Source: Clostridia bacterium (GTDB lineage: Bacteria; Bacillota; Clostridia; Oscillospirales; Acutalibacteraceae). Taken from it: DNA of 64,000 bases. Below the pieces are notes generated by a model. It saw nothing but the letters and a program-made list of their open reading frames with translations. It did no database searches and was not told the origin of the DNA. The DNA lies in NCBI GenBank assembly GCA_017507805.1, contig JAFWAC010000034.1:114735-178734 (forward strand). Reading direction: 5' to 3'. Position numbers and translations under genes: made by a program. This document shows, one piece after another, positions 1-64,000 of the stretch (its first letter is position 1; the number at the start of each line of letters is the position of its first letter).

Positions 1-1
1 A

Positions 2-2488
2 TTTTACGGTGACTTCAATGTTCAGCAAATTCCCTTTTATCAGGAATGTCACAGGGCTATCCGCGAGGGCAATATTTTCTGGAGCACCAACACCGATTTG
101 GGCGCCAATTTTATAGGCTCATACAGCTTTTATCTGTTGGGAAGCCCCTTCTTTTGGCTTACACTGCCCTTCCCCAACAGCTTTGTGCCATATCTGATGG
201 GACCGTTGCTTATACTTAAATTCGCCTGCGCGGCACTGACCTCTTATTTTTACATCCGCCGTTTCACGGCAACACCGCAGGCGGCAAGGCTTGGTGCTTT
301 GCTTTACGCCTTTTCGGGATTTTCGGTTTATAACATTTTCTTTAATCATTTCCATGAAGCAATCATTTTCTTTCCGTTGCTGTTGCTCTCATTTGAGCTG
401 CTTGTAACCGAAAACCGCCGTTTCTGCTTCGCACTTACGGTCTGTCTTTGCGCTATCTCTAACTATTTCTTTTTTTACGGAATGGTTGTATTCACCGTGA
501 TTTACTTCTTTGTAAGACTTTTCTCGGGCGCAATAAGGATGAAGCTTGCCCACTTTTTCACACTTTTGTTCGAGGCTTTTTTGGGGCTTGCGCTATCCGC
601 CGCAATGCTGTTACCGGTATTCTTTGCTATATCAAACAACTACCGCATTTCCGAAACCCTTATGGGTTGGAATGCGATTATGTACGGTAAAGAACAAATA
701 TACGCCAATGTTTTGCAATGCTTTTTCTTTCCTCCGGATATACCCGCCCGTCCGGTTTTCTTTCCGGGTGCGAATGTTAAATGGTCATCCTTAGGCGGTT
801 GGCTGCCGCTTTTCAGCACGGTGGGACTTTTTGTCTGGTTTTCAAACCGCCGCAAAAGCTGGCTTAAACGGATTATTGGTATTTCAATCTTTATGGCACT
901 TGTGCCCGTTCTTAACAGCGCATTTTATGCCTTTAACACCTCGTATTACGCCCGTTGGTTCTATATGCCCATATTAATGCTCTGTCTTGCCACCGTAACC
1001 CTTACAGAGGACAGCCGCGTTGATTGGTCGGGCGGCTTTAAATGGGTGTTTGGGATTACCCTTGCGGTCAGCCTTGTTATCGGCTTTTTCCCGCAGGAAA
1101 ACTCCGAGGAAAAGATAGAGCTTGGTCTTTTCTCACGCGGAAGCAGTGAAAGTGACTATTTTATGTACCTTTTCCGCTTTTGGGGTGCCTGCCTTATAGC
1201 CCTTTTGAGCCTTATTATACTGTGGTTTTTACTCAAAAAGCTAAAGAAAGACCGTCAAGGCTTTTACCGCCATGCCACCGTATGGGTGTGCCTTATCACA
1301 GTTTTATATGCCAATGTCTTTATTGCCTGCGGCAGATCCCACTCCTACGAAATAAAGGATGTTATGATTGACAGCCTCATAGAGGGTGAGGTTGACCTTG
1401 AGGATGACAGTGAATTCCGCGTTGACACCTATGATTGTGTGGATAACACCTCAATGTATTTAGGGTTTGACGGAATTAATGCGTTCCATTCGGTTGTACC
1501 GCCAAGTATATTTGAATTTTATGATTATATAGGGGTTGAACGGAGTGTTGCAAGCCGTCCCGATACTGATTACCCTGCCATAAGACCGCTGCTTTCGGTA
1601 AAATATCTGCTCAACCGCAAGGACGGTGACAGCTTTGTCGATACCGATACCCACGAAACCGAAATGCCGGGCTATACCTACCTTAAAACCTCCGGCGGAT
1701 ACTATGCCTATCAAAACGATAACTATATCCCCTACGGTTTCTCCTATGATTACTGTATGAGCTATGCTTTTTGTGACAGCTATTCGGGAAACAGCCGCGC
1801 TGCACTTATGCTCAAGGCTATTTTGCTTACCGATGAACAACTGAGTAAATACGGACATTTGTTTGAAAACATTGAGAATGAAAATGTCCCCTATTACAGC
1901 ACAGAGGAAACCTCTCTTTCGGTCACAGACGAGGCTATGGCATACGATTCTGCCCGTTTAGCAGAAACCTCTGCCGAATATTTTGCCTTTGATAACCAGG
2001 GCTTTACGGCAAGGGTAAACCGCGAAAAGGAAACCTTGGTATTTTTCTCTGTCCCCTATGACGAGGGCTGGTCAGCGACAGTAAACGGCAAAAAGGCAGA
2101 AATTGAAAAGGTTAATGCAGGCTTTATGGCAGTTAAAGTAGATGCAGGAAAGAGTGACATCCGCTTTAATTATATGACACCGGGGCTTATAGACGGTCTT
2201 AAAATAACCGTTTTAGCCGCCGCTGTGTTACTGCTTTATATTATAATATTCACAATTTATAATGCCAAGCGTCCCCGCAATATAATCTACCCCGAAGGTG
2301 AAATTCTTTTAAAGGAGTGGCTCACGCGCAGAGCTGAGGAGCAAAGACAGGAAGATCAGAAACGATCGGAAAAGCCCGCAAGTATTCTTGACGATGACCC
2401 CGATATTACAATCCCAAAAATAAACAACGGATTTAACGGCGGCTTTAAAATAGATACCGATATTTTGGACGGTGGAACAAAGGAGTAA
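2..2488 (+). CDS. YfhO family membrane protein, 5' truncated by window edge
   Basis: The reading frame is open from base 2 with no start codon that looks real, so the gene begins upstream. The first in-frame residues (FYGDFNVQQIPFYQ) match the luminal start region of YfhO-type proteins, and an internal TTG at 98 is not a convincing start. Many hydrophobic helices fill the first half. A long non-membrane domain follows, ending in a motif like YDEGWSATVNG and a last TM helix near 2190-2260, then a charged cytosolic tail. Family knowledge: YfhO proteins are multi-pass enzymes linked to glycosylation of lipoteichoic acid or other surface polymers in Gram-positives. Substrate is unknown here. Family call is confident; role is inferred. 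Confidence 0.85.
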   Translation, partial: FYGDFNVQQIPFYQECHRAIREGNIFWSTNTDLGANFIGSYSFYLLGSPFFWLTLPFPNSFVPYLMGPLLILKFACAALTSYFYIRRFTATPQAARLGALLYAFSGFSVYNIFFNHFHEAIIFFPLLLLSFELLVTENRRFCFALTVCLCAISNYFFFYGMVVFTVIYFFVRLFSGAIRMKLAHFFTLLFEAFLGLALSAAMLLPVFFAISNNYRISETLMGWNAIMYGKEQIYANVLQCFFFPPDIPARPVFFPGANVKWSSLGGWLPLFSTVGLFVWFSNRRKSWLKRIIGISIFMALVPVLNSAFYAFNTSYYARWFYMPILMLCLATVTLTEDSRVDWSGGFKWVFGITLAVSLVIGFFPQENSEEKIELGLFSRGSSESDYFMYLFRFWGACLIALLSLIILWFLLKKLKKDRQGFYRHATVWVCLITVLYANVFIACGRSHSYEIKDVMIDSLIEGEVDLEDDSEFRVDTYDCVDNTSMYLGFDGINAFHSVVPPSIFEFYDYIGVERSVASRPDTDYPAIRPLLSVKYLLNRKDGDSFVDTDTHETEMPGYTYLKTSGGYYAYQNDNYIPYGFSYDYCMSYAFCDSYSGNSRAALMLKAILLTDEQLSKYGHLFENIENENVPYYSTEETSLSVTDEAMAYDSARLAETSAEYFAFDNQGFTARVNREKETLVFFSVPYDEGWSATVNGKKAEIEKVNAGFMAVKVDAGKSDIRFNYMTPGLIDGLKITVLAAAVLLLYIIIFTIYNAKRPRNIIYPEGEILLKEWLTRRAEEQRQEDQKRSEKPASILDDDPDITIPKINNGFNGGFKIDTDILDGGTKE

Positions 2489-2494
2489 TGGGGC

Positions 2495-2523
2495 TTGTAA
2501 ATCGCTGAAAAATATGCTACAAT
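2495..2523 (+). promoter_or_regulatory. Predicted sigma-A promoter for trpS
   Basis: TTGTAA at 2495-2500, a 17-base spacer and TACAAT at 2518-2523 lie just after the yfhO-like stop and 35 bases before trpS. Four of six -35 and five of six -10 bases match consensus. It would drive trpS-holB-ricT independently of the upstream gene. Confidence 0.55.
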
Positions 2524-2557
2524 AATAGAATAAACTGAAATAAGGCGTGATACTTTT

Positions 2558-3568
2558 ATGTGCGAAGAAAATATAAATGCGGCACCAAAGCGGGTGCTTA
2601 GCTGTATACAACCAAGCGGTATGCTAACCCTTGGTAATTACTTGGGTGCCCTTAAAAATTGGGTTGCCATGCAGGAGGAGTTTGACTGCACCTTTGCCGT
2701 GGCAGACCTCCATGCTATAACCGTCCGTCAGGAGCCGGCGGCGCTGCGTTCACAGATTTACTCTACCTATGCCATTTTACTTGCTCTTGGAATAGACCCC
2801 GAGAAAAACACAGTTTTCATTCAGTCCCATGTGCCGGAGCATACTGCCCTTTCGTGGTTGCTTTCCTGCAACACACAGTTCGGTGAAATGTCCCGTATGA
2901 CACAGTTTAAGGATAAATCGGCAAAGCACCCCGAAAATGTGAATGTCGGTCTCTTTTCGTATCCCGTTCTCATGGCGGCAGATATTTTGCTTTACAAGCC
3001 GGATTTTGTTCCTGTTGGAGCCGACCAGAAGCAGCATTTGGAAATTGCGCGTGACATAGCAATCCGCTTTAACAATAAATACGGTGATATTTTCACTGTA
3101 CCTGAGCCTTATATTCCCAAAGCAGGTGCGAGAATTATGTCACTGCAGGACCCTGCTAAAAAGATGTCCAAGTCGGACGACAACCAAAATTCATGGGTTG
3201 CGATACTTGACAGCAAGGATGATATTATAAGAAAATTCAAGCGTGCCGTTACCGATTCTGACGCTGTGGTACGAATGGCAGACGATAAGCCCGGAATTTC
3301 AAACCTTATCACAATTTATTCCGCCGTTACCGACAAGACCGTAGCAGAGGTTGAACGCGAGTTTGAAGGCAAGGGCTACGGTGACTTCAAATTAGCTGTG
3401 GGCGAGGCTGTCGCCGATACCTTAGCTCCCATAAAACAGCGTTATGACGAGATAATAAAGGACAAAAAAGCCTTGGAAACTCTTTACAAGGAGGGCGCCC
3501 AAAAGGCAGAGTATGTTGCAAGAAAGACCTACTTTAAGGCTATGAAAAAGGTCGGTTTTGTGCTATGA
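2558..3568 (+). CDS. trpS: Tryptophanyl-tRNA synthetase
   Basis: Charges tRNA-Trp with tryptophan in the cytosol. The 336-residue length is typical of bacterial TrpS. The class I nucleotide-binding signature appears as PSGMLTLGNY near residue 20 (TLGN replaces HIGH), and the second signature as KKMSKSDDN near residue 200. ATG at 2558 is preceded by AAGGCGTGA. The stop overlaps the start of holB by four bases (ATGA), so the two are probably translationally coupled. No T-box precedes it, so any control by tryptophan is not visible here. Confidence 0.96.
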   Translation: MCEENINAAPKRVLSCIQPSGMLTLGNYLGALKNWVAMQEEFDCTFAVADLHAITVRQEPAALRSQIYSTYAILLALGIDPEKNTVFIQSHVPEHTALSWLLSCNTQFGEMSRMTQFKDKSAKHPENVNVGLFSYPVLMAADILLYKPDFVPVGADQKQHLEIARDIAIRFNNKYGDIFTVPEPYIPKAGARIMSLQDPAKKMSKSDDNQNSWVAILDSKDDIIRKFKRAVTDSDAVVRMADDKPGISNLITIYSAVTDKTVAEVEREFEGKGYGDFKLAVGEAVADTLAPIKQRYDEIIKDKKALETLYKEGAQKAEYVARKTYFKAMKKVGFVL

Positions 3569-4491
3569 GCTTTCCCCTTGCAGGAAATAAGAACATACAG
3601 CAGTCAGTAACAAACTCAATAAAGGAAAACCGGCTGCCCCACGCCATTATAATTGAGGGCGATCTCGGCACCGGAAGACATACACTTGCGGGCTTTATTG
3701 CTGCCGCCGCCGTTTGTGGGGGCGCAAATCCCCCTTGCGGTATATGCAAGGACTGCAGAATGGCATCGGGCGGAAACCACCCTGACATTACGGTCACTGC
3801 CCCCGATGAAGGCAAAAAAAATATTGCGGTAGCCCAAATCAGACAGCTTAAAGGCGAAACCGCCATAAAGCCGCACCAGGCTGAACGCAGAGTTTTTATA
3901 ATAGATTTTGCGGATACTATGAATGTGCAATCCCAAAATGCACTTTTAAAGGTGCTTGAGGAGCCGCCGGGACCTGTGATGTTTATTCTGATTGCCGAAA
4001 CAAAGGCGGCTTTGCTTGAAACTGTGATTTCCCGTTGCGTGGTGCTCACCCTTAATCCACCCGAAACGGACGAAGCCTTTAACTATATTTCGCAAAATCA
4101 CAGCTTCCCGACCGAGGATATAAAAGCGGCGCTCGAAAGCTCGCAAAACAACATTGGAAAAGCCCTTTTATTGCTTGCAGGCTCTGAGGATGATAAAATC
4201 TCCCTTGCGGCAAAAAGCTTTGTTTCCGAAATGCAAAAACGCAACCTTTGGGGAATGCTTTCGGCAACAGCCACAGCAGAGAAAAGCCGTTTGGAGGCTG
4301 ACCGCTTTTTCAAGGCTTTAAAGCTGGAAATTTCCGAAAATCTGCGTAAAAAGCCGCACGGACACAGCGCTCAGGCATTGTCAAAATTTTATACAGAGCT
4401 TTGCGGGCTTGAAAAAAGCCTTGCGCTTAATATCAATTTATCACTTTTGTTCTGCACCTTAGTAAGTAAAGCGGCAGAAACGGTTAAATAA
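3565..4491 (+). CDS. holB: DNA polymerase III delta' subunit
   Basis: Clamp-loader subunit that helps place the sliding clamp on DNA. The N-terminal AAA+ fold shows a degenerate P-loop (GDLGTGRHTLAG, Lys replaced by Arg), as is usual for delta'. A zinc module CGICKDC with a nearby HPD lies at about residues 50-70, and the segment QNALLKVLEEPPG is characteristic of the family. Length 308 residues fits. The ATG overlaps the trpS stop by four bases. The next gene is ricT, the same order as holB-yaaT of Bacillus subtilis, which supports the call. Confidence 0.93.
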   Translation: MSFPLAGNKNIQQSVTNSIKENRLPHAIIIEGDLGTGRHTLAGFIAAAAVCGGANPPCGICKDCRMASGGNHPDITVTAPDEGKKNIAVAQIRQLKGETAIKPHQAERRVFIIDFADTMNVQSQNALLKVLEEPPGPVMFILIAETKAALLETVISRCVVLTLNPPETDEAFNYISQNHSFPTEDIKAALESSQNNIGKALLLLAGSEDDKISLAAKSFVSEMQKRNLWGMLSATATAEKSRLEADRFFKALKLEISENLRKKPHGHSAQALSKFYTELCGLEKSLALNINLSLLFCTLVSKAAETVK

Positions 4492-4508
4492 CCTATTTGG
4501 AGGTTCTT

Positions 4509-5342
4509 ATGACAGAGGTTATATCTGTAAAATTCAAAGACAGCGGTAAAAATTATTATTTTGATCCTAACGGTAATACCGTTAATGTTGGTGACAAAAT
4601 AATTATTGAAATGCAAAGCGGTAAGGAAATGGGTACCGTAAGCATGGGAGTTCATTCGGTAAACGATGAGGATATCGTTCAGCCCTTGCGGAAAATGTTG
4701 CGCAAGGCTACCGAAAAGGATTTTAAAAAATTAGAGGAAAACAAAGAAAAAGAAAAGGAAGCCCTTGCCGTTTGTGAGGAAATGGTTGCCGCACATAAGC
4801 TTGAAATGAAGCTGGTTGATGCGGAGTATTCATTTGACGGCGGCAGAATTCTTTTCTTTTTCACCGCAGACGGCAGAATAGACTTCCGCGAGCTTGTTAA
4901 AGACCTTGCGGCGCATTTTCACACCCGAATCGAACTGAGACAAATCGGCGTAAGAGACGAGGCAAAAATGCTCGGAGGTATTGGTGTTTGCGGTCAGCCG
5001 TACTGTTGTAAGCAATTTTTAAATGACTTCCAGACGGTTTCCATAAAAATGGCAAAGGAGCAGGGGCTTTCCCTTAACCCCACAAAGGTTTCGGGAAGCT
5101 GTGGCAGGCTTATGTGCTGTCTCAAATATGAGCAGGATTCCTATGAGAAACTGCGTGCCATGACACCGAGTGTCGGAGCAGTTGTTAAGACACCCGAAGG
5201 ACTTGCCACTGTTGTGGATGTAAACCTTGTTACGGGCAACCTTTTAGTAAAGCTTAACGATACTGACGGTATTCCCTTTAAAATTCACCGTGACGATGTG
5301 AAGCCGCCTCACCGCCCCAAGCACAAGCGTGACGAAAAATAA
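4509..5342 (+). CDS. ricT: PSP1-domain protein RicT (YaaT) family
   Basis: In Bacillus the RicT/RicA/RicF complex modulates RNase Y-dependent RNA processing and phosphorelay signalling. The conserved core is visible: GGIGVCGQPYCCKQF near residue 155 and SGSCGRLMCCLKYE near residue 195, cysteine clusters thought to help hold iron-sulfur clusters in the complex. ATG at 4509 was chosen over the in-frame TTG at 4497 because TTGGAGGT sits at the right distance upstream. It is 17 bases from holB, a conserved Firmicutes neighbourhood. No ricA or ricF is seen in the window. Confidence 0.92.
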   Translation: MTEVISVKFKDSGKNYYFDPNGNTVNVGDKIIIEMQSGKEMGTVSMGVHSVNDEDIVQPLRKMLRKATEKDFKKLEENKEKEKEALAVCEEMVAAHKLEMKLVDAEYSFDGGRILFFFTADGRIDFRELVKDLAAHFHTRIELRQIGVRDEAKMLGGIGVCGQPYCCKQFLNDFQTVSIKMAKEQGLSLNPTKVSGSCGRLMCCLKYEQDSYEKLRAMTPSVGAVVKTPEGLATVVDVNLVTGNLLVKLNDTDGIPFKIHRDDVKPPHRPKHKRDEK

Positions 5343-5365
5343 ATTTATCTCAGAGGTTAGGCTTT

Positions 5366-6145
5366 ATGAATTATTGGACTCAGTCTCCCGGCAATATTTT
5401 CGTTGCCGCACACAGGGGATGGCGCTCTGCATATCCTGAAAATACCCTTGCCGCATTCAAAGCCGCTTTAGAAATCGGTGTAGATCAGCTTGAAACCGAT
5501 GTTCGCATGACAAAGGACGGCGTGCTTGTACTCATTCACGATGAAACGGTTGACCGCACTACAAACGGCAACGGCAGGGTATGTGATTTTACCTTTGAGG
5601 AATTGCGCCGCCTTGATGCCGGAAACGGCACTCAAATTCCAACCCTGACAGAATTCATGGAGCTTGTAAAGAAATACCCTGATATTACTATTGATATAGA
5701 ATTAAAGGAATATCCCTTTCCGGGGATTGAAGCCCGTTCTTATGATATTTGTGACCGGGTTCTTGCGCTTGTGGATTCTTACGGCTTTAATGACCGTTGT
5801 ATCATAAACACACTTAATGCAAGACTGCACGAATATATAAAGAAAAAATATGGCAACAAGTATAAACAGCATGTTTTTTATCCGCTTCGCATAATGGGTG
5901 AGTACACAAAAAATCCTTATGAATATGCTTACTGCACCTGCATTTTTGGAATACATCAGGGCAAAGTAACGGTTGATGAGGTCAAGCGACTTCATGAGCA
6001 GACAGGCATCCGTATATGGGCGGGAGCCTATGTAAAGGATGAGGCTTCCGTTGACCTTGCCATTGCAATGGGTGCAGAGCTTATCACTTGCGACAATCCC
6101 GACACAGTGCTTGAAATTTTACGCAAAAAAAGGCTACATAAATAG
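5366..6145 (+). CDS. Glycerophosphodiester phosphodiesterase
   Basis: A 259-residue TIM-barrel GDPD enzyme predicted to hydrolyse glycerophosphodiesters to glycerol 3-phosphate and an alcohol. The catalytic block is intact: HRGWRSAYPENT near residue 17 and ETDVRMTKDGVLVLIHDE near residue 42, giving the two His and the metal-binding Glu/Asp. ITCDNPD near the end is also typical. There is no signal peptide, so the enzyme should be cytosolic. It follows ricT by 23 bases with an RBS (CAGAGGTTAGG) and is closed by a strong hairpin terminator. Substrate within the family is not determinable. Confidence 0.93.
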   Translation: MNYWTQSPGNIFVAAHRGWRSAYPENTLAAFKAALEIGVDQLETDVRMTKDGVLVLIHDETVDRTTNGNGRVCDFTFEELRRLDAGNGTQIPTLTEFMELVKKYPDITIDIELKEYPFPGIEARSYDICDRVLALVDSYGFNDRCIINTLNARLHEYIKKKYGNKYKQHVFYPLRIMGEYTKNPYEYAYCTCIFGIHQGKVTVDEVKRLHEQTGIRIWAGAYVKDEASVDLAIAMGAELITCDNPDTVLEILRKKRLHK

Positions 6146-6148
6146 CAC

Positions 6149-6189
6149 AAATCCCGTAATCACTTCAATTACAAGTGATTACGGGATTT
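6149..6189. terminator. Bidirectional intrinsic terminator
   Basis: A perfect 17-bp inverted repeat (arms 6149-6165 and 6173-6189, AAATCCCGTAATCACTT) with a 7-base loop and T-rich flanks lies between convergent genes (GDPD on + and the SIS gene on -). It can serve both strands. Confidence 0.92.
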
Positions 6190-6198
6190 TATAATTTT

Positions 6199-6825
6199 TT
6201 ATTTATCAAAAAAATATTCCTCAACCGCCGCGCAAAGATAATGGTAAACCGGCATATGCAATTCCTGAATTTTGAAGGTTTCGGTTTCGGGAACACAGAT
6301 GCAAATATCCGAAACGGATTTGAGCTTGCCGCCCGTTTTACCCGTAAGCCCGATAACCTTAATGCCAAGACCTTTGGCAACCTTTACCGCGCCGTAAACA
6401 TTTTTGGAGTTGCCCGAAGTGCTTATACCAATAAGTATATCGTTTTCATTTGCAAGTGATATCAAGGGCTGAGCATAGATAAGCTCAGGGTCAACATCGT
6501 TACAAAATGCAGAATTAAGGGCTGTTATTGACGGCAGTGCTATTGCAGGCAGACCACCCTGCAGTTTATTTAACAGCTCATCGTCCAAAAGGGCACAATT
6601 CTGCTTCATTTCAGCCTTTTTTTCATCATTTAAGGGGCGCAGCTTTAAAAATCCCTTCATAAGCTCACCCACAATGTGGTCTGAATCTGCACAGCTACCG
6701 CCATTGCCGCAAATAAGAAGCTTGCCGCCTTTGTTGTAGCAATCAATAATTGCATCCTTTGCCTTTTCAATTTCCCCGACACCGGCTTCTAATACCGGAT
6801 AGCGTTTTACTAATTCCTTAAGCAT
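6199..6825 (-). CDS. SIS-domain sugar-phosphate isomerase, GmhA-like
   Basis: A 208-residue SIS protein resembling sedoheptulose-7-phosphate isomerases. Visible motifs are LLICGNGGSCADSDH near residue 40 (GxGGSxAxxxH) and ISTSGNSKNV near 135, the phosphosugar-binding loops. ELHMPVYHYLC near the end matches the C-terminal helix of GmhA. ATG at 6825 was chosen because of the GAGGGAAAG RBS; a longer frame start would run into the ROK gene. It lies 10 bases after a ROK kinase gene, suggesting joint action on a phosphorylated sugar. No other heptose genes are present, so a true heptose role is uncertain. Confidence 0.85.
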   Translation of the reverse strand: MLKELVKRYPVLEAGVGEIEKAKDAIIDCYNKGGKLLICGNGGSCADSDHIVGELMKGFLKLRPLNDEKKAEMKQNCALLDDELLNKLQGGLPAIALPSITALNSAFCNDVDPELIYAQPLISLANENDILIGISTSGNSKNVYGAVKVAKGLGIKVIGLTGKTGGKLKSVSDICICVPETETFKIQELHMPVYHYLCAAVEEYFFDK

Positions 6826-6835
6826 ATTCTTTCCC

Positions 6836-7792
6836 TCACAGTAACGCCGTTGCAACAGCGGCATAGTCTCCTATTTTTTCACCTAAAGCGGCAGGTAAAA
6901 CCCTGCAACAGCCTGCCGAAATACTCAGAGCTTCCCTTTCAATTACCCTCTTGGCAGGCTCCCAAAGCAAACTATGACTTCGGGCAAAAACACTGCCTAT
7001 TACAATCACTTCGGGGTTTAACAAATCTATAATTATCGAAAGTCCTTTTCCAAGATATTCTCCGCAAACGGCATAAACCTCTATTGCGGTTTGGTCACCC
7101 TCCATTGCCGCATCGGCAACGGTTTTAGCGGTAACATCTGCTTGCGACATTCCTTTTTTGAAATACAGCGGATATTCACCGCGCTGTACCCTCTCCAAAG
7201 CCTTGGTATAACCCAATTGCGCTATACCGTTACCGCTGCAGAAGCCCTCAAAGGAGCCTGCCTTACCGTAACCCACGGGGCCAAAATTATCGAGCCTTAT
7301 ATGCCCTAATTCGCCGGCGTTATCGTTTGTACCGCTATAAAGTCTGCCGTCAAGAATAAGCCCTGCGCCAAGGCCTGTCCCAAAGGTCATAAAAACAAGA
7401 TTGTCACAGCCCTTTCCCGCACCGAATTTCCATTCGGCAACCGCGCAGGCGTTAGCATCATTCTGAAGCTTGGTGGGCACACCGTAATGCTCCTCAATCT
7501 GTTTCACGATTTCAATCTTGTCCCACCCGGGCAGATTTGGCGGAGACATAATAATTCCTCTTTTAGAATCAAGCGGACCTCCACAGGAAATACCGATGGC
7601 ATCCGGCCCTTGCTCTATTATTCCGTCTGCCATGCAGATAAGCTTTTCTATCATTTTTTCGGGGCTTAAATTAAGGTCGGTGGGACATTTTTCCTTTTTC
7701 AAAAGCTCTATTTTCTCGCCGTCCCACAAAGCGGTTATCACAGCGCATTTGGTTCCGCCTATATCAAATCCCAAAATCATTCTTTTATCCAT
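6836..7792 (-). CDS. ROK family sugar kinase
   Basis: Predicted ATP-dependent kinase of a hexose or related sugar, 318 residues. The N-terminal phosphate loop GFDIGGTKCAV and the central FMTFGTGLGAGLILDG are clear. The GHIRLD motif is followed by GPVGYGKAGSFEGFCSG in place of the usual CxCGxxGCxE zinc site, so this belongs to a zinc-less branch. ATG at 7792 was preferred over the longer frame because it has AAGGGGTGT upstream and sits 13 bases after ddh. Operon: ddh, this kinase, SIS isomerase. Substrate is unknown. A ROK repressor is unlikely because there is no N-terminal helix-turn-helix. Confidence 0.87.
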   Translation of the reverse strand: MDKRMILGFDIGGTKCAVITALWDGEKIELLKKEKCPTDLNLSPEKMIEKLICMADGIIEQGPDAIGISCGGPLDSKRGIIMSPPNLPGWDKIEIVKQIEEHYGVPTKLQNDANACAVAEWKFGAGKGCDNLVFMTFGTGLGAGLILDGRLYSGTNDNAGELGHIRLDNFGPVGYGKAGSFEGFCSGNGIAQLGYTKALERVQRGEYPLYFKKGMSQADVTAKTVADAAMEGDQTAIEVYAVCGEYLGKGLSIIIDLLNPEVIVIGSVFARSHSLLWEPAKRVIEREALSISAGCCRVLPAALGEKIGDYAAVATALL

Positions 7793-7805
7793 AAGACACC
7801 CCTTA

Positions 7806-8792
7806 TCAAAGCAATGTTGCGCGTATTTCCTCATCCGACAACAGGGTGAGCATTGCAGGCGCTATATCAAAGACTGTTTTGCAACCGCTGTCACCCTTGA
7901 GCGCCAGCTTATAGGCGGCTCGCGCATAGGCGGCAATAACGCTTGCAGTAAATTCGGGATTGGAGTCAAGCTTTAAGCTGTACTCAATAATATGGGAATT
8001 TTCACCATTCATACCTGTTTTACCCGAGCGTATAACAAAACCGCCGTGGGGTATTCCGCTGTGATTAAGGCGAAGCTCCTCTGCTGTGATAAAGTGAACG
8101 GTCGTATCATAATCGGCAAAATAATTTGGCATATTTTTAATTTCTGCCTCTATTCTCGCCTTGTCAGCACCCTCGGCAACTACAACAAAGCATTCTCGTA
8201 AATGCTTTTGTCTTGTAGTAAGCTCAGGGTTTGAGCCACTGCGCACTGCTTCAAGCGCGGCTTCAACCGGAATTGTATACTGTTTTGCGTCAAGCACACC
8301 CTCAATTCTGCGTATCGCATCGGAGTGACCTTGACTTACCCCCTTGCCCCAGAAGGTGTAATCCCTGCCGTTTGGCAAAACCGCCGAAGCGTAAAGGCGG
8401 TTAAGCGAGAACATACCCGGATCCCAACCGCTTGAAATAATTGCAACATTTCCGTTTGCTCTTGCAGCGGTGTCCACATTTTCAAAATGCTCGGGTATTT
8501 TTGCGTGGGTGTCAAAGCTGTCAACAACATTGAAATACCTTGCATATTCGGGAGTTTGAACCGGCAGGTCGGTAGCACTTCCTCCGCAGAGAATAAGAAC
8601 ATCGATTTTTTCTTTAAAATCAAGCGCCTTATCAATATGATAAACCCCGACACCGTCCGTCAAAATCCTGACCGTTTCGGGCGGTCGCCTTGTGAAAACG
8701 GCAACAAGCTCCATATCGCTGTTTTGAGCGATTGCACATTCAATGCCTCTGCCGAGGTTTCCGTAACCCATAATACCGATTTTAATGCTCAT
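7806..8792 (-). CDS. ddh: meso-Diaminopimelate D-dehydrogenase
   Basis: NADPH-dependent enzyme interconverting tetrahydrodipicolinate and meso-diaminopimelate for lysine and peptidoglycan synthesis. The N-terminal Rossmann motif GIMGYGNLGRG is clear. SSGWDPGMFSLNR near residue 120, FWGKGVSQGHSDAIRR near 145 and NHSGIPHGGFVIR near 240 are hallmark Ddh segments. The 328-residue length fits. ATG at 8792 has GGGAGGC seven bases upstream. It is the first gene of a three-gene run with ROK and SIS genes. A promoter-like pair lies at 8821-8850. Confidence 0.95.
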   Translation of the reverse strand: MSIKIGIMGYGNLGRGIECAIAQNSDMELVAVFTRRPPETVRILTDGVGVYHIDKALDFKEKIDVLILCGGSATDLPVQTPEYARYFNVVDSFDTHAKIPEHFENVDTAARANGNVAIISSGWDPGMFSLNRLYASAVLPNGRDYTFWGKGVSQGHSDAIRRIEGVLDAKQYTIPVEAALEAVRSGSNPELTTRQKHLRECFVVVAEGADKARIEAEIKNMPNYFADYDTTVHFITAEELRLNHSGIPHGGFVIRSGKTGMNGENSHIIEYSLKLDSNPEFTASVIAAYARAAYKLALKGDSGCKTVFDIAPAMLTLLSDEEIRATLL

Positions 8793-8820
8793 AAAAAAGC
8801 CTCCCACAAAGAATACAATT

Positions 8821-8850
8821 ATTTTACCACAAAACACAGCTTGGTTGCAA
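8821..8850 (-). promoter_or_regulatory. Possible promoter of the ddh operon
   Basis: On the minus strand TTGCAA (8845-8850) and TAAAAT (8821-8826) are separated by 18 bases, upstream of the ddh start at 8792. The match is moderate and the -35 is weak. Confidence 0.4.
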
Positions 8851-8870
8851 TACCTTAATACAAAAAAGAG

Positions 8871-9710
8871 CTAACATATTTTAAGTTGGGTGGCTGTTTG
8901 CGAGGGCGGTGCGTCTTTTTTTATTCTCACCTTATATTCTATATATCTTTCGTTTTCGGTTCTTTTTATATTAGCCTCTATACCCGAGCTTTTTATTGTG
9001 TCCACAAGCTTGGTAAGGCTGTTGGAAAAAAGACGGACATCCCCTATTGCGGATTTTCTCACAGGCTTTTGGGCAACCTCCGTTTTTTCAGGTGCGGCAG
9101 GCTTAAGAATTTCCGAAACATACATTTCTGTTTGGCTTTCACTCAAGCCTTTTTCTATTATATAACCCACAGCCGCCTCGCGTGCAGAAAAAGGCAGCTT
9201 TAAAACGGCATATACCTGTCTTTCCGAAAGTCCTGCTTCTGTTATTTTTTGTTTTATTACCCCGTCAATCCCCAAAACACTCAGCTTATCTGAAAGTGCA
9301 TTCTGCGTCATTCCGAGTCTTGCCGCCGCCTCTGCAGGGGATATTCCGTTTTTAGCAATGGCATCCTCAATCGCCTGAGCCTGCTCAAAAAAATGGAGCT
9401 GACTTCTTTGCAGGTTTTCTATAAGCGCAAAGAGCGCCGCAGTGGCTTGGTCTGTTTTATGTAAAACACAGGGCACGCGCCTCAGTCCTGCCATAATTGC
9501 CGCCTTCAGCCGCCTTTCACCCGAAATCAAATGATAGCTTCCGTCCTCACCCTTGTATACCGACAATGGATGAATTATACCGTTTACAGAGATGCTTTGG
9601 GCGAGCAAAATCAACTCATAATTGTCAAAATGCTTACGGCAACCGTTTGCAGGTGGTACTATTTCCCCCGGGCGCAGCATTAAAAGCTTATTATCGGATA
9701 TAGTATGCAT
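8871..9710 (-). CDS. ParB/Spo0J/Noc family DNA-binding protein
   Basis: A 279-residue ParB-type CTPase clamp. The CTP-binding motif appears as SGERRLKAAIMAG near residue 68, ENLQR near 108, and a helix-turn-helix segment ISPAEAAARLGMTQNALSDKL at about 130-150. A C-terminal dimerisation-like region follows. ATG at 9710 has AGGAGGCGG upstream. It lies directly downstream of rsmG with no parA/soj beside it, which is the arrangement of noc in Bacillus, so a nucleoid-occlusion role is possible. ParB cannot be told from Noc by eye. Transcription is probably separate, since a terminator closes rsmG. Confidence 0.85.
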   Translation of the reverse strand: MHTISDNKLLMLRPGEIVPPANGCRKHFDNYELILLAQSISVNGIIHPLSVYKGEDGSYHLISGERRLKAAIMAGLRRVPCVLHKTDQATAALFALIENLQRSQLHFFEQAQAIEDAIAKNGISPAEAAARLGMTQNALSDKLSVLGIDGVIKQKITEAGLSERQVYAVLKLPFSAREAAVGYIIEKGLSESQTEMYVSEILKPAAPEKTEVAQKPVRKSAIGDVRLFSNSLTKLVDTIKSSGIEANIKRTENERYIEYKVRIKKDAPPSQTATQLKIC

Positions 9711-9803
9711 TACACCGCCTCCTGATTAACTACAATCATTATTGCAAAAAGGAGAGCTTATTGTAAAGAAAAATCGGTCGGGCAAATTCGTGCCAAAAAA
9801 CCA

Positions 9804-9831
9804 AAAACAGCCGTTTTAAAGCGGCTGTTTT
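9804..9831 (-). terminator. Intrinsic terminator after rsmG
   Basis: Arms 9804-9813 and 9822-9831 (AAAACAGCCG / CGGCTGTTTT) form a 10-bp stem with an 8-base loop. On the minus strand it is followed by a T run. It overlaps the rsmG stop codon at 9816. Confidence 0.85.
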
Positions 9832-10535
9832 GAAATATCGTTTGGTTTTCTCGGGTATTTTGGCGGTGTTTGCGATATTTTTTTAAAGGTGACAAAGGCT
9901 CTTTGCTCATTTCCCGTTAAGGTCTCGCATATAATAACAGGTCGTTCAAGCCCCAACACCTTTGTTGCATTACTGCAAAGCTCTGCCTCCTCAAAAGCGG
10001 AGGGACCTTTCATTGCCACAAAGCTTCCGCCCTTTTTAACAAGGGGTGCGCAATATTCTGCAAGCACAGGTAAAGCAGCCACAGCACGGGCTGTTGCAAC
10101 ATCATATTTTTCTCTGTGCTCTTTACTTTTTCCCGCTTCCTCAGCACGCAAATGCACCGTTTCAACCCCTGAAAGTGAAAGCTTTTCTATAACATCATTC
10201 AAAAAAACAAGGCGTTTGTTCAAGCTGTCAAGCAAGGTTACCTTCAAATCGGGACGGACAATTTTAAGCACCATTCCCGGGAAGCCTGCACCTGTGCCGA
10301 CATCTATAAGTGAAGCACTGTCACTCAATTTGCAGTGCTTCAGGAATAAGACACAGTCATAAAAATGCTTGTAAAGCACATCCTCCGGCTCGGTTATAGC
10401 GGTGAGATTTATTTTCTCATTCCATTCAAGCAAAAGATTTCCGTAGGCATTAAGCTGTTTTATACACTGCTCACTAAGCTTAACGCCAAAGTCTTCACAC
10501 AAGGGTGCAATTTTTTCAATCTTAAAATCAATCAT
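9816..10535 (-). CDS. rsmG: 16S rRNA (guanine527-N7)-methyltransferase
   Basis: Methylates G527 of 16S rRNA using S-adenosylmethionine. The 239-residue product has the SAM motif LIDVGTGAGFPG at residues 77-88, TLLDSLNKRLVFL next, and ATARAVAALPVLAEYC, all typical of RsmG/GidB. ATG at 10535 is preceded by AGGAGAAA; the longer frame reaching 10670 lies inside trmB and is rejected. The start overlaps the trmB stop by eight bases, indicating coupling. Its neighbour downstream is the parB-like gene, an ancient near-origin pairing. Confidence 0.95.
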   Translation of the reverse strand: MIDFKIEKIAPLCEDFGVKLSEQCIKQLNAYGNLLLEWNEKINLTAITEPEDVLYKHFYDCVLFLKHCKLSDSASLIDVGTGAGFPGMVLKIVRPDLKVTLLDSLNKRLVFLNDVIEKLSLSGVETVHLRAEEAGKSKEHREKYDVATARAVAALPVLAEYCAPLVKKGGSFVAMKGPSAFEEAELCSNATKVLGLERPVIICETLTGNEQRAFVTFKKISQTPPKYPRKPNDISKQPL

Positions 10536-11214
10536 CTTTTTTCTCCTGTAGGTAGGCTTCAAGTCTGTAAATCGGCTGACCGAGACTTGCAAAACGATGC
10601 TCATACTCGGTTTCGATATTTCCCTCAAAGTCGCTGTTATGCAGGTCAAGTGAAACATTTTTAAGAGCAAAGCCCTCTGCCGTCAAATTTTCTACCGAAA
10701 ATTCAAAAAAATGCATATTATCGGTTTTCTGATGTATTTCTGCACCAGACTTTAAAAGCCGCTTATAAATCCTTAAAAATTTTGTATGGGTTAATCGGTG
10801 AGAAGCATAAGCCTTTTTCGGAAACGGACAGGAAAAATTAAGAAACAGTCTGTCAACGCTTTCCTCTTTAAGATATTTTTCAAGGTACTCGGCAGAGCTT
10901 TTAATAAACCTTAAATTAGGCAGATTTGCCTTTTTTGCCGCTTCGCAGGCTTCAACAAGCACATTTCCGCTTTTCTCAACCGCCAAAAGATTGATGTCGG
11001 GATTTTTTGCCGCAAACTCGCAGGCAAATTTACCCTTTCCGCAACCGATTTCAAGGTACAAGGGCTGTTTCTTTTCAAACCAGCTATCCAAATCTATATA
11101 TTTTTTTAAGATCACAGCGGTATTAAAATTCCGGTCTGCCAAATCATCGGTATATAAAATATCCGATACCTCTCTTAGTCTTTCCTCGAGATTTTTCTTT
11201 TTCCTCATCCTCAT
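10528..11214 (-). CDS. trmB: tRNA (guanine46-N7)-methyltransferase
   Basis: Methylates G46 in the variable loop of tRNA. The SAM motif LYLEIGCGKGKFACEFA lies at about residue 50. The downstream signature is FSCPFPKKAYASHRLTH instead of the more common SDPWPKKRHxKRRL, a divergence in the active-site loop. The C-terminal TEYEHRFASLGQPIYRLEA matches the family (TxYExxF). Length 228 residues is normal. Start at 11214 is supported by AAAGGCGGAT upstream; an ATG two codons later is the alternative. It is coupled to rsmG by overlap. Confidence 0.93.
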   Translation of the reverse strand: MRMRKKKNLEERLREVSDILYTDDLADRNFNTAVILKKYIDLDSWFEKKQPLYLEIGCGKGKFACEFAAKNPDINLLAVEKSGNVLVEACEAAKKANLPNLRFIKSSAEYLEKYLKEESVDRLFLNFSCPFPKKAYASHRLTHTKFLRIYKRLLKSGAEIHQKTDNMHFFEFSVENLTAEGFALKNVSLDLHNSDFEGNIETEYEHRFASLGQPIYRLEAYLQEKKDD

Positions 11215-11288
11215 ATTTTTAATCCGCCTTTACTTTGTTACTGATGCCACAGTTTTACCCCTACGGTAGGCTTGTGATAAATTTATAC

Positions 11289-11316
11289 AGGGGCGACCAT
11301 AAAGGTTGCCTGCCTT
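11289..11316. repeat. Diverged REP-like hairpin
   Basis: GGCGACC (11292-11298) and GGTTGCC (11304-11310) form an imperfect hairpin next to GGGG. A CCTACGGTAGG palindrome lies just beyond, at about 11260. The core GGGGCGACC recurs in the perfect palindrome at 53987-54015, so this may be a decayed copy of the same family. It occupies the gap between rnmV and trmB. Confidence 0.35.
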
Positions 11317-11901
11317 TTATTGCAAGCTGAGGATAAATTCCTCATAGGTGAAAATTGTGTTTAAAATATCCAGCATTGCATTTGGTGATAAATTTTCGGG
11401 TAGGGAGAGCTTTTTTAAATATTCCCGTCTTTTCTCACTGCTGTTTTCTCCGCCCGAAAGCCCTGCCAGATACATATCTGTTTTGGTGATTTTTTTGCCC
11501 TTTTTTTCAATATATTTTCCACAAACTCCGCTTCGTTCAAGGGCTTTTGTTATTATTTCGGGTGTCATACCCTCAACACCCAAAAGTCCCTCTCGGCTTT
11601 GGGTGCTTTTTCTTTTTTCCTTGCCCTTAAGACAGGGCACATAAACATTGATTATCCTTCCATCGCCCGAAATTTTTTTGATATGAGCGCGTATCATAGC
11701 TCCTGCGCTGTCAGAATCGGTCATTATTATAATTCCGCTTCTTTTTGCCAGGGTGCGTATCAGCTCGCACTTTTCCCTGTCCTTAAAAATGCCGAAGCCG
11801 TTTGTGGGAATTATAAGGGCGTCAATAACATTTTCCAAGGTGATTTTATCGTATTTCCCCTCAACAATAACCGGCTGTTCAAGCCTTATCAACCGACTCA
11901 C
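11317..11901 (-). CDS. rnmV: Ribonuclease M5 family TOPRIM protein
   Basis: Predicted maturase of 5S rRNA. The TOPRIM fold is clear: PVIVEGKYDKITL at residues 10-22 supplies the catalytic Glu, and IIMTDSDSAG near residue 58 supplies the DxD metal site. The 194-residue length and the C-terminal helical part fit RNase M5. The start at 11901 overlaps the end of holA by 23 bases, with no other Met in frame before the motif, so translation is probably coupled to holA. rnmV is near-origin in Bacillus as well. Confidence 0.9.
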   Translation of the reverse strand: MSRLIRLEQPVIVEGKYDKITLENVIDALIIPTNGFGIFKDREKCELIRTLAKRSGIIIMTDSDSAGAMIRAHIKKISGDGRIINVYVPCLKGKEKRKSTQSREGLLGVEGMTPEIITKALERSGVCGKYIEKKGKKITKTDMYLAGLSGGENSSEKRREYLKKLSLPENLSPNAMLDILNTIFTYEEFILSLQ

Positions 11902-12937
11902 CCTTCACAATTATATAAATAAGCTTAATTATAAGCTGTTCAAGCACTATCCGCCCGTCTGCACCAAAGGATTTAAGGCTGTTATCAGCGGCGGTTAATG
12001 CCTCAAGGCTTAAAGATAGCCGTTTAAAATCAAACTTTTTAAGGCTTGTTGCCGCCTTTTCAAGCACAAATTCCCTACCCTTATATCCAAAAGCAGAGCT
12101 TACCTGAGAAACGGTGCCGCCATCACTTTTTGCGGTGTAAATACGGAACATATCAACATAAACCGAGGAAATGCTGTGCAGAATTATCATCGGCTCGATG
12201 CGCATAAAGAAAAGCTCGTCCAAGGCGGTGAGAGAAGCCGAAATGTCACACGCGATAATATGCTTTGAAAGATTGTAAACCGAAGCCTCCACCGTTTTAA
12301 TGCAAACTCTATCCACCGTTTCGCGTGTGATGGGGGTGCTACCCGAAAAGGCGCAAAGCTTGTCAAGCTCATTTCGCAGGATATTTATATCCTCGCCTGC
12401 CGTCTCAATAAGATATTTCGCGGTAGCAGAATCCATTTTACAGCCGCGTTTTGATGCGCCGTCTGTGAGCATTTTTATAAGCTCAGGCATCTTGCGGTGG
12501 TCAAGCTTTACTGCCATTCCCCCCGCCTTTTCGGCTGAGGCAACAATTCTCTTGAACTTTGAGCTTTTTTTACTGTCAAACTCTAAATTATCAAATCTCA
12601 GAATTATAACCGCACTGTCCGAAGCCTCGCTTAAAAGACTGCAAAGTCTGTCAAGGTCTGTTTTGGAGCAATGCTCAAAGTCATAATCATCAAGTAAAAT
12701 ACACTTTTTATCTGCCATAAATGGAAGCTGCATTGCGGCATCGTAAACCTCCTGCAAATCACAGGAAGCGCCGAATTTGCAATAGTTGAATACATCATCA
12801 GGCTCGGTGATTTTTTTCGTAATTTTATCCGAATAGGTCTTTTTGAGATAGCCGTCCTCACCGAAAAGTATATAAACGGGCAACAGCTCCCCCGAAGCGA
12901 TATTCTTTTTAAGTGCTTCCTCAAAAGCTATTGCCAT
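11879..12937 (-). CDS. holA: DNA polymerase III delta subunit
   Basis: Clamp-loader delta subunit that opens the beta clamp. The 352-residue product shows the family N-terminus (PVYILFGEDGYLKK near residue 20), the PFMADKKCILLDD segment, and AGEDINILRNELDKL near residue 190, all typical of HolA. ATG at 12937 has GAAGGGTG upstream. Only 17 bases separate it from the stop of the upstream RyR-domain gene, so this essential gene may receive transcription from the accessory operon. No own promoter is obvious in the short gap. Confidence 0.92.
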   Translation of the reverse strand: MAIAFEEALKKNIASGELLPVYILFGEDGYLKKTYSDKITKKITEPDDVFNYCKFGASCDLQEVYDAAMQLPFMADKKCILLDDYDFEHCSKTDLDRLCSLLSEASDSAVIILRFDNLEFDSKKSSKFKRIVASAEKAGGMAVKLDHRKMPELIKMLTDGASKRGCKMDSATAKYLIETAGEDINILRNELDKLCAFSGSTPITRETVDRVCIKTVEASVYNLSKHIIACDISASLTALDELFFMRIEPMIILHSISSVYVDMFRIYTAKSDGGTVSQVSSAFGYKGREFVLEKAATSLKKFDFKRLSLSLEALTAADNSLKSFGADGRIVLEQLIIKLIYIIVKGESVDKA

Positions 12938-12954
12938 TTACATACACACCCTTC

Positions 12955-14784
12955 TTAATAATCATCCTTTTCCTGCTCGGACAGCGGCAATGCATCAAAC
13001 GGGATAAGCAGATGATGGTTCTTTGCCAAATCGTTGCGCTTGGGCGCATAACAATATCCCTCCGAACGCATATAGGCATTCCAGCGGCAATGCTCTAACT
13101 TTCTTAATGCCCATTTTTCCTCGTCAGTTCTTTGTGAGACAGGCTTCTCGATGCCCGCCATTTTACACTTCTTTTTCATTTTCTTATGGATAACCGAAGC
13201 CACTGAGGATTTATAATTGTAATCATATTGCCAGAATTGTGCCTCGGTTCCGCCGTAATCATCCCTGTGACGGCTGAGTGCCGCCATTTCAACCTCACCG
13301 TCTATGATAACCGACTCTGAATAGGCAGTATCCCTGTCGCCTATAAACTCAATATCATAGCTCTTGCTTTTAAAGTTTGTTATCCCCTTTAAGGCATTGC
13401 TCTTATCTGTATCATAAACTATCGCCTGAATTTTGGGATTTATTCCCGAGCGTTCAAACAACATTCTCAGCTTCATTGCAACCGAAATGTTAAGCTCATC
13501 ATTACCCAATGCAACAAGCACATAGGTAACCTGCGGCATTGCACAAATCATATCATCAAAGGTTTTGGTAGTAACATCCACCCCTGAGAAAATTGATATT
13601 TCATACTTTGCCTCACCGTCAACGGTCGAATTAGAGTTAAATCTCTCGTCCATAAGCTCGGGACAAAGCGACCTGAATTTAAGCTCGGCATCGGGGTCGG
13701 CATCAAATGCGCTTATTCTCACGCGGTATCCGTCCATCTGGCAAAACCAAGCAAGGGTTTTGGTCATTTCAGCTCCGTGCTTACCCATTCCCACAACCAA
13801 AGCCGAAATATCCTTTGCCCCTGTTTCGGGGTTTTCGACAGCGCTTTCAAAAATATTTTCAAAGCCCGAATCGTACAAGGTTCTGCTTATAAGTGACTGA
13901 ACCTCATTCACACGGCGCACCTTTATTTTTATTTCATCGCCGCCGTCAGCGAATGCTCTCGACAAAAGCGGCTCCGCCTCTGCCTGGGTGGAGAAAACAT
14001 AAAGCTTGGTATTATCGCGGTTTTTATAGCGCGTCACCAATTTGAGCCCTTGATTAATATTTTCGGAATGGTCCTCACCGATAGTGAAAAAATGAAGCCA
14101 TCCACCCTTGCTGTGAACCGTGAAATTAACCGTTACAATATCCTTTTTAAAGCAAATCGCACCCAGCTCGCGAGCCTTTTCGATAAGCTCAAAGCTACGC
14201 TCCTCCTCCTTTTCAAAAACATCGGTAAAAACAGCAAAGCGATTTTTAATCGGCTCTCCGTTTTCGTTTGTCCTTCCGTTGGCGCTTAAAATGCTTTTTG
14301 CCAACGAGAGGGATTTTTCACTAAGCTCTGAAAAAATGTAGATATCTGAACGGTAGTTTACGGCAAACCTTATGTAAGCCAAGACATTTTTGAAAAAGGA
14401 CAAAACAAATCCGAAGGTAAGCAACGGCGCAACAACAAACAGCACCGAAAACAGTATCGAATAGCCGTATTCAAGCCAACCTATGGACTCTGCAAGGTTT
14501 TGAGTTACAAAGGTAAAATCCCCATCAACAACAAAAAGGCGAATCATATTGTGAATTGAAATCAAAAAGGTCTCAAAGGGACTGCAATTATATGCAGCAA
14601 ATGCCTCGCCGTAAATTGGGATAAAGAGCAAAAATGAGGAAACTATTACTCCCCCAAATAAAATGCGGATTGGAGTTAAAATTCTGCCGCTTTTATATTT
14701 TGCCCTGAATCTGAAAATTGCAAACAACACTGATGCCGCAAAAACAGCTAATGAAATAATGAAAAAAGAAAGCCATTTTCCCAT
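12955..14784 (-). CDS. Channel-like two-Rossmann (TrkA-N-like) protein with C-terminal RyR domain
   Basis: A 609-residue protein. Residues 1-150 hold about three to four hydrophobic segments, including one at 2-24 and one near 110-130, with a pore-like stretch between. Two Rossmann-like segments follow: IYIFSELSEKSLSLAKSI and, near residue 330, ALVVGMGKHGAEMTKTLAWF with a GxGxxG fingerprint. This order resembles ion-channel regulators of the TrkA-N/CASTOR type. The last 65 residues (EKWALRKLEHCRWNAYMRSE, then HLLIPFDALPLSEQEKDDY) match the RyR domain, a suspected ligand sensor. ATG at 14784 was chosen for GGGAGGT upstream. It is the last gene of the tubulin/vWA operon, after an internal hairpin. 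Inference: a ligand-gated ion-flux effector. Confidence 0.75.
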   Translation of the reverse strand: MGKWLSFFIISLAVFAASVLFAIFRFRAKYKSGRILTPIRILFGGVIVSSFLLFIPIYGEAFAAYNCSPFETFLISIHNMIRLFVVDGDFTFVTQNLAESIGWLEYGYSILFSVLFVVAPLLTFGFVLSFFKNVLAYIRFAVNYRSDIYIFSELSEKSLSLAKSILSANGRTNENGEPIKNRFAVFTDVFEKEEERSFELIEKARELGAICFKKDIVTVNFTVHSKGGWLHFFTIGEDHSENINQGLKLVTRYKNRDNTKLYVFSTQAEAEPLLSRAFADGGDEIKIKVRRVNEVQSLISRTLYDSGFENIFESAVENPETGAKDISALVVGMGKHGAEMTKTLAWFCQMDGYRVRISAFDADPDAELKFRSLCPELMDERFNSNSTVDGEAKYEISIFSGVDVTTKTFDDMICAMPQVTYVLVALGNDELNISVAMKLRMLFERSGINPKIQAIVYDTDKSNALKGITNFKSKSYDIEFIGDRDTAYSESVIIDGEVEMAALSRHRDDYGGTEAQFWQYDYNYKSSVASVIHKKMKKKCKMAGIEKPVSQRTDEEKWALRKLEHCRWNAYMRSEGYCYAPKRNDLAKNHHLLIPFDALPLSEQEKDDY

Positions 14785-14814
14785 TAGTTTTACCTCCCGA
14801 AAGAAATTAAATAG

Positions 14815-14842
14815 GTAAAACACGGCTTTCGCCGTGTTTTAC
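14815..14842 (-). terminator. Intra-operon hairpin (attenuating terminator)
   Basis: A perfect 12-bp stem (14815-14826 and 14831-14842, GTAAAACACGGC) with a 4-base loop separates the small zinc protein gene from the RyR-domain gene. The stem end supplies a short T run on the minus strand. It may lower expression of the last gene relative to the rest of the operon. Confidence 0.75.
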
Positions 14843-14847
14843 TGAAA

Positions 14848-15099
14848 TCAGAACAAATCTCTTTTAAATTCCTCGACATCGCCGCCGACAGCAAGTGACA
14901 AGGCGTGCTGTTTTTCTGCACAATCCTTACAGATAATCTGTTCCTCATCATTAAGCAGATCGGAAACAATGTTGGGCTTGTAGCCGGCACCCACAAAAAA
15001 GTCGCCGCAATCGTCACATTTGTGGGCAAGCTTGGGAACAAAAACAACACCTGCTACCACTATTACAAGAATAACCGCAAACAAAAGTATTTTTTTCAT
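14848..15099 (-). CDS. Small membrane-anchored CxxC...CxxC zinc protein
   Basis: An 83-residue protein: MKK, then a hydrophobic helix at about 4-25, then HKCDDCGDFF and, 32 residues on, ICKDCAEK. The paired CxxC motifs suggest a small zinc ribbon on the outer face or just beyond the membrane anchor. The pattern resembles the CDFCG...CMAC cluster inside the giant protein encoded immediately upstream. ATG at 15099 has AAAGGGGAAAG upstream; a longer start would overlap the previous gene. It is not a recognised family. Its place in the operon suggests a partner or substrate of the giant peptidase, which is inference. Confidence 0.7.
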   Translation of the reverse strand: MKKILLFAVILVIVVAGVVFVPKLAHKCDDCGDFFVGAGYKPNIVSDLLNDEEQIICKDCAEKQHALSLAVGGDVEEFKRDLF

Positions 15100-15115
15100 T
15101 TCTCTTTCCCCTTTT

Positions 15116-18100
15116 TCAAAGCTTTGTAAGGTGCAATGCAATGGTCAGCTTTTCATTGCTTGAGGAATACATATATGCGTTACCTACCCTGTGATTTGAT
15201 TTTAAATTAGAAAATTGAATTATCTCCCTGAATTTTGCATTGTCTATAAGTGCAGTCTTAGCCTCTGAAAATACCTTTTCGTCTGCGAATTTGAAGGAAA
15301 CATCAAATCTTTCAAAATCAACACTCCGGCAAACAACCGACCTTATTTTGTTGAAATCATATTTCTCAAAGAAAAGACCGTGTCTGCGGTGATAGTTACA
15401 CTTAGTAGCGGTACAAACAGGAAGCGGGAACTCGCTTACAGGGGTGTGCGCATCAAGTCTGGAAAGCTCCGCTGTGGTGATGCAGAAGCAATCATAGCTT
15501 ATAGCCTCACTCTGGGCTTTTTCCTTTTTGGTGTCTGTTCCGTCACCCCAAGTAGTATCAAGGTGGTAATAATCGCCCTCAAGCTTAACCATATTCCAAG
15601 CGTGGGTATCGCTTGTGACATAGGTACATTCAATTCCGCACAGATTAAGCAAATACTGTGTTGCCTTTGCGTAGCCTGCGCAGACAGCCTTTTTGTTCAC
15701 AAACACACCGTAGATAGAGCGCAGGTCATCGGGTATATCGGAGGAGATGTTACCGTTCTGGCGCTCAAGACCTACCGTATCATAATCCACAAGGCGGATT
15801 ATATTTTCGTAGATATGAAGTGTTGCCTCATAGTCGCTCATAGACGAGGTAATGCCACTCATAAATGCCTTAACGGCAGTATCAAGCTTTTTCTGCCTTT
15901 TTTCAGCCTCAGCACGCGGCATACAATACTCAAATTCCACACGATTAACAATATGGGTTACTGTGTCAAAATAATATGTGGCGCCGTGCTGGAACCAGAA
16001 AATTTCGGGATGGTCGCGCTGAACAAAATCAATAATTTTATTAACCTGCGTATCAGTGATAGTAATATCGGTCACTGCAAGCTCAGGCACAAAGTCATTT
16101 ACCGCCTGCAAAGCAGCATCATAAAACCGTTTTTCCTCCCCCGAAAGCAAGCCGTAGGCATACATATTAACCTTACCGGGAGTGCGGTTGACAGGACCCT
16201 TTATCGGCTCGGCAGGTGTTGCGCCGCCGTTGCCTGAATTATTGTCGCCATCCTCAGGAGTAAGCGCATTAGGGTCTTTAGGCATTATCACCGTAAAGGC
16301 GCCGCAATATTCAGGCTTAAGGGGTGTTTCCCTGTCAAGGAAAGGTGTGGGCTTTGTAATAACAGTACCCAATGAGAAAGGATAATTTGCCCTGTATCTC
16401 AGGAAGCCTCTGCCATACTCATCATCGCGGTAGGCGGTGATGATTTCCTCCCGTTTAGCGGTGGCAGGCTCATTAATCAGGTAGGCATACTGAATTTCTA
16501 CCCATTTTGCCATTCCCTCATAGATTTCAAGGCGCATTTTTCTGCCGTACTTCCTGCGGATTGCACGGTCGTCCCAATTAATATATTGCCAGATATGTGT
16601 AAGCTCGTGCGCCATTGTGAGCATGGATGCCATTCTCGGTGAGCCGTTCTCAACCAAAAGGGTGTAGCCATTTTTGTCACTTATAGCAACACCAAGCACA
16701 CGCCCATCGCTTTTCGGTGTGGGAACAAAAGCCTGCCCCAAACGCTTGTGGAGTGTTTTGGAGTTTACCATCTGAACCTTTATTCCAACATTAATTCTTA
16801 TACCGAAAAATGCCTCCATATTTCGTTTGACATCCTCGAAAATCTTGCGGAATTCTTCCCCTGTTTTTATGGCGGTGCGACTGCATGCCATACAGCGGTC
16901 GCGTCCGTCCGCCAGGGTTTCATACTCTACCCCGTAAATCTCACAGCCGCAGAAATCGCAGTAGCGCGAATCGGGCTTTCCGGGCTTGAAGGTAGCCTCA
17001 ACCATCTCGGCAACATTTTTGTTTTCTCTTGCCTGCTTCAGAGCATTTCTGTCCATTCCCATTGCCGACAAATACTCCAGCGTGCCGCGCAAATCCAATT
17101 GTGTTGGCTCCTCGTCAGCGCCGAAAAGGGTATAATATCTTTCGTGGTAAGGCTTGCGCTCAACCGAAAAGCCCGCCTTTGTGTCGGCAGTGTTTTCAGC
17201 AGGTGAAACAATTTCATTCCTAAAAGGCATTTCAGTAACCTCCGCCGCTTCCTTAGCAACACCCTCTGCATCGGTTTCTTCAGGCTCAGGATCTGTGGGT
17301 GCTTCTGCTTGAGGTTCGGCTTCCTCTGCCGTTTTTGCAGGTTCTTCAGCTTCAGCCTCCGGCTGTTCCTCGGTAGCTTCGGGTTCTTCAGGCTTCTCGG
17401 GATTTTTGCGTTTTTTACGCTTTAACCAGCCAAAAATGCCCTTTGGCTCCTTTTCATCCTCGGCAGGAGCTTCCTTTTCCTGCTCGGTGTCTTCTGTCGG
17501 AGTGGTTTCCTCCTCAGGTTGCTCACCCTCGGTCTCGGGGGTGGTATTTTCCTCCTCAGGCTTTTCAGGCTCCTGCGGCGGAAGCTCACCATCGACAGGC
17601 TCGTCACCCTCTGTAGGAGTTTCCTCCTTTGGCTTTTTCTTAAACCAGCCCTTTATTTTTTCAAATATTTTCTTAATTCCTCTACCTATTTTTGAGAAAA
17701 TTCCCTTTTTCTTTGAATTTTCTTCCTCCTCGGTATCGGTGAAAATTATCGGGGGAATGGGCTCGGACGGCGGATTAAGGCTGTTTTCAAGTGTGATACT
17801 GTGCCAATTAAGATAATCGTGAATGATTTTGAAAATTCTCTCAAGATTTCTTTCAACCGCCACAGTAAGACCTAAATCAAGCTGGCTGTCCTCAATAATA
17901 TAAATCGAATTGGTGCCGTTACTGCAACCCTCACCTTTAATCGAGTAGGTAAGAGGATTTACACCCTCAGGCAAATCAATATCCTCCGTAACAGCGCATA
18001 TAAACGCCTGATTTTCGGCAAAAAGTGTTCTGAAAATTTCATTGAACAAAAGTGTAACGGTATAACGGATATTATCGTTAAGCTTACCGTCAAGCTCAGG

Positions 18101-20872
18101 CAAATCAATACGCAAAATTTCCTTGTTGCGGTAGGTGCGGCAGGGAATGCCGCTATCAGAAGAAAAGGAAACCTTTTTAGCGGTTGCAAAATCGCTGTAC
18201 CTTTCCATTCGGTAATATCCCGGTGTTTCAACCGTTATGTCCGCAAACTGCTTCACAACCTTAAGTCCTGCAACATCCTGCTGCGCACCGATTTTATCGG
18301 AATCGCGAACACTGTGAACGGTATACACACGTTCCTGTCTGTAAGCAGGGCGGTTGTTTATGTGGTCTGCTGCTCTGCGCACCAAAATCTGACCGTCTGC
18401 CGTGAGGTACTGCATTTCGTAATACTTACCGCCGAGTGTGAAAAACTGACCGGGCAGGTACTTTTGATATATATGACCGCTAAGCTCGGCACCCAGGTAA
18501 TACCTTTCGCCCTTTTCGTCCTCTGCAACATAGCCTGCGGACTTAAGCTTGCTAACATAGGCCGCCTTGAAATCCTTATTATCGATAAAATAGACTATTT
18601 CTATTTTACCCTTTTTCATATTAAAGCTTTCAGCAACCTTTATTACATCAGAACCAAATTCCTCATTTTCAAGTCTGATTGTCTTAAATGACGCGGCGTC
18701 CACCCTTTCGGTGTAGCTGCCCTGCAGCTCGGAAATTTCCTGCAGTGAAGCATAACAATTATAAATCTCAAACCAAAGCTGCTTTTTCAAATCAAAGATG
18801 CGGACACCCAAAAGCGAAAGCTCTTTCTCCAGCGTTTCGGCTGAAACCCTGACCGTACTCATCATAAGCATAAGTCTGAGTGCAGTATTGCGGTGACTGC
18901 GGGTGTAATCGGCAACGATATAAGGAATAGCCTTAGCATCGGTCTCAAAGATGGAGGCATTTTCTGCCATATAATCCTTAAGCAGATAATCCTGCGAAAT
19001 AACATTTATAAAGCCCTGCTCGGTTGTTCTGGTGGAAAAATCCCTTAAAACCTCGAACATATTAAAGGCTTCGTCCTCAACCGTGATATAGCTGTTTTTC
19101 TCTGCCGAAGCGCTCCAAAGATTCGGTGAGGTTTCAAAATGCTCATCCATAGCCTCCTGACTTGTCGGGAGACCTGCATATCGCGTTAAATCGTAGTAAT
19201 ACTGTCTGCCAATCCAGCGGATATCGGTAACAGGGAATGCCTCACCGCCGTACCAGCGGGTTTTGGAAACCTGATTTTTAAGTGCGGCAAAGGAAAGCTC
19301 AGTTCCAACACCCAAGTATCTTGAAATGTTTGGAATAAGTCTGTGGTGCAGGTATTCATCATCGGTTTCCCAGCACATATAGGAGGATGTGCCCAAATGC
19401 TTGTTTGTTGCCGAAACCTCGGTAATACCTGTCATAAGGATATGTGACATTGCGTCTACCAGACCGTCACAGTTTTTATCGCACAGGCAGTAGGTGATTT
19501 CGTTGTCAGCCTCTGCCTTGCACTGCTTAACAATAAGGTTAAGACCTATCTGTGCCGTGGAAATGAGCTTTGAAGGCTCAATAACAATCACAAAGCCGAC
19601 CTTTTCCAAAAATTCGCAATTTTTGTGGTGAAGCTCAATATCAAGCACCGCTGAACGGGTGATTATACCTATATCAAGCTCCTCGGGCTGTTCGCCAAGC
19701 ACACCTATTTTCCACATAAAGGGAATATTTGTGACCGACTGCACACCCTTTTCTATCCAAGCGGTGATATCCTCCTCAACGGAGTGTCTGCCAAGCACAA
19801 CCAACACCTTTTTATGGGCAAGCAATGCCCTGTTCATGGGATAGAAGGCATAAGGAATAAGGTCATTATAGAAGGGATTATTAAAGAGAATGCTCTTTCC
19901 GTTAAGCAAATCAAGGGAGGAATAGAGATAGTTATGGTCTATCGAAAAGCCTGTTTTATTTAATGCCTTAAAATAGGTTGCAAAGCTTACGGTTTTCGGG
20001 TCCTCGCTCTTTTCAAGCTCGCGGATGATTTCATCGGTGGTGACATCATAAGCCAAGGCATTATTAACGCTTGTGTTTTCGGTGAGAAGCTTATCACCGA
20101 AAATTGAGCGCAAAAACTTTCTTAAAAGTGAGTAGTTCACCGTTTTGTAGGCATCCTCATCCTCACCTAAAATATCTCCTGTGTACTCACCCTTGGTGGC
20201 ACCGTCAAGATAAAAGAAAAGCTCACCGACTACGATTATACCGAAAACAGGATAAAAGAGAGATTTCAGCAAACCCTCATAGTAAAATTTGCGGCTTACC
20301 AACATCAAAAGCGCCGAAATAATCAGTGCGCTGTAATAGAAAACCTTTAACAGACCTCTTGTCTGGGCATAATTTTCCTTTAAGCACCACATACCCTTTT
20401 CGGGGAAATATTCATAAAAGGCGCCGGCAATTTTGGTGTAAACCGTGCTGTCTGTCCTGACAGCCTTGCGCATAATTCCCAAGGCAATATCCTTAACAAC
20501 CAGATAGGCTGTAATTATAGCCGTGTTTGCAATAAAGAATATCCAGAAATTAAGATTAATGCTTTTTATAAACCTGTTTATAAAGCTTGCAATCATTATA
20601 ATAATATCGGATATTTTTTCGGGCATCCAAGAAAATGCCGCCAAGCTATTAAGCCAGACAGGAATATTGTTTATCAGCTTAATAAGCCAATCGCAAATGT
20701 TATCAGCCAAAATCATTGCCGCAATAACATAAATGAGAGCTACAACCGGCATCCAGAGCTGACGGCTTCTTTCGCTTTTGGGGAGGTTTACCTTTTGCCC
20801 CAAAATACAAAGAGCAATAAAAGGAAGAATGGCGGCAACCATTTTCACTATATTCAAAACGGTATTAATCAT
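15116..20872 (-). CDS. Giant membrane protein with zinc cluster, HExxH peptidase (DA1-like) and transglutaminase-like domains
   Basis: 1918 residues. Residues 1-230 contain about six TM helices. Residues 350-490 read like a worn superfamily-2 helicase core (LDIGIITRSAVLD, VGFVIVIEPSKLI, VSATNKH) without a P-loop. A Pro/Glu/Lys-rich linker spans about 1045-1217. Next come a LIM-like zinc cluster (Cys1305, 1308, 1327, 1330), a metallopeptidase motif HELTH with His1422, Glu1423, His1426 and likely third ligand Glu1452, and a transglutaminase-like triad Cys1731 (AVCAGYA), His1757 (THAWN), Asp1772 (LDTTWGD). The zinc cluster plus peptidase resembles DA1 proteins. ATG at 20872 overlaps the upstream stop by eight bases with GGGAGGAA upstream. 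Function unknown; a protein-processing or crosslinking effector at the membrane is inferred. Confidence 0.8.
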   Translation of the reverse strand: MINTVLNIVKMVAAILPFIALCILGQKVNLPKSERSRQLWMPVVALIYVIAAMILADNICDWLIKLINNIPVWLNSLAAFSWMPEKISDIIIMIASFINRFIKSINLNFWIFFIANTAIITAYLVVKDIALGIMRKAVRTDSTVYTKIAGAFYEYFPEKGMWCLKENYAQTRGLLKVFYYSALIISALLMLVSRKFYYEGLLKSLFYPVFGIIVVGELFFYLDGATKGEYTGDILGEDEDAYKTVNYSLLRKFLRSIFGDKLLTENTSVNNALAYDVTTDEIIRELEKSEDPKTVSFATYFKALNKTGFSIDHNYLYSSLDLLNGKSILFNNPFYNDLIPYAFYPMNRALLAHKKVLVVLGRHSVEEDITAWIEKGVQSVTNIPFMWKIGVLGEQPEELDIGIITRSAVLDIELHHKNCEFLEKVGFVIVIEPSKLISTAQIGLNLIVKQCKAEADNEITYCLCDKNCDGLVDAMSHILMTGITEVSATNKHLGTSSYMCWETDDEYLHHRLIPNISRYLGVGTELSFAALKNQVSKTRWYGGEAFPVTDIRWIGRQYYYDLTRYAGLPTSQEAMDEHFETSPNLWSASAEKNSYITVEDEAFNMFEVLRDFSTRTTEQGFINVISQDYLLKDYMAENASIFETDAKAIPYIVADYTRSHRNTALRLMLMMSTVRVSAETLEKELSLLGVRIFDLKKQLWFEIYNCYASLQEISELQGSYTERVDAASFKTIRLENEEFGSDVIKVAESFNMKKGKIEIVYFIDNKDFKAAYVSKLKSAGYVAEDEKGERYYLGAELSGHIYQKYLPGQFFTLGGKYYEMQYLTADGQILVRRAADHINNRPAYRQERVYTVHSVRDSDKIGAQQDVAGLKVVKQFADITVETPGYYRMERYSDFATAKKVSFSSDSGIPCRTYRNKEILRIDLPELDGKLNDNIRYTVTLLFNEIFRTLFAENQAFICAVTEDIDLPEGVNPLTYSIKGEGCSNGTNSIYIIEDSQLDLGLTVAVERNLERIFKIIHDYLNWHSITLENSLNPPSEPIPPIIFTDTEEEENSKKKGIFSKIGRGIKKIFEKIKGWFKKKPKEETPTEGDEPVDGELPPQEPEKPEEENTTPETEGEQPEEETTPTEDTEQEKEAPAEDEKEPKGIFGWLKRKKRKNPEKPEEPEATEEQPEAEAEEPAKTAEEAEPQAEAPTDPEPEETDAEGVAKEAAEVTEMPFRNEIVSPAENTADTKAGFSVERKPYHERYYTLFGADEEPTQLDLRGTLEYLSAMGMDRNALKQARENKNVAEMVEATFKPGKPDSRYCDFCGCEIYGVEYETLADGRDRCMACSRTAIKTGEEFRKIFEDVKRNMEAFFGIRINVGIKVQMVNSKTLHKRLGQAFVPTPKSDGRVLGVAISDKNGYTLLVENGSPRMASMLTMAHELTHIWQYINWDDRAIRRKYGRKMRLEIYEGMAKWVEIQYAYLINEPATAKREEIITAYRDDEYGRGFLRYRANYPFSLGTVITKPTPFLDRETPLKPEYCGAFTVIMPKDPNALTPEDGDNNSGNGGATPAEPIKGPVNRTPGKVNMYAYGLLSGEEKRFYDAALQAVNDFVPELAVTDITITDTQVNKIIDFVQRDHPEIFWFQHGATYYFDTVTHIVNRVEFEYCMPRAEAEKRQKKLDTAVKAFMSGITSSMSDYEATLHIYENIIRLVDYDTVGLERQNGNISSDIPDDLRSIYGVFVNKKAVCAGYAKATQYLLNLCGIECTYVTSDTHAWNMVKLEGDYYHLDTTWGDGTDTKKEKAQSEAISYDCFCITTAELSRLDAHTPVSEFPLPVCTATKCNYHRRHGLFFEKYDFNKIRSVVCRSVDFERFDVSFKFADEKVFSEAKTALIDNAKFREIIQFSNLKSNHRVGNAYMYSSSNEKLTIALHLTKL

Positions 20873-22958
20873 ACATTTCCTCCCTCTGCACCTTTATAGC
20901 CTTAATATAATCCACAGGAAGCTCCACCATATTTCCGGGCTGCATAAACTCGATTTTCCGTTCGTTTTCCTCATAATGAACATCGTAGCTGTACGGCTCA
21001 GGTCTGGTGAAATCGTAATTAAACGGCTCAACCTCTCTGCCAACAAGGAGACTATAATCAATATTGCCTGCGAAAGCCTCGCTCACCTCACGCAATCTTT
21101 CCTCAACACAGTTGTAATGGAAGCGCAGGACAGCATACTGCCGCGAGCTTTCAGACTCGGTAATTCCAAGCACCGAAAACTCCCGCATAACATTGCAGGC
21201 GTGGCTTAAATACTTTGAAAAGCGTTCAAGTCCTAACTTTATTTTAAAGCAAATCTCGCCCATAACGGCGTTAAACTGCTTTATCAGCTTAACAAGTCTT
21301 TGCCTCATAACCACAATATAGGCAAAGCCCGAAGCCAAAAACAAGCCGAAAACAACCGCAACCGTAACAAGTGAAAAGGTAAAGGAGCCTGCGGTGTTAA
21401 AGCTACTGAAAAGCAGGGGCAAAAAGCCGATGAAATATGCCGCCAAGGCAATAAGCGCGGTTATAACCGTCTTTTTCTTGGTCATTCTTTCGGAAATATT
21501 TTTGCGTATTTTTTTGTCACTGCAGTCCAGCTCCTCGCGGTATTTCGCAGTATCAAAGAGATGGGTTGTAACGGTTGAAACCATATTGGCTTCTTCCTCC
21601 GCAAGGCGATAGAAAACATCCTCGCGTTGGTTTTCGTTAAGTCTTAATGCAAGGTCATCCTGAACAAAATTTTTACTGCGAAAATCCTCACGCACCGCCT
21701 GCTTTACGGCACGGCGAGGCTCGCGGAGGTAACGGACAAAGCTTTTACCTATCGAATGGTACTGCTCATCCCAATAATTGTACTCATTATCGGGGCAATC
21801 GGTCGAAAGCCCGATTTTGTCATACTCACCATAAAGCTCACCCTCGCGGATTTCAGGATTCATTTTCACAAGGACGCGCTCGTTGGAAATAAAGCGTCTC
21901 CTTACCTCCTCCTCCGAGATAGGCTCAGCCATGCTTGCCTTTTCAAAAGCAAGACGGTTTGCCAAAATCCGTCTTGTAAGCTCAAGGCGCATTGCAAACT
22001 CGGTAAAGGTAGCCTTGGTTTTCATCCTGTCGGTAACGGTTTCGGCACGATAGAGCTTATAGGGTTGGAGCACACCGCTTGGAACCTCATTTTGACCAAG
22101 CACTGCCAAGAAGGAAAGGAACTGAATGTAAGAGCCGCTTTTTCGAATGTGATTTTGATACTCCACCTCGCAAATAACAAAACGCATCTGGGAAGGATAG
22201 AGATTGTCATCACAGAAATTCACATACTCCAAATCCTCATGCTTTTTCCATGCAGAATTAAATATTTCATCCTCGCAGGCATTCGTTCTCTCCGAAACCG
22301 CAATCACACTTGCGGGAACATTTTCAAGCATGGCACCGTTTAAAAAGCTTTTTGAAAGTATCTCATACCTGTCGGCAAGGGCGCGGTACTGCTCAACCTC
22401 AGCCGCTGTGAGATTCATTTCATCAAGGAGCCTAAAATATTCAACATCTATCGGAGTATCGCCCAAAAGCTTTTCATTCCACCAATCAGGACAGCTCGGC
22501 TTTTTTTGCATAGGCGAGCCCAAAAGCCAGATTGCAAGTCTTGTGAGGGGGCTTTGCGAGGCTTTTATATAATTTTCATGCTTCAAAGCTCTGAAGTGCA
22601 GGATTTTTTCGGCACATTCTTTTACTGCCGTCTCACAGCCTTCAGGGCTTTCAAGCTCACTGTCAGAGATATAAAAATCGGGTATATTTTCGGTGGTATC
22701 AACAAAATCAAAGGGATTTCTCCTGTCAATACATTCCCGTCCGAAGGTTTCACCGTCCTGCACGATAATAGCGCGCCACTGCGCCTCGTGAGCTACTGCC
22801 GCCTTAAGCTCAGGCACAGCCTGCTCCAGGGTTTCGCCTTCGGGATTCCAGACACAAAAGGTGTAACCGCCCTTATTTAAAAGCGCCCTTAATGCATAGG
22901 AATATTTTTCCTTGATGTTATCTATCAAGGCTTCACCGCAAACAATAACCGTAAACAA
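20865..22958 (-). CDS. Two-TM protein of unknown family, tubulin/vWA operon component
   Basis: A 697-residue protein that I do not recognise. The N-terminus (FTVIVCGEALIDNIKEKY, then RAIIVQDGETFG near residue 80) alternates strands and helices and could be an alpha/beta domain. A long charged helical middle follows. Two TM helices lie near residues 495-515 and 527-549, and a helical segment and Pro/Tyr-rich C-terminus follow. TTG at 22958 is chosen because AGGCGGTGAT precedes it by a good distance and the domain begins there; the farther TTG at 23000 lacks an RBS. It lies between the tubulin-like and giant-protein genes and overlaps the latter, so it is probably a stoichiometric partner. Confidence 0.75.
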   Translation of the reverse strand: MFTVIVCGEALIDNIKEKYSYALRALLNKGGYTFCVWNPEGETLEQAVPELKAAVAHEAQWRAIIVQDGETFGRECIDRRNPFDFVDTTENIPDFYISDSELESPEGCETAVKECAEKILHFRALKHENYIKASQSPLTRLAIWLLGSPMQKKPSCPDWWNEKLLGDTPIDVEYFRLLDEMNLTAAEVEQYRALADRYEILSKSFLNGAMLENVPASVIAVSERTNACEDEIFNSAWKKHEDLEYVNFCDDNLYPSQMRFVICEVEYQNHIRKSGSYIQFLSFLAVLGQNEVPSGVLQPYKLYRAETVTDRMKTKATFTEFAMRLELTRRILANRLAFEKASMAEPISEEEVRRRFISNERVLVKMNPEIREGELYGEYDKIGLSTDCPDNEYNYWDEQYHSIGKSFVRYLREPRRAVKQAVREDFRSKNFVQDDLALRLNENQREDVFYRLAEEEANMVSTVTTHLFDTAKYREELDCSDKKIRKNISERMTKKKTVITALIALAAYFIGFLPLLFSSFNTAGSFTFSLVTVAVVFGLFLASGFAYIVVMRQRLVKLIKQFNAVMGEICFKIKLGLERFSKYLSHACNVMREFSVLGITESESSRQYAVLRFHYNCVEERLREVSEAFAGNIDYSLLVGREVEPFNYDFTRPEPYSYDVHYEENERKIEFMQPGNMVELPVDYIKAIKVQREEMYD

Positions 22959-23026
22959 ATAATCACCGCCTGTGGTCTGAGGGACGATACAGTCCCCCAA
23001 ACCGAAATATTAAAATGCCGATTAAA

Positions 23027-26000
23027 TTATAAGCTGAATTCCGCTGTTTCGGATACATCGAGGTCAACGATTTTTTCGTAGATTTTCTTTTCAATCGTCT
23101 GAATAACATCGTTGGACTTAACATCAATATGATTGTCGCCCATAAATACCTTCGGGAATGCCTCATAATTTGCCACAAGAAGCTTATAATGCTTTACAAG
23201 AAGCTTTGCGAAAATGGGATTTACATCGTCCGTATCGGCAAAGGTCGCAATTTCTCCCTGCAAAATATCAAAGATTGCCTCAACCATAACCTCTAATTCA
23301 GCGGCATCCTTCTTAGGCAGAGAATTCCAATAAAGCAAGGGAAGCTCGAATATGGATGTAGCCTCCTTCTTGGTCTTTGCGATTTCAAGGCGATCCTTTT
23401 CGTCAATAAACTCGCAACGGTCAAGCGAATCCAGACTCCTTGCAAAGGTGGTCTTTTCATAGAGTGTGCTGTTTGCAAACTCCTTCTCTCTTATAGCAGT
23501 TGCCTCGGTATCAATAGACCTTACGGCATAACGGTCAAAATAAAGGGCATCAAGCACCTCAAAGAGGCGGTCACACTTGGTGTGATTTGAAACGATAAGC
23601 TTTTTAAAGCCGTTTCTGCCGTCCTTATATCTGTATACAAACTTCTCGGCATCATGAATGGAGCTTAAATGCTTGTTGATAAACTTGTAGATAAAGCCGT
23701 AAATCATAGCCTGATGTATGCTCTTCATAAGGCAACGCTGATAGCCTCTGGGATCAATCTCAGGAAGCACGGAAATAGAGTTCCAGCGCTTGTCAATATG
23801 AGGTGTGATAACGGGATTAAGGCGGTTATCGGGGCCAATCTTGGTCATATACTCCTGATAAGCGGTAAAGTATTCACCAACACCCTCACTGCTTGCAGGG
23901 GCATCTATGCAATGCTCAAGCTCCTCAACGGGCATATCGGGTGAGCACATTTTCTGAAGCTGTGTAGGCATAATATCATAGATTGAACGGAAGAAGTGCA
24001 GCTCGTACTTTGAAACGGTGTCCGAAGCGTTTTTAGCGTCAAATCGTCTGGGCATCTTAACACCCTCGCCCTCCTCGAGGTACTTATTGTAGGCAATAGC
24101 ATCTACCTCGCGGCTCTCGTCAAAGTCCTTGCGGGTGATGCAGGGGCTTGAAAGATGTCTACCCTTGTTAATTATGGTTTCAACATAGGCATTAATCTCT
24201 GAATAAGAGTTTCCGCGCGCCTTAAGCTCCTCTTTTTCAAGCTCGTTTGTGGTTTCGTCTGCAGCGCACAGGCATCTCATCTTATGCTCAAGTGCGATTG
24301 CGCGCAAAATGTCAACATCGATAATCTGGTCGCACTTATCCGAAACAATTTCCTTGTAAAGCTCAATGATAACGGTGTCAAACACATCCTGAACGGTATC
24401 GTCCGAAAGGACATCATACTTAAGCTTTTCTCCAACCTTGGCATTACTCTTAACCGCATCATAAATACCGCTGTTAAGCTTAAAGTCATTCTGACCGCCG
24501 TTAGCCGGCAAAGCCTGAATAGAAACCAATTTCTTGAGCAGGGTTGGATTGCCGAAAAGGTTAAGCACGCAGTCGCCGTTATTAAATTCAATGCTTGAAA
24601 GAATTGTTTTCTTTTTCTTTTCAATACCCACGATTTTCTTTTCAAATGAATCGTAGAAATTCTCAAAAGCTTCTATAAGTCTGTCAATATATGTTCTTGC
24701 CTCCAAGCATACATAGTACCTAAAGAATTTGTCATACCAGCTTGAAAGGTTTCCGGCATAAGCAGTTAAAAGCTGAGCGCACTTAAGCTTTGCGCCCTCA
24801 ACAGGCAAATTAGCCTCATCACAGGAAACGCACATTGACTGCAAGCCTGTTTCCTTGCCGCCGCCAAAGACCTGAAAAACAGAAACATCTCTTACCTTTG
24901 AATTTTCATCGTTATCGCCCTTGCCTGTTTTACGCCAAGCGCCGAATTTGTTTATCTCAATCTCGGAAGCGAAATCAGCATCCATGGGTGCGGTTTCGGT
25001 CTCGGAAGCAAGCTGGTCTCTGAGCTTGTAAAGCAGGTAACGCATTGCGTTGGGGTGCATTGCATTACCGTCTATTGAAAGGAAGGACTCAAGCATAAAG
25101 GGCTCGGCATTCTTGCTCATCTTTTCCTTGCCGTCAAACACGCTTTCAATGAAGGGCTTAACAATGTTTCTGATTGCAGGAATGTTTATAATATCCTCGT
25201 ATGCAGAGATGGTTGCAAATCTGTCCTTAAGGCTGACGCCCTCGGGGGTTACATCCTTGCACTTTGTAAAGTTCTTAACTGTTTTGGTGTAATTTGCGTT
25301 GGAAACATAGAGATTGGAAGCTCTGTTTACAAGCTCGGAAATATAATTTTCCACTGCGGGCAATGCCTTTGATGTGGAATTCTTTTGCAGGAATTTTCTG
25401 TTCTTGGGGATGATGTAATCCTCGTTCATCATCTTTGAAAATTCGTCAGTTCCGGTTTCAAGCTTAGAGGTATAAATCCTGCCGCGGTTAGGCTCACGCT
25501 TGCCGGCGGTGCTTGCCTGGTCAAATTCCTTTTTCTTGTCCCAATACTCGCTGTCATAAACAAGCCAGGAGTTTTCAATCATTTCCCTGCGTGCCTTTTC
25601 ATCGGCAGCATCTCCCGAATGACCGATAATACGCTTCTCAACCCATTCAAGAGCTATGTAATCGCGGATTGCCTCATAGGGATAGCGTACAACAGAAGCG
25701 CCAGCGCCGCCGAAACGGCTTCTGCCAAGCTTGCGGTCGTCCAAGAACTCCTTAAGAACATTGTCCTCCTTACTTGAGGCGCTTCTGTTCATCGGGCCGA
25801 TACACTGCTCATAGATAGAATGTGCAACATAATCCTCGTACTGAGCAACCTTTTCCATATTAAATTCGTCCGAATCGGTTCTGTCAAACAGGAAGCAGAA
25901 ATCATAAGGCAGGCAGGAAAGCTTTTCGTTGGCACCTGCTGTGGTGGGAACGGTTATGTGCATATTTTTGTAGCGTCTGAGCTCCGGCACAGCCTCAAAG

Positions 26001-26683
26001 AAGGGACGCATCATAAATGCATTTATTTCCTTAATGGTAGCATAGCCGTTGCGCTGCATACTCTTTCTCTCGCTGTAGGAGGGCTTGTTGCAGTCCATAA
26101 CGCCGGGCATAATGAAGAAGCCGCGTATAATAGCGGAGGATTCGGGGTAGTTCTTTGTGATATAGTTTCTTATAAGCATTGCAACTATCATAGCAATACC
26201 CGAACCTGTACCACCGGCAACGGTTGAAGCCACAACAACCTTAACGGTCTGCTTTTTGTCAGAGCCGTCCTTGAGATAAAGCGCATCAATAGCATCGTAA
26301 AGGGCGCTTATTCTGCCCTGACGGATTGTGGCATTGAGTGCCAGACGGGAAATTGCACGAATCTGTCCCGCACCCTCGGAAACGGTCTTGCCGTTTATAA
26401 TCATATTGTTGGGGAACCACTCTGTGCGTGCCTCATCATCCTGAATAAGATAATCCCTGATTGTTCTGGGAGAGGAGGTCTGAATAGCAGTAATATTAAT
26501 ATTATCGTCTGCCGCCTGAAGGTCGTTTACATCGGTATCAAGAATAACAAAACGGCTTTTGGAAAGATCGTCCTTCTTTGCCAGCTCTGATACCTTTCTG
26601 ATGGTTCTTGAACCGATACCGCCAACACCCACAAAAAGTGTTGCCGGAACCTTATTTCCCTTTACTGTTTCTTTTGCTTTCAT
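23027..26683 (-). CDS. Tubulin/FtsZ-like protein (Tubulin_2 type), very large
   Basis: About 1218 residues. The N-terminal domain carries a glycine-rich first loop, LFVGVGGIGSR at 16-26, an acidic turn VILDTDVND, and the tubulin signature VAGGTGSGIA at 155-164, which binds the nucleotide phosphates. These mark the FtsZ/tubulin superfamily, here the large Tubulin_2-like branch. The remaining 800 residues are mainly helical and unrecognised. ATG at 26683 has GGTGA eight bases upstream; ATG at 26707, overlapping the vWA stop (TAATG), is the alternative. No TM helices are seen, so it is cytosolic. Family knowledge: related proteins occur beside vWA genes and are proposed to remodel membranes. GTP-driven polymerisation is inferred. 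Confidence 0.85.
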   Translation of the reverse strand: MKAKETVKGNKVPATLFVGVGGIGSRTIRKVSELAKKDDLSKSRFVILDTDVNDLQAADDNINITAIQTSSPRTIRDYLIQDDEARTEWFPNNMIINGKTVSEGAGQIRAISRLALNATIRQGRISALYDAIDALYLKDGSDKKQTVKVVVASTVAGGTGSGIAMIVAMLIRNYITKNYPESSAIIRGFFIMPGVMDCNKPSYSERKSMQRNGYATIKEINAFMMRPFFEAVPELRRYKNMHITVPTTAGANEKLSCLPYDFCFLFDRTDSDEFNMEKVAQYEDYVAHSIYEQCIGPMNRSASSKEDNVLKEFLDDRKLGRSRFGGAGASVVRYPYEAIRDYIALEWVEKRIIGHSGDAADEKARREMIENSWLVYDSEYWDKKKEFDQASTAGKREPNRGRIYTSKLETGTDEFSKMMNEDYIIPKNRKFLQKNSTSKALPAVENYISELVNRASNLYVSNANYTKTVKNFTKCKDVTPEGVSLKDRFATISAYEDIINIPAIRNIVKPFIESVFDGKEKMSKNAEPFMLESFLSIDGNAMHPNAMRYLLYKLRDQLASETETAPMDADFASEIEINKFGAWRKTGKGDNDENSKVRDVSVFQVFGGGKETGLQSMCVSCDEANLPVEGAKLKCAQLLTAYAGNLSSWYDKFFRYYVCLEARTYIDRLIEAFENFYDSFEKKIVGIEKKKKTILSSIEFNNGDCVLNLFGNPTLLKKLVSIQALPANGGQNDFKLNSGIYDAVKSNAKVGEKLKYDVLSDDTVQDVFDTVIIELYKEIVSDKCDQIIDVDILRAIALEHKMRCLCAADETTNELEKEELKARGNSYSEINAYVETIINKGRHLSSPCITRKDFDESREVDAIAYNKYLEEGEGVKMPRRFDAKNASDTVSKYELHFFRSIYDIMPTQLQKMCSPDMPVEELEHCIDAPASSEGVGEYFTAYQEYMTKIGPDNRLNPVITPHIDKRWNSISVLPEIDPRGYQRCLMKSIHQAMIYGFIYKFINKHLSSIHDAEKFVYRYKDGRNGFKKLIVSNHTKCDRLFEVLDALYFDRYAVRSIDTEATAIREKEFANSTLYEKTTFARSLDSLDRCEFIDEKDRLEIAKTKKEATSIFELPLLYWNSLPKKDAAELEVMVEAIFDILQGEIATFADTDDVNPIFAKLLVKHYKLLVANYEAFPKVFMGDNHIDVKSNDVIQTIEKKIYEKIVDLDVSETAEFSL

Positions 26684-26706
26684 AATAAAATCACCGTTAC
26701 CTTTCA

Positions 26707-28854
26707 TTACATTTGATTTATATAAATTGTGCCGTTATACAATTGGTTTATCTGGTCACCCGTCATGGGGTCTGTTGAGGATTCATACCACGAAATCGGG
26801 CAACCGCTGTAAAACTCTATTGAGCTTTCGGGTGTGTGTGTTGCCGCATTCAAAAGCTCGCCGTCATCACTCATTTCGTATCCGATACCGCCAACACGCA
26901 GGCCTGAAATATTGGTAATTGAAACATCTGCGAGGGCAAAGGACGCCGCCGAGGATTTCCTTTTTATCCACGCATTGTTAGAACGCCTCACAACCTTTGC
27001 TTTTCCCGAAACCGCAGGAGCGCCAAGCTCGTCAACACAGTTTATGGTCACCTGCTTGCGTATCTTTGTGCTGGTGGGAAGCTCGCCCTCATAGTAAACG
27101 AAAAGCTTTTTCGGAAGCACAGGGCGGAAAAGCAACCACAGAATTAAGGCTATAACCGCAAGGATTATAAGCACTATAAGCAAAAACAGCCAATTTCGCT
27201 CAAGCCAGCTTCTGTTATCCTTTAAATTGAAATCAATTTCACTGCTGCCTGCCCAGCTTTCCTTGTCATAGACGCCCTCGTAGGATACCGTCATTTTGCA
27301 GGTTTCGTATGTACCGGGAGTGGGCTTTCCGTCCTTTAGGGTAGGTGTTATCTCAACAAATCCTGTCTCGTCACACTTTTTAATCTTGAACTCCCCGAAT
27401 TTGGAGGTGATATTTCGCGGAAGCTCCACCTTTGGCAGCTTAAAGGCTTCCCACTGCTCCTTGGTGAATTCCTGCCCCTCTATCTTAGCCTTAAGCTTTA
27501 TGGCAGGGGTTTTCTTAAAGCCGTCCGTATCGACAGTGTAGGTCGGATTTTCTATCGCCTCAAAGGTGATTGCCTTATTGGCATAAACATCGTATTTAAG
27601 CTCTGCCGAAACCGAGTTATAGTCAAGATACCTTGCCACAACATCTATCTCAACCATACCTTCTTCAAGCTTTACGGTATCGCCCGATTTGTACTTTTTG
27701 GGGTCGGTAACACCGTTGTTCTTAATTGTGGCTTCATATTCCACATCACCGAGAAGCTCCGAGCTTGCAAGCTTTTTATCGGTACCTGCCTCCACAAAGC
27801 AAAATTCCAGCTTGTACTCCCCTGCCTGCAGGTCGCTTGCCTTTGTAACCTCATTACCCTCATTATCGGTAAGGAATGCCTTTATTTCAACATTTGGCTT
27901 GTAATAAATCTCAATGGTTGTGGCATTTTCAACCTCGGCTATATATTCACCTGCGGCAAACTTTTCCGAAAAGGTAAGTATACTGCCCTGCAAGGAAGTG
28001 TTAATCTTTCCGGCGCCTTTTTTAGCGCCTCTGTACGGTATTTCGGAATATCTTACCGAAACCGGACTTTCCGAGGAGGTGATAAGCTTATCCGCAGAAT
28101 TTTTAATACCGTTAATGCTCACATTTTCGCCCTGTGCAAAAATTATAAGCTCACTCATAGGTATATCAAAGGAGAATTTTTTGGTGGATATATCAATCTC
28201 AAGCTTGTGGGTGTTGAAAACGCGGGTGCAGATATCGGTTATTTTTTTAAGTATATCATTATTGCCCGATGCCCGTTCAAAGTAAATGTTCTTACCCTTG
28301 TTTTCGGTTATACCCGGTGTGGTTGCACCGATGCTTAAAAACATTACCTTTACATCGTCATCCTTCTTGGCAAAATACTCATCAGGATAGGAAACCGCAA
28401 CATCAAAAGCACCGTCCGTTAAAACGACAAGCCATTTTTCGGCGTTTTTGTTTTTAACCAAATCGGTGTAAGCCTTTTTAACCGAGGCAAAAGGAGTGCC
28501 TCCTCCCGGGGTAATCATACTATGAACGCTTGCAACATTTTTAGCTGTGCCTGCGCTTCCTTCAAGACTAAGATAGGGACCCTTTTTACCGTAATCACTC
28601 ATAACATAGATGTTCATAACATCCTGCTTGGTGAGCATTGCGGCAAAAACCTCCATCGCATATTTTGCCTGACACCATGTGTCATTATTAGCGCCGAACA
28701 TACTTCCCGAGTCATCATAAACCACATTGATAACCCTTTTTTGAGATGTGCCGGCAGCGCTTGCAGGCATTGCTGCTGTGAAGCAGCAGGCAATAAAAAT
28801 GCAGACCAAAAGCAAAGCCGATACTCTTTTAATAATATTGGATATTTTCTCCAT
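26707..28854 (-). CDS. Membrane-anchored extracytoplasmic vWA-domain protein
   Basis: 715 residues, first gene of the accessory operon. It has a signal peptide (residues 1-33, ending ASA-AG). A von Willebrand A domain follows with the MIDAS motif DDSGSM (Asp47, Ser49, Ser51), a TPFASV threonine loop near 120 and VVLTDGAFD near 145. A long beta-rich stalk of Ig-like segments comes next. One TM helix sits at about 553-576, followed by a C-terminal domain of about 135 residues that should be cytosolic. ATG at 28854 has GAGGAGGT upstream. The stop overlaps an ATG of the tubulin-like gene. Topology suggests it links an external metal-dependent binding event to the cytosolic tubulin-like partner, which is inference. 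Confidence 0.87.
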   Translation of the reverse strand: MEKISNIIKRVSALLLVCIFIACCFTAAMPASAAGTSQKRVINVVYDDSGSMFGANNDTWCQAKYAMEVFAAMLTKQDVMNIYVMSDYGKKGPYLSLEGSAGTAKNVASVHSMITPGGGTPFASVKKAYTDLVKNKNAEKWLVVLTDGAFDVAVSYPDEYFAKKDDDVKVMFLSIGATTPGITENKGKNIYFERASGNNDILKKITDICTRVFNTHKLEIDISTKKFSFDIPMSELIIFAQGENVSINGIKNSADKLITSSESPVSVRYSEIPYRGAKKGAGKINTSLQGSILTFSEKFAAGEYIAEVENATTIEIYYKPNVEIKAFLTDNEGNEVTKASDLQAGEYKLEFCFVEAGTDKKLASSELLGDVEYEATIKNNGVTDPKKYKSGDTVKLEEGMVEIDVVARYLDYNSVSAELKYDVYANKAITFEAIENPTYTVDTDGFKKTPAIKLKAKIEGQEFTKEQWEAFKLPKVELPRNITSKFGEFKIKKCDETGFVEITPTLKDGKPTPGTYETCKMTVSYEGVYDKESWAGSSEIDFNLKDNRSWLERNWLFLLIVLIILAVIALILWLLFRPVLPKKLFVYYEGELPTSTKIRKQVTINCVDELGAPAVSGKAKVVRRSNNAWIKRKSSAASFALADVSITNISGLRVGGIGYEMSDDGELLNAATHTPESSIEFYSGCPISWYESSTDPMTGDQINQLYNGTIYINQM

Positions 28855-28947
28855 CAAATACCTCCTCAAGTTTTCATAAGCCGCGTTATTTTCTGCCTTT
28901 TTCGGCAAAAAAGGAAACAATCTGCCACATTACGACTAATTAGTGTA

Positions 28948-28976
28948 ATTATACTATTTATTTGCGTTTTTGTCAA
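28948..28976 (-). promoter_or_regulatory. Consensus sigma-A promoter of the vWA/tubulin operon
   Basis: On the minus strand TTGACA (28971-28976), exactly 17 bases, and TATAAT (28948-28953) give a perfect match to the housekeeping consensus. Transcription would start near 28941, leaving about 86 bases of 5' UTR before ATG 28854. No other strong promoter is seen in the following 14 kb of that strand, so the operon is probably a single long transcript with high basal expression. Confidence 0.85.
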
Positions 28977-29007
28977 TGAAAAAGGTATCTAAAATAAGGA
29001 TTTATAC

Positions 29008-29496
29008 TTAAATATATATATCGGCGACATTAATAATTCTTTTGCCCTGCTTCAAAGCATAAGCAAGGGCGATTTCAGTGCCGCTTCTGCGTTTAACAGG
29101 AGTCTTCTCTTTGTCATAATAGATAATACAAAAACCACTTTTATTTATCATTTCATAATTGCGCTGCACATAAACGGCTCTGCCAGAACCGATAATTCGT
29201 TCGGGATAATATGTGTTCTCGTAAGCTTTTAAAAGGTAAGCTTCATAGCTATCATTTATATTGGGATACTCCGCCCGCACATAGATGCGTTTTATGTGCG
29301 GATATTTTTCTTTGATTTGTGTCACAATCTCATGACACAAATCATAAAATCGGCTTTTGCTACCAAAAATAAATATATTAACCTTTTCGTTCATAATTAG
29401 ATACTCGATAATTTCGTATAATCGCATTTTTAATTTCTCAGTTTCATTTATTGTCCTATGTCCAAAAAAATAACAAGTATGTACTTCATCGTTCAT
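29008..29496 (-). CDS. SLOG-family (DUF1273/YpsA-like) protein
   Basis: A 162-residue alpha/beta protein. CYFFGHR near residue 8 and the later KSGFCIIYYD, then RSGTEIALAYALKQGKRIIN near the C-terminus, match the SLOG/DUF1273 Rossmannoid fold; the SGT/SGTE turn is the usual ligand-binding loop. SLOG domains are proposed to bind or process nucleotide derivatives. ATG at 29496 has GGTGGGAAG upstream. It is transcribed divergently from a ribbon-helix-helix gene across a palindromic operator. It lies just upstream of the vWA/tubulin operon promoter in the same direction. A functional link to that operon is only suggested by position. Confidence 0.75.
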   Translation of the reverse strand: MNDEVHTCYFFGHRTINETEKLKMRLYEIIEYLIMNEKVNIFIFGSKSRFYDLCHEIVTQIKEKYPHIKRIYVRAEYPNINDSYEAYLLKAYENTYYPERIIGSGRAVYVQRNYEMINKSGFCIIYYDKEKTPVKRRSGTEIALAYALKQGKRIINVADIYI

Positions 29497-29520
29497 AAAC
29501 TTCCCACCGATAAAATGTTT

Positions 29521-29537
29521 AGATATACGGTATATCT
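29521..29537. promoter_or_regulatory. Palindromic operator between SLOG and RHH genes
   Basis: AGATATAC-G-GTATATCT is a perfect 8-bp inverted repeat about one base, with a further TATATCT half-site at 29561-29567. It lies just downstream of a TGATAGAAT extended -10 for the minus-strand SLOG gene and upstream of the plus-strand RHH gene. This is a natural binding site for the adjacent ribbon-helix-helix protein. Confidence 0.6.
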
Positions 29538-29605
29538 ATAAAGAACATTCTATCACAAAATATATCTAAAATAAATACAAAATATATTTATTGTGAGGTG
29601 TATTT

Positions 29606-29806
29606 ATGGCTATTAAAAGTGTATCAATCAGAATTGAAGAAGAAATGTTAAATAAAATCGCACATATCGCGGATTATGAGGGCAGAAGTGTGAACAGTCA
29701 GGTGCTTATCTTAATAAGAGAAAATATTAAAGCATTTGAGGAAGCCAACGGTACTATAAAAGGTGATATTACTCCCGATTTGAATGTAAAGCCCACCCGT
29801 AAGTAA
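29606..29806 (+). CDS. Arc/CopG-type ribbon-helix-helix DNA-binding protein
   Basis: A 66-residue protein whose first 45 residues fit a ribbon-helix-helix fold: a beta-strand KSVSIRIEEEMLNKI, then helices IADYEGRSVNSQVLILIREN. The GRS-N/Q turn matches Arc-like repressors. The C-terminal 20 residues are polar and disordered. ATG at 29606 has GTGAGGTG five bases upstream. It is divergent from the SLOG gene and probably represses both through the 29521-29537 palindrome. It could also be an antitoxin, but no adjacent toxin is visible. Confidence 0.82.
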   Translation: MAIKSVSIRIEEEMLNKIAHIADYEGRSVNSQVLILIRENIKAFEEANGTIKGDITPDLNVKPTRK

Positions 29807-29830
29807 AAAACACTCCCCTACCGAAAAAAC

Positions 29831-29859
29831 CAAACGGGAGGCATTTCGCCTCCCGTTTG
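29831..29859. terminator. Intrinsic terminator between RHH and EamA genes
   Basis: A perfect 12-bp stem (29831-29842 / 29848-29859, CAAACGGGAGGC) with a 5-base loop. The T-run is stronger on the minus strand (GGTTTTTT), so it mainly ends the EamA transcript, but it sits between convergent genes. Confidence 0.9.
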
Positions 29860-29879
29860 AACTCATAATTTTGTTGAAC

Positions 29880-29957
29880 TTATACCTTTTTGTAAAAATA
29901 TATTTTTGCTGCTCCCTTTTCCTTAAAGGTGACACAAAAGCCCGTTTCCGCAAGCAT
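29880..29957 (-). CDS. Possible 25-residue small ORF after the EamA gene
   Basis: Directly after the EamA TAG stop the sequence reads TAGGAGGAAATG. An ATG opens a 25-codon frame (MLAETGFCVTF, then KEKGAAKIYFYKKV) that ends 21 bases before a strong terminator. It is in the same frame as EamA, two codons beyond its stop. The Shine-Dalgarno core is only two bases from the ATG, which is closer than usual. It may be a leaderless-like small protein, a stop-readthrough extension or chance. Confidence 0.3.
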   Translation of the reverse strand: MLAETGFCVTFKEKGAAKIYFYKKV

Positions 29958-29963
29958 TTCCTC

Positions 29964-30821
29964 CTATAAAAATAAAATCGTTCCGATAAAGCAGAGCGCA
30001 ACGCTTACAAGCTGATAACACGAAATTTTTTCCTTAAAGAAAAGCCTTCCCGAAAGCGTGGAAAAAACAATACTGCCTCCTGTTACTATTGGATATAATA
30101 CCGTGGCAGGTAGCTCCTTTGCGCCTATAAGCTGAAGCATATAGGAAACTCCGCTTAAAAGTGCAAAAGCACCTGAAATGAGAAACGCAAACCTTGAGGA
30201 AAAGATACCGGCAGACCTTTTCGGCTTCAAAAAGAGCAGTGCCGCCGAGCTTAAAAGAGCCTTGAAAATCCCGGTATACATTACAAAGGCTGTACTGCTT
30301 ACGGGCGCAAAAGTTTCATTAATCTGATGAGCCTTGGATACAATGCTCACAAATCCGTTCAGCACAAAGACCGCAACGCAGTATATCAACACTGCCGTTT
30401 TTATGCTGTGCTTCGCCTTGTTTGAAAGAATGACGGCAACAAGTATTATAACCACACCCGCAATCCTGAAAAGGCTAAGCTCCTCGTCCAGAAACAAAAC
30501 CCCGTAAAAATAGGGTAAAAGCATTCCGCCACTCATCAAAAATATGGAATATATTGCCATACCCGAAAGCTTTAATATCTTAAAGCCTATAACACTGTAT
30601 AGCATACTGAACAGCGCCATAGCAAAGGCAAGAACGGCAGAAAAGGCGGAAAATTCAATTTTAAAGCCCAACAGCGCAAGGAATATAACCGCTGTCAGCA
30701 GACCGATTACCGCGTTAAATTTAAGTCCTGCGATAATATCTGAACCCTCAATCTGCTGATATTTTTTTTGAAGTGCAAAGGTAAATGCCAAAAGCACCGT
30801 AGCAATAATTACAATAAACAT
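29964..30821 (-). CDS. EamA/DMT-family transporter
   Basis: 285 residues with about ten hydrophobic helices in two similar halves, the layout of drug/metabolite transporters. EELSLFRIAGVVIILVAVIL ends the first half and FFKEKISCYQLVSVALCFIGT the second; both match the EamA repeat end. ATG at 30821 has GGGTGATT upstream. It is transcribed divergently from an AraC-type regulator starting at 30915, which may control it. Substrate cannot be told. Confidence 0.85.
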   Translation of the reverse strand: MFIVIIATVLLAFTFALQKKYQQIEGSDIIAGLKFNAVIGLLTAVIFLALLGFKIEFSAFSAVLAFAMALFSMLYSVIGFKILKLSGMAIYSIFLMSGGMLLPYFYGVLFLDEELSLFRIAGVVIILVAVILSNKAKHSIKTAVLIYCVAVFVLNGFVSIVSKAHQINETFAPVSSTAFVMYTGIFKALLSSAALLFLKPKRSAGIFSSRFAFLISGAFALLSGVSYMLQLIGAKELPATVLYPIVTGGSIVFSTLSGRLFFKEKISCYQLVSVALCFIGTILFL

Positions 30822-30914
30822 AATATTTTAATCACCCTACAACATAATATTAAATATAATTTAATGTTTATATTGTATTTTTATCAAAAAATATGATATA
30901 ATCATCAAAAAGAG

Positions 30915-31745
30915 GTGATTGCCATAAAAAGCACAAGGTTTTCGTTATGCGAAATGTCTAAAGTAGATTTTTCGATAAGCTATGCGGAAATAGATTCTGA
31001 CTCGCCAATAAACCAAAATGAAGCGCATATTCATAAGGCTTGTGAGATATATCTCAATTTGAGTGGCGATGTGTCCTTTGCGGTTGAAAATCACATATAC
31101 CCCATTTCCCGCGGCAGCGTTATCATCACCCGTCCCTTTGAATATCACCATTGCATTTATCACTCCAACCAACCGCACAGGCACTTTTGGATTACCTTTT
31201 CGGCAGAGAGAAAAGAGGATTTTTTAAAAATATTCTTTGACCGGGAAAAAGGAAAGAATAATCTGATAATTCTTGATGAAAACCAACTGAATGAGTGTTG
31301 CCTTGTCTTGAATGGGTTATTAGAAAATAAAACCGATTCCCTTTCACGCAGAATTCTTTTTTTAAAGCTGTTACATATTCTGAGAAACGGCAGAAGCTCA
31401 GGCAGCATTGATAATACCGACAAAATGCCTCAAGCCGTGGCGCTCGCCCTGCATTATATGGAAAACCATCTCGCAGAGGATTTTGATATCAAAACCCTTT
31501 CAGCGGCATGTAATGTCAGCCCGAACACATTGGAAAGGCATTTCAAGGAAGCACTTGGTATCACTCCCTTTGCGATGCTTCGCAAAAAAAGGCTGCTTGC
31601 GTCAATGGAATTTTTAATAGACGGCGAATCGATAACCGCGGCAGCGCTCAAAAGCGGTTTTTCGGATTATTCCAATTACATTCAGCTTTTCCGCAAGCAA
31701 TTCGGACTGACACCGCTTCAGTACAAAAAGAAATATTTAAGGTGA
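30915..31745 (+). CDS. AraC-family transcriptional regulator
   Basis: About 276 residues: an N-terminal cupin-like sensing domain (EAHIHKACEIYLNLSGDVSF near residue 38, and a PHRHFW segment near 85) and a C-terminal pair of helix-turn-helices (LSAACNVSPNTLERHFKEAL near 200; LKSGFSDYSNYIQLFRKQFG near 245). The start is unclear: GTG at 30915 keeps the longest frame but itself lies inside the AGAGGTGAT RBS-like motif, and ATG at 30954 is an alternative. The head-to-head position with the EamA gene suggests it regulates that transporter. The ligand is unknown. Confidence 0.87.
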   Translation: MIAIKSTRFSLCEMSKVDFSISYAEIDSDSPINQNEAHIHKACEIYLNLSGDVSFAVENHIYPISRGSVIITRPFEYHHCIYHSNQPHRHFWITFSAERKEDFLKIFFDREKGKNNLIILDENQLNECCLVLNGLLENKTDSLSRRILFLKLLHILRNGRSSGSIDNTDKMPQAVALALHYMENHLAEDFDIKTLSAACNVSPNTLERHFKEALGITPFAMLRKKRLLASMEFLIDGESITAAALKSGFSDYSNYIQLFRKQFGLTPLQYKKKYLR

Positions 31746-31754
31746 AATCAAAAA

Positions 31755-31788
31755 AACACCCTGTCCGCTTTTTTGCAGACAGGGTGTT
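31755..31788. terminator. Terminator between araC-like and M20 genes
   Basis: An 11-bp stem (31755-31765 / 31778-31788, AACACCCTGTC) with a T-rich loop. A seven-A run before it on the plus strand is a T run for minus-strand transcripts. It ends the M20 operon and probably also the convergent regulator gene. Confidence 0.88.
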
Positions 31789-31792
31789 AAAA

Positions 31793-33229
31793 TCAGCACT
31801 GCTTTATAAGTCTTATGTAAAATTCCACCGCTTTTTTAACGGTTTCAACCTTAATCCGTTCATTGTTGCCGTGGACGGTAGCCCTTTCCTCGCTTGTAAG
31901 CTCCATCGCGGAAAAGCGGTAAACCCTGTCGGAAATTCTGCCGTAATGGCGGCTGTCCGAGCATTGCACCATTAAATAGGGAGAAACTATTGTTCCCTGC
32001 CAGGTAGACGCAACCGCAGAGGCGACCTTTTCCCAGCCTTCGCAATCTGTACGGGAAATTCTGCTTGGATTAACACCGTAAAGCAAATTTATGTCAATTT
32101 CTTTGTTCCCTACTATGTGTGTTATGTACTCAAGCGCACCTTCGAGTGTATCCTTCGGGTTCAGGCGGATATTTGAAACCATCTTAGCCTCGGTCGGGAT
32201 TACATTCGGCGCGCTGCTGCCCTCCATCTGTGTAAAGGCAACGGTTGTGCGCATCAGGGCATTAAGCTCACCGCCGCTTTTGCGGCAGATTTTATCAAGT
32301 ATACCGCCGAAAGCCCACATATTTGCAAAAATCATACGGTATAAAAAGGTGGAATGTCTGCCAAGGGTGTCAAACATCATAGCAACCGGCTTTGTAAGGT
32401 GCGCCTTAAACGGGTTCATCTCCATCGTGCAGCAGGCGGCGGAAAGAAGTCCTACGGGTGTGTGCGGTTTAGGCGCCGAAGCGTGACCGCCTGCAGTTTT
32501 GCAGGTGTATTCCACATTCATCATACCCTTTTCGGCAATACCGATAAGACCGCATTTTTGCTTCACACCCGGGAAAACATTTTCAACCACTGCACCGCCC
32601 TCGTCTAAAACCAATGCAGGCTCTATCTTGTTATGAACAAAATAGTCAACAATATTAACCGCACCTCTGCCGTTTATTTCCTCACCGCCCGAAAAGGCAA
32701 AATATATATCGTTTTCAGGCACAAAGCCCTTTGCAATAAGGGTATCGGCAGAAAAAAGCACACCGTTAAGGGTTGCTTTTGTATCAAGAGTGCCTCTGCC
32801 CCAGATGACACCGTCCTCTAAAACCGCCTCAAAGGGTGGCTTTTCCCAAGCTGCTTCATCGACAGGAACAACATCGTAATGAGCCATAAGCACGGTAGGT
32901 GCGACTCTCGATTTTCCCTGCCATTTAAAAAGCAAGGCGCGGTCGGGGAGCTCCTCAAAGCTGCATTTTGCAAAAACATTGGGATACAGATAGGGCAGCT
33001 TCGCAATAAGCTTCTGAAACTCACCGTCATCCTCAAGCGAGGAATCGGCAAAGGATACCGTTTTGCACCGCACCAATTCGCGCAAAGCCTCAACCGCCCT
33101 TTCGCCGTCAAAGCTCACATCCTCACCCTTTGAGGCTGTCACTTTTTTAGGTCTGAAAAGGGCAGTACGGATAAGAATTACCGCCAACAAGGCTATTAAC
33201 AGCATTAAAATCCAAAACAATAATTTCAT
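31793..33229 (-). CDS. Membrane-anchored M20-family metallopeptidase
   Basis: 478 residues, resembling PM20D1/carboxypeptidase-S type amidohydrolases. An N-terminal TM anchor (residues 4-24) precedes the catalytic domain. Metal and catalytic motifs are in place: MAHYDVVPVDE near 115, GRGTLDTKATLNG near 150, and SGGEEINGRGA near 185, followed by LVLDEGG. A dimerisation-domain segment and the last His region (MVQCSDSRHYGR) follow. ATG at 33229 begins one base after the preceding gene's stop. It is the last gene of a module with two multi-pass membrane proteins, so it may act on a peptide or N-acyl amino acid handled by them. Confidence 0.88.
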   Translation of the reverse strand: MKLLFWILMLLIALLAVILIRTALFRPKKVTASKGEDVSFDGERAVEALRELVRCKTVSFADSSLEDDGEFQKLIAKLPYLYPNVFAKCSFEELPDRALLFKWQGKSRVAPTVLMAHYDVVPVDEAAWEKPPFEAVLEDGVIWGRGTLDTKATLNGVLFSADTLIAKGFVPENDIYFAFSGGEEINGRGAVNIVDYFVHNKIEPALVLDEGGAVVENVFPGVKQKCGLIGIAEKGMMNVEYTCKTAGGHASAPKPHTPVGLLSAACCTMEMNPFKAHLTKPVAMMFDTLGRHSTFLYRMIFANMWAFGGILDKICRKSGGELNALMRTTVAFTQMEGSSAPNVIPTEAKMVSNIRLNPKDTLEGALEYITHIVGNKEIDINLLYGVNPSRISRTDCEGWEKVASAVASTWQGTIVSPYLMVQCSDSRHYGRISDRVYRFSAMELTSEERATVHGNNERIKVETVKKAVEFYIRLIKQC

Positions 33230-33230
33230 A

Positions 33231-33902
33231 TTAAAGCATACCTTTTTTATACATTATTCTTGCCACAGCCAAGGTGAACAGCACACCCACAGGCACCATT
33301 ATTCCAACCGTTCCCTTGTTGAGGTAGGGTACAAAGATAAAGAGTGCCAGCATCAAAATAACGGGAGCTATCGAAAGCTTAGCATTCTTGGATATAAACA
33401 CCACAGCCAGACCGCCGAAAAGGGCAGGTAAAATCAAATCAAAGGCGGGCTCTAACACGGGCGACTCCAAAATTGGAGTAAGCGGTACTATAAGAATAAC
33501 ACCGATTATTATGATTATGGTGGTAACAATGCTCGAAACCGCAATTGATATGGTTGAGATAACCTCACCCTCCTCGCTTGTAGCCTTAACCCCTGCGCGC
33601 TCCATAGCGTCCACCGCACAGGGCAGCTTGAGGTTTGATATATTACCCGTAACGAAGGAAAGATAGGTGCCGCCTGCGCCAAGCATTGGTACATAGGTAA
33701 AAATCTCGACCAATCCTACCGCCCAATACATAGGCAAGGTGGCAAAAAGTCCCTGTGCTAAGGGCTTCCACTGAGGAACCGCACCGAAAATCAGGCAAAC
33801 CGACAGCGGAAAAAGGAAAATCAGAAAACAGATAATTATTCCCCAAATCCTTCCGTCACGGTGGACCGACTCAAGATAGTTAAGTTGTTTTTTCTCAGCC
33901 AT
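33231..33902 (-). CDS. Multi-pass membrane protein paired with DUF5058-like gene
   Basis: 223 residues with about six TM helices. The segment YVPMLGAGGTYLSFVTGNISN near residue 70 and a charged loop (AGVKATSEEGEVISTISIA) separate two hydrophobic halves. I do not recognise a named function. ATG at 33902 shares its A with the preceding stop (TAATG), and the stop is one base from the M20 start, so the three genes form a tight unit. It looks like half of a two-component transporter. Confidence 0.75.
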   Translation of the reverse strand: MAEKKQLNYLESVHRDGRIWGIIICFLIFLFPLSVCLIFGAVPQWKPLAQGLFATLPMYWAVGLVEIFTYVPMLGAGGTYLSFVTGNISNLKLPCAVDAMERAGVKATSEEGEVISTISIAVSSIVTTIIIIIGVILIVPLTPILESPVLEPAFDLILPALFGGLAVVFISKNAKLSIAPVILMLALFIFVPYLNKGTVGIMVPVGVLFTLAVARIMYKKGML

Positions 33903-34651
33903 TATTTAATCACCTCATAACCTAAAAGCTCTGCTAAGGGTATTGCCGCCGCCATACCGCCGATAAGGCTTAAAGGCAAGGCATAATCGGTCAACCAACG
34001 CCATTTGAGCTTACTTGAAAGCAGACCGCAGATTACCATTATCAGCGCCGAAACCGCCATAACACAAACGGGTGTAAGACCTGCTGTTTTGCCTTTAAAT
34101 ATATCCGAAACATCACAGAAAACATAACCCAAAAATGCCGAAATCATACCCAAAAACATAGCATTGTTAAAGATTTCGCCCCATTTTTTATCCTTCATTC
34201 CAATTTTGTTCATTCCGCCCTGAATTTTCTTTGTGACAAAGGGTACAAGAATAATACCGATTGCGATACCCAAGGTCATAACCCAAAGCACCGTTACATA
34301 CATCGAAGCATCGGTAATGGTGGAACCTGCCCCCACACCTGCCGCATTAAGGGCATTATTTGCGGCAACCGTTTCGTAGGTGATAGAGCCGATTATTGAA
34401 AGTCTCAGCCAAGGCAATGCCACACCCAAGCTTTTTGAAAGCGCTACAACACCGACCAAAACCGCTATTGCAGGGGCTACGGTGAATACCGCCGAGGAGG
34501 TTATCGTCTTTTTAACTGTCGAAGCAGAGATACCCAATTCCTTTGCGCGCTTAACCGCCTTCAAAAGAAAATAAACCGATTGCGCCAAAACAACCGCAAT
34601 GAGTATTCCGACAAGAATAAACAAAATCGGACTGTTTACACTAAATTCCAT
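33902..34651 (-). CDS. DUF5058-like multi-pass membrane protein
   Basis: 249 residues, about seven TM helices. ITYETVAANNALNAAGVGAG near residue 85 and a VPFVTKKIQGG loop are the most distinctive parts. I place it tentatively in the DUF5058 family, known only as a conserved Firmicutes membrane protein. ATG at 34651 has AAAGGA nine bases upstream; an earlier ATG in another frame ends within five codons. It is coupled to the 223-residue partner. A transporter role with the M20 peptidase is inferred from context only. Confidence 0.75.
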   Translation of the reverse strand: MEFSVNSPILFILVGILIAVVLAQSVYFLLKAVKRAKELGISASTVKKTITSSAVFTVAPAIAVLVGVVALSKSLGVALPWLRLSIIGSITYETVAANNALNAAGVGAGSTITDASMYVTVLWVMTLGIAIGIILVPFVTKKIQGGMNKIGMKDKKWGEIFNNAMFLGMISAFLGYVFCDVSDIFKGKTAGLTPVCVMAVSALIMVICGLLSSKLKWRWLTDYALPLSLIGGMAAAIPLAELLGYEVIK

Positions 34652-34667
34652 ATTCCATATTCCTTTC

Positions 34668-35147
34668 TTATTTGTGGTACGCCGAGCCCTCATTAATTTT
34701 AAAGGCGCGGTAAAGCTGTTCCAAAAGCATCACCCTGAAAAGCTGATGCGGAAAGGTCATCTGAGACAACGAAAGTCTTATATCCGCAATTGTCTTAACA
34801 CTCTCGGCAAGACCGTAGGAGCTACCGATTATAAGGCTAATCGACCGCCCTGTGTCAGACAGCTTTTTAATTTTTTGGGCAAGGTCCTCGCTGGTCATAC
34901 CCTTACCCTCAACACAAAGGGCGATAACGGTGCTTTCGGGCAGAATTTTTTTGGTGATAAGCTCTGCCTCGCGCTCCAATGCGGCATCAATCTCTCCGCG
35001 GGAGGGCTTTTCGGGGAGCCTCACAGGCTCTATCTCGCAGATTTCAAGTCTGCAAAACCTTGAAAGTCTTTTACTGTATTCCCCGACAGCATCACAGAGA
35101 TATTTCTCCTTTAATTTGCCCATTGTAATAAGATTTATTTTTATCAA
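34668..35147 (-). CDS. rlmH: 23S rRNA (pseudouridine1915-N3)-methyltransferase
   Basis: SPOUT-family enzyme that methylates pseudouridine 1915 of 23S rRNA. The product is exactly 159 residues, the normal length. It begins IKINLITMGKLKEKYL and ends with the SPOUT knot signature (LIIGSSYGLAESV near 105; SQMTFPHQLFRVMLLEQLYRA at 130-150). The start is TTG at 35147, which overlaps the preceding stop (TTGA) and has GGGTGAT at the right distance, so translation is coupled to the MBL gene. The walJ-like/rlmH neighbourhood recurs near the origin in Firmicutes. Confidence 0.95.
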   Translation of the reverse strand: MIKINLITMGKLKEKYLCDAVGEYSKRLSRFCRLEICEIEPVRLPEKPSRGEIDAALEREAELITKKILPESTVIALCVEGKGMTSEDLAQKIKKLSDTGRSISLIIGSSYGLAESVKTIADIRLSLSQMTFPHQLFRVMLLEQLYRAFKINEGSAYHK

Positions 35148-35932
35148 AGCACTATCACCCCGTTCCCTGTTGGCGCGGCAACCGAAAGAATATAGTCTTT
35201 GCCGCTTCGGGCGCCAATATCCATAAGAGCCGCCTCCGCGCACCCCCTTGCAAGCTCGGGTGTATTATTATTCTGACTTAAATGTCCCAAAATAAACCGC
35301 GTTGCGCCGCCCTTTAAAAGTCCGGCAAGCTCTGCCGCGCAGGTGGCGTTTGAAATATGCCCCGTATCCGACAAAATTCTAAGCTTCAAAAGCGGTGGAT
35401 ACGGCCCTCGTTTAAGCATTTCAACATCGTGGTTAGACTCCAAAAGCACAAGGTCGCTGCCCGATATTGCGGAGCGCACCTCGTCTGTAACAACCCCCAA
35501 ATCGGTGCAAACAGCCACCTTTTTACCGTCAGGCAAAATGAAGGTGTAGCCGCCCGAGCCCTCACAGTCATGGCTGGTGGCAAATCTGCTCAAAGCAATT
35601 CCGCCCACCTCAAGCGCACCGTCCTCCAAAGCCTCAACCCTTGTGCCTGCAGGGATTCTATCCAGCCCGCGCAAGGCTTCAAGGGTTTGTTGTGAGGCAA
35701 TAAGTCTTGCATTTGTTTTATTCAAAAGTGTTTTCAAGCCCTTTATGTGGTCGGTATGCTCATGGGTAACAGCAACGGCGATAATTTCCTCAAGACTGCC
35801 TCCTGCTGATTGGAGTGCGGCTTCCATTCCCTTAAGTGAGGCTCCTGCATCAACAAGTATTCCCCCTGCCCGAGTACCTATGTATGTGCTGTTAGCCTTT
35901 GAGCCGCTGAAAAGCGGACAAATTCTTGACAT
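35144..35932 (-). CDS. Metallo-beta-lactamase fold hydrolase, WalJ/YycJ-like
   Basis: 262 residues. The MBL motif THEHTDHIKG lies near residue 60, ICPLFSGSKANSTYIG at the N-terminus is typical of the YycJ branch, and CTDLG near 145 and LGHLSQNNNTPE near 220 complete the metal site. In Bacillus the homologue is linked to WalKR and DNA-end metabolism; its biochemical role is not settled. ATG at 35932 has GGAGATT upstream. It sits downstream of murA across a hairpin and is coupled to rlmH. Confidence 0.88.
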   Translation of the reverse strand: MSRICPLFSGSKANSTYIGTRAGGILVDAGASLKGMEAALQSAGGSLEEIIAVAVTHEHTDHIKGLKTLLNKTNARLIASQQTLEALRGLDRIPAGTRVEALEDGALEVGGIALSRFATSHDCEGSGGYTFILPDGKKVAVCTDLGVVTDEVRSAISGSDLVLLESNHDVEMLKRGPYPPLLKLRILSDTGHISNATCAAELAGLLKGGATRFILGHLSQNNNTPELARGCAEAALMDIGARSGKDYILSVAAPTGNGVIVL

Positions 35933-35951
35933 TTCAATCTCCTTTAAAAAA

Positions 35952-35971
35952 AGGCTGACAACAGTCAGCCT
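35952..35971 (-). terminator. Terminator after murA
   Basis: An 8-bp stem (AGGCTGAC / GTCAGCCT) with a 4-base loop overlaps the murA stop. On the minus strand it is followed by CTTTTTTT. It lies only 20 bases upstream of the MBL gene start, so the downstream genes depend on readthrough or an unseen promoter. Confidence 0.82.
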
Positions 35972-37256
35972 ATGCTTGTTTGTAAGCCGCCATATCATCG
36001 GGAACGACAACTCGCTTAATATCTGCTCCCAAGGCGGTAAACTTATCTACAATATTTTCGTATCCGCGGTCAATATGGTCAATGTTCTCAACCTCGGTTT
36101 GCCCCTGCGCCATAAGACCTGCAATTATCATAGCGGCTCCAGCTCTCAAATCAACCGCCTTAACGGGTGCAGGAGTAAGCTCGCTGACACCTGTTATAAC
36201 CGCCATTTTTCCGTCTACCTGAATATCGGCGCCCATAAGGGTAAGCTGGTCAACATAACGGAAGCGGCTGTCCCACACACCCTCGGTCACGATGCTTGTC
36301 CCCTCCGCAATAGCGAGAACGGTGGCAATCTGTGGCTGCATATCGGTTGGGAAGCCCGGATGGGGCAGGGTTTTAACATTGCACTTTTTGGGACGGGAGA
36401 TCATTTTAACCCTTACAGCCTCGTCAAACTCCTCAATTTCGGCACCCATTTCACGAAGCTTTGCTACAATCGACTCCAGGTGCTTCGGGGTTACATTCGT
36501 TATGGTTATATCCCCTGCAGTGGCAACAGCGGCAGCCATATATGTTCCTGCCTCAATCTGGTCAGGAATAATGCTGTAATTAGTGCCGTTAAGCCTTTCC
36601 ACCCCACGGATTTTTATCATACCCGTACCGGCGCCCATTATGTTTGCGCCCATCGAGTTTAAAAAGTTTGCAAGGTCAACTATATGCGGCTCGCGCGCGG
36701 CATTTTCAATAACGGTAAGCCCCTTGGCTTTCACAGCGGCAAGCATAATATTGATGGTTGCTCCCACCGATACCACATCTAAATAAACGGAAGCTCCGCG
36801 AAGCTCGGGGGCAACACCGTCAACCATACCATTTTCAATGGTCATTTTAGCTCCGAGAGCCTCAAAGCCCTTGATATGCTGGTCGATCGGTCTCACACCG
36901 AAATTACAGCCGCCCGGAGGCGCCACCCTTGCACGGCACATTCTTCCGAGCAAGGCGCCCAGAAAATAGCTTGAAGCACGCATACCCTCTGCCATTTGCT
37001 TGGTAACCACATAAGAGTTAGCATGTCTAGGGTCGATTTCTACCGTTGATTTATTAATAAGACGCACCTGTGCACCCAAGCAACGCATTACATACAAAAT
37101 TGCAGATACATCGGATATGTCAGGCAAATTTTCAATTACACACATATCATCTGCCAGCAAAACAGCCGGAAGAATGGCAACAGCCGCATTTTTCGCGCCG
37201 CTTATGCGAACCGTACCGCGAATAGGCTTTCCGCCCTTTATAACAAATTTTTCCAA
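35970..37256 (-). CDS. murA: UDP-N-acetylglucosamine 1-carboxyvinyltransferase
   Basis: First committed step of peptidoglycan precursor synthesis: transfers enolpyruvate from PEP to UDP-GlcNAc. The family N-terminus EKFVIKGGKPIRGTVRISGAKNA is present (quoted in part), and the active-site loop reads RARVAPPGGCNFGVRPID near residue 115 with the catalytic Cys. The product is about 428 residues. TTG at 37256 is preferred: GGGAGTG lies six bases upstream and the sequence then starts as usual for MurA. TTG 37274 and GTG 37265 are alternatives. It has its own consensus promoter and terminator. Confidence 0.95.
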   Translation of the reverse strand: MEKFVIKGGKPIRGTVRISGAKNAAVAILPAVLLADDMCVIENLPDISDVSAILYVMRCLGAQVRLINKSTVEIDPRHANSYVVTKQMAEGMRASSYFLGALLGRMCRARVAPPGGCNFGVRPIDQHIKGFEALGAKMTIENGMVDGVAPELRGASVYLDVVSVGATINIMLAAVKAKGLTVIENAAREPHIVDLANFLNSMGANIMGAGTGMIKIRGVERLNGTNYSIIPDQIEAGTYMAAAVATAGDITITNVTPKHLESIVAKLREMGAEIEEFDEAVRVKMISRPKKCNVKTLPHPGFPTDMQPQIATVLAIAEGTSIVTEGVWDSRFRYVDQLTLMGADIQVDGKMAVITGVSELTPAPVKAVDLRAGAAMIIAGLMAQGQTEVENIDHIDRGYENIVDKFTALGADIKRVVVPDDMAAYKQA

Positions 37257-37361
37257 AGAAGGCACTCCCGTCAAAATAATCTTGAGGACACTGTCACACT
37301 TCGCAAGAAACTTAAGTACATAATAAGATTATAACCCAAAATAGGATTTTTAACTCTCACC

Positions 37362-37390
37362 ATTATATACCTTAAACCCCGTTTTGTCAA
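37362..37390 (-). promoter_or_regulatory. Consensus sigma-A promoter of murA
   Basis: Minus strand: TTGACA (37385-37390), 17 bases, TATAAT (37362-37367), perfect hexamers and spacing. It predicts a start near 37355 and about 100 bases of 5' UTR. Confidence 0.85.
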
Positions 37391-37437
37391 TTATTAACTA
37401 AATAAATGCCTTATATTGCGATGAGTATTAATTTTAG

Positions 37438-37466
37438 TTGCTTTTCTGAGCAAAATGGAATATAAT
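37438..37466 (+). promoter_or_regulatory. Promoter of the surface-polysaccharide cluster
   Basis: TTGCTT (37438-37443), 17 bases, TATAAT (37461-37466). The upstream ATG at 37455 lies inside this promoter, which argues that the wecG-like gene starts at 37509. Confidence 0.65.
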
Positions 37467-37508
37467 AGAAAAGAATGTAAATCTGTGAGACCGGTGGTAC
37501 ACAAAATT

Positions 37509-38228
37509 ATGATTAAAGAGCAGATATTAGGGATAGGCGTTTGCTGTTTGGACTACAAGGATTTGGAGAACTGTATCCGTCAGGATATCGAAAACGGCAA
37601 AAAATCCTTTGCTGTTGCAATCAATCCCGAAAAAATCCTCGCTTCGCGCCGTGATGCAGGTGTTAAGGAAATTCTTGAGAGCGCCGATTATCCCATACCG
37701 GACGGTATCGGCATTGTAATTGCATCAAAAATCAAAAAGGGTAACATAAAAAAACGGGTTACGGGAATAGAATGTATGAATATGCTCTGCGGTCTTTCCC
37801 ACAAAATGGGCTATAAAATTTTTCTTTACGGTGCGGCACCGCAATCGGTTGAGGGTGCAAAAAACACCTTGGAAAAAATGTACCCCGATATTAAAATTTC
37901 AGGCTTTATGGACGGTTATGAACAGGACAATGAAAAAATCACAGCCGCCATCAACCAAAGCGGCGCGGATATAGTTTTTGTTGCATTGGGCTCGCCTAAA
38001 CAGGAGTATTGGATTTGCCAAAACAAGGAAAGGCTTTGCGCCAAGGTCTTTTTAGGTGTCGGCGGCTCGTTCGATGTGCTTTCGGGCAGGGTTAAAAGAG
38101 CACCCGAATTTATGCAAAAAATCGGTCTTGAATGGCTTTACAGGCTGATTAAGGAGCCTAAAAGAATAGTAAGGCAGATAAAGCTTTTAAAATTTGTAGG
38201 ACTACTTATTGCAGACAGGAAAGGATAA
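37509..38228 (+). CDS. WecG/TagA/CpsF-family glycosyltransferase (GT26)
   Basis: 239 residues. It is predicted to add the second sugar (N-acetylmannosamine or a derivative) to an undecaprenyl-linked primer for teichoic acid or enterobacterial-common-antigen-like polymers. Family motifs: VAINPEKI near residue 30, DGIGIVIASK near 60, RVTGIE near 80, FLYGA near 100, and VALGSPKQEYWI near 155. ATG at 37509 has GGTGGTAC upstream; ATG 37455 is rejected because it falls in the promoter. It heads the cluster that ends with a WecC-type dehydrogenase, which would supply the uronic acid form of ManNAc. Confidence 0.9.
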   Translation: MIKEQILGIGVCCLDYKDLENCIRQDIENGKKSFAVAINPEKILASRRDAGVKEILESADYPIPDGIGIVIASKIKKGNIKKRVTGIECMNMLCGLSHKMGYKIFLYGAAPQSVEGAKNTLEKMYPDIKISGFMDGYEQDNEKITAAINQSGADIVFVALGSPKQEYWICQNKERLCAKVFLGVGGSFDVLSGRVKRAPEFMQKIGLEWLYRLIKEPKRIVRQIKLLKFVGLLIADRKG

Positions 38229-38235
38229 TTTCAGT

Positions 38236-40350
38236 TTGAAAAAGAAAATTTTGTTATACGGTGATTTAACCTTAAATATTGTGGACGGTTCCTCGGTTTG
38301 GCTTGCTTCTTTAGCAAAGCTTTTGTCGCAGGATAAGGACAATGTGGTTGATGTGCTTTTAAAGGAAAAGGTTACCAACGATGTGCTGACAGGCGAGCTT
38401 TCCTTAAAGGAAAACATCTCCTTTTTGGAAAGCAACGAATTTTTACCCAAATCCTCCCCCGTTTCGCCCGATAATATCGTAAATGTCATGACCAAAATAG
38501 ACGAGCTGAGAGACTATTCCTGTATAATCGTGCGCGGCTTTGAGGCTGTTAAGGCAATCGTTAAGGATAAGCACCTGTCAAGCAAGCTCATTCCCTACAT
38601 TACCAATTTCTGCCACGATAAAAATGCAATAACCCAAAAGGAAAAGGACGAGCTTCTCACGGTCTACAACAGCACAAATCAGTTTTTCGTGCAAACTGTG
38701 CAGATGCGCGAATATTTAAAGGATGTTTTATCGGTTGACGGTGAGAAATTCCGGCTTCTTAATCCTATGATATTCAAGGATAACGGTACCGCACCCGCAA
38801 AGCTTAAAAAGAGCATTGTTTACGCAGGCAAAATCGCCAAGGAATGGAATATTTTAGAGCTTCTCGATATAATGGACAGGCTTTATCAGGTTGACAGGGA
38901 AATAACGCTTCACTTTGTGGGTGATAAATTCAACCGTGATTTGGCAGGCAAAAAGCAGGAAATTTTAGGCAAGCTTAAAAATTCCCCCAATATAGTTTTC
39001 TACGGCTCACTCCCCAAAAGCGAAACCACAAAAATCGTAAATTCCTGTGAGCTTGGCTATTCCTTCAGAAGCACCGCAATCGACAATGACGAGTCCTTGG
39101 AGCTTTCCTCAAAGGTGTTGGAATACTGCTTCTGCAATGTACCCCTGATTTTGAGAAAAACCAAAATGCATTCCGAGGTTTTGGGTGAGGATTACCCCCT
39201 TTATGTCGAGAGCGTTGAGGATTGCGTTAATGCAATTCTTGATTATTTCGGCAATACCGAAAAATACAGCAACTTTGCCGAGGTTTTAGCCGCCAAGGTT
39301 GAAAAATTCTCCCCCGAAAGCATTTATAAAAATGTTCGCAAGGCATTGGAGCATTTCCCCTCCAAAAAAATGCGCTTGCTCATTTCCGGTCACGATTTAA
39401 AGTTTATAAAAGCGCTTTTTCCCTACTTCGAAAAGCATTTTGAGCTGACCGTTCAGAAATATCCCGAGTACACACATCTTAATATTTCCGAATCAAAAAA
39501 ACTCTTGAAGAAAACAGATATTGTCTGGTGCGAATGGTTACTTCTCAATGCCGAATGGTATTCAGCCAATATTTTAAGCTTTCAGAAGCTCTTTATAAGA
39601 GCGCACAAATTTGAGATTGCAAAGAACTATGGCAACAAGGTAAAATGGCAGAATGTGGACAAGCTGATAACCGTTTCCTACTATTGGATGGAACAGTTTG
39701 CAGACAAATTCGATGTTGACAGAGCGAAAATCACCTGCATCAACAACTTTATTGATGTGGCAGGCTATCCCACAGAAAAAAGCGAGGACGCGAAATACAA
39801 TATCGCTATGATTGGTATTCTGCCCAAGCTTAAGGGCTTTGCAAAGGCTGTGGAAATTCTTAAGGTCTTAAAGGAAAATGACAGCCGCTACAAGCTTTAT
39901 GTTGCTGGCAAGCGCCCTGAGCAATTTCCGGGTACATGGAATGTGCCCGAACAAAAGGCTTACTATCTTGAAACATTTAAGAAAATCAAGGATTACGGGC
40001 TTGAGGACTCGGTAATATATGTCGGCTGGAAAAACACACAGGAGTTTTTGGGTGATATGGGCTACACCCTTTCTCTAAGCGACAGTGCGTTTCCCGAAAG
40101 CTTCCATGTGGCGCCCCTTGAGTGTATGGCAAGTGCCGGTGTGGGACTTGCCGTTTATTGGGACGGTATCGAGTACATTTATCCCCCCTACACCGTCTTT
40201 AATTCTCCCGAGGAGATAGCTCAAAAAATCATAGAGCTTAACGGGAATGACACTCAGTACCGCGAGCTTGCCGAAAAGAGCCGGAAATTTGTTAGCGAGA
40301 ATTATGATTTGCCCATTATCCGGGATGCCATTTGCAACACAGTCAACTAA
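38236..40350 (+). CDS. Tandem two-domain glycosyltransferase (GT4-like)
   Basis: 704 residues with two GT-B-like halves. The first ends in a donor-binding region (KKSIVYAGKIAKEWNILELL near 195, then LELSSKVLEYCFCNVPLIL near 290). The second starts near 385 and includes YNIAMIGILPKLKGFAKAVE near 530 and PESFHVAPLECMASAGVG near 620, the E-x7-E-like donor site. TTG at 38236 was chosen because GGAAAGGA precedes it and the domain begins KKKILLYGD. It would extend the surface polymer in the cytosol. Sugar specificity is unknown. The tandem arrangement suggests a bifunctional polymerase or disaccharide-adding enzyme. Confidence 0.8.
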   Translation: MKKKILLYGDLTLNIVDGSSVWLASLAKLLSQDKDNVVDVLLKEKVTNDVLTGELSLKENISFLESNEFLPKSSPVSPDNIVNVMTKIDELRDYSCIIVRGFEAVKAIVKDKHLSSKLIPYITNFCHDKNAITQKEKDELLTVYNSTNQFFVQTVQMREYLKDVLSVDGEKFRLLNPMIFKDNGTAPAKLKKSIVYAGKIAKEWNILELLDIMDRLYQVDREITLHFVGDKFNRDLAGKKQEILGKLKNSPNIVFYGSLPKSETTKIVNSCELGYSFRSTAIDNDESLELSSKVLEYCFCNVPLILRKTKMHSEVLGEDYPLYVESVEDCVNAILDYFGNTEKYSNFAEVLAAKVEKFSPESIYKNVRKALEHFPSKKMRLLISGHDLKFIKALFPYFEKHFELTVQKYPEYTHLNISESKKLLKKTDIVWCEWLLLNAEWYSANILSFQKLFIRAHKFEIAKNYGNKVKWQNVDKLITVSYYWMEQFADKFDVDRAKITCINNFIDVAGYPTEKSEDAKYNIAMIGILPKLKGFAKAVEILKVLKENDSRYKLYVAGKRPEQFPGTWNVPEQKAYYLETFKKIKDYGLEDSVIYVGWKNTQEFLGDMGYTLSLSDSAFPESFHVAPLECMASAGVGLAVYWDGIEYIYPPYTVFNSPEEIAQKIIELNGNDTQYRELAEKSRKFVSENYDLPIIRDAICNTVN

Positions 40351-40367
40351 CCTTGTGAGGTGTGAAA

Positions 40368-40757
40368 ATGATTAACGCAATAATTCAATTTATCAAAAGA
40401 ACCCCCTTTTTATATAACCTCGCAAAAAAGGCAAACCGCGTGTTACGGGAAAACGATAACACACCCGAGCTTAAAAAAGAAATTATTTATTACGGGTACA
40501 TTATGAGAGATGAAGCACAGCTTTCGGCAATAATAGAGGATTATAATTCCATTGCTAAATTTGACACAAGGCTTTTTGTTCTTATTGATAACCCTGAATA
40601 CAAGCTTAAAATCCACCAATTTATAAGAGAAAATCCCGAAATCAGCTTTGCTGACCTCGGTTATTTTGAGAGGCACCGTTTTAAGCTTTCAATTTCAAAA
40701 ATTGTGTGGATTAATTTCACTAAAGAGGACAGAAGGCTGTTAGAATATCTTAAGTAA
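40368..40757 (+). CDS. Small protein of unknown function in polysaccharide cluster
   Basis: 129 residues, not recognised. An N-terminal helix (INAIIQFIKRTPFLYNLAKK) could be membrane-associating. The rest (KKEIIYYGYIMRDEAQLSAI, then TRLFVLIDNPEYKLKIHQF) resembles a single alpha/beta lobe of a glycosyltransferase. ATG at 40368 has GAGGTG five bases upstream. It may be a truncated transferase or an accessory subunit of the preceding one. It is co-transcribed with the ABC exporter genes, 18 bases before the ATPase gene. Confidence 0.65.
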   Translation: MINAIIQFIKRTPFLYNLAKKANRVLRENDNTPELKKEIIYYGYIMRDEAQLSAIIEDYNSIAKFDTRLFVLIDNPEYKLKIHQFIRENPEISFADLGYFERHRFKLSISKIVWINFTKEDRRLLEYLK

Positions 40758-40775
40758 CCACAGGAGGTGCAGCGC

Positions 40776-41507
40776 GTGGAAAACGCAATTGAGGTTAAAG
40801 ACCTGAGTATCAAATATAAAGAGCTTAAAAAGATGACTATAAAGCAATCGCTTTTGCATTTCAGGCTCAACAGAACCGAGGAATTTGAGGCTGTTAAGGG
40901 CATCAGCTTTTCGGTTGAAAAGGGCAGGATACTTGGAATTATCGGCAAAAACGGCAGCGGTAAATCAACCCTCTTGAGAGCCCTTGCAGGCATTTTTTCT
41001 CCCGACAGGGGAACCATTGATCTGATGGGTAACACCGTTTCGCTGATGTCCATCGGTACAGGATTTCAGAACAAGCTCACAGGCTTTGAAAACATTATTT
41101 TAGCAGGTCTTTTAATGGGCTTCACAGAGGAGGAAATCCGCAAAAAGGCACCCGAAATCATAGAGTTTTCGGAGCTTGGTAATTTTATTTACAAGCCCGT
41201 GAGAACCTACTCAAGCGGTATGTATTCAAAGCTTGCCTTTTCGATAACCGCATTGCTTGAAACAGATATTATGCTTATTGACGAGGTTTTAAGCGTTGGT
41301 GACATTCATTTCAGAGAAAAAAGCGGACAGAAAATGCGTGAAATAATCCGAGACGAAAACCGAACGGTTGTAATTGTTTCACACAGTATGGGTACGCTCA
41401 AGGAGCTTTGCAATGAGATTTTATGGCTGAATGACGGTGTTATAATGGAGACAGGCGAACCAGATGAGGTCATTGCTCATTATGAAGCATATATGAAGAA
41501 ACTTTAA
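40776..41507 (+). CDS. ABC exporter ATPase, TagH-like
   Basis: 243 residues. Walker A GIIGKNGSGKSTLLRALAG lies near residue 55, the signature TYSSGMYSKLAF near 145, Walker B IMLIDEVLSVGD near 165, and the switch His in VIVSHSMGT. The sequence between Walker A and the signature (MGNTVSLMSIGTGFQNKLTG) is characteristic of teichoic acid and O-antigen exporters. It lacks the long C-terminal carbohydrate-binding extension of some homologues. GTG at 40776 follows AGGAGGTG at good spacing. It works with the permease encoded next to flip or export the polymer. Confidence 0.92.
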   Translation: MENAIEVKDLSIKYKELKKMTIKQSLLHFRLNRTEEFEAVKGISFSVEKGRILGIIGKNGSGKSTLLRALAGIFSPDRGTIDLMGNTVSLMSIGTGFQNKLTGFENIILAGLLMGFTEEEIRKKAPEIIEFSELGNFIYKPVRTYSSGMYSKLAFSITALLETDIMLIDEVLSVGDIHFREKSGQKMREIIRDENRTVVIVSHSMGTLKELCNEILWLNDGVIMETGEPDEVIAHYEAYMKKL

Positions 41508-41529
41508 TTACTTGGAGAGTAACTGCTTT

Positions 41530-42312
41530 ATGAAAAATTTTTTTCTTAACATTAAAAAGCATTACAAATACGCCGTTTATCAGGCAAAGGCTGAGCTAAA
41601 GGCTGAAATCGCAAATTCATATCTCAGTTGGATTTGGTGGATTTTAGACCCCTTGTTTTATATGCTTATCTACACCTTTGTCGTTGTGGTTGTGTTTGGA
41701 AACAATCAACCGGGATTTCCTGTTTTCGTCTTTATCGGTCTTACCGCGTGGGACCTTTTCAGCCGAATGATTACGGGAAGCGTTAAAACGGTTAAAAATA
41801 ATATCGGTATTATAAACAAGGTTTATATCCCGAAATATATTTTTCTGCTTTCGAAATCCTTTGTTTTTATTTTTAAATTTATGATTTCCTTTGCGCTTAT
41901 TCTTATTCTGATGCTCGTGTTCAGGGTACCCTTCACCCTGCAAATGCTCAATTTCCCGTTGATTATTTTGAGTATTTATACGGTTGCCTTCGGAATGGGA
42001 ACAATCCTTCTGCATTTCGGTGTTTTTGTGGAGGATTTGGCAAACATAATCGGAATTGTTATGCGCTTTCTTTTCTATTTTTCGGGCATTTTCTATGATA
42101 TTGCCATCAGAATTCCCAAGCCCTACAATACAATACTGATTAACTTTAACCCCATCGCCGCCATAATTCATCAGTTCAGAAAGGCGTTTTTCTACGGCGT
42201 TTTCCCCAATTACTACATTCTGCTTATCTGGTTTGTAATGGGAATTATTCTCACCGTGATAGGTGTTCATTTAATCCATAAGTACGAAGACAGCTACGCA
42301 AAAATCGCATAG
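41530..42312 (+). CDS. ABC-2 permease, TagG-like
   Basis: 260 residues with six TM helices. The cytosolic N-terminal segment (KKHYKYAVYQAKAELKAEIA) followed by NSYLSWIWWILDPLFYMLIY is typical of polysaccharide-exporter permeases, as is FYFSGIFYDIAIRIPK near the C-terminal half. ATG at 41530 has TTGGAGAG upstream; an earlier in-frame TTG at 41512 is inside that motif. It is the membrane partner of the TagH-like ATPase and exports an undecaprenyl-linked glycan. Confidence 0.92.
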   Translation: MKNFFLNIKKHYKYAVYQAKAELKAEIANSYLSWIWWILDPLFYMLIYTFVVVVVFGNNQPGFPVFVFIGLTAWDLFSRMITGSVKTVKNNIGIINKVYIPKYIFLLSKSFVFIFKFMISFALILILMLVFRVPFTLQMLNFPLIILSIYTVAFGMGTILLHFGVFVEDLANIIGIVMRFLFYFSGIFYDIAIRIPKPYNTILINFNPIAAIIHQFRKAFFYGVFPNYYILLIWFVMGIILTVIGVHLIHKYEDSYAKIA

Positions 42313-42353
42313 GCTGACTAAATATATAATTTACCGAAAGGAAATGAAAGATT

Positions 42354-43559
42354 ATGAAAATTAATGTTGTTGGATTAGGTTACATCGGCTTGCCCACCGC
42401 TATCACCATGGCAAATGCCGGCTTTGATGTTATGGGTACGGATTACAACAAGCAGATTGTTGACACCCTCAACCAAAAGAAAATAACCTTCAAGGAGGAC
42501 GGTCTTGAGGATTTGTTTTTCAAGGCGGTTGACAGCGGCAATCTTAAATTCACCACCGAATATATCGATGCTGATATCTATATCGTTTCTGTTCCCACAC
42601 CCTATGACAGCTTCAGTAAAAAGGTTGATGCAACCTATGTTATAAAGGCAACACAAACCGTGCTTGATGTCTGCAAGGAAGGCAGTATTGTGGTAATCGA
42701 GTCTACCGTTTCTCCCGGAACGATTGACAGATTTATAAAGCCCATTATAAATAAGAATATCCACCTTGTTCACGCACCCGAAAGAATTATCCCCGGCAAT
42801 ATGGTTTATGAGCTTCAGCACAACGCAAGAACCATCGGTGCAGACGATAAGGCTATCGGTGAAAAGGTTGCAGATATTTACAGACAGACTACTGACGGCG
42901 ATGTTGTTGTTACCGACATCAGAAGCGCCGAAATGACAAAGGTTGTTGAAAACACCTTCAGAGCCGTTAATATTGCCTTTGCAAACGAGCTTGCAAAGAT
43001 TTGCAGTCATGACGGTATGGATGTTTACGAAATTATCAGAATTTGCAATATGCACCCGAGAGTTAATATTTTAACCCCAGGTCCGGGTGTCGGCGGTCAC
43101 TGCATCTCGGTTGACCCTTGGTTCTTGGTAGGCGATTACCCCGAGCTTACAAAGGTTATCGGCAACTCTATGTATGTCAATGCCTCTATGCCCTCCTTTG
43201 TTTTAAAGAGAACCTCTGAAATTATGAAGGAAAACGGTCTTACCGATTACAAGCGCGTTGGTATTTACGGTCTTACCTACAAAGAGAATGTTGATGACTA
43301 TCGCGAAAGCCCCACACTGCAGCTTTTAGAGGCTCAGAAGGAGCATTTAGCAGAGCCCTTGAAGGTTTACGACCCCTTTATTGAGGATGATATTGTGGAA
43401 AATCAGTACCACGATTTGCAGAAATTCCTTGATGATGTTGACCTTGTTATCGTTATGGTTAAGCATGACGAAATCAAGGCTAATATGAATCTTTTGGAAA
43501 ATAAAATCGTTTTCGATACCCAGAACATCTGCGATTTGCCCAAGGCTTATAAGCTGTAA
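42354..43559 (+). CDS. wecC: UDP-N-acetyl-D-mannosamine dehydrogenase-like (WecC/UgdA family)
   Basis: 401 residues. NAD-dependent four-electron oxidation of a nucleotide sugar to its uronate. The Rossmann motif VVGLGYIGLPTAITMANAGF is at the N-terminus, ESTVSPGTI near 115, APERIIPGNM near 140, and the catalytic Cys in GVGGHCISVDPW near residue 250. The ISVDPW form and PERI/PGN loop point to the WecC branch rather than UDP-glucose dehydrogenase. The RBS is AAAGGAAATG. It ends the cluster and is followed by a terminator. Together with the WecG-type transferase this suggests ManNAcA in the surface polymer. Confidence 0.9.
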   Translation: MKINVVGLGYIGLPTAITMANAGFDVMGTDYNKQIVDTLNQKKITFKEDGLEDLFFKAVDSGNLKFTTEYIDADIYIVSVPTPYDSFSKKVDATYVIKATQTVLDVCKEGSIVVIESTVSPGTIDRFIKPIINKNIHLVHAPERIIPGNMVYELQHNARTIGADDKAIGEKVADIYRQTTDGDVVVTDIRSAEMTKVVENTFRAVNIAFANELAKICSHDGMDVYEIIRICNMHPRVNILTPGPGVGGHCISVDPWFLVGDYPELTKVIGNSMYVNASMPSFVLKRTSEIMKENGLTDYKRVGIYGLTYKENVDDYRESPTLQLLEAQKEHLAEPLKVYDPFIEDDIVENQYHDLQKFLDDVDLVIVMVKHDEIKANMNLLENKIVFDTQNICDLPKAYKL

Positions 43560-43575
43560 TTTCATTTGATAAAAC

Positions 43576-43616
43576 AAAAGCGGAAGAAGTAAAAAATCAA
43601 AACTTCTTCCGCTTTT
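43576..43616 (+). terminator. Terminator of the polysaccharide cluster
   Basis: A 15-bp stem (43576-43590 / 43602-43616, AAAAGCGGAAGAAGT) with an A-rich loop and T-rich tail, 16 bases after the wecC stop. Confidence 0.9.
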
Positions 43617-43634
43617 TGTTATCATTTTTTAGCT

Positions 43635-43774
43635 GCAAATTATAGTTTGGCGCAGGGATAAAAAGAATATTCCGTAGGGAACGACCTATGTGTCGTTCCG
43701 TTGGATATTGATGGATTTTAAAGGAACGACACACAGGTCGTTCCCTACAAATAACCCAATAAACTATAATTATG
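43635..43774. mobile_element. Nested inverted-repeat element (MITE/REP-like), about 140 bp
   Basis: The outer arms read AATTATAGTTT (43638-43648) and its exact complement (43761-43771), with partial matches beyond (GCA...TGC, TTGG/CCAA). The inner arms are 26 bp: 43674-43699 (starting GTAGGGAACGACC) and 43723-43748, with one mismatch. There is no coding capacity. The GTAGGG-N-CGACC core is shared with the REP-like palindrome at 53987-54015. It fills most of the gap between wecC and the TIR gene. Confidence 0.6.
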
Positions 43775-43822
43775 CCTATAAACAGGCTTTAAAAAATTCT
43801 GAAAATAATTTTCTTGTTGCGG

Positions 43823-43851
43823 TTGTAACAGCTGTGGTTTTATGGTATACT
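43823..43851 (+). promoter_or_regulatory. Promoter of the TIR/Sel1 pair
   Basis: TTGTAA (43823-43828), 17 bases, TATACT (43846-43851), 46 bases before the TIR gene ATG. Confidence 0.6.
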
Positions 43852-43897
43852 AATTGACACTCAAGGTTGCAGTGAAAATAAAAAAGAAGGCTTTAAA

Positions 43898-46354
43898 ATG
43901 ATTACATATTTAAGCAATGCTCAGGACATAACAAAATCACATTACAAATTGTTTTGCGATTTTCACCAAAAAGACATCGGGCATTTTTTCAAAATTAAGA
44001 ACGATATTTTTAATATATGTAAATGCTCAATTTTTTACTATGAAAATGCGGACGGTGCCCCATCGGAAGCAGAGCAGGAATTTGAAATCACACGGGCAAA
44101 CCTCTATGTTTTAATTGTTTCCTCAAGAACCTTGTTTTCCCCTGATTTTGATATGCGCGGATATAACATAGCGGTTAAGAACAACATTCCCATTCTTCCG
44201 ATTTTGGTTGAAAACGGACTTGAAGCCTCCTTCAACGAAAAATTCGGAAATCTTCAGTGCATAAGCACCTGTCTTGAGCTGGTGGATACGACCGCGGTGC
44301 CGTACATTGAAAAGCTACGCAATTTTTTAACCCAATCACTTTCCCTTTCTTTTAATATTGATGAAATTCGCAGCTCCTTTAATGCTACGATTTTCCTTAG
44401 CTACAGAAAAAAAGACCGAATGTATGCCCAAAGGCTGCTTGATATAATTCATTCAAGTGATGAGCTGAAAAGCATTGCCGTCTGGTATGATGAATTTCTG
44501 GTTCCGGGAGAGAATTTTGACAGCAATATTAAATCGGAGCTTGAAAATAGCGAGCTCTTTATTCTTATGGTAACTCCGAGCATTCTTGAAGGACAAAATT
44601 ACATAAAAATAGTTGAGTACCCCGTTGCGCAATCGCTTGACAAGACAATCCTTCCGATAGAAACTGTTCCCACAAACGCCGGTGAGCTCAAATCAGAATA
44701 CCCTGAGCTTCCCGAAACAGTCTCGGTATCAGAGGCAGAGCGATTAAAGCGTCTCATAAAGGGTGTTCTTGAAAAAAACGGTATAACTATAAACGAAAGA
44801 AGCATCGATCGCGATTTCTTTATCGGCTTTGCCTTTCTCAAAGGGCTGTATGTTGAGAAAAATACATCTGTGGCAATAGAAATGATAAAAAAATCTGCCG
44901 ATGCAGGTCTTACGGAAGCGATAACCACCCTTGTTTCCATATATAAGTACGGGGACGGCTGTGAAATTGACACAGAAAAGGCGGCGGCTTGGCAAAACAA
45001 GCACATAGCACAACTGCTTTCCTGCTTTGAAAACTCTCAGACCGAGGAAAATGCCGAGTCGGTTTTGGAGGCATATAAGGAGCTGGCTGACATTTTCACC
45101 CGCGGCAAAAGCACTGCCTCTGCCGCAACCGCCTTTATGGAAATAGTCCGCTTCTTAAACAGCTCTCAATTTGAGGGGACGGCTTTTGCAAAGCTTAACT
45201 CGGCAGAGGCTTATGAATCGGCGGCGGCGCTTTTCATTGACGAGGGGGACTACAGTAAGGCGCGCTACGGCTACATAGAGAAGGCTATCGCCCTGCGTGA
45301 GGAAATCCATTCCTCCCTTTCTGTAAAAAATTCCGCTTTGGAGCTTATCAATGCATATCTGCTTCTTGCAAAATGCCAATTCGAATGTGACGATATAATA
45401 GGGCTTAAAACAACCGTAAAGGTCACCCTTAAAGAGCTGATGGAAAAGCTTCTTGACTACCGAAGCTCAAGTGTGCATTCGGAAACATTACAAACCCTCA
45501 GAAAGGCATTATTCGGACTTAACAGTATTGGGCTGTACAGCGAGAAATTAAAGCTTACGGAGCAAGCCTTTATTTTCACGGGCGCCGCAGTTAATCTTGC
45601 GGCGGCGATTAATGCGCGGTACAACAGCCTGAGCACAAATATACTCGCATACAATGCTTTTAAAAACGAAGGCGAGCAGCATATTAAAATAAATGTTGAA
45701 AATCATTTAAGGGCGGCAGAGAGAGCCTTTACACCGGCACACGAGATAGTGCTAAGCTTATACAGCAAGGACGAAACCGCCGAAATTCAATTACTTGTTG
45801 CAGAAAGCCATCTTAATCTTGCCCGGATTAACCACAAGCTTCAGAAAAATCAAACCGCTGTGGAAAATTTAGAAACCGCCCTTGGGCTTTACAGGGAGGC
45901 TTGCGGGACGGTGCTCACCGTCCCCGCAAAGCAAAAGCAATACCGCAGTTACTATATTGCCGCAGAAATATATGCGGCATTAAAGCGCACCTCAGATGCC
46001 GCCGCAATTCTTGACGATGGGCTCCAAATCAATGCTGAAATCGCACAAAATTCTTCCCTTTCAATTTATAAGCTTGAAATGGCAGAGGCGCTGAAGCAAA
46101 AGGGTGATATGCTGAAAAAGCAATGGGAATTCGATGAAGCCTTGGAGTGCTATTCAAAAAGGCATGAGCTTATTCTTGCCGCCGCCCATAAAAATGCACA
46201 CATTCTTTTGATAGCCGAAAGCTACGAAACCCTTATCTCTGCGCAAAAAAGTGTGGGGAATATCAGGCAGGCAAATGAGCTTACCGCTATGCTGACCGAA
46301 TTTAAAAATAAATATGATTTTGTCTTTAACGGCAGTGTGAGCTTCTATTCATAA
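43898..46354 (+). CDS. TIR-domain protein with Sel1/TPR repeats
   Basis: 818 residues. Residues 1-150 resemble a degenerate TIR fold (ANLYVLIVSSRTLF, then NNIPILPILVENG). A better TIR domain begins near 163: ATIFLSYRKKDRMYAQRL, then VWYDEFLVPGENFDSNIKSE, LFILMVTPSILEG, and Glu240 in KIVEYP at the position of the NADase catalytic Glu. A Sel1-like segment near 310-365 and a long array of TPR helices follow to the end. No TM segments are seen. ATG at 43898 follows AAGAAGG. It is followed 34 bases later by another Sel1 protein. Bacterial TIR domains often cleave NAD in immunity or signalling; activity here is inferred. Confidence 0.82.
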   Translation: MITYLSNAQDITKSHYKLFCDFHQKDIGHFFKIKNDIFNICKCSIFYYENADGAPSEAEQEFEITRANLYVLIVSSRTLFSPDFDMRGYNIAVKNNIPILPILVENGLEASFNEKFGNLQCISTCLELVDTTAVPYIEKLRNFLTQSLSLSFNIDEIRSSFNATIFLSYRKKDRMYAQRLLDIIHSSDELKSIAVWYDEFLVPGENFDSNIKSELENSELFILMVTPSILEGQNYIKIVEYPVAQSLDKTILPIETVPTNAGELKSEYPELPETVSVSEAERLKRLIKGVLEKNGITINERSIDRDFFIGFAFLKGLYVEKNTSVAIEMIKKSADAGLTEAITTLVSIYKYGDGCEIDTEKAAAWQNKHIAQLLSCFENSQTEENAESVLEAYKELADIFTRGKSTASAATAFMEIVRFLNSSQFEGTAFAKLNSAEAYESAAALFIDEGDYSKARYGYIEKAIALREEIHSSLSVKNSALELINAYLLLAKCQFECDDIIGLKTTVKVTLKELMEKLLDYRSSSVHSETLQTLRKALFGLNSIGLYSEKLKLTEQAFIFTGAAVNLAAAINARYNSLSTNILAYNAFKNEGEQHIKINVENHLRAAERAFTPAHEIVLSLYSKDETAEIQLLVAESHLNLARINHKLQKNQTAVENLETALGLYREACGTVLTVPAKQKQYRSYYIAAEIYAALKRTSDAAAILDDGLQINAEIAQNSSLSIYKLEMAEALKQKGDMLKKQWEFDEALECYSKRHELILAAAHKNAHILLIAESYETLISAQKSVGNIRQANELTAMLTEFKNKYDFVFNGSVSFYS

Positions 46355-46388
46355 TGGTTATAGCTATAATAAATGGAGGATAAAATTT

Positions 46389-47513
46389 ATGTTCAATCAA
46401 ACCTACGGAAGCGTAACAATCAAAACAGAGGTAATGCCTAAAAGAGGGGAATGTCTCCACATTTCCAAAACGGACGGCACCTATATCCTTGCGGATTTTT
46501 GCGGTATGAACCCTGCCCTTGTCCCTGACGGCACTAATGCCTACTTTTTCGGCAACAAGCTGATTATTGTAACCCGATGGGCAGATATGACCGAAAGCGA
46601 AATTGAAACCGTTGAAAATGATGAAATCACATTGGCAGTCCACCCTTACCAATGCGTTCAGTTGAGCATAAAAATCGGTGAAAATTGGGGCGATGTTATG
46701 ACAACGCTTCACAATTTCAGCGAGCTTTATAACGACAAGGACGCCCCCGTGGATGAAATTATTTTCATTTTTTCGGACACGCATGACAGTGATTACATAA
46801 CCGCAAGGTCTGTGATGCTTCCAAAATATTTCCAGACCTTTTTACAAAAGGCGAACCAAAACAATATACAGTATTTTTCGTTGGATGCGAGTATGCCTTT
46901 AATCCGTCAGACTGCCGAGAACGACCCCTATCAGGATGAATTCGACCTGATTTATGACCTTTGCTACGAAAAAACAAAGGAATTTTCCGCCGCCGCAAAA
47001 AAATACGACCCCTCAAATATACCTGATGGAATTTACATTACAATAAATTCGGAAAATGAAATTACCGACATCCATCAGCACGAATTTGTCGAGGAGGTTA
47101 AAATCTCTGATGAGGTCAAAGCATATTTAAAGCTGGCAGAAATGGGGATTGACGATGCGCAGTACAATTTAGGTGTTTGCTATGAGCAGGGTGACGGAAT
47201 AGCCCAGGATTTCGAGCAGGCGGTTTATTGGTACAAAAAGGCCGCCGAGCAGGGAAATGCAAAGGCTCAGCACAATCTCGGAATCTGCATTTATAACGGA
47301 TATGGCGCGGCGGCTGACCACACAGAGGCTGCACGCCTTTTCCGCCTTTCGGCTGAGCAGGGCGATATGTATGCGCAGTATAATTTGGCGGTGCTTCTGA
47401 TGAACGGTGACGGTGTTGAGAAAAATGTTTTTGAGGCGATTGAATGGCTTCAAAAAGCCGCAAAAAGCGGACACCCACAAGCCAAGGACTTTGTTGACAA
47501 GCTACCCTTGTAA
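46389..47513 (+). CDS. Sel1-repeat protein with unknown N-terminal domain
   Basis: 374 residues. The C-terminal third has three to four Sel1 repeats (DDAQYNLGVCYEQGDGIAQD, then NAKAQHNLGICIYNGYGAA, and MYAQYNLAVLLMNGDGVEKN), which form a curved protein-binding solenoid. The N-terminal 230 residues are unrecognised, with an alpha/beta stretch (VDEIIFIFSDTHDSDYITAR near 120). ATG at 46389 has GGAGGA upstream. It is co-transcribed with the TIR protein gene, so it is probably a sensor or partner of that protein. Confidence 0.8.
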   Translation: MFNQTYGSVTIKTEVMPKRGECLHISKTDGTYILADFCGMNPALVPDGTNAYFFGNKLIIVTRWADMTESEIETVENDEITLAVHPYQCVQLSIKIGENWGDVMTTLHNFSELYNDKDAPVDEIIFIFSDTHDSDYITARSVMLPKYFQTFLQKANQNNIQYFSLDASMPLIRQTAENDPYQDEFDLIYDLCYEKTKEFSAAAKKYDPSNIPDGIYITINSENEITDIHQHEFVEEVKISDEVKAYLKLAEMGIDDAQYNLGVCYEQGDGIAQDFEQAVYWYKKAAEQGNAKAQHNLGICIYNGYGAAADHTEAARLFRLSAEQGDMYAQYNLAVLLMNGDGVEKNVFEAIEWLQKAAKSGHPQAKDFVDKLPL

Positions 47514-47532
47514 AAGGACCTTTAAAAAAATC

Positions 47533-47561
47533 TTGACAAAAGGATTTTGCGGTGATATAAT
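47533..47561 (+). promoter_or_regulatory. Consensus promoter of the T-box operon
   Basis: TTGACA (47533-47538), exactly 17 bases, TATAAT (47556-47561). It predicts a start near 47568 and a leader of about 315 bases before the ATG at 47884. Confidence 0.88.
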
Positions 47562-47567
47562 ACCTAA

Positions 47568-47835
47568 AGTTAAATGCGTTGAAGGAATTATTCTTTATTT
47601 TGTTCCTTTCAGAGAGTCGGCGGCAGGTGTAAGCCGATAGGTAGAAATAAAGCAAGTCTCATTCCCGAGCAGAGTGGCTGAAAGCAAGTAAGCCGCTACG
47701 GTTTGCCCCGTTATCATGGCAGAAAGCTTGTTGGAGCTTTTGTGAGTGACCGTTTAGGGCGGTAATCAGGGTGGTACCACGGATAAATGCTTATTCGTCC
47801 CTGAGATTGCAAAATTGCAGTCTCAGGGATTTTTG
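47568..47835 (+). promoter_or_regulatory. T-box riboswitch leader, leucine (CUC) specifier
   Basis: The leader has a stem I apical segment (GGCGGCAGGTGTAAGCCGAT, about 47620-47640). The specifier loop reads CTC at 47658-47660, directly followed by ATTCCCGAGC, the same context as in known T-box leaders. The T-box AGGGTGGTACCACGG is at 47768-47782. A terminator follows at 47798-47829 (TCCCTGAGA...TCTCAGGGA) and ends in a T run. CUC is a leucine codon, so uncharged tRNA-Leu should switch expression on by antitermination. It fits the LeuA-type gene immediately downstream. Confidence 0.92.
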
Positions 47836-47883
47836 TTTTCACCAAAAACCAACACACATATTTTTTTGAGAGGAAAAGTAATT

Positions 47884-49272
47884 ATGAAAAAAATCATTAT
47901 TGCAGACAGTACATTAAGCAGAGAAAATGCTTCCTTTAGCTTTAAGGAGAAAATTGAGATTGCCAGACAGCTTGAGAAGCTCCATGTTGATGTAATTGAA
48001 ATCCCTGAAATTAAAAATGTTAAAAGCGATACCCTTTTGGTTAAAACAATAGCCTCCTTTGTAAAGAAAAGTGTTCTTTCGGTTGCAACGGGTATAACCG
48101 CGCAGGATGTTGAAAATGCTGCCGCCGCAGTTGCAAGCGCAAAAAATGCGAGACTTAAAATTGAACTCCCCATGTCCCCGGTCGGAATGGAATACACCTG
48201 CCACATCAAGCCTGCAAAGATGTTAGAGCTTATCCCTCAGCTTGTGAACCTTGCAAAAACAAAGTGCGCAAGTGTTGAATTTTGCGCTGTTGACGCTACT
48301 CGCGCCGAAAAGGACTTTTTGCGTGAAGCAATCTTTGCCGCCGTTTCGGCAGGTGCAGAAATCGTTACAATTTGTGACAATGCCGCCGAAAGTATGCCCG
48401 ATGCCTTTGCCGCATTTGTTGCCGAGGTTAAGTCTTGGCTTGGTGAGGGTGCTTCACTCGGTGTGAGCTGTGACGATAAAAACGGCTTGGCAAGCGGCTG
48501 TGCCGTTTTGGCTGTCGGCGCAGGCGCAGATATTGTTAAAACCTGCGTTGAGGGTGACATAACCTCTCTCGAAGGCTTTGCAGGTATGATTAAAAACTGC
48601 GGTAATTCCTGCGGCTTTGAAAGTAATATAAAATATACCGAGCTAAACCGTATAATCAAGCAGATTTCTTGGGTGAATGCTAATGCCAAAAACGCTAAAT
48701 CGTCAGTAACCGTTGCGGATGACGATGATTTAAGCTTGCGCCTTGATGCGAATGATGACAAGGAAGCCGTAAATGCCGCCGCCATAAAATTAGGCTATGA
48801 TTTAAGTGACAGTGACAGCGACAAGGTTTACGAGGAGTTTTTGCGTGTGGTCGCCAAGAAAAATGTGGGCGCAAAGGAGCTTGAAGCAATTATTGCAAGC
48901 GTTGCACTGCAGGTAGAGCCTACATATAAGCTCATAAGCTATGTATTAAACAGCGGAAACATCATTTCCGCAACCGCCCAGATAAAGCTCAAAAAGGGTG
49001 ACAGCGAGATTGACGGTATCTGCATCGGTGACGGTCCGATTGATGCGGCATTCCTTGCGATTGAGCAGATAATCGGTCACCACTACGAGCTGGACGATTT
49101 CCAAATCCAATCTGTAACCGAGGGTAAGGAAGCGATGGCTTCAGCCCTTGTTAAGCTTAGAAATGACGGCAAGCTTTATTCGGGCAACGGTATTTCCACC
49201 GATATTATCGGCGCGGGTATAAGAGCCTATATTAACGCGGTCAACAAAATAGTCTACGAGGAGGCAAACTAA
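47884..49272 (+). CDS. LeuA-family protein with eroded catalytic motifs
   Basis: 462 residues. The C-terminal LeuA regulatory (dimer) domain is clear: GDGPIDAAFLAIEQIIG near 385 and YSGNGISTDIIGAGIRAYIN near 435. The N-terminal barrel aligns with the DRE-TIM synthase family but reads ADSTLSRENASFSF where TLRDGEQxPG is expected, VSCDDKNGLA near 194 where the metal-binding HCHND is expected, and lacks GERAGN. Asp8 is retained. ATG at 47884 has GAGAGGAAAAG upstream. Leucine T-box control suggests a leucine-related role, but ordinary 2-isopropylmalate synthase activity is doubtful. It could be a divergent enzyme or a regulatory paralogue. Confidence 0.75.
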   Translation: MKKIIIADSTLSRENASFSFKEKIEIARQLEKLHVDVIEIPEIKNVKSDTLLVKTIASFVKKSVLSVATGITAQDVENAAAAVASAKNARLKIELPMSPVGMEYTCHIKPAKMLELIPQLVNLAKTKCASVEFCAVDATRAEKDFLREAIFAAVSAGAEIVTICDNAAESMPDAFAAFVAEVKSWLGEGASLGVSCDDKNGLASGCAVLAVGAGADIVKTCVEGDITSLEGFAGMIKNCGNSCGFESNIKYTELNRIIKQISWVNANAKNAKSSVTVADDDDLSLRLDANDDKEAVNAAAIKLGYDLSDSDSDKVYEEFLRVVAKKNVGAKELEAIIASVALQVEPTYKLISYVLNSGNIISATAQIKLKKGDSEIDGICIGDGPIDAAFLAIEQIIGHHYELDDFQIQSVTEGKEAMASALVKLRNDGKLYSGNGISTDIIGAGIRAYINAVNKIVYEEAN

Positions 49273-49273
49273 A

Positions 49274-51778
49274 ATGAAGCTTTCATTTTCAACCAAGGGC
49301 TGGCACAATCACAGCTTTGAAGAATTTTGCGAGATTGCCAAGGATTTAAAATTTCAGGGCATTGAGCTGCATAATATAAATAACCGCCTTTTCAAGGACC
49401 CGAATGGCGCTTTTCACGATTACGCAACCGCCGCAACGGTCAGAAGGCTTTACGAGTTAAAGCTTTCAATTCCCTGTATTGATACCCTCTGCAACCCTGC
49501 TGATGCCGAAACCAACGAGCAGAGCCTGAAGGAAATCGAAAAATGCATTGAAATTGCCGCCGACCTTAAAATACCTTATGTGAGGATACATTCAAATCAG
49601 GTTGCGGATGTGGAGCAGGGTGTTGAAAATACCGCCCAAATCATTGAAAAGGTGCTCCCGCGTGCTGAGGAAAAGGGTGTCGCCCTTTTGGTGGAAACCT
49701 CGGGCATATTCTGCAACACCGCCTTTTTGCGCGACCTTTTAAACCGCTTCGCCTGCAACAGCCTTGCCGCTGTGTGGGATATGCATTCCCCATATTTCTA
49801 TGCAGGTGAGGAGCCCGAGGAAACCATAAAAAATTTGGGCGCCTATATTAAGCATGTTCATATTAAGGATGCCGCCATGGCAGACGGTAAACCCGAATTT
49901 TGCCTGATCGGTGAGGGCGATATGCCTATCGGTGATATGATGGCAGGCTTGCGCTCGATTAACTTTGACGGCTTTATCTCCCTTGAATGGGACCCCAAAT
50001 GGTGCGAGGAGCTTGACGATATTGAGATAATATTCTCACAATTCGTGAACTTTATGCGCCAATTCGGGGACACCTCTAAAAGTGACTCCGCACTCTATTA
50101 CAACCGCGCGCACACGGGCAAATATGTCTGGGAAAAGGATAGGCTGATTGACGCCACATTTTCCGATGTGCTTGACCGAATGGTTGAGGAATTTCCCGAC
50201 CAATATGCCTTTAAATATACAACCCTTGATTACACCCGTACCTACAGTGAATTTCGTGATGATGTTGATAATTTCGCACGAAGCCTTATTGCTATGGGGG
50301 TAAAGGCAGGCACTCATGTTGCGGTCTGGGCTTCCAATGTGCCGCAATGGTACATTGCTTTCTGGGCAACCGTTAAAATCGGTGCTGTTTTGGTTACGGT
50401 TAATACCGCATATAAAATTCACGAGGCTGAATATCTGCTCCGTCAGTCCGACACACATACCCTTATTATGACCGAGGGCGGTAAGGACTGTAATTACGGT
50501 GAAATCGTTGCCGAGCTTTGCCCCGAGCTTGCTTCGCTCAAGCCCGGTATGCCTCTGCATAGCCGCAGATTGCCCTTCCTCAGAAATGTTATAACGGTGG
50601 GCTTCAGCCAAAAGGGCTGTCTCACTTGGAACGAAGCGGTTGAGCGCTCTGCTCAGGTACCCGTTACAGAGGTTTACCGAATGGCGGCTATGGTTGACAA
50701 AAACGATGTCTGCAATATGCAGTACACCTCAGGCACAACAGGCTTCCCCAAGGGTGTTATGCTTACCCACTACAATGTTGTAAACAACGGTAAATATATA
50801 GGCGACCACATGGAGCTTTCGACTGCTGACCGTATGATGATTCAGGTACCAATGTTCCACTGCTTCGGAATGGTGCTTTCTATGACCGCTTCCATGACAC
50901 ACGGTACCACAATGTACCCTCTCCCCTATTTCTCACCGAAGCCCGCCCTTTCCTGCGTTCACAACGAGCATATCACCGCCTTTAACGGCGTTCCAACCAT
51001 GTTTATCGCAATGATGCAGCACCCCGACTTTGAAAAGACCGATTTTTCCTATATGCGTGTAGGCATTATGGCAGGCGCCAACTGCCCTGAGGACCTTATG
51101 AAAAAGGCAACCGTTGTTATGAATATGAAGGAAATCGTATCGGTTTACGGTCAGACCGAGGCAAGCCCGGGCTGCACAATGAGCAGCTACTATGACTCCT
51201 TGGAGGTTCGTACCGAGACGGTTGGAAGCGCATTCGCAAATGTTGAATGTAAAATCATTGACCCCGAAACGGGTGAGGACTGTCCTGACGGTGTGAACGG
51301 TGAATTTGTTGCCCGCGGCTACAATATAATGAAGGGTTATTACAAAATGCCCAAGGCAACAGCCGAGGCTATTGACGAAAAGGGCTGGCTGCACACAGGC
51401 GACCTCGCCTGCCGCAATCCTGACGGTAACTACCGTATAACAGGCAGACTTAAGGATATGATTATCCGCGGCGGTGAAAATATCTACCCCAAGGAAATTG
51501 AGGAATTCATCTACACCTGCCCCAAGGTAAGCGATGTGCAGGTTATCGGTGTCCCCGATGAACGCTACGGCGAGGAAATTATGGCTTGCATAATCCTCAA
51601 AAAGGGCGAGGAAATGACCACCGAGGAAATGCGCGAATATATTGCTTCTCACATGGCACGCCACAAGGTACCCAGATATATTGAATTTGTAAACAGCTTC
51701 CCGATGAATGCCGCCGGCAAAATTCTTAAATACAAAATGCGCGAGGAGGCAGCCGAAAGGTTAGGTCTGAAAAAATAA
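49274..51778 (+). CDS. Fusion of TIM-barrel isomerase/epimerase and AMP-forming acyl-CoA synthetase
   Basis: 834 residues. Residues 1-262 form a xylose-isomerase-like TIM barrel (KLSFSTKGWHNHSFEEF at the start; LLVETSGIF near 140; HVHIKDAAM near 195; FISLEWDPKW near 235) with the metal-ligand Glu/Asp/His. Residues 285-834 are an ANL adenylating enzyme: YTSGTTGFPKGVM near 483, VYGQTEASPG near 625, TGRLKDMIIRGGENIYPKE near 725, and NAAGKILKYKM with the catalytic Lys near 814. ATG at 49274 follows GAGGAGG in the end of the LeuA-like gene. The fused halves should act on linked substrates, perhaps a hydroxy- or keto-acid. Substrate is unknown. Confidence 0.85.
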   Translation: MKLSFSTKGWHNHSFEEFCEIAKDLKFQGIELHNINNRLFKDPNGAFHDYATAATVRRLYELKLSIPCIDTLCNPADAETNEQSLKEIEKCIEIAADLKIPYVRIHSNQVADVEQGVENTAQIIEKVLPRAEEKGVALLVETSGIFCNTAFLRDLLNRFACNSLAAVWDMHSPYFYAGEEPEETIKNLGAYIKHVHIKDAAMADGKPEFCLIGEGDMPIGDMMAGLRSINFDGFISLEWDPKWCEELDDIEIIFSQFVNFMRQFGDTSKSDSALYYNRAHTGKYVWEKDRLIDATFSDVLDRMVEEFPDQYAFKYTTLDYTRTYSEFRDDVDNFARSLIAMGVKAGTHVAVWASNVPQWYIAFWATVKIGAVLVTVNTAYKIHEAEYLLRQSDTHTLIMTEGGKDCNYGEIVAELCPELASLKPGMPLHSRRLPFLRNVITVGFSQKGCLTWNEAVERSAQVPVTEVYRMAAMVDKNDVCNMQYTSGTTGFPKGVMLTHYNVVNNGKYIGDHMELSTADRMMIQVPMFHCFGMVLSMTASMTHGTTMYPLPYFSPKPALSCVHNEHITAFNGVPTMFIAMMQHPDFEKTDFSYMRVGIMAGANCPEDLMKKATVVMNMKEIVSVYGQTEASPGCTMSSYYDSLEVRTETVGSAFANVECKIIDPETGEDCPDGVNGEFVARGYNIMKGYYKMPKATAEAIDEKGWLHTGDLACRNPDGNYRITGRLKDMIIRGGENIYPKEIEEFIYTCPKVSDVQVIGVPDERYGEEIMACIILKKGEEMTTEEMREYIASHMARHKVPRYIEFVNSFPMNAAGKILKYKMREEAAERLGLKK

Positions 51779-51779
51779 A

Positions 51780-52589
51780 ATGATAAAAAACAAATATTTC
51801 GCCATAGATGCCCATTGCCATATATATCCCGAGGCTATCGCCCAAAGGGCGGTAGCCGGTACGGACGGTTTCTATGGGCTCAAATCGGTTTATAACGGAA
51901 CGGTAGGCGGCCTTTTGCAAAAGGGTGCCGCCGCCGGAATTGACCGCTTTATCGTCCAATCCGTGGCAACTGCACCCAAGCAGGTTAAAAGCATTAACGA
52001 ATTTATTTCCCAAGAGGTTTCCGCCCACCCGGATAAGCTTACGGGACTTGGCACTCTGCACCCCGATAGTTCGGACATCAAAGGTGACATCGAGCATTTG
52101 ACCGAGTTAGGACTTAAGGGCGTTAAGCTTCATCCCGATATTCAAAAATTCAAGATAGACGATTACCGTTGCCTTAAAATCTATGAGCTTTGCGAGCAAA
52201 AGGGCTTGCCAATACTTATGCACACAGGCGACCACCGCTACGATTATTCAAACCCTAACCGTATGCTTCCAATTCTTGAAATCTACACCTCGCTCACGGT
52301 TATCGGCGCACACCTTGGCGGTTGGTCTGTCTGGGATGAGGCTGTAGAAAAGCTTGCGCACCATGAAAATTTTTATGTAGACTGTTCCTCAAGCTTTTTC
52401 TTTATGGACAAGGAAAAGGCATTGCGACTTATCCGCCGTTATGGGGCAGACCGAGTGCTTTTTGGAACCGATTACCCAATGTGGGATATAAATCGGGAAA
52501 TTGAGGCAATTTTGTCTATTGGACTTGACGAAAACGAAATTATGAGTATACTAAATATTAATGCAAAGAAACTTTTTGATTTGGAGTGA
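51780..52589 (+). CDS. Amidohydrolase-family metal-dependent hydrolase/decarboxylase
   Basis: 269 residues of the PF04909-type amidohydrolase fold, which includes aminocarboxymuconate-semialdehyde decarboxylase-like enzymes. The N-terminal HxH motif is DAHCHIYP near residue 10; GVKLHPDIQKF near 115, LMHTGDH near 145, IGAHLGG near 180, and FGTDYPMW near 240 supply the remaining ligands. ATG at 51780 is one base after the preceding stop, so the gene is coupled to the TIM/acyl-CoA synthetase fusion. Its reaction (hydrolysis or decarboxylation) is not determinable. Confidence 0.85.
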   Translation: MIKNKYFAIDAHCHIYPEAIAQRAVAGTDGFYGLKSVYNGTVGGLLQKGAAAGIDRFIVQSVATAPKQVKSINEFISQEVSAHPDKLTGLGTLHPDSSDIKGDIEHLTELGLKGVKLHPDIQKFKIDDYRCLKIYELCEQKGLPILMHTGDHRYDYSNPNRMLPILEIYTSLTVIGAHLGGWSVWDEAVEKLAHHENFYVDCSSSFFFMDKEKALRLIRRYGADRVLFGTDYPMWDINREIEAILSIGLDENEIMSILNINAKKLFDLE

Positions 52590-52594
52590 TTTTT

Positions 52595-53878
52595 TTGAGT
52601 AATCTTAAAATCGGAACAAAATGTGTTCAGGGCGGCTACACTCCCGGTAACGGTGAGCCGAGACAAGTTCCTATTATACAAAGCACAACCTTTAAATATG
52701 CCACAAGCGAGGATATGGGTAAGCTTTTTGACCTTGAAGCAAGCGGATATTTCTATTCACGGCTTCAAAACCCCACCTGCGATACCGTTGCGGCAAAAAT
52801 CTGCGAGCTTGAGGGCGGCACCGCCGCAATGCTCACCTCGTCAGGTCAGGCGGCATCCTTTTATTCAATTTTCAATATTGCCTCCTGCGGCGACCATATA
52901 GTTTGCTCCTCCGCGATTTACGGTGGCACCTACAACCTTTTTGCCGTTACAATGAAGCGCATGGGCATTGAATTCACCTTTATTTCTCCCGACTGCTCGG
53001 ACGAGGAATTAAATGCCGCTTTCAAGGAAAACACCAAGGCGGTTTTCGGTGAAACCATTGCAAATCCTGCTTTGACTGTACTTGATATTGAAAAATTCGC
53101 CAACGCGGCACACGCACACGGTGTTCCGCTTATAATTGATAACACCTTTGCCACACCCGTAAACTGCCGTCCCTTTGAGTGGGGTGCTGATATCGTCACA
53201 CATTCCACAACCAAGTATATTGACGGTCACGGAAGCGGCGTGGGCGGCTGTATAGTGGATTCGGGCAAATTTGATTGGACTAAATACCCCGATAAATTTC
53301 CCGGTCTTTGCACTCCTGACGAAAGCTATCACGGTGTGACCTACACCGAGCGCTTCGGACTTGGCGGCGCCTATATAACAAAGGCAACTGCACAGCTTAT
53401 GCGCGATTTCGGTTCAATTCAATCGCCGCAAAATGCATTCCTCATTAATTTGGGGCTTGAAAGCTTGCATTTAAGAATGAAAAGGCATTGCGAAAACGGT
53501 CTTGCAGTGGCAAAAGCCTTGCAGGCAGACGATAGAATTGCTTGGGTGACCTACCCTGATCTTGAAACCGATAAATATTATGCCTTGGCGCAGAAATATC
53601 TGCCAAACGGAAGCTGCGGTGTTGTAAGCTTCGGCGTAAAGGGTGGCAGAAAGGCGGCAGAAAGCTTTATGAAGGGGCTTAAAATCGCCGCAATCGAAAC
53701 CCATGTTGCGGACGCGCGCTCCTGCTGTCTGCACCCGGCAAGCGCCACACACCGCCAGATGAACGAGGATGAGCTTAAGGCTGCCGGCATCTCGGGTGAC
53801 CTTATCCGTTTCTCCTGCGGTATTGAGGACGCAGATGACCTTATTGCAGACATTAAGCAGGCTTTAGACAATATTTAA
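52595..53878 (+). CDS. metY: O-acetylhomoserine sulfhydrylase / Cys-Met PLP enzyme
   Basis: 427 residues. PLP-dependent Cys/Met metabolism enzyme, most like O-acetylhomoserine aminocarboxypropyltransferase. The PLP lysine is in HSTTKYIDGHGSGVGG near residue 208, SGYFYSRLQNPT near 52 provides the phosphate-binding Tyr/Arg, and HPASATHRQ near 385 is typical. TTG at 52595 has TTGGAGTG upstream, and a GTG at 52586 is in that RBS. The preceding gene's stop overlaps this region. An acetyl-type MetA encoded just downstream would supply O-acetylhomoserine, giving homocysteine from sulfide. A cystathionine or methionine gamma-lyase is the alternative. Confidence 0.88.
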   Translation: MSNLKIGTKCVQGGYTPGNGEPRQVPIIQSTTFKYATSEDMGKLFDLEASGYFYSRLQNPTCDTVAAKICELEGGTAAMLTSSGQAASFYSIFNIASCGDHIVCSSAIYGGTYNLFAVTMKRMGIEFTFISPDCSDEELNAAFKENTKAVFGETIANPALTVLDIEKFANAAHAHGVPLIIDNTFATPVNCRPFEWGADIVTHSTTKYIDGHGSGVGGCIVDSGKFDWTKYPDKFPGLCTPDESYHGVTYTERFGLGGAYITKATAQLMRDFGSIQSPQNAFLINLGLESLHLRMKRHCENGLAVAKALQADDRIAWVTYPDLETDKYYALAQKYLPNGSCGVVSFGVKGGRKAAESFMKGLKIAAIETHVADARSCCLHPASATHRQMNEDELKAAGISGDLIRFSCGIEDADDLIADIKQALDNI

Positions 53879-53986
53879 AAATACAACAGAAAAATTTGCG
53901 TTTGACGGGGTATGACTATTCCTCTTGCGGTGCATATTTCATAACTATTTGTACCTCAAACAGAGCTACAATTTTGTCGGATATCC

Positions 53987-54015
53987 GTAGGGGCGACCCT
54001 TGTGGTCGCCCCTAC
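53987..54015. repeat. REP-like palindrome
   Basis: A perfect 12-bp inverted repeat (GTAGGGGCGACC, 53987-53998, and its complement 54004-54015) with a 5-base loop. It abuts and overlaps the 5' end of a RAYT transposase remnant. A related core occurs at 43674-43748 and, more worn, near 11289. Confidence 0.75.
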
Positions 54016-54223
54016 AATAGGTCGGATAATCGGTGCATATAAATCCTATATTTCTTGCGAAAGAAGAAAGCTTTCATATTTTCCTATTACCGAAAAAATA
54101 TGGCAGAGAGGATTTTACGACCACATAATACGCAATGATAACGATTTAAACGAAACCCGTGAATATATACAAAACAATCCCTTAGCTTATCTTGAAAAGC
54201 AAAGAACAGAAGGTGATGAATAA
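54002..54223 (+). pseudogene. C-terminal remnant of a REP-associated tyrosine transposase (RAYT, Y1_Tnp)
   Basis: A 73-codon frame whose product matches the last part of RAYT proteins: PTIGRIIGAYKSY, then IWQRGFYDHIIRNDNDLNE, then REYIQNNPLAYLEKQ. The N-terminal half with the catalytic HxH is missing. The frame begins inside the REP-like palindrome, suggesting the element inserted or recombined at the break. The TAA stop shares its last base with the metA ATG (TAATG). It is very unlikely to be an active transposase, but translation through it could couple to metA. Confidence 0.75.
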
Positions 54224-55146
54224 TGCCGATTAAAATTCCAAACGATTTGCCGGCGGTGAAAATACTCAACGATGAAAATATCTTTGTTATGACCGAAACC
54301 CGCGCCATAACACAGGATATCCGTCCGCTTAAAATACTTTTGCTCAATTTAATGCCCAAAAAGATTGAGACCGAAACCCAGCTATCCCGTTTGCTGGGTA
54401 ACTCTCCCTTGCAGGTAGACCTCGAGCTTATTCACACCAAGAGCCACAAATCAAAAAACACCTCAGCAGAGCATTTGTTTACATTTTATAAAACCTTTGA
54501 GGATGTCAAAAATCTTAAATTTGACGGTATGATTATCACCGGAGCGCCGGTTGAGCTGTTGGAATTTGAAGATGTTGAATATTGGCAGGAGCTTTGCGAG
54601 ATTATGGAGTGGACCAAAACCCATGTTCACAGCACACTGCATATATGCTGGGGAGCGCAAGCAGCGCTTTATTACCATTACGGAATAAAAAAGCATCCGC
54701 TTGAGAAAAAGCTTTTCGGTATTTTCGAGCATAAGGTGGACTATAAAAAATCCATTCTTTTCCGCGGGTTTGACGATACTTTCATGGTGCCGCAATCCCG
54801 CCACACCACCGTTTATGCCGAGGAAATTCAAAAATGCCCTGAGCTTCGTATTCTTTCAACCTCCAAGGAAGCAGGGGTTTATGCCGTTTCAACCAAGGGC
54901 GGCAAACAAATTTTCATCACAGGTCATTCGGAATATGATGCCGAGACGCTTGCACAGGAATATTTCCGCGACCTTAACGAAAACAAGCCCATTGAGATAC
55001 CGAAAAACTATTTCCCCGATAATGATATAACTAAAAAGCCGCAGGTTAGCTGGCGCTCACACGCCAATCTGCTTTTCTCAAATTGGCTTAACTATTTTGT
55101 TTATCAGACCACACCGTATGACATTGAAAAAATTCAAGAGGGCTAA
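54223..55146 (+). CDS. metAA: Homoserine O-acetyltransferase (MetA-type)
   Basis: 307 residues. Acylates homoserine in methionine synthesis. Catalytic residues can be counted directly: Cys142 in HICWGAQ, His235 and Glu237 in TGHSEYD. The acyl-CoA-selecting residue is Glu111 in [10 protein letters not shown]; Glu at this position marks acetyl-CoA users, Gly marks succinyl-CoA users (E. coli). This suits the O-acetylhomoserine-using MetY encoded upstream. ATG at 54223 overlaps the stop of the RAYT remnant. No SAM riboswitch is seen upstream. A strong terminator follows. Confidence 0.94.
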
Positions 55147-55164
55147 AGCCCTCTTGAATTTTTT
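55127..55164 (+). terminator. Terminator of metA
   Basis: A 17-bp stem (55127-55143 / 55148-55164) with a TAAA loop and T6 tail. The loop contains the metA stop codon. Confidence 0.95.
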
Positions 55165-55212
55165 GTTTGCAGGTGTTATATTAAATTTATATTTATCAAA
55201 GGCGGTGACTGT

Positions 55213-56025
55213 ATGATTTTCAATGCCTATGCCGAGCAAAAAGAAACTGTCGGTGGGCTGAGCTTAGTAAGCTGCGGACATATATTTGCAAAAAACGGGC
55301 GCGAAATCTACCGCCCGAACGGACGGGACGATTGGTTGCTGTTCTATATAGCAAAGGAGACCGAAACCTTTCACCTGAACCGTACTGTGACAGGAAACGC
55401 AGGTGCTTTTGTGCTTTTTGCTCCCGGTGAGAGACAGCACCATATTTACACAGGTGACAAAACAGCAGAGTTTTATTATGTTCATTTTAAATGCGAAACC
55501 TTGCCTGACAATATAACCCTTAAAACCTCCCGGCTTTACCAACTGCCCTTTAAACGGCAGATATGCGATACCTTTGAGGAAATTATTGACGAAATTTTAA
55601 AAAAACAGCCCTTTTCCGAACGGTTATGCATATATAAGTTGTTCCATCTGTTGACCGAGCTTGAAAGGGAGGTTTTTCACGCAAACCGCCCAGAAACGGA
55701 AAATTTTTACCGTATTGCAAGGGCTATACAGCACATGAACAGACACTATACCGATAATCTTTCCCTCGCAGAATATGCCGCGATATGTAATATGAGTAAA
55801 TACCACTTTCTGCGTGTGTTTAAAGAGACAGTCGGAAGCACCCCGTTAGAATACCGCAACCGTATCCGTTTGGAGCATGCCGCAGAGCTTTTACAGGAGG
55901 AAAAGTCTTCGGTCGAGGAGGTCGCTTCAATGCTTGGGTATTCCTCCGCTTCATATTTCAGCTCAGTATTCAAGGCCAAATTCGGTCTTTCGCCCAAGCA
56001 GTATCAACAAAAATACAAAAAATAA
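55213..56025 (+). CDS. AraC-family transcriptional regulator
   Basis: 270 residues. The N-terminal cupin-like domain (DDWLLFYIAKETETFHLNR near 40; GAFVLFAPGERQHHIY near 65) is the sensor. The C-terminal AraC pair of helix-turn-helices is at about 170-265 (LAEYAAICNMSKYHFLRVFK; VASMLGYSSASYFSSVFKAK; FGLSPKQYQ). ATG at 55213 has AAAGGCGGTGA upstream. The sensor domain suggests a sugar or similar ligand. It is flanked by terminators, so it is monocistronic, and its target is not evident. The EEP-family gene is convergent, not divergent. Confidence 0.92.
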   Translation: MIFNAYAEQKETVGGLSLVSCGHIFAKNGREIYRPNGRDDWLLFYIAKETETFHLNRTVTGNAGAFVLFAPGERQHHIYTGDKTAEFYYVHFKCETLPDNITLKTSRLYQLPFKRQICDTFEEIIDEILKKQPFSERLCIYKLFHLLTELEREVFHANRPETENFYRIARAIQHMNRHYTDNLSLAEYAAICNMSKYHFLRVFKETVGSTPLEYRNRIRLEHAAELLQEEKSSVEEVASMLGYSSASYFSSVFKAKFGLSPKQYQQKYKK

Positions 56026-56066
56026 AGCTTTCGGTACACCCTGTAATGAAGCGTGCCGAAAGCTTT
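56024..56066. terminator. Bidirectional terminator
   Basis: A 14-bp stem (56024-56037 / 56053-56066, AAAGCTTTCGGTAC) with a 15-base loop lies between convergent genes, with one G-T pair. T-rich flank on the plus strand. Confidence 0.85.
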
Positions 56067-56070
56067 GTCT

Positions 56071-56826
56071 TTATTTTATATCAATAACCGAAATAATTCC
56101 ATAGTGGTCAGACGGATATTTACCGTCCACCGCCGTTTCAATCATTTCGTAAGAAATGGGTATTATGCTGTCATCCACGAAACAATAATCTATATGCTCG
56201 TCAACCTCTTTTTTGTGATAACCGTGATAGGTTGTGCGCATATCCTTAGCCGTAACGGCATTCACATCGGTAAAATATTCAGTCATTCTTTTGTATGCCG
56301 GCATAGAGGGTGTCATATTAAAGTCACCCGTTATAAAGGTGGGGAAATCTGAAATTTCCTTGCGGTATTTGTTTATAAGCTCAACGCTTTTAATCTGTCC
56401 GTCATCGCCAAAGCCGAAATGGGTATTCATATAGCAAAAGGTCTTGCCTGTTTCTCTGTGCTTTAAAACCGCCCACATACATATACGGTAGCAGTCAAAT
56501 AACTCATCCCAGCCCTTAGAGGAAACCTCGGGTGTGTCCGACAGCCAGAAATATCCTCTTTTTATGCACTGAAAGCTTTTCTTTTTCCAGAGCATCGGAG
56601 CAGATTCCCGTTCCTTTTCGGCGCGGTACATATTAAATATTTCGTAGTCCTCACCGTAATATTCGGTTATAAACGGCTCCCAAAGCGGAGTGTATTCCTG
56701 AAAGCCTATAATATCTGCATCATAATCGGATAATATTTTTTTCAGACGCGGAGCGCGCTCGGGGATGCTGTTGCCGTCCGGATCATTACCGCAACGGATG
56801 TTAAAGCTTACAACATTGATTTTCAT
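56071..56826 (-). CDS. Endonuclease/exonuclease/phosphatase family protein
   Basis: 251 residues with the EEP catalytic order: VVSFNIRCGN near residue 5, IIGFQEYTP near 40, MNTHFGFGD near 130, ITGDFNMTPS near 165, and SDHYGIISV near the end. It resembles the subgroup of cytosolic sugar-phosphate or nucleotide phosphodiesterases rather than DNA repair exonuclease III, since DNA-binding loops are short. There is no signal peptide. The gene lies 19 bases after mtaB and ends in a shared terminator. Confidence 0.87.
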   Translation of the reverse strand: MKINVVSFNIRCGNDPDGNSIPERAPRLKKILSDYDADIIGFQEYTPLWEPFITEYYGEDYEIFNMYRAEKERESAPMLWKKKSFQCIKRGYFWLSDTPEVSSKGWDELFDCYRICMWAVLKHRETGKTFCYMNTHFGFGDDGQIKSVELINKYRKEISDFPTFITGDFNMTPSMPAYKRMTEYFTDVNAVTAKDMRTTYHGYHKKEVDEHIDYCFVDDSIIPISYEMIETAVDGKYPSDHYGIISVIDIK

Positions 56827-56845
56827 AAAAACACCTCATATATTA

Positions 56846-58132
56846 TCAATTGATTTTTGCTATACAATAATCTTTTTCGGCAGATAATATCTCCACCTCA
56901 GCAATTTTTCCGCAAAGGTCATGCTCCGACTGTGCACAAACCCTTAAATAGTTAGCGGTATAGCCGTAATACACATCACCCTCACCTGTTTCAAACAAAA
57001 CCGAAACACTTTTGCCGCATTGTGCCTTTAAAAACTCTGCTTCTGCTTCTGCCGCCGCAGCAGACAATATACGGCTACGCAGTTTTTTGTCCGAATTTGA
57101 AACCTGCCCCGGCAGATTGTAGGCAACAGTGCCTTTTCGGCGCGAATATGAAAACACATGGGCGCGGGCGAACTGCATTTTTTTGAAAAATGCCAAACTT
57201 TCGGCAAATTCCTCCTCGGTCTCCCCTGCAAATCCAACCATAATATCGGTAGTTATTGCGGCATCGGGGAACATTTTTCTTATGCGGAAGACAAGGTCCT
57301 CATAAAATGCCGTGTCATAATGGCGATTCATCCGTTTAAGGGTTGCATCGCACCCCGATTGTAATGACAAATGAAACTGCGGACAGAATTTCGGCTGAGC
57401 TTTAAATCTTAAAAGCATTTCATCGCTTATATGGTCGGGCTCTAATGAGCCTAACCTTAACCTTTTTATGCCCTCAACCGAGCATACCGCCTCCACCGCA
57501 TCACAAAGGTCAAGCCCTCCGTCCTTACCGTAGGAGGTGAGATTTATCCCCACAAGCACAAGCTCGCTAAAGCCCTGCTGTGAGAGCCTTTCTGCTTCAA
57601 GGTAAATATCCTGTCTGCTTTTAGACCGCACAAAGCCCCTTGCATAGGGTATAATACAATAGGTGCAGTAACGGTCACAACCGTCCTCAATTTTCATATA
57701 TGCGCGGGTGCGCTCGGCAAAGTCGGTTATATTCGGGGTATTGAATACCTCGTTTTTTTCATGGGGCGCAATCTCAAATATTTTTTTGCCGTCTTTTAAA
57801 AACCTTTGCGTCAAGGTGATGATTTTGCTCACATCGGTATTACCCACGATTATATCCGCATCGCAAGCGGCTTTTGCCTCATCGGAAAATGCTTGTACCA
57901 TACAGCCTGTAAGTACAATTACACCGTTTGGATTTTCGCGGCGCAGCTTATGAAAAAGCTGTCTGGTTTTGCGGTCGCTCTCGGCAGTGACGGTGCAGGA
58001 ATTTATAACCGCAACCTCAAAGGGCGCGCCCTCAGGCACAGGCGTATGCCCCAATGCGGCAAAGCCCTCACGCATAACCTGTGTTTCATACTGATTTACT
58101 TTACAGCCCAATGTATAAAAGGCTATATTCAT
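56846..58132 (-). CDS. mtaB: tRNA (N6-threonylcarbamoyladenosine37-C2)-methylthiotransferase
   Basis: 428 residues. A radical-SAM methylthiotransferase adding the methylthio group to t6A37. It has the N-terminal iron-sulfur domain (FYTLGCKVNQYETQ; INSCTVTAESDRKTRQ; LTGCMVQ), the radical-SAM CxxxCxxC in DGCDRYCTYCIIPYARG near 150, and a C-terminal TRAM-like part. YTLGCKVNQYE distinguishes MtaB from MiaB. It is three bases after the yhaN-like gene and co-directional with it. Confidence 0.95.
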   Translation of the reverse strand: MNIAFYTLGCKVNQYETQVMREGFAALGHTPVPEGAPFEVAVINSCTVTAESDRKTRQLFHKLRRENPNGVIVLTGCMVQAFSDEAKAACDADIIVGNTDVSKIITLTQRFLKDGKKIFEIAPHEKNEVFNTPNITDFAERTRAYMKIEDGCDRYCTYCIIPYARGFVRSKSRQDIYLEAERLSQQGFSELVLVGINLTSYGKDGGLDLCDAVEAVCSVEGIKRLRLGSLEPDHISDEMLLRFKAQPKFCPQFHLSLQSGCDATLKRMNRHYDTAFYEDLVFRIRKMFPDAAITTDIMVGFAGETEEEFAESLAFFKKMQFARAHVFSYSRRKGTVAYNLPGQVSNSDKKLRSRILSAAAAEAEAEFLKAQCGKSVSVLFETGEGDVYYGYTANYLRVCAQSEHDLCGKIAEVEILSAEKDYCIAKIN

Positions 58133-58135
58133 TGC

Positions 58136-60511
58136 TTAATCACCTTTTTTAATATTTTGAAGTCTTGCGCCCAAGGCTTCGGCAGAGTTGCCAATCGCCT
58201 TGTGGCAGGTAAACATTATAATCTGATATTCCTTTGAATATTCACTCAAAAACTCAAGCGCAGCTTTCATTCGGCTGTCGTCATATTGTGTCAGCGCATC
58301 GTCCAGCATTATGGGTAATGGCTCAGCATTGCCGCAAATAAGCTGTGAAAGTGCAAGACGAAGGCTGAGATATGCCTGGTCGCAGGCTCCGCTGCTCAAA
58401 TATGCCAATTCCCGACTGCCAAAGGCTCCGTTTTGGGTAACGGTAATATCAAAGGCTTTTGAAATTCCAAGCTGTCCGTATTTGCCGTTTGTAATTCGGG
58501 CAAAAATCTCGCCTGCTTTGCTCTCTAAAACCGAGCCGTAGCCGCGGCGCACCTCAACAAAGCTGTCAGCCAAAGCCTGCATCGCAATATCTGCCACCTC
58601 GCAAAACTCCTGCTGAGCCTCGATTTTTTTATTAAGCAGCTCCAATTCATCATAAAGCTTTTCGGGATTTTCCGACCTTTGTTGCAGGCTCTTAAGCTCC
58701 GCCACAAGGGTTGCGGCGGCGGTTTTTTTATCGGTTATCGCGGAAATAAGCGTCTGATATTCTGCATTAAGACCTTCAAAATCAGCCGCAGGCTCCGCAG
58801 AGCTGTCTATATCCTTTAATTTTTCAGCCGCCTCCTGACAGGACATTCCGCCCAAATCCTGAGAAATATACCTCATTCTTTCCTTTAATTGCTTCTGCTT
58901 TTCGATTTTTCGCGCAAGCTCATCGGTAAGCTCCAAAATACGGTCAAGGCTGTCGGCAAACCTGTATTTCCCGAAAAGTGCGGCAAGCTCTTGTCCTTCC
59001 GATGCCTCGGCAGAATTTAAGGCGGCAACCTCGGCTTCCGTAACCGCAAGCTGTTTGAGCTGATTTTCCACAACGGCGGCACTGCTTGAAAGTGCGGTGC
59101 TTATTGCCTCTGCTTTGAGTGTTTTCTCAAATATTTCACCGTTAAGCCTTTTTTCCTGCTCTTTAAGCCCGTTTTCCCTTTGGGTGAGCTCCTGCTCTGT
59201 CTGCAGTCTCAAAGCCGCTTTTTTTGCGGCGGTACTGCGAGCTTTAAAATAAATAACCGCCAACACACCGCCCAATACCGCAAAGGGCAAGGCTATTACA
59301 AAATTAATCGGTGACTTTACAACAAAAGTGAGTCCCACCGCCAGAAGAATTGCGGCGAGAAGCAACACGACAGCCGCCCCCAAAAAGACTGTTCCATTCT
59401 TTTGCGGAGGCTCCATCGAAAGAGCCGCCTTTTCTTTAGCCATTGCTTCTTGGGCAGACAGCACCTGCTCCTTTTGCGCCTTTAACTGCTCAAGCTCTTT
59501 ATTAAGGCGCTCTTTTGTTTCGGGATTTGCATCCTCGGGCGGATTAAGACCGGCATCAATGCTTCTTTTCAGGCTTTCAGCCTCTGCACGCTTTGCCTCA
59601 GCCTTTTGCGAGGCAGTTTTAAGCTTGCCAATACAGAAGTTAAGCTTGCGCAGATACATATCATCTGCAACACTCCCGTCCGAAAGCAATAATCCCTCGT
59701 TCAAGGCATCAAGCTCTGCCTTGGTATCAAGCAGCTCCTGCATTTTTTTTGCGCTCAGTATATTCTGACCGTCTGCAAGTCGGTCTTTAAGCTCTGCCGC
59801 CCTTGCTTCAAGTCCTTGAAGCTCAGAGTTGATTGCCTTAAGCTCCGAAATTTTAGCCGTTGCTTGCTGTTTTTGACCGTTAGCGGCTTCAAGTCGGGCT
59901 TTAAGCTCCGAAGCCGCTTTTATATTTTTATCGTATTCCCCTGCCCTGCCGCTTTTGGATTTTAGTGCGGTTTTTGCCTTTTCAAGTCGAGAAAATACCG
60001 TATCGTAGGATATGCTTTCATCTCCCGTCAAGGCAATGTTTGAAAGCTTTGCATTTATCTCACTTTCGGCGGCGGCATCACTTTCGGGAAAGCCCGATTG
60101 TCCAATAAACACACTGCGCTCAAATGCGGCGGCGGAAAGGCCAAAAAACTCTCTGCCGACATCACCTGCAACCGCCCTGTTTTCTCCCAAATCAAGATTA
60201 AAAAGTGTTACACGGTCGGTCGAATTGGAGGTTCTGAACTCCCTTTCAAGGCGATAACGCTTACCTGAATGTTCAAAATCGATGCTTCCTGCCATTGGCG
60301 AGCCGTCCCACGGAGCCGCCTTTTTGCGGATGTTTTTAGCTATCTGTGACGAGCCGCGCTCGCTACCGTAAAACATCATTTTTATAAATGCCATCAGGGT
60401 TGATTTGCCGTTCTCATTATCACCGTAAATAACATTAAAGCCGTCCTCAAAATCTATTTTCCTGTCCTTAATTCCGCCAAAAGCCGAAATATAAACCGAA
60501 TTAATCCTCAC
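58136..60511 (-). CDS. YhaN-like SMC/RecF-type ATPase
   Basis: 791 residues. The N-terminal ATPase lobe has INSVYISAFGGIKDRKIDFE and the P-loop IYGDNENGKSTLMAF near 30. A long coiled coil is interrupted by two TM helices near 370-422, an unusual but known feature of YhaN. The C-terminal lobe has LAYLSSGACDQAYLSLRLAL near 705, LPIMLDDALTQYDDSR near 735 and the H-loop IIMFTCHKA. It overlaps the yhaO-like gene by 11 bases. The pair resembles SbcCD/Mre11-Rad50 and is likely a DNA-end-processing complex, here tethered to the membrane. Confidence 0.88.
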   Translation of the reverse strand: MRINSVYISAFGGIKDRKIDFEDGFNVIYGDNENGKSTLMAFIKMMFYGSERGSSQIAKNIRKKAAPWDGSPMAGSIDFEHSGKRYRLEREFRTSNSTDRVTLFNLDLGENRAVAGDVGREFFGLSAAAFERSVFIGQSGFPESDAAAESEINAKLSNIALTGDESISYDTVFSRLEKAKTALKSKSGRAGEYDKNIKAASELKARLEAANGQKQQATAKISELKAINSELQGLEARAAELKDRLADGQNILSAKKMQELLDTKAELDALNEGLLLSDGSVADDMYLRKLNFCIGKLKTASQKAEAKRAEAESLKRSIDAGLNPPEDANPETKERLNKELEQLKAQKEQVLSAQEAMAKEKAALSMEPPQKNGTVFLGAAVVLLLAAILLAVGLTFVVKSPINFVIALPFAVLGGVLAVIYFKARSTAAKKAALRLQTEQELTQRENGLKEQEKRLNGEIFEKTLKAEAISTALSSSAAVVENQLKQLAVTEAEVAALNSAEASEGQELAALFGKYRFADSLDRILELTDELARKIEKQKQLKERMRYISQDLGGMSCQEAAEKLKDIDSSAEPAADFEGLNAEYQTLISAITDKKTAAATLVAELKSLQQRSENPEKLYDELELLNKKIEAQQEFCEVADIAMQALADSFVEVRRGYGSVLESKAGEIFARITNGKYGQLGISKAFDITVTQNGAFGSRELAYLSSGACDQAYLSLRLALSQLICGNAEPLPIMLDDALTQYDDSRMKAALEFLSEYSKEYQIIMFTCHKAIGNSAEALGARLQNIKKGD

Positions 60512-61628
60512 TGTACTTAACCTCCCCCGAAAAAGCCTTAAGCCCTAATTTGAGCGCCTTGCGGTAAAGGTGGCGTTCATCCTCGGGTGCGTTTGCCGTT
60601 CTTTCAAGCATTGTTTTCACAAAAATACCCTTAAGCGAGGTTTCCTTTGCCAAGCCCTCGGTATCTATAATACATTCTGTGCTGTCCTTGAGCTTCACAA
60701 AATAAAGCTCCTGTGAAAGCCTTGCTCCGATTTCGGACAAATTTACATCCCTTTCGGTAGAGATACTGCCGACAAGCTCTATTTTATAAAGATTTTCACC
60801 GTAGCCCTCACCGTAAAGCGAGCGCAATTCACCCGAAATATATTCGGCTATGCCGCCGTCACAATCGGTTATATCTATTTTTTGATGTATGTGCTGTCTC
60901 TTTGAAACGGGTACAAACTCTAAATCGCATACCCCTTTGCCGATTTTGCCCATATACACTCCCTTACGGTCAAGCTCGTCAAAGCCCTGCCCCTCGGGAC
61001 ATCCGCAATATGCAAAAAAGGTGTTACCCATTCTGCCGATTTCGCTTCTTTTATGAACATGACCTAACGCAATGTAATCCATACCCGAATTTTTAACAAA
61101 ATCGGGTGTTATGGAATTATAATTCGAGCCCGGATCACTGCGAAGCTCACCGTGCTGTACCATTATATTTATGTAATCGTCAGCCTTAACGGGTATCTTG
61201 AAATTCGGCTCACCCTTAAGAAAGCCGCTTGCAAACGACCTGCCGCACACCCTAACGCCAATATCCTCAAAAATAACCGCCTCATCCTCGGTTGACAAAA
61301 CCGTGAGATTTGAGGGCAAGGTGCGGTTAAGAAAGGGCGACTCCGCATCCAACGGATCGTGATTTCCTGCCGCAAACACCACCCTTAACGGCGCGGCAGA
61401 GGCAAGCTTTTCAAAAACCGCATCTACAAAACGGGTTGGTATACGGTTACTGTCAAAAAGGTCGCCCGAAATTGCGAGAAGCTGTACCCCCTTTTCAAGA
61501 CACAGGTCAACTATTCCTTCAAAGGTAAGCAGTGTTTCAAACTGCCGCTTTTCGGCGGCGGCGCCCAAAAAGCTTTCGGCAGCACCTATATGTATATCTG
61601 CGCAGTGCAGTATTTTAACAGTTTTCAT
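60501..61628 (-). CDS. YhaO-like metallophosphoesterase (SbcD/Mre11 type)
   Basis: 375 residues. Calcineurin-like phosphoesterase motifs are complete: LHCADIHIG near 7, ISGDLFDSN near 48, FAAGNHDPLD near 85, MVQHGE near 150, and YIALGHVHKR near 180. It has a C-terminal extension of about 150 residues for partner binding. ATG at 61628 has GTGAGGC upstream; the longer frame to 61643 lacks an RBS. It is the first gene of the yhaO-yhaN-mtaB-EEP run and is the predicted nuclease subunit for the YhaN-like ATPase. Confidence 0.9.
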   Translation of the reverse strand: MKTVKILHCADIHIGAAESFLGAAAEKRQFETLLTFEGIVDLCLEKGVQLLAISGDLFDSNRIPTRFVDAVFEKLASAAPLRVVFAAGNHDPLDAESPFLNRTLPSNLTVLSTEDEAVIFEDIGVRVCGRSFASGFLKGEPNFKIPVKADDYINIMVQHGELRSDPGSNYNSITPDFVKNSGMDYIALGHVHKRSEIGRMGNTFFAYCGCPEGQGFDELDRKGVYMGKIGKGVCDLEFVPVSKRQHIHQKIDITDCDGGIAEYISGELRSLYGEGYGENLYKIELVGSISTERDVNLSEIGARLSQELYFVKLKDSTECIIDTEGLAKETSLKGIFVKTMLERTANAPEDERHLYRKALKLGLKAFSGEVKYSED

Positions 61629-61726
61629 ACAAAAAAGCCTCACTTTTTTTAATCCTCTTTAGTGTAACATTTTTTCGTCTCTTATTCAAGCAGTAATATT
61701 AAATTTCAAGATATATCTTTGTCTGA

Positions 61727-61755
61727 TTGACTTTAATACTTTTATGTGTTAAAAT
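61727..61755 (+). promoter_or_regulatory. Promoter of yerC operon
   Basis: TTGACT (61727-61732), 17 bases, TAAAAT (61750-61755), 32 bases before ATG 61788. Confidence 0.75.
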
Positions 61756-61787
61756 TAGAGTGAAATTTAAGAAAGAGGTATCCGCAA

Positions 61788-62054
61788 ATGGAAAGAAACG
61801 ATTTTGCCGACCTGTTGTTTGATGCTGTTTTAACCCTTAAAAACCGCGAGGAGTGTTATGCCTTTTTCAGTGATGCCTGCACCCCTAAGGAAATTCAGGC
61901 AATCGCCCAGCGCTTTGCCGTTGCAAAGATGCTGAATGAAAAATGCGTGTATAACGAAATAATCGAAAAAACCGGCGCCAGCACCGCCACTATAAGCCGA
62001 GTAAGCCGTTCTATAAACGAGGGCTTTAAAACCGCTTTTGAAAGGCTAAAATAA
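61788..62054 (+). CDS. YerC/YecD-type TrpR-superfamily DNA-binding protein
   Basis: 88 residues, all helical, with the TrpR-like helix-turn-helix: CTPKEIQAIAQRFAVAKML near 30, then YNEIIEKTGASTATISRVSR near 58. The length and sequence match the YerC family, whose regulatory target is not firmly known. It binds DNA as a dimer by analogy with TrpR, but the tryptophan-binding pocket is not evident. RBS AAGAAAGAGGT. One base separates its stop from the next gene, a SAM-dependent methyltransferase. Confidence 0.9.
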   Translation: MERNDFADLLFDAVLTLKNREECYAFFSDACTPKEIQAIAQRFAVAKMLNEKCVYNEIIEKTGASTATISRVSRSINEGFKTAFERLK

Positions 62055-62055
62055 A

Positions 62056-62796
62056 ATGTATAATAATTTTGCCGCCTTTTATGACGAGCTAATGTACGAT
62101 GTGGATTATAAAAAGCGCACCGCCTATTTAATGCGGCTTTTCAAAAAATACGGAAGCGTGCCGACACTCCTTTTGGATGTTGCCTGCGGTACGGGCGGCT
62201 TTTCCAACGAGTTTGACCGCTTGGGCTGTGAGGTTATCGGGGTAGATATGTCAGAGGAAATGCTCGGCATTGCAAGGGAGAAATCGGCAGAAATGGGCAC
62301 CGATGTGCTTTTCCTTTGCCAACCTGCAGAGGAGCTTGACCTTTACGGCACTGTTGACGGTGCAATCTGCTGTCTTGACAGTCTTAATCACATTACCGAT
62401 TACAAAAAGCTTTGCCGTGCGCTCCAAAGGGTTTCCCTCTTTTTGGAGCCTGAAAAGCTTTTCATTTTCGATGTTAATACCGAATACAAGCACCACGAAA
62501 TTTTAAGCGATAATATTTTTGTGATTGACAGAGAAAATATTTACTGTGTCTGGGCAAATGAATATAATCCCAAAAGCAATATTGTAGATATATCTCTTGA
62601 TTTCTTTGAAAAAACGGGAGACAGCTACACCCGTTACAGTGAGGAATTTTCCGAGCGCGCCTATACAAGCGAGGAATTAGCCGCCGCTTTGAAAAAAGCA
62701 GGTCTTGAAATTTTGGCGGTTTTTGAGGATATGACCGAAGCCCCCTTGACCGAAACAAGCGAAAGAGCAATATATGTTACCAGAAAAGTAGAGTGA
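62056..62796 (+). CDS. Class I SAM-dependent methyltransferase
   Basis: 246 residues. The SAM motif LLLDVACGTGGFSNEFDRLG lies near residue 35, followed by VIGVDMSEEMLGIAREKS and, near 105, GAICCLDSLNHI. The N-terminus NNFAAFYDELMYDVDYKKR is typical of a small Firmicutes methyltransferase family found beside yerC or hslO. The substrate is unknown; a small molecule or tRNA-related target are both possible. The start at 62056 is translationally coupled to yerC. Confidence 0.88.
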   Translation: MYNNFAAFYDELMYDVDYKKRTAYLMRLFKKYGSVPTLLLDVACGTGGFSNEFDRLGCEVIGVDMSEEMLGIAREKSAEMGTDVLFLCQPAEELDLYGTVDGAICCLDSLNHITDYKKLCRALQRVSLFLEPEKLFIFDVNTEYKHHEILSDNIFVIDRENIYCVWANEYNPKSNIVDISLDFFEKTGDSYTRYSEEFSERAYTSEELAAALKKAGLEILAVFEDMTEAPLTETSERAIYVTRKVE

Positions 62797-62805
62797 TTTT
62801 TAACA

Positions 62806-63684
62806 ATGGCAAAGCTTATAAGATGTATAACAAGTGACGGCAGTATTGCCGTTTCCGCTATTGACAGTACCGATATCGTAGCCCGTGCGGAGCAGCTTCA
62901 TAAAACCAGCGCGGTGGTTACTGCCGCACTCGGCAGACTGCTTACCGCCGGCGCAATGATGGGCAATATGCTCAAGGGAGCCAAAAACACCATATCAATT
63001 AAAATTGACGGTGGCGGCCCGACAGGCGCTATAACCGTATCAGCAGACTCTGTCGGTAATGTGCGCGGCTATGCCGTTAATCCGATAGTGGAAATTCCGT
63101 TGAAGCCAAACGGCAAGCTCGATGTTTCGGGCGCTGTGGGCACAGCGGGAAATGTTTTCGTTGTAAAGGATTTGGGACTTAAGGAGCCATATAACGGCTT
63201 TGTCCCGATTGTTTCGGGTGAGATTGCCGAGGATATAACCTCCTACTTTGCCACAAGCGAGCAGATACCCACTGCTTGCGCATTGGGCGTGCTTGTTGAT
63301 ACCGACCTTTCGGTTAAAAAGGCAGGCGGATATATAATCCAGCTTCTGCCCATGGCGGATGATGCGATTATAACTCGCCTGGAGGAGAATTTGAGTAAGG
63401 CGCGCCCCGTCACCGAGCTTTTAGAGCAAGGCAAGGATATCGAGGAAATTGTGCGTGAGGTATTGGCAGGCTTTGAAACCGAGGTTCTATATACCGAATA
63501 TCCCGAATATAAATGTAAATGTGAGAGAGAAAAAATAAAAGGTATTCTGGCAGGGCTCAGCTATGATGATTTAAGCGAGATGGCGGCAAGCGAAACCGAT
63601 ACCGAGGTTAAGTGTCATTTTTGCGGAGAAAGCTATATTTTCACCCCTGAGGAAATCGAAAAAATAAAATCCGAAAAAAATTAA
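62806..63684 (+). CDS. hslO: Redox-regulated chaperonin Hsp33
   Basis: 292 residues. A holdase activated by oxidative unfolding. The N-terminal domain shows LGRLLTAGAMMGNMLKGAKN near residue 45 and IKIDGGGPTGAITVSAD near 68. The C-terminal redox switch carries CKCEREK near 240 and CHFCGESY near 272, giving the CxC...CxxC zinc site. RBS is weak before ATG 62806. No hairpin terminator is seen before the tRNA promoter 20 bases on, only A/T-rich sequence. Confidence 0.95.
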   Translation: MAKLIRCITSDGSIAVSAIDSTDIVARAEQLHKTSAVVTAALGRLLTAGAMMGNMLKGAKNTISIKIDGGGPTGAITVSADSVGNVRGYAVNPIVEIPLKPNGKLDVSGAVGTAGNVFVVKDLGLKEPYNGFVPIVSGEIAEDITSYFATSEQIPTACALGVLVDTDLSVKKAGGYIIQLLPMADDAIITRLEENLSKARPVTELLEQGKDIEEIVREVLAGFETEVLYTEYPEYKCKCEREKIKGILAGLSYDDLSEMAASETDTEVKCHFCGESYIFTPEEIEKIKSEKN

Positions 63685-63703
63685 AAAAATTTAAAAAAAT
63701 ATC

Positions 63704-63735
63704 TTGACAAAGCAAAACACTTGTGGTAATATAAT
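63704..63735 (+). promoter_or_regulatory. Promoter of the tRNA cluster
   Basis: TTGACA (63704-63709) with TAATAT at 17 bases (63727-63732), overlapping TATAAT at 20 bases (63730-63735). It lies 42 bases before tRNA-Val, fitting a stable-RNA promoter. Confidence 0.75.
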
Positions 63736-63777
63736 GCTTGTCGCCGGTGAGTGATAGCAAACCAGGCGCGGTCATGT

Positions 63778-63853
63778 GGGAGCATAGCTCAGCTGGGAGA
63801 GCATCTGCCTTACAAGCAGAGGGTCACAGGTTCGAGCCCTGTTGTTCCCACCA
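63778..63853 (+). tRNA. tRNA-Val (anticodon TAC)
   Basis: 76 bases with encoded CCA. Acceptor arm GGGAGCA pairs with TGTTCCC. D arm AGCTCAGCTGGGAGAGC, anticodon TAC at 63811-63813 in CTTACAAG, and T arm GGTTCGAGCC are intact. Confidence 0.97.
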
Positions 63854-63856
63854 CAT

Positions 63857-63933
63857 GGCCTGGTAGTTCAGCTGGTTAGAACGCTAGCCTGTCACGCTAG
63901 AGGTCGTGGGTTCGAGCCCCATCCAGGTCGCCA
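63857..63933 (+). tRNA. tRNA-Asp (anticodon GTC)
   Basis: 77 bases with encoded CCA. Acceptor GGCCTGG pairs with CCAGGTC. Anticodon GTC at 63891-63893 lies in the loop CTGTCAC; T arm GGTTCGAGCC is intact. Three bases follow tRNA-Val. Confidence 0.97.
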
Positions 63934-63936
63934 TTT

Positions 63937-64000
63937 GCCTCTGTAGCTCAGTCGGTAGAGCAGGGGACTGAAAATCCCCGTGTCGTTGGTTCGATTCCGA
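63937..64000 (+). tRNA. tRNA-Phe (anticodon GAA), truncated by window end
   Basis: The first 64 bases are present: acceptor GCCTCTG, D arm AGCTCAGTCGGTAGAGC, anticodon GAA at 63970-63972 in CTGAAAA, and the start of the T arm GGTTCGATTCC. The 3' acceptor strand lies beyond the window. Confidence 0.93.

What the first reader, a model, noticed from the sequence alone, without database searches (positions are those of the whole stretch)
12955..28854. Six-gene tubulin-like / vWA / giant peptidase-transglutaminase / RyR-channel operon
Seen: one perfect promoter, tight overlaps and six co-directional genes encoding a secreted vWA protein, a 1.2-kilo-residue tubulin/FtsZ-like protein with AGGTGSG, a two-TM unknown protein, a 1918-residue membrane protein with zinc cluster, HELTH and Cys-His-Asp transglutaminase motifs, a small zinc membrane protein and a two-Rossmann RyR-domain protein. 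Known: Makarova and Koonin (2010, from memory) proposed that tubulin-like/vWA pairs form membrane-remodelling systems in diverse prokaryotes. Inference: this is an elaborated Gram-positive version in which an external vWA cue triggers a cytosolic polymer, a membrane protease/crosslinker and an ion channel. It could be envelope remodelling, surveillance or defence.
Basis: partly seen in the sequence, partly recalled or inferred. Interest (0 to 1): 0.92.

Follow-up and report, generated by a model that had tools for sequence, protein, structure and literature searches.

The report
Tubulin–receptor operon with RyR-domain channel
A gut Clostridia bacterium carries a rare, mobile-looking gene set that joins an outward-facing receptor, a tubulin relative, a huge membrane hub with protease parts and an ion-channel-like protein bearing the nucleotide-binding domain of animal ryanodine receptors, and it probably works as a cell-surface alarm.

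Summary
The six-gene operon is real: a 12/12 promoter and overlapping or close genes, all on the minus strand. It is not a one-off: the order vWA – tubulin-like – two-TM – giant recurs in 13 loci. It is accessory: 3 of 70 genomes of the genus (own included) have the tubulin gene, in far-apart versions. The tubulin-like protein is a clear Tubulin_2 (FtsZl1) member. The vWA protein is a receptor: signal peptide, complete MIDAS, one TM, cytoplasmic tail. Its ectodomain has been swapped with a distant version while its tail groups with its tubulin relatives (AU p = 2.5e-47). The giant has about 5 TM segments, an invariant Zn cluster and HExxH…E site, and a transglutaminase triad. Its cytoplasmic core has one significant fold match, the MrfA helicase, but from a poor model; Walker A is absent and profile comparison does not confirm kinship. 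The last gene carries a true RyR (R12) domain with the four published ADPR-contact residues at the published spacing; two homologues elsewhere abut TIR genes. Best reading: a new variant of the tubulin–vWA systems, acting as a membrane surveillance/conflict system. Function is untested.

The parts
28948..28976 (-). Promoter TTGACA-17-TATAAT
   Evidence: 12 of 12 consensus match; read
26707..28854 (-). vWA receptor, 715 aa: signal peptide, vWA with full MIDAS, TM 556-574, 141-aa cytoplasmic tail
   Evidence: MIDAS D-x-S-x-S, T and D invariant in 12 of 12; TM and tail; Pfam VWA only 14.9 bits vs cut-off 23.8
23027..26707 (-). Tubulin_2 / FtsZl1 protein, 1226 aa
   Evidence: PF13809 E 1e-50, PF00091 1.3e-6; GxGGxG and GGTGSG residues invariant in 13 of 13
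20865..22958 (-). Two-TM protein, about 697 aa, no known family
   Evidence: start set by homologues beginning MFTV
15116..20872 (-). Giant membrane hub, 1918 aa: 5 TM, helicase-like core (fold match only), polar linker, Zn cluster + HExxH, C-terminal transglutaminase domain
14848..15099 (-). Small membrane Zn-ribbon-like protein, 83 aa
   Evidence: one TM, CxxC pairs by eye; homologues in L002 and L022 and, by eye, L047
14815..14842 (-). Intercistronic hairpin before the RyR gene
   Evidence: 12 pairs; a different hairpin at the same place in L022, by eye
12955..14784 (-). RyR-domain channel-like protein, 609 aa: TMs, two Rossmann/RCK-like regions, C-terminal R12 domain (H565, W568, H590, D607)
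   Evidence: PDB profile hit RyR1 chimera 6uhi E 3.3e-12; ligand-site pattern in 2 of 506 ORFs

Best explanation
A membrane-anchored surveillance (conflict or stress) system. An exchangeable vWA ectodomain senses a ligand or damage outside the cell; its tail passes the signal to the cytoplasmic Tubulin_2 GTPase, which acts as switch and scaffold together with the two-TM adaptor. The giant TM protein is the hub: a possibly helicase-derived core without Walker A holds a cytoplasmic metalloprotease-like site and an optional transglutaminase-fold cysteine enzyme that act once the complex assembles. The RyR/RCK channel-like protein is an optional end effector, probably controlled by an ADP-ribose-type nucleotide. 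Shown: gene content, conservation, motifs, ectodomain swap, patchiness, RyR site. Inferred: direction of signalling, GTPase switching, proteolysis, gating, biological target.
For: Core order vWA-tub-twoTM-giant in 13 loci. MIDAS invariant 12 of 12. Ectodomain swap: window 56% and 49% identical to L024 in the two ectodomain parts against 22-35% to the other ten, while tub is 59% to L002 and 29% to L024; tail matches L002 (z 20), L003 (z 12) and weakly L006 (z 4.3), not L024 (z 0.8); AU tests reject the vWA ectodomain placed with the tub clade (p 2.5e-47) and tub placed with L024 (p 0.0016). HExxH and EGMAxW invariant 9 of 9. Patchy, own genome included each time: 3 of 70 in the genus, 7 of 391 in the class, 2 of 398 in the phylum. 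Integrases near two loci. RyR domain E 3.3e-12 to solved R12 domains; RyR and TIR genes follow the giant in L044; TIR abuts channel homologues in L173 and L177, and the L173 TIR resembles Thoeris ThsB.
Against: No functional data. PADLOC finds nothing in the six proteins; no homologue of giant or two-TM protein confirmed in viral contigs. The own-genome TIR genes are not in the operon. Related transglutaminases in L005 and L020 have a signal-peptide or TM start by eye, so the cytoplasmic placing of that domain could be wrong. A channel branch in one other family sits by secD/secF-like genes without TIR, which looks like housekeeping. The helicase kinship fails profile comparison and its fold match has TM-score 0.22.
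Confidence: 0.5

Rival explanations
1. Membrane-remodelling machine as proposed by Makarova and Koonin: the tubulin relative polymerises at the membrane to shape the envelope, with vWA and the giant as anchors and envelope-processing enzymes.
For: Same family and same vWA partner; five of the six products have predicted TM segments, the tubulin protein being the exception.
Against: Rare and patchy even within the genus (3 of 70), ectodomain swapping and RyR/TIR/toxin-like neighbours in some loci fit conflict better than a basic shape function; polymer elements not confidently identified in the family according to PMC2875224.
Confidence: 0.25
2. A type VII-like secretion variant: the operon builds a secretion or delivery machine for WXG-like substrates.
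For: In L024 the operon is followed by an FtsK/SpoIIIE ATPase (9e-22), small proteins that look WXG100-like (Pfam only E 0.025, below cut-off) and a papain-fold toxin gene (2.3e-8).
Against: Seen in one locus only; own genome has one FtsK-type match, an 826-aa frame on another contig.
Confidence: 0.07
3. Ordinary ion or envelope homeostasis module of gut Clostridia, with the RyR channel a general metabolic sensor.
For: A channel branch of one family lies in a conserved chromosomal place near secD/secF-like genes (recognised by eye) in 6 of 15 fetched regions, and a seventh, cut short, shares their first neighbour.
Against: The window's version is linked to the rare tubulin core, and other channel homologues abut TIR genes (L173, L177).
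Confidence: 0.1

Closest known systems
FtsZl1 / Tubulin_2 (PF13809) with vWA partner, Makarova and Koonin 2010 (PMC2875224, parts 1-3 of 5 read)
   Same: Same tubulin-superfamily branch, same vWA partner with intact MIDAS, other partners mostly lineage-specific, many with TM regions
   Different: No protein kinase, P-loop GTPase or OmpA hit in this operon; a giant protease/transglutaminase hub and an RyR channel are not named in the parts read (their additional files were not seen)
GAP1-N2 / DO-GTPase tubulin-vWA conflict systems, Kaur et al. 2020 (PMC7159879, section 29 and passages read)
   Same: Tubulin plus membrane vWA; proposed as NTP-dependent conflict systems; a probable example lies in the same bacterial family (L028: two tubulins, vWA, DO-GTPase2, GAP1-M)
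   Different: Window operon has neither GTPase nor GAP1 hit, one tubulin, and a different membrane hub
RyDEP / RyR R12-domain proteins (PMC13232231, parts 1-2 of 6 read, rest by word search)
   Same: R12 domain with the same four ADPR-contact residues at the same spacing
   Different: Those are phage counter-defence enzymes or sponges; here the domain ends a membrane channel-like host protein
CASTOR/POLLUX Ca2+ channels with RCK rings (PMC6697748, start of abstract and passages read)
   Same: Non-TVGYG filter and RCK-like regions; the L024 equivalent has DAG where CASTOR has ADS(A)GNHA (by eye)
   Different: Only weak, below-cut-off Pfam support; CASTOR is Ca2+-activated, and no R12 domain was mentioned in the passages read
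MrfA/YprA DUF1998 helicases (DISARM, ARMADA, Druantia kin; PMC12458937 outline and passages read)
   Same: Foldseek match 6znp over 828 columns, E 5.7e-6
   Different: No Walker A, membrane-anchored, TM-score only 0.22, profile comparison negative, no MZB Pfam hit

Membership tests
FtsZl1 / Tubulin_2 | N-terminal FtsZ/tubulin GTPase domain with GTP-loop motif | tested here: met
   PF13809 E 1e-50; glycine loops invariant 13 of 13; Foldseek's first eight hits are all FtsZ/TubZ/CetZ/tubulin, best E 1.2e-3, none below 1e-3, from a low-confidence model
FtsZl1 / Tubulin_2 | vWA partner with MIDAS in the operon | tested here: met
FtsZl1 / Tubulin_2 | Coiled-coil middle and mostly helical C-terminal domain | not tested
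   no coiled-coil prediction was run
FtsZl1 / Tubulin_2 | GTP-dependent filament formation (predicted for the family in PMC2875224) | not testable with these tools
   needs biochemistry
GAP1-N2 / DO-GTPase tubulin systems | GTPase and GAP1 genes | tested here: not met
   no such hit in the six window proteins; L028 rings as positive control, DO-GTPase2 above cut-off, GAP1-M 21.8 bits vs cut-off 24
RyR (R12) domain | Profile similarity to solved R12 domains | tested here: met
   6uhi E 3.3e-12, 4n05 8.6e-6, 3nrt 1.6e-5 with the 5-row channel alignment; window alone is below Pfam cut-off; an HMM of three channel tails finds the Pfam-grade RyR protein of L044 at 5.7e-4
RyR (R12) domain | H, W, H, D ligand-contact residues | tested here: met
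   H-x2-W-x21-H-x16-D in window and L044, 2 of 506 ORFs, 0.03 per shuffled set; I had seen the fit by eye first; L022 has a 5-residue insert (by eye), L023 and L025 other spacings
RCK / CASTOR-type channel | RCK (TrkA_N) domains and pore | tested here: inconclusive
   TrkA_N E 0.048 in window, 7.2e-4 in homologue L175, both below cut-off
Transglutaminase core | Fold profile and Cys-His-Asp | tested here: met
   PF01841 25.1 vs 23 bits; NCBIfam MAG6410 E 2.7e-19 but 69 vs cut-off 450 bits; motifs
HExxH metallopeptidase | HExxH plus downstream Glu | tested here: met
   invariant 9 of 9; HExxH absent in the distant L025 and L026
HExxH metallopeptidase | Match to a named peptidase family | tested here: inconclusive
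   DUF6782, BSP, DUF6055 hits below cut-off
MrfA/YprA (DUF1998) helicase | Fold | tested here: inconclusive
   Foldseek 6znp E 5.7e-6, but TM-score 0.22, rmsd 30.7 and model pLDDT 44.8; nothing below 1e-3 in the viral library
MrfA/YprA (DUF1998) helicase | Walker A, DExD/H, MZB profile | tested here: not met
   Walker A in 0 of 16 giants, DE[ACLV][DH] in 1 of 16 (L025); no MZB hit; hhalign not significant
Known anti-phage system (PADLOC) | Profile hit | tested here: not met
   0 hits in six proteins

The most novel reading that the evidence does not exclude
The operon is an immune or damage-alarm system in which an exchangeable outside receptor and a tubulin-family switch control a membrane-anchored ex-helicase carrying protease and transglutaminase arms, and whose last gene is a bacterial ryanodine-receptor-like channel gated by a TIR-made ADP-ribose nucleotide, so that the R12 domain is a shared nucleotide gate of bacterial and animal channels.
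Probability: 0.2. Interest if true: 0.9.

Novelty: new variant of a known kind. Interest (0 to 1): 0.7.

Why it matters
The tubulin-vWA systems were predicted in 2010 and no functional study of them stood out in my paper listings. This variant gives handles: a receptor whose outside has been swapped while its tail stayed, so signalling can be tested with existing natural versions; an invariant protease site; and a channel-like protein with an intact ADP-ribose pocket. If the RyR domain gates the channel by a TIR product, it would tie bacterial immunity to an old open question, how cyclic ADP-ribose acts on animal ryanodine receptors.

Tried and rejected
Helicase kinship by profile: hhalign of the giant's core against 11 truncated MrfA-type proteins and then 10 full-length ones was not significant; in local mode decoys (tub, twoTM) scored as well or better. 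My Walker A control on MrfA proteins gave 0 of 11; the pieces were truncated, and a motif pattern found none in the full-length ones either, so the pattern is not a fair control and that control is void. The second fold library (viral) gave no hit below 1e-3. AlphaFold models of the giant's core (mean pLDDT 44.8) and of the tubulin protein's first 572 residues (44.9) are poor and were used only for fold search with that warning. Type VII-like secretion: considered from L024, dropped. Gene 29008-29496 (YspA/SLOG, PF06908 just below cut-off) lies before the promoter and had no homologue in the loci compared, so it is not counted in the operon. Viral-contig scans with the giant and two-TM alignments confirmed no relatives; plasmids gave one distant Azospirillum tubulin-like gene. 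In L172 I first took the neighbour of the channel for a TIR protein; Pfam does not confirm it, so it is not counted. No paper describing this operon type, a membrane-anchored MrfA-like protein or a bacterial RyR-domain channel effector stood out in the listings (6 to 20 rows shown of each); that is limited to an open-licence library.
Full report
What is there. Six genes run on the minus strand from 28854 to 12955. The promoter at 28976-28948 fits the sigma-70 consensus in 12 of 12 positions and the vWA gene starts at ATG 28854 behind GAGGAGG. Starts were refined by homologues and ribosome sites: vWA 715 aa, tubulin-like 1226, two-TM about 697, giant 1918, small 83, RyR protein 609. A 12-bp hairpin without a strong T-run (14842-14815) lies between the small and RyR genes; L022 has a different hairpin at the same place, by eye.

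It recurs. The tubulin-like protein as query gave 5 loci in the species genome collection and matches at E 0.001 in 10 of 200 family genomes, own included and some of them only distant Tubulin_2 genes. Reading the neighbourhoods with BLAST and home-made HMMs, the order vWA, tub, twoTM, giant N-part holds in 13 loci: window, L002, L003, L005, L006, L020, L021, L022, L023, L024, L042, L044, L060 (L003 and L005 end inside the giant). Two more distant loci have vWA, tub, a gene of about 700 aa without a match to my twoTM profile, and a giant N-part: L063, and L046 with its upstream piece L067, where a vWA gene and a second, broken-up stretch precede tub. L025 and L026 have vWA, tub and a giant with transglutaminase. 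L004 and L048 are cut by contig ends. The C-terminal enzymes vary: both HExxH and transglutaminase in window, L002, L006, L022 and the fragment L047; HExxH alone in L021, L023, L024, L042, L044; HExxH on a separate gene in L020 (which also has a separate transglutaminase gene) and L060; transglutaminase without HExxH in L025, L026; neither in the giants of L046 and L063.

It is rare and accessory. The giant profile rings in 7 of 391 class genomes and the more diverse core profile in 2 of 398 phylum genomes, own genome included each time. In the genus 3 of 70 genomes, own included, have the tubulin gene; the other two are about 31% and 29% identical to the window's by BLAST, so they were hardly inherited together. 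holA, the gene next to the operon, rings in 62 of 70 genus genomes; I fetched 7 of these neighbourhoods, and in 7 of 7 the gene just upstream of holA is a protein of 491-521 aa (comEC by recalled gene order, not tested); in the window the RyR gene stands there. Integrases lie 1.4 kb from the L063 operon and about 13 kb from the G234 one.

The receptor swap. All 12 aligned vWA proteins keep the full MIDAS set, and each has one strong TM followed by a 108-152-aa tail. The window's ectodomain is 56% (vWA part) and 49% (rest) identical to L024, against 22-35% to the other ten. Among the loci compared there, L024 is the most distant by the other three core genes (tub 29%, twoTM 20%, giant N 32%). 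The window's tail instead matches L002 (z 20), L003 (z 12) and weakly L006 (z 4.3), not L024 (z 0.8). Trees of 13 rows give window+L024 with 100/100 for the ectodomain and window with L002-L006 with 100/100 for tub. AU tests reject the ectodomain placed with that tub clade (p 2.5e-47) and, less strongly, tub placed with L024 (p 0.0016; L024 is a long branch); both groups were named after I had seen the identities. The giant's N-part has yet another history: it is nearest L022 (68%) and lies outside L002-L006 in its tree, and the twoTM tree leaves the window unresolved, so the operon is a mosaic and the swap is not its only exchange. I read the ectodomain case as an outside sensor that can be replaced while its tail stays fitted to a partner inside. 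Who gave to whom is not known.

The tubulin protein. PF13809 at 1e-50 and PF00091 at 1.3e-6. A model of residues 1-572 has mean pLDDT 44.9, about 70 only in parts of the first 200 residues; Foldseek still lists FtsZ, TubZ, CetZ and tubulin as its eight best hits, best E 1.2e-3, none below 1e-3. No meaningful PDB sequence match was found with the full alignment (best E 0.15). The GTPase half of the fold is supported; nothing here shows that it polymerises.

The giant. Five hydrophobic segments in the window protein, four to six over 12 aligned ones, and positive loops suggest that everything after residue about 225 is cytoplasmic (inference). From the sequence alone I noted an SF2 helicase with MZB domain as an idea before any fold search. 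The AlphaFold model is poor (44.8), yet of 350,542 PDB chains only one scores below 1e-3: MrfA, 6znp, E 5.7e-6, over 828 columns, though with TM-score 0.22 and rmsd 30.7; SecA and DEAD-box domains follow with E above 0.05. Against it: no Walker A in 16 of 16 giants, no MZB profile hit, hhalign not significant, no support in the viral structure library, no PDB sequence match to a helicase. I therefore do not file it as a helicase. The four zinc-cluster cysteines, HExxH and EGMAxW are invariant in 9 of 9 aligned proteins, which makes a working metalloprotease likely; named-family hits stay below cut-off. PF01841 passes its cut-off in the window.

The RyR protein. Pfam alone is below cut-off. With the 5-row alignment, solved RyR R12 domains come first at 3.3e-12; an HMM of three channel tails finds the RyR protein of L044 at 5.7e-4, the reverse single-sequence search the window only at 0.011. 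A preprint (PMC13232231, read in part) reports that phage R12 proteins bind or cut 2'/3'cADPR, with H75, W78, H100 and D117 contacting the ligand. That spacing, compared by eye and then searched as H-x2-W-x21-H-x16-D, occurs in 2 of 506 ORFs of my loci, the window protein and the RyR gene of L044 (PF02026 5e-35); 0.03 are expected per shuffled set. L022 keeps the residues with a 5-residue insert (by eye). RyR proteins follow the giant in window, L002 (cut by the locus end), L022, L023 (distant), L025 and, as a domain alone, L044. In L044 a TIR gene follows, and the same genome has a channel homologue on the other strand about 4.4 kb upstream of its vWA gene. The window channel finds relatives in 22 of 391 class genomes, own included; I fetched 15 of those regions. 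Two have a confirmed TIR gene abutting or overlapping, L173 and L177, the latter as channel, RyR domain, TIR; six lie near secD/secF-like genes (by eye) without TIR, and L174, cut short, shares their first neighbour, all in one family, so this branch looks settled and chromosomal; L182 and L183 are shorter RyR proteins, L184 is doubtful and L185 gave no hit. The own genome has five TIR matches, none in the operon, one inside the window near 44390.

Mechanism. Shown: gene set, conservation, MIDAS, swap, enzyme motifs, R12 pocket residues. Inferred: outside cue, tail to tubulin, assembly on the two-TM protein and giant, release of protease/transglutaminase activity, and channel opening under nucleotide control, ending in arrest or repair. 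The rarity, mosaic make-up and some neighbours (TIR in L044 and L025, DUF4062 in L026, papain-fold toxin and WXG-like genes in L024) favour conflict or surveillance over general envelope remodelling, but no experiment decides it.

Known or new. The class is known: FtsZl1-vWA systems (PMC2875224) and GTPase-centred tubulin-vWA conflict systems (PMC7159879 section 29), of which a likely example, L028, occurs in the same bacterial family. The window's variant lacks the GTPase and GAP1 genes and has its own hub and effectors. I rate it a new variant of a known kind. Mending the report changed counts (channel neighbourhoods) and added results against the helicase reading; the odds stand.

Noticed in passing
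window 43898-46351 (+): An 818-aa ORF with a TIR domain (own-genome hit at about 44390); four more TIR matches in the genome.
   Followed up: partly
L177:7124-10610: Three overlapping or abutting genes: RyR-type channel, stand-alone RyR domain, TIR; looks like a Thoeris-like pair with a new effector type. L173 has channel and TIR overlapping by one base.
   Followed up: partly
L024:12171-19999: Behind the tubulin operon: FtsK/SpoIIIE ATPase, WXG100-like proteins (weak), papain-fold toxin, and a channel-like protein with RCK-like regions and DAG in the filter place.
   Followed up: partly
L025:17437-18547 (-): Upstream of its operon a gene that looks like a sigma factor and a small CxxC protein like an anti-sigma factor (by eye); L002 has a similar small gene (22518-22772) before the RyR gene.
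   Followed up: no
window 29008-29496 (-): YspA/SLOG-like gene just upstream of the promoter (below Pfam cut-off); SLOG proteins bind nucleotides related to ADP-ribose (recalled).
   Followed up: partly
L174-L176, L178-L181: A RyR-domain channel in a conserved chromosomal place, near secD/secF-like genes where the contig reaches that far; unknown role.
   Followed up: no
L028, L029: Probable GAP1/DO-GTPase tubulin-vWA system in the window's own family (two tubulins, vWA, GTPase, GAP1-M in L028; tubulin and vWA in L029).
   Followed up: partly
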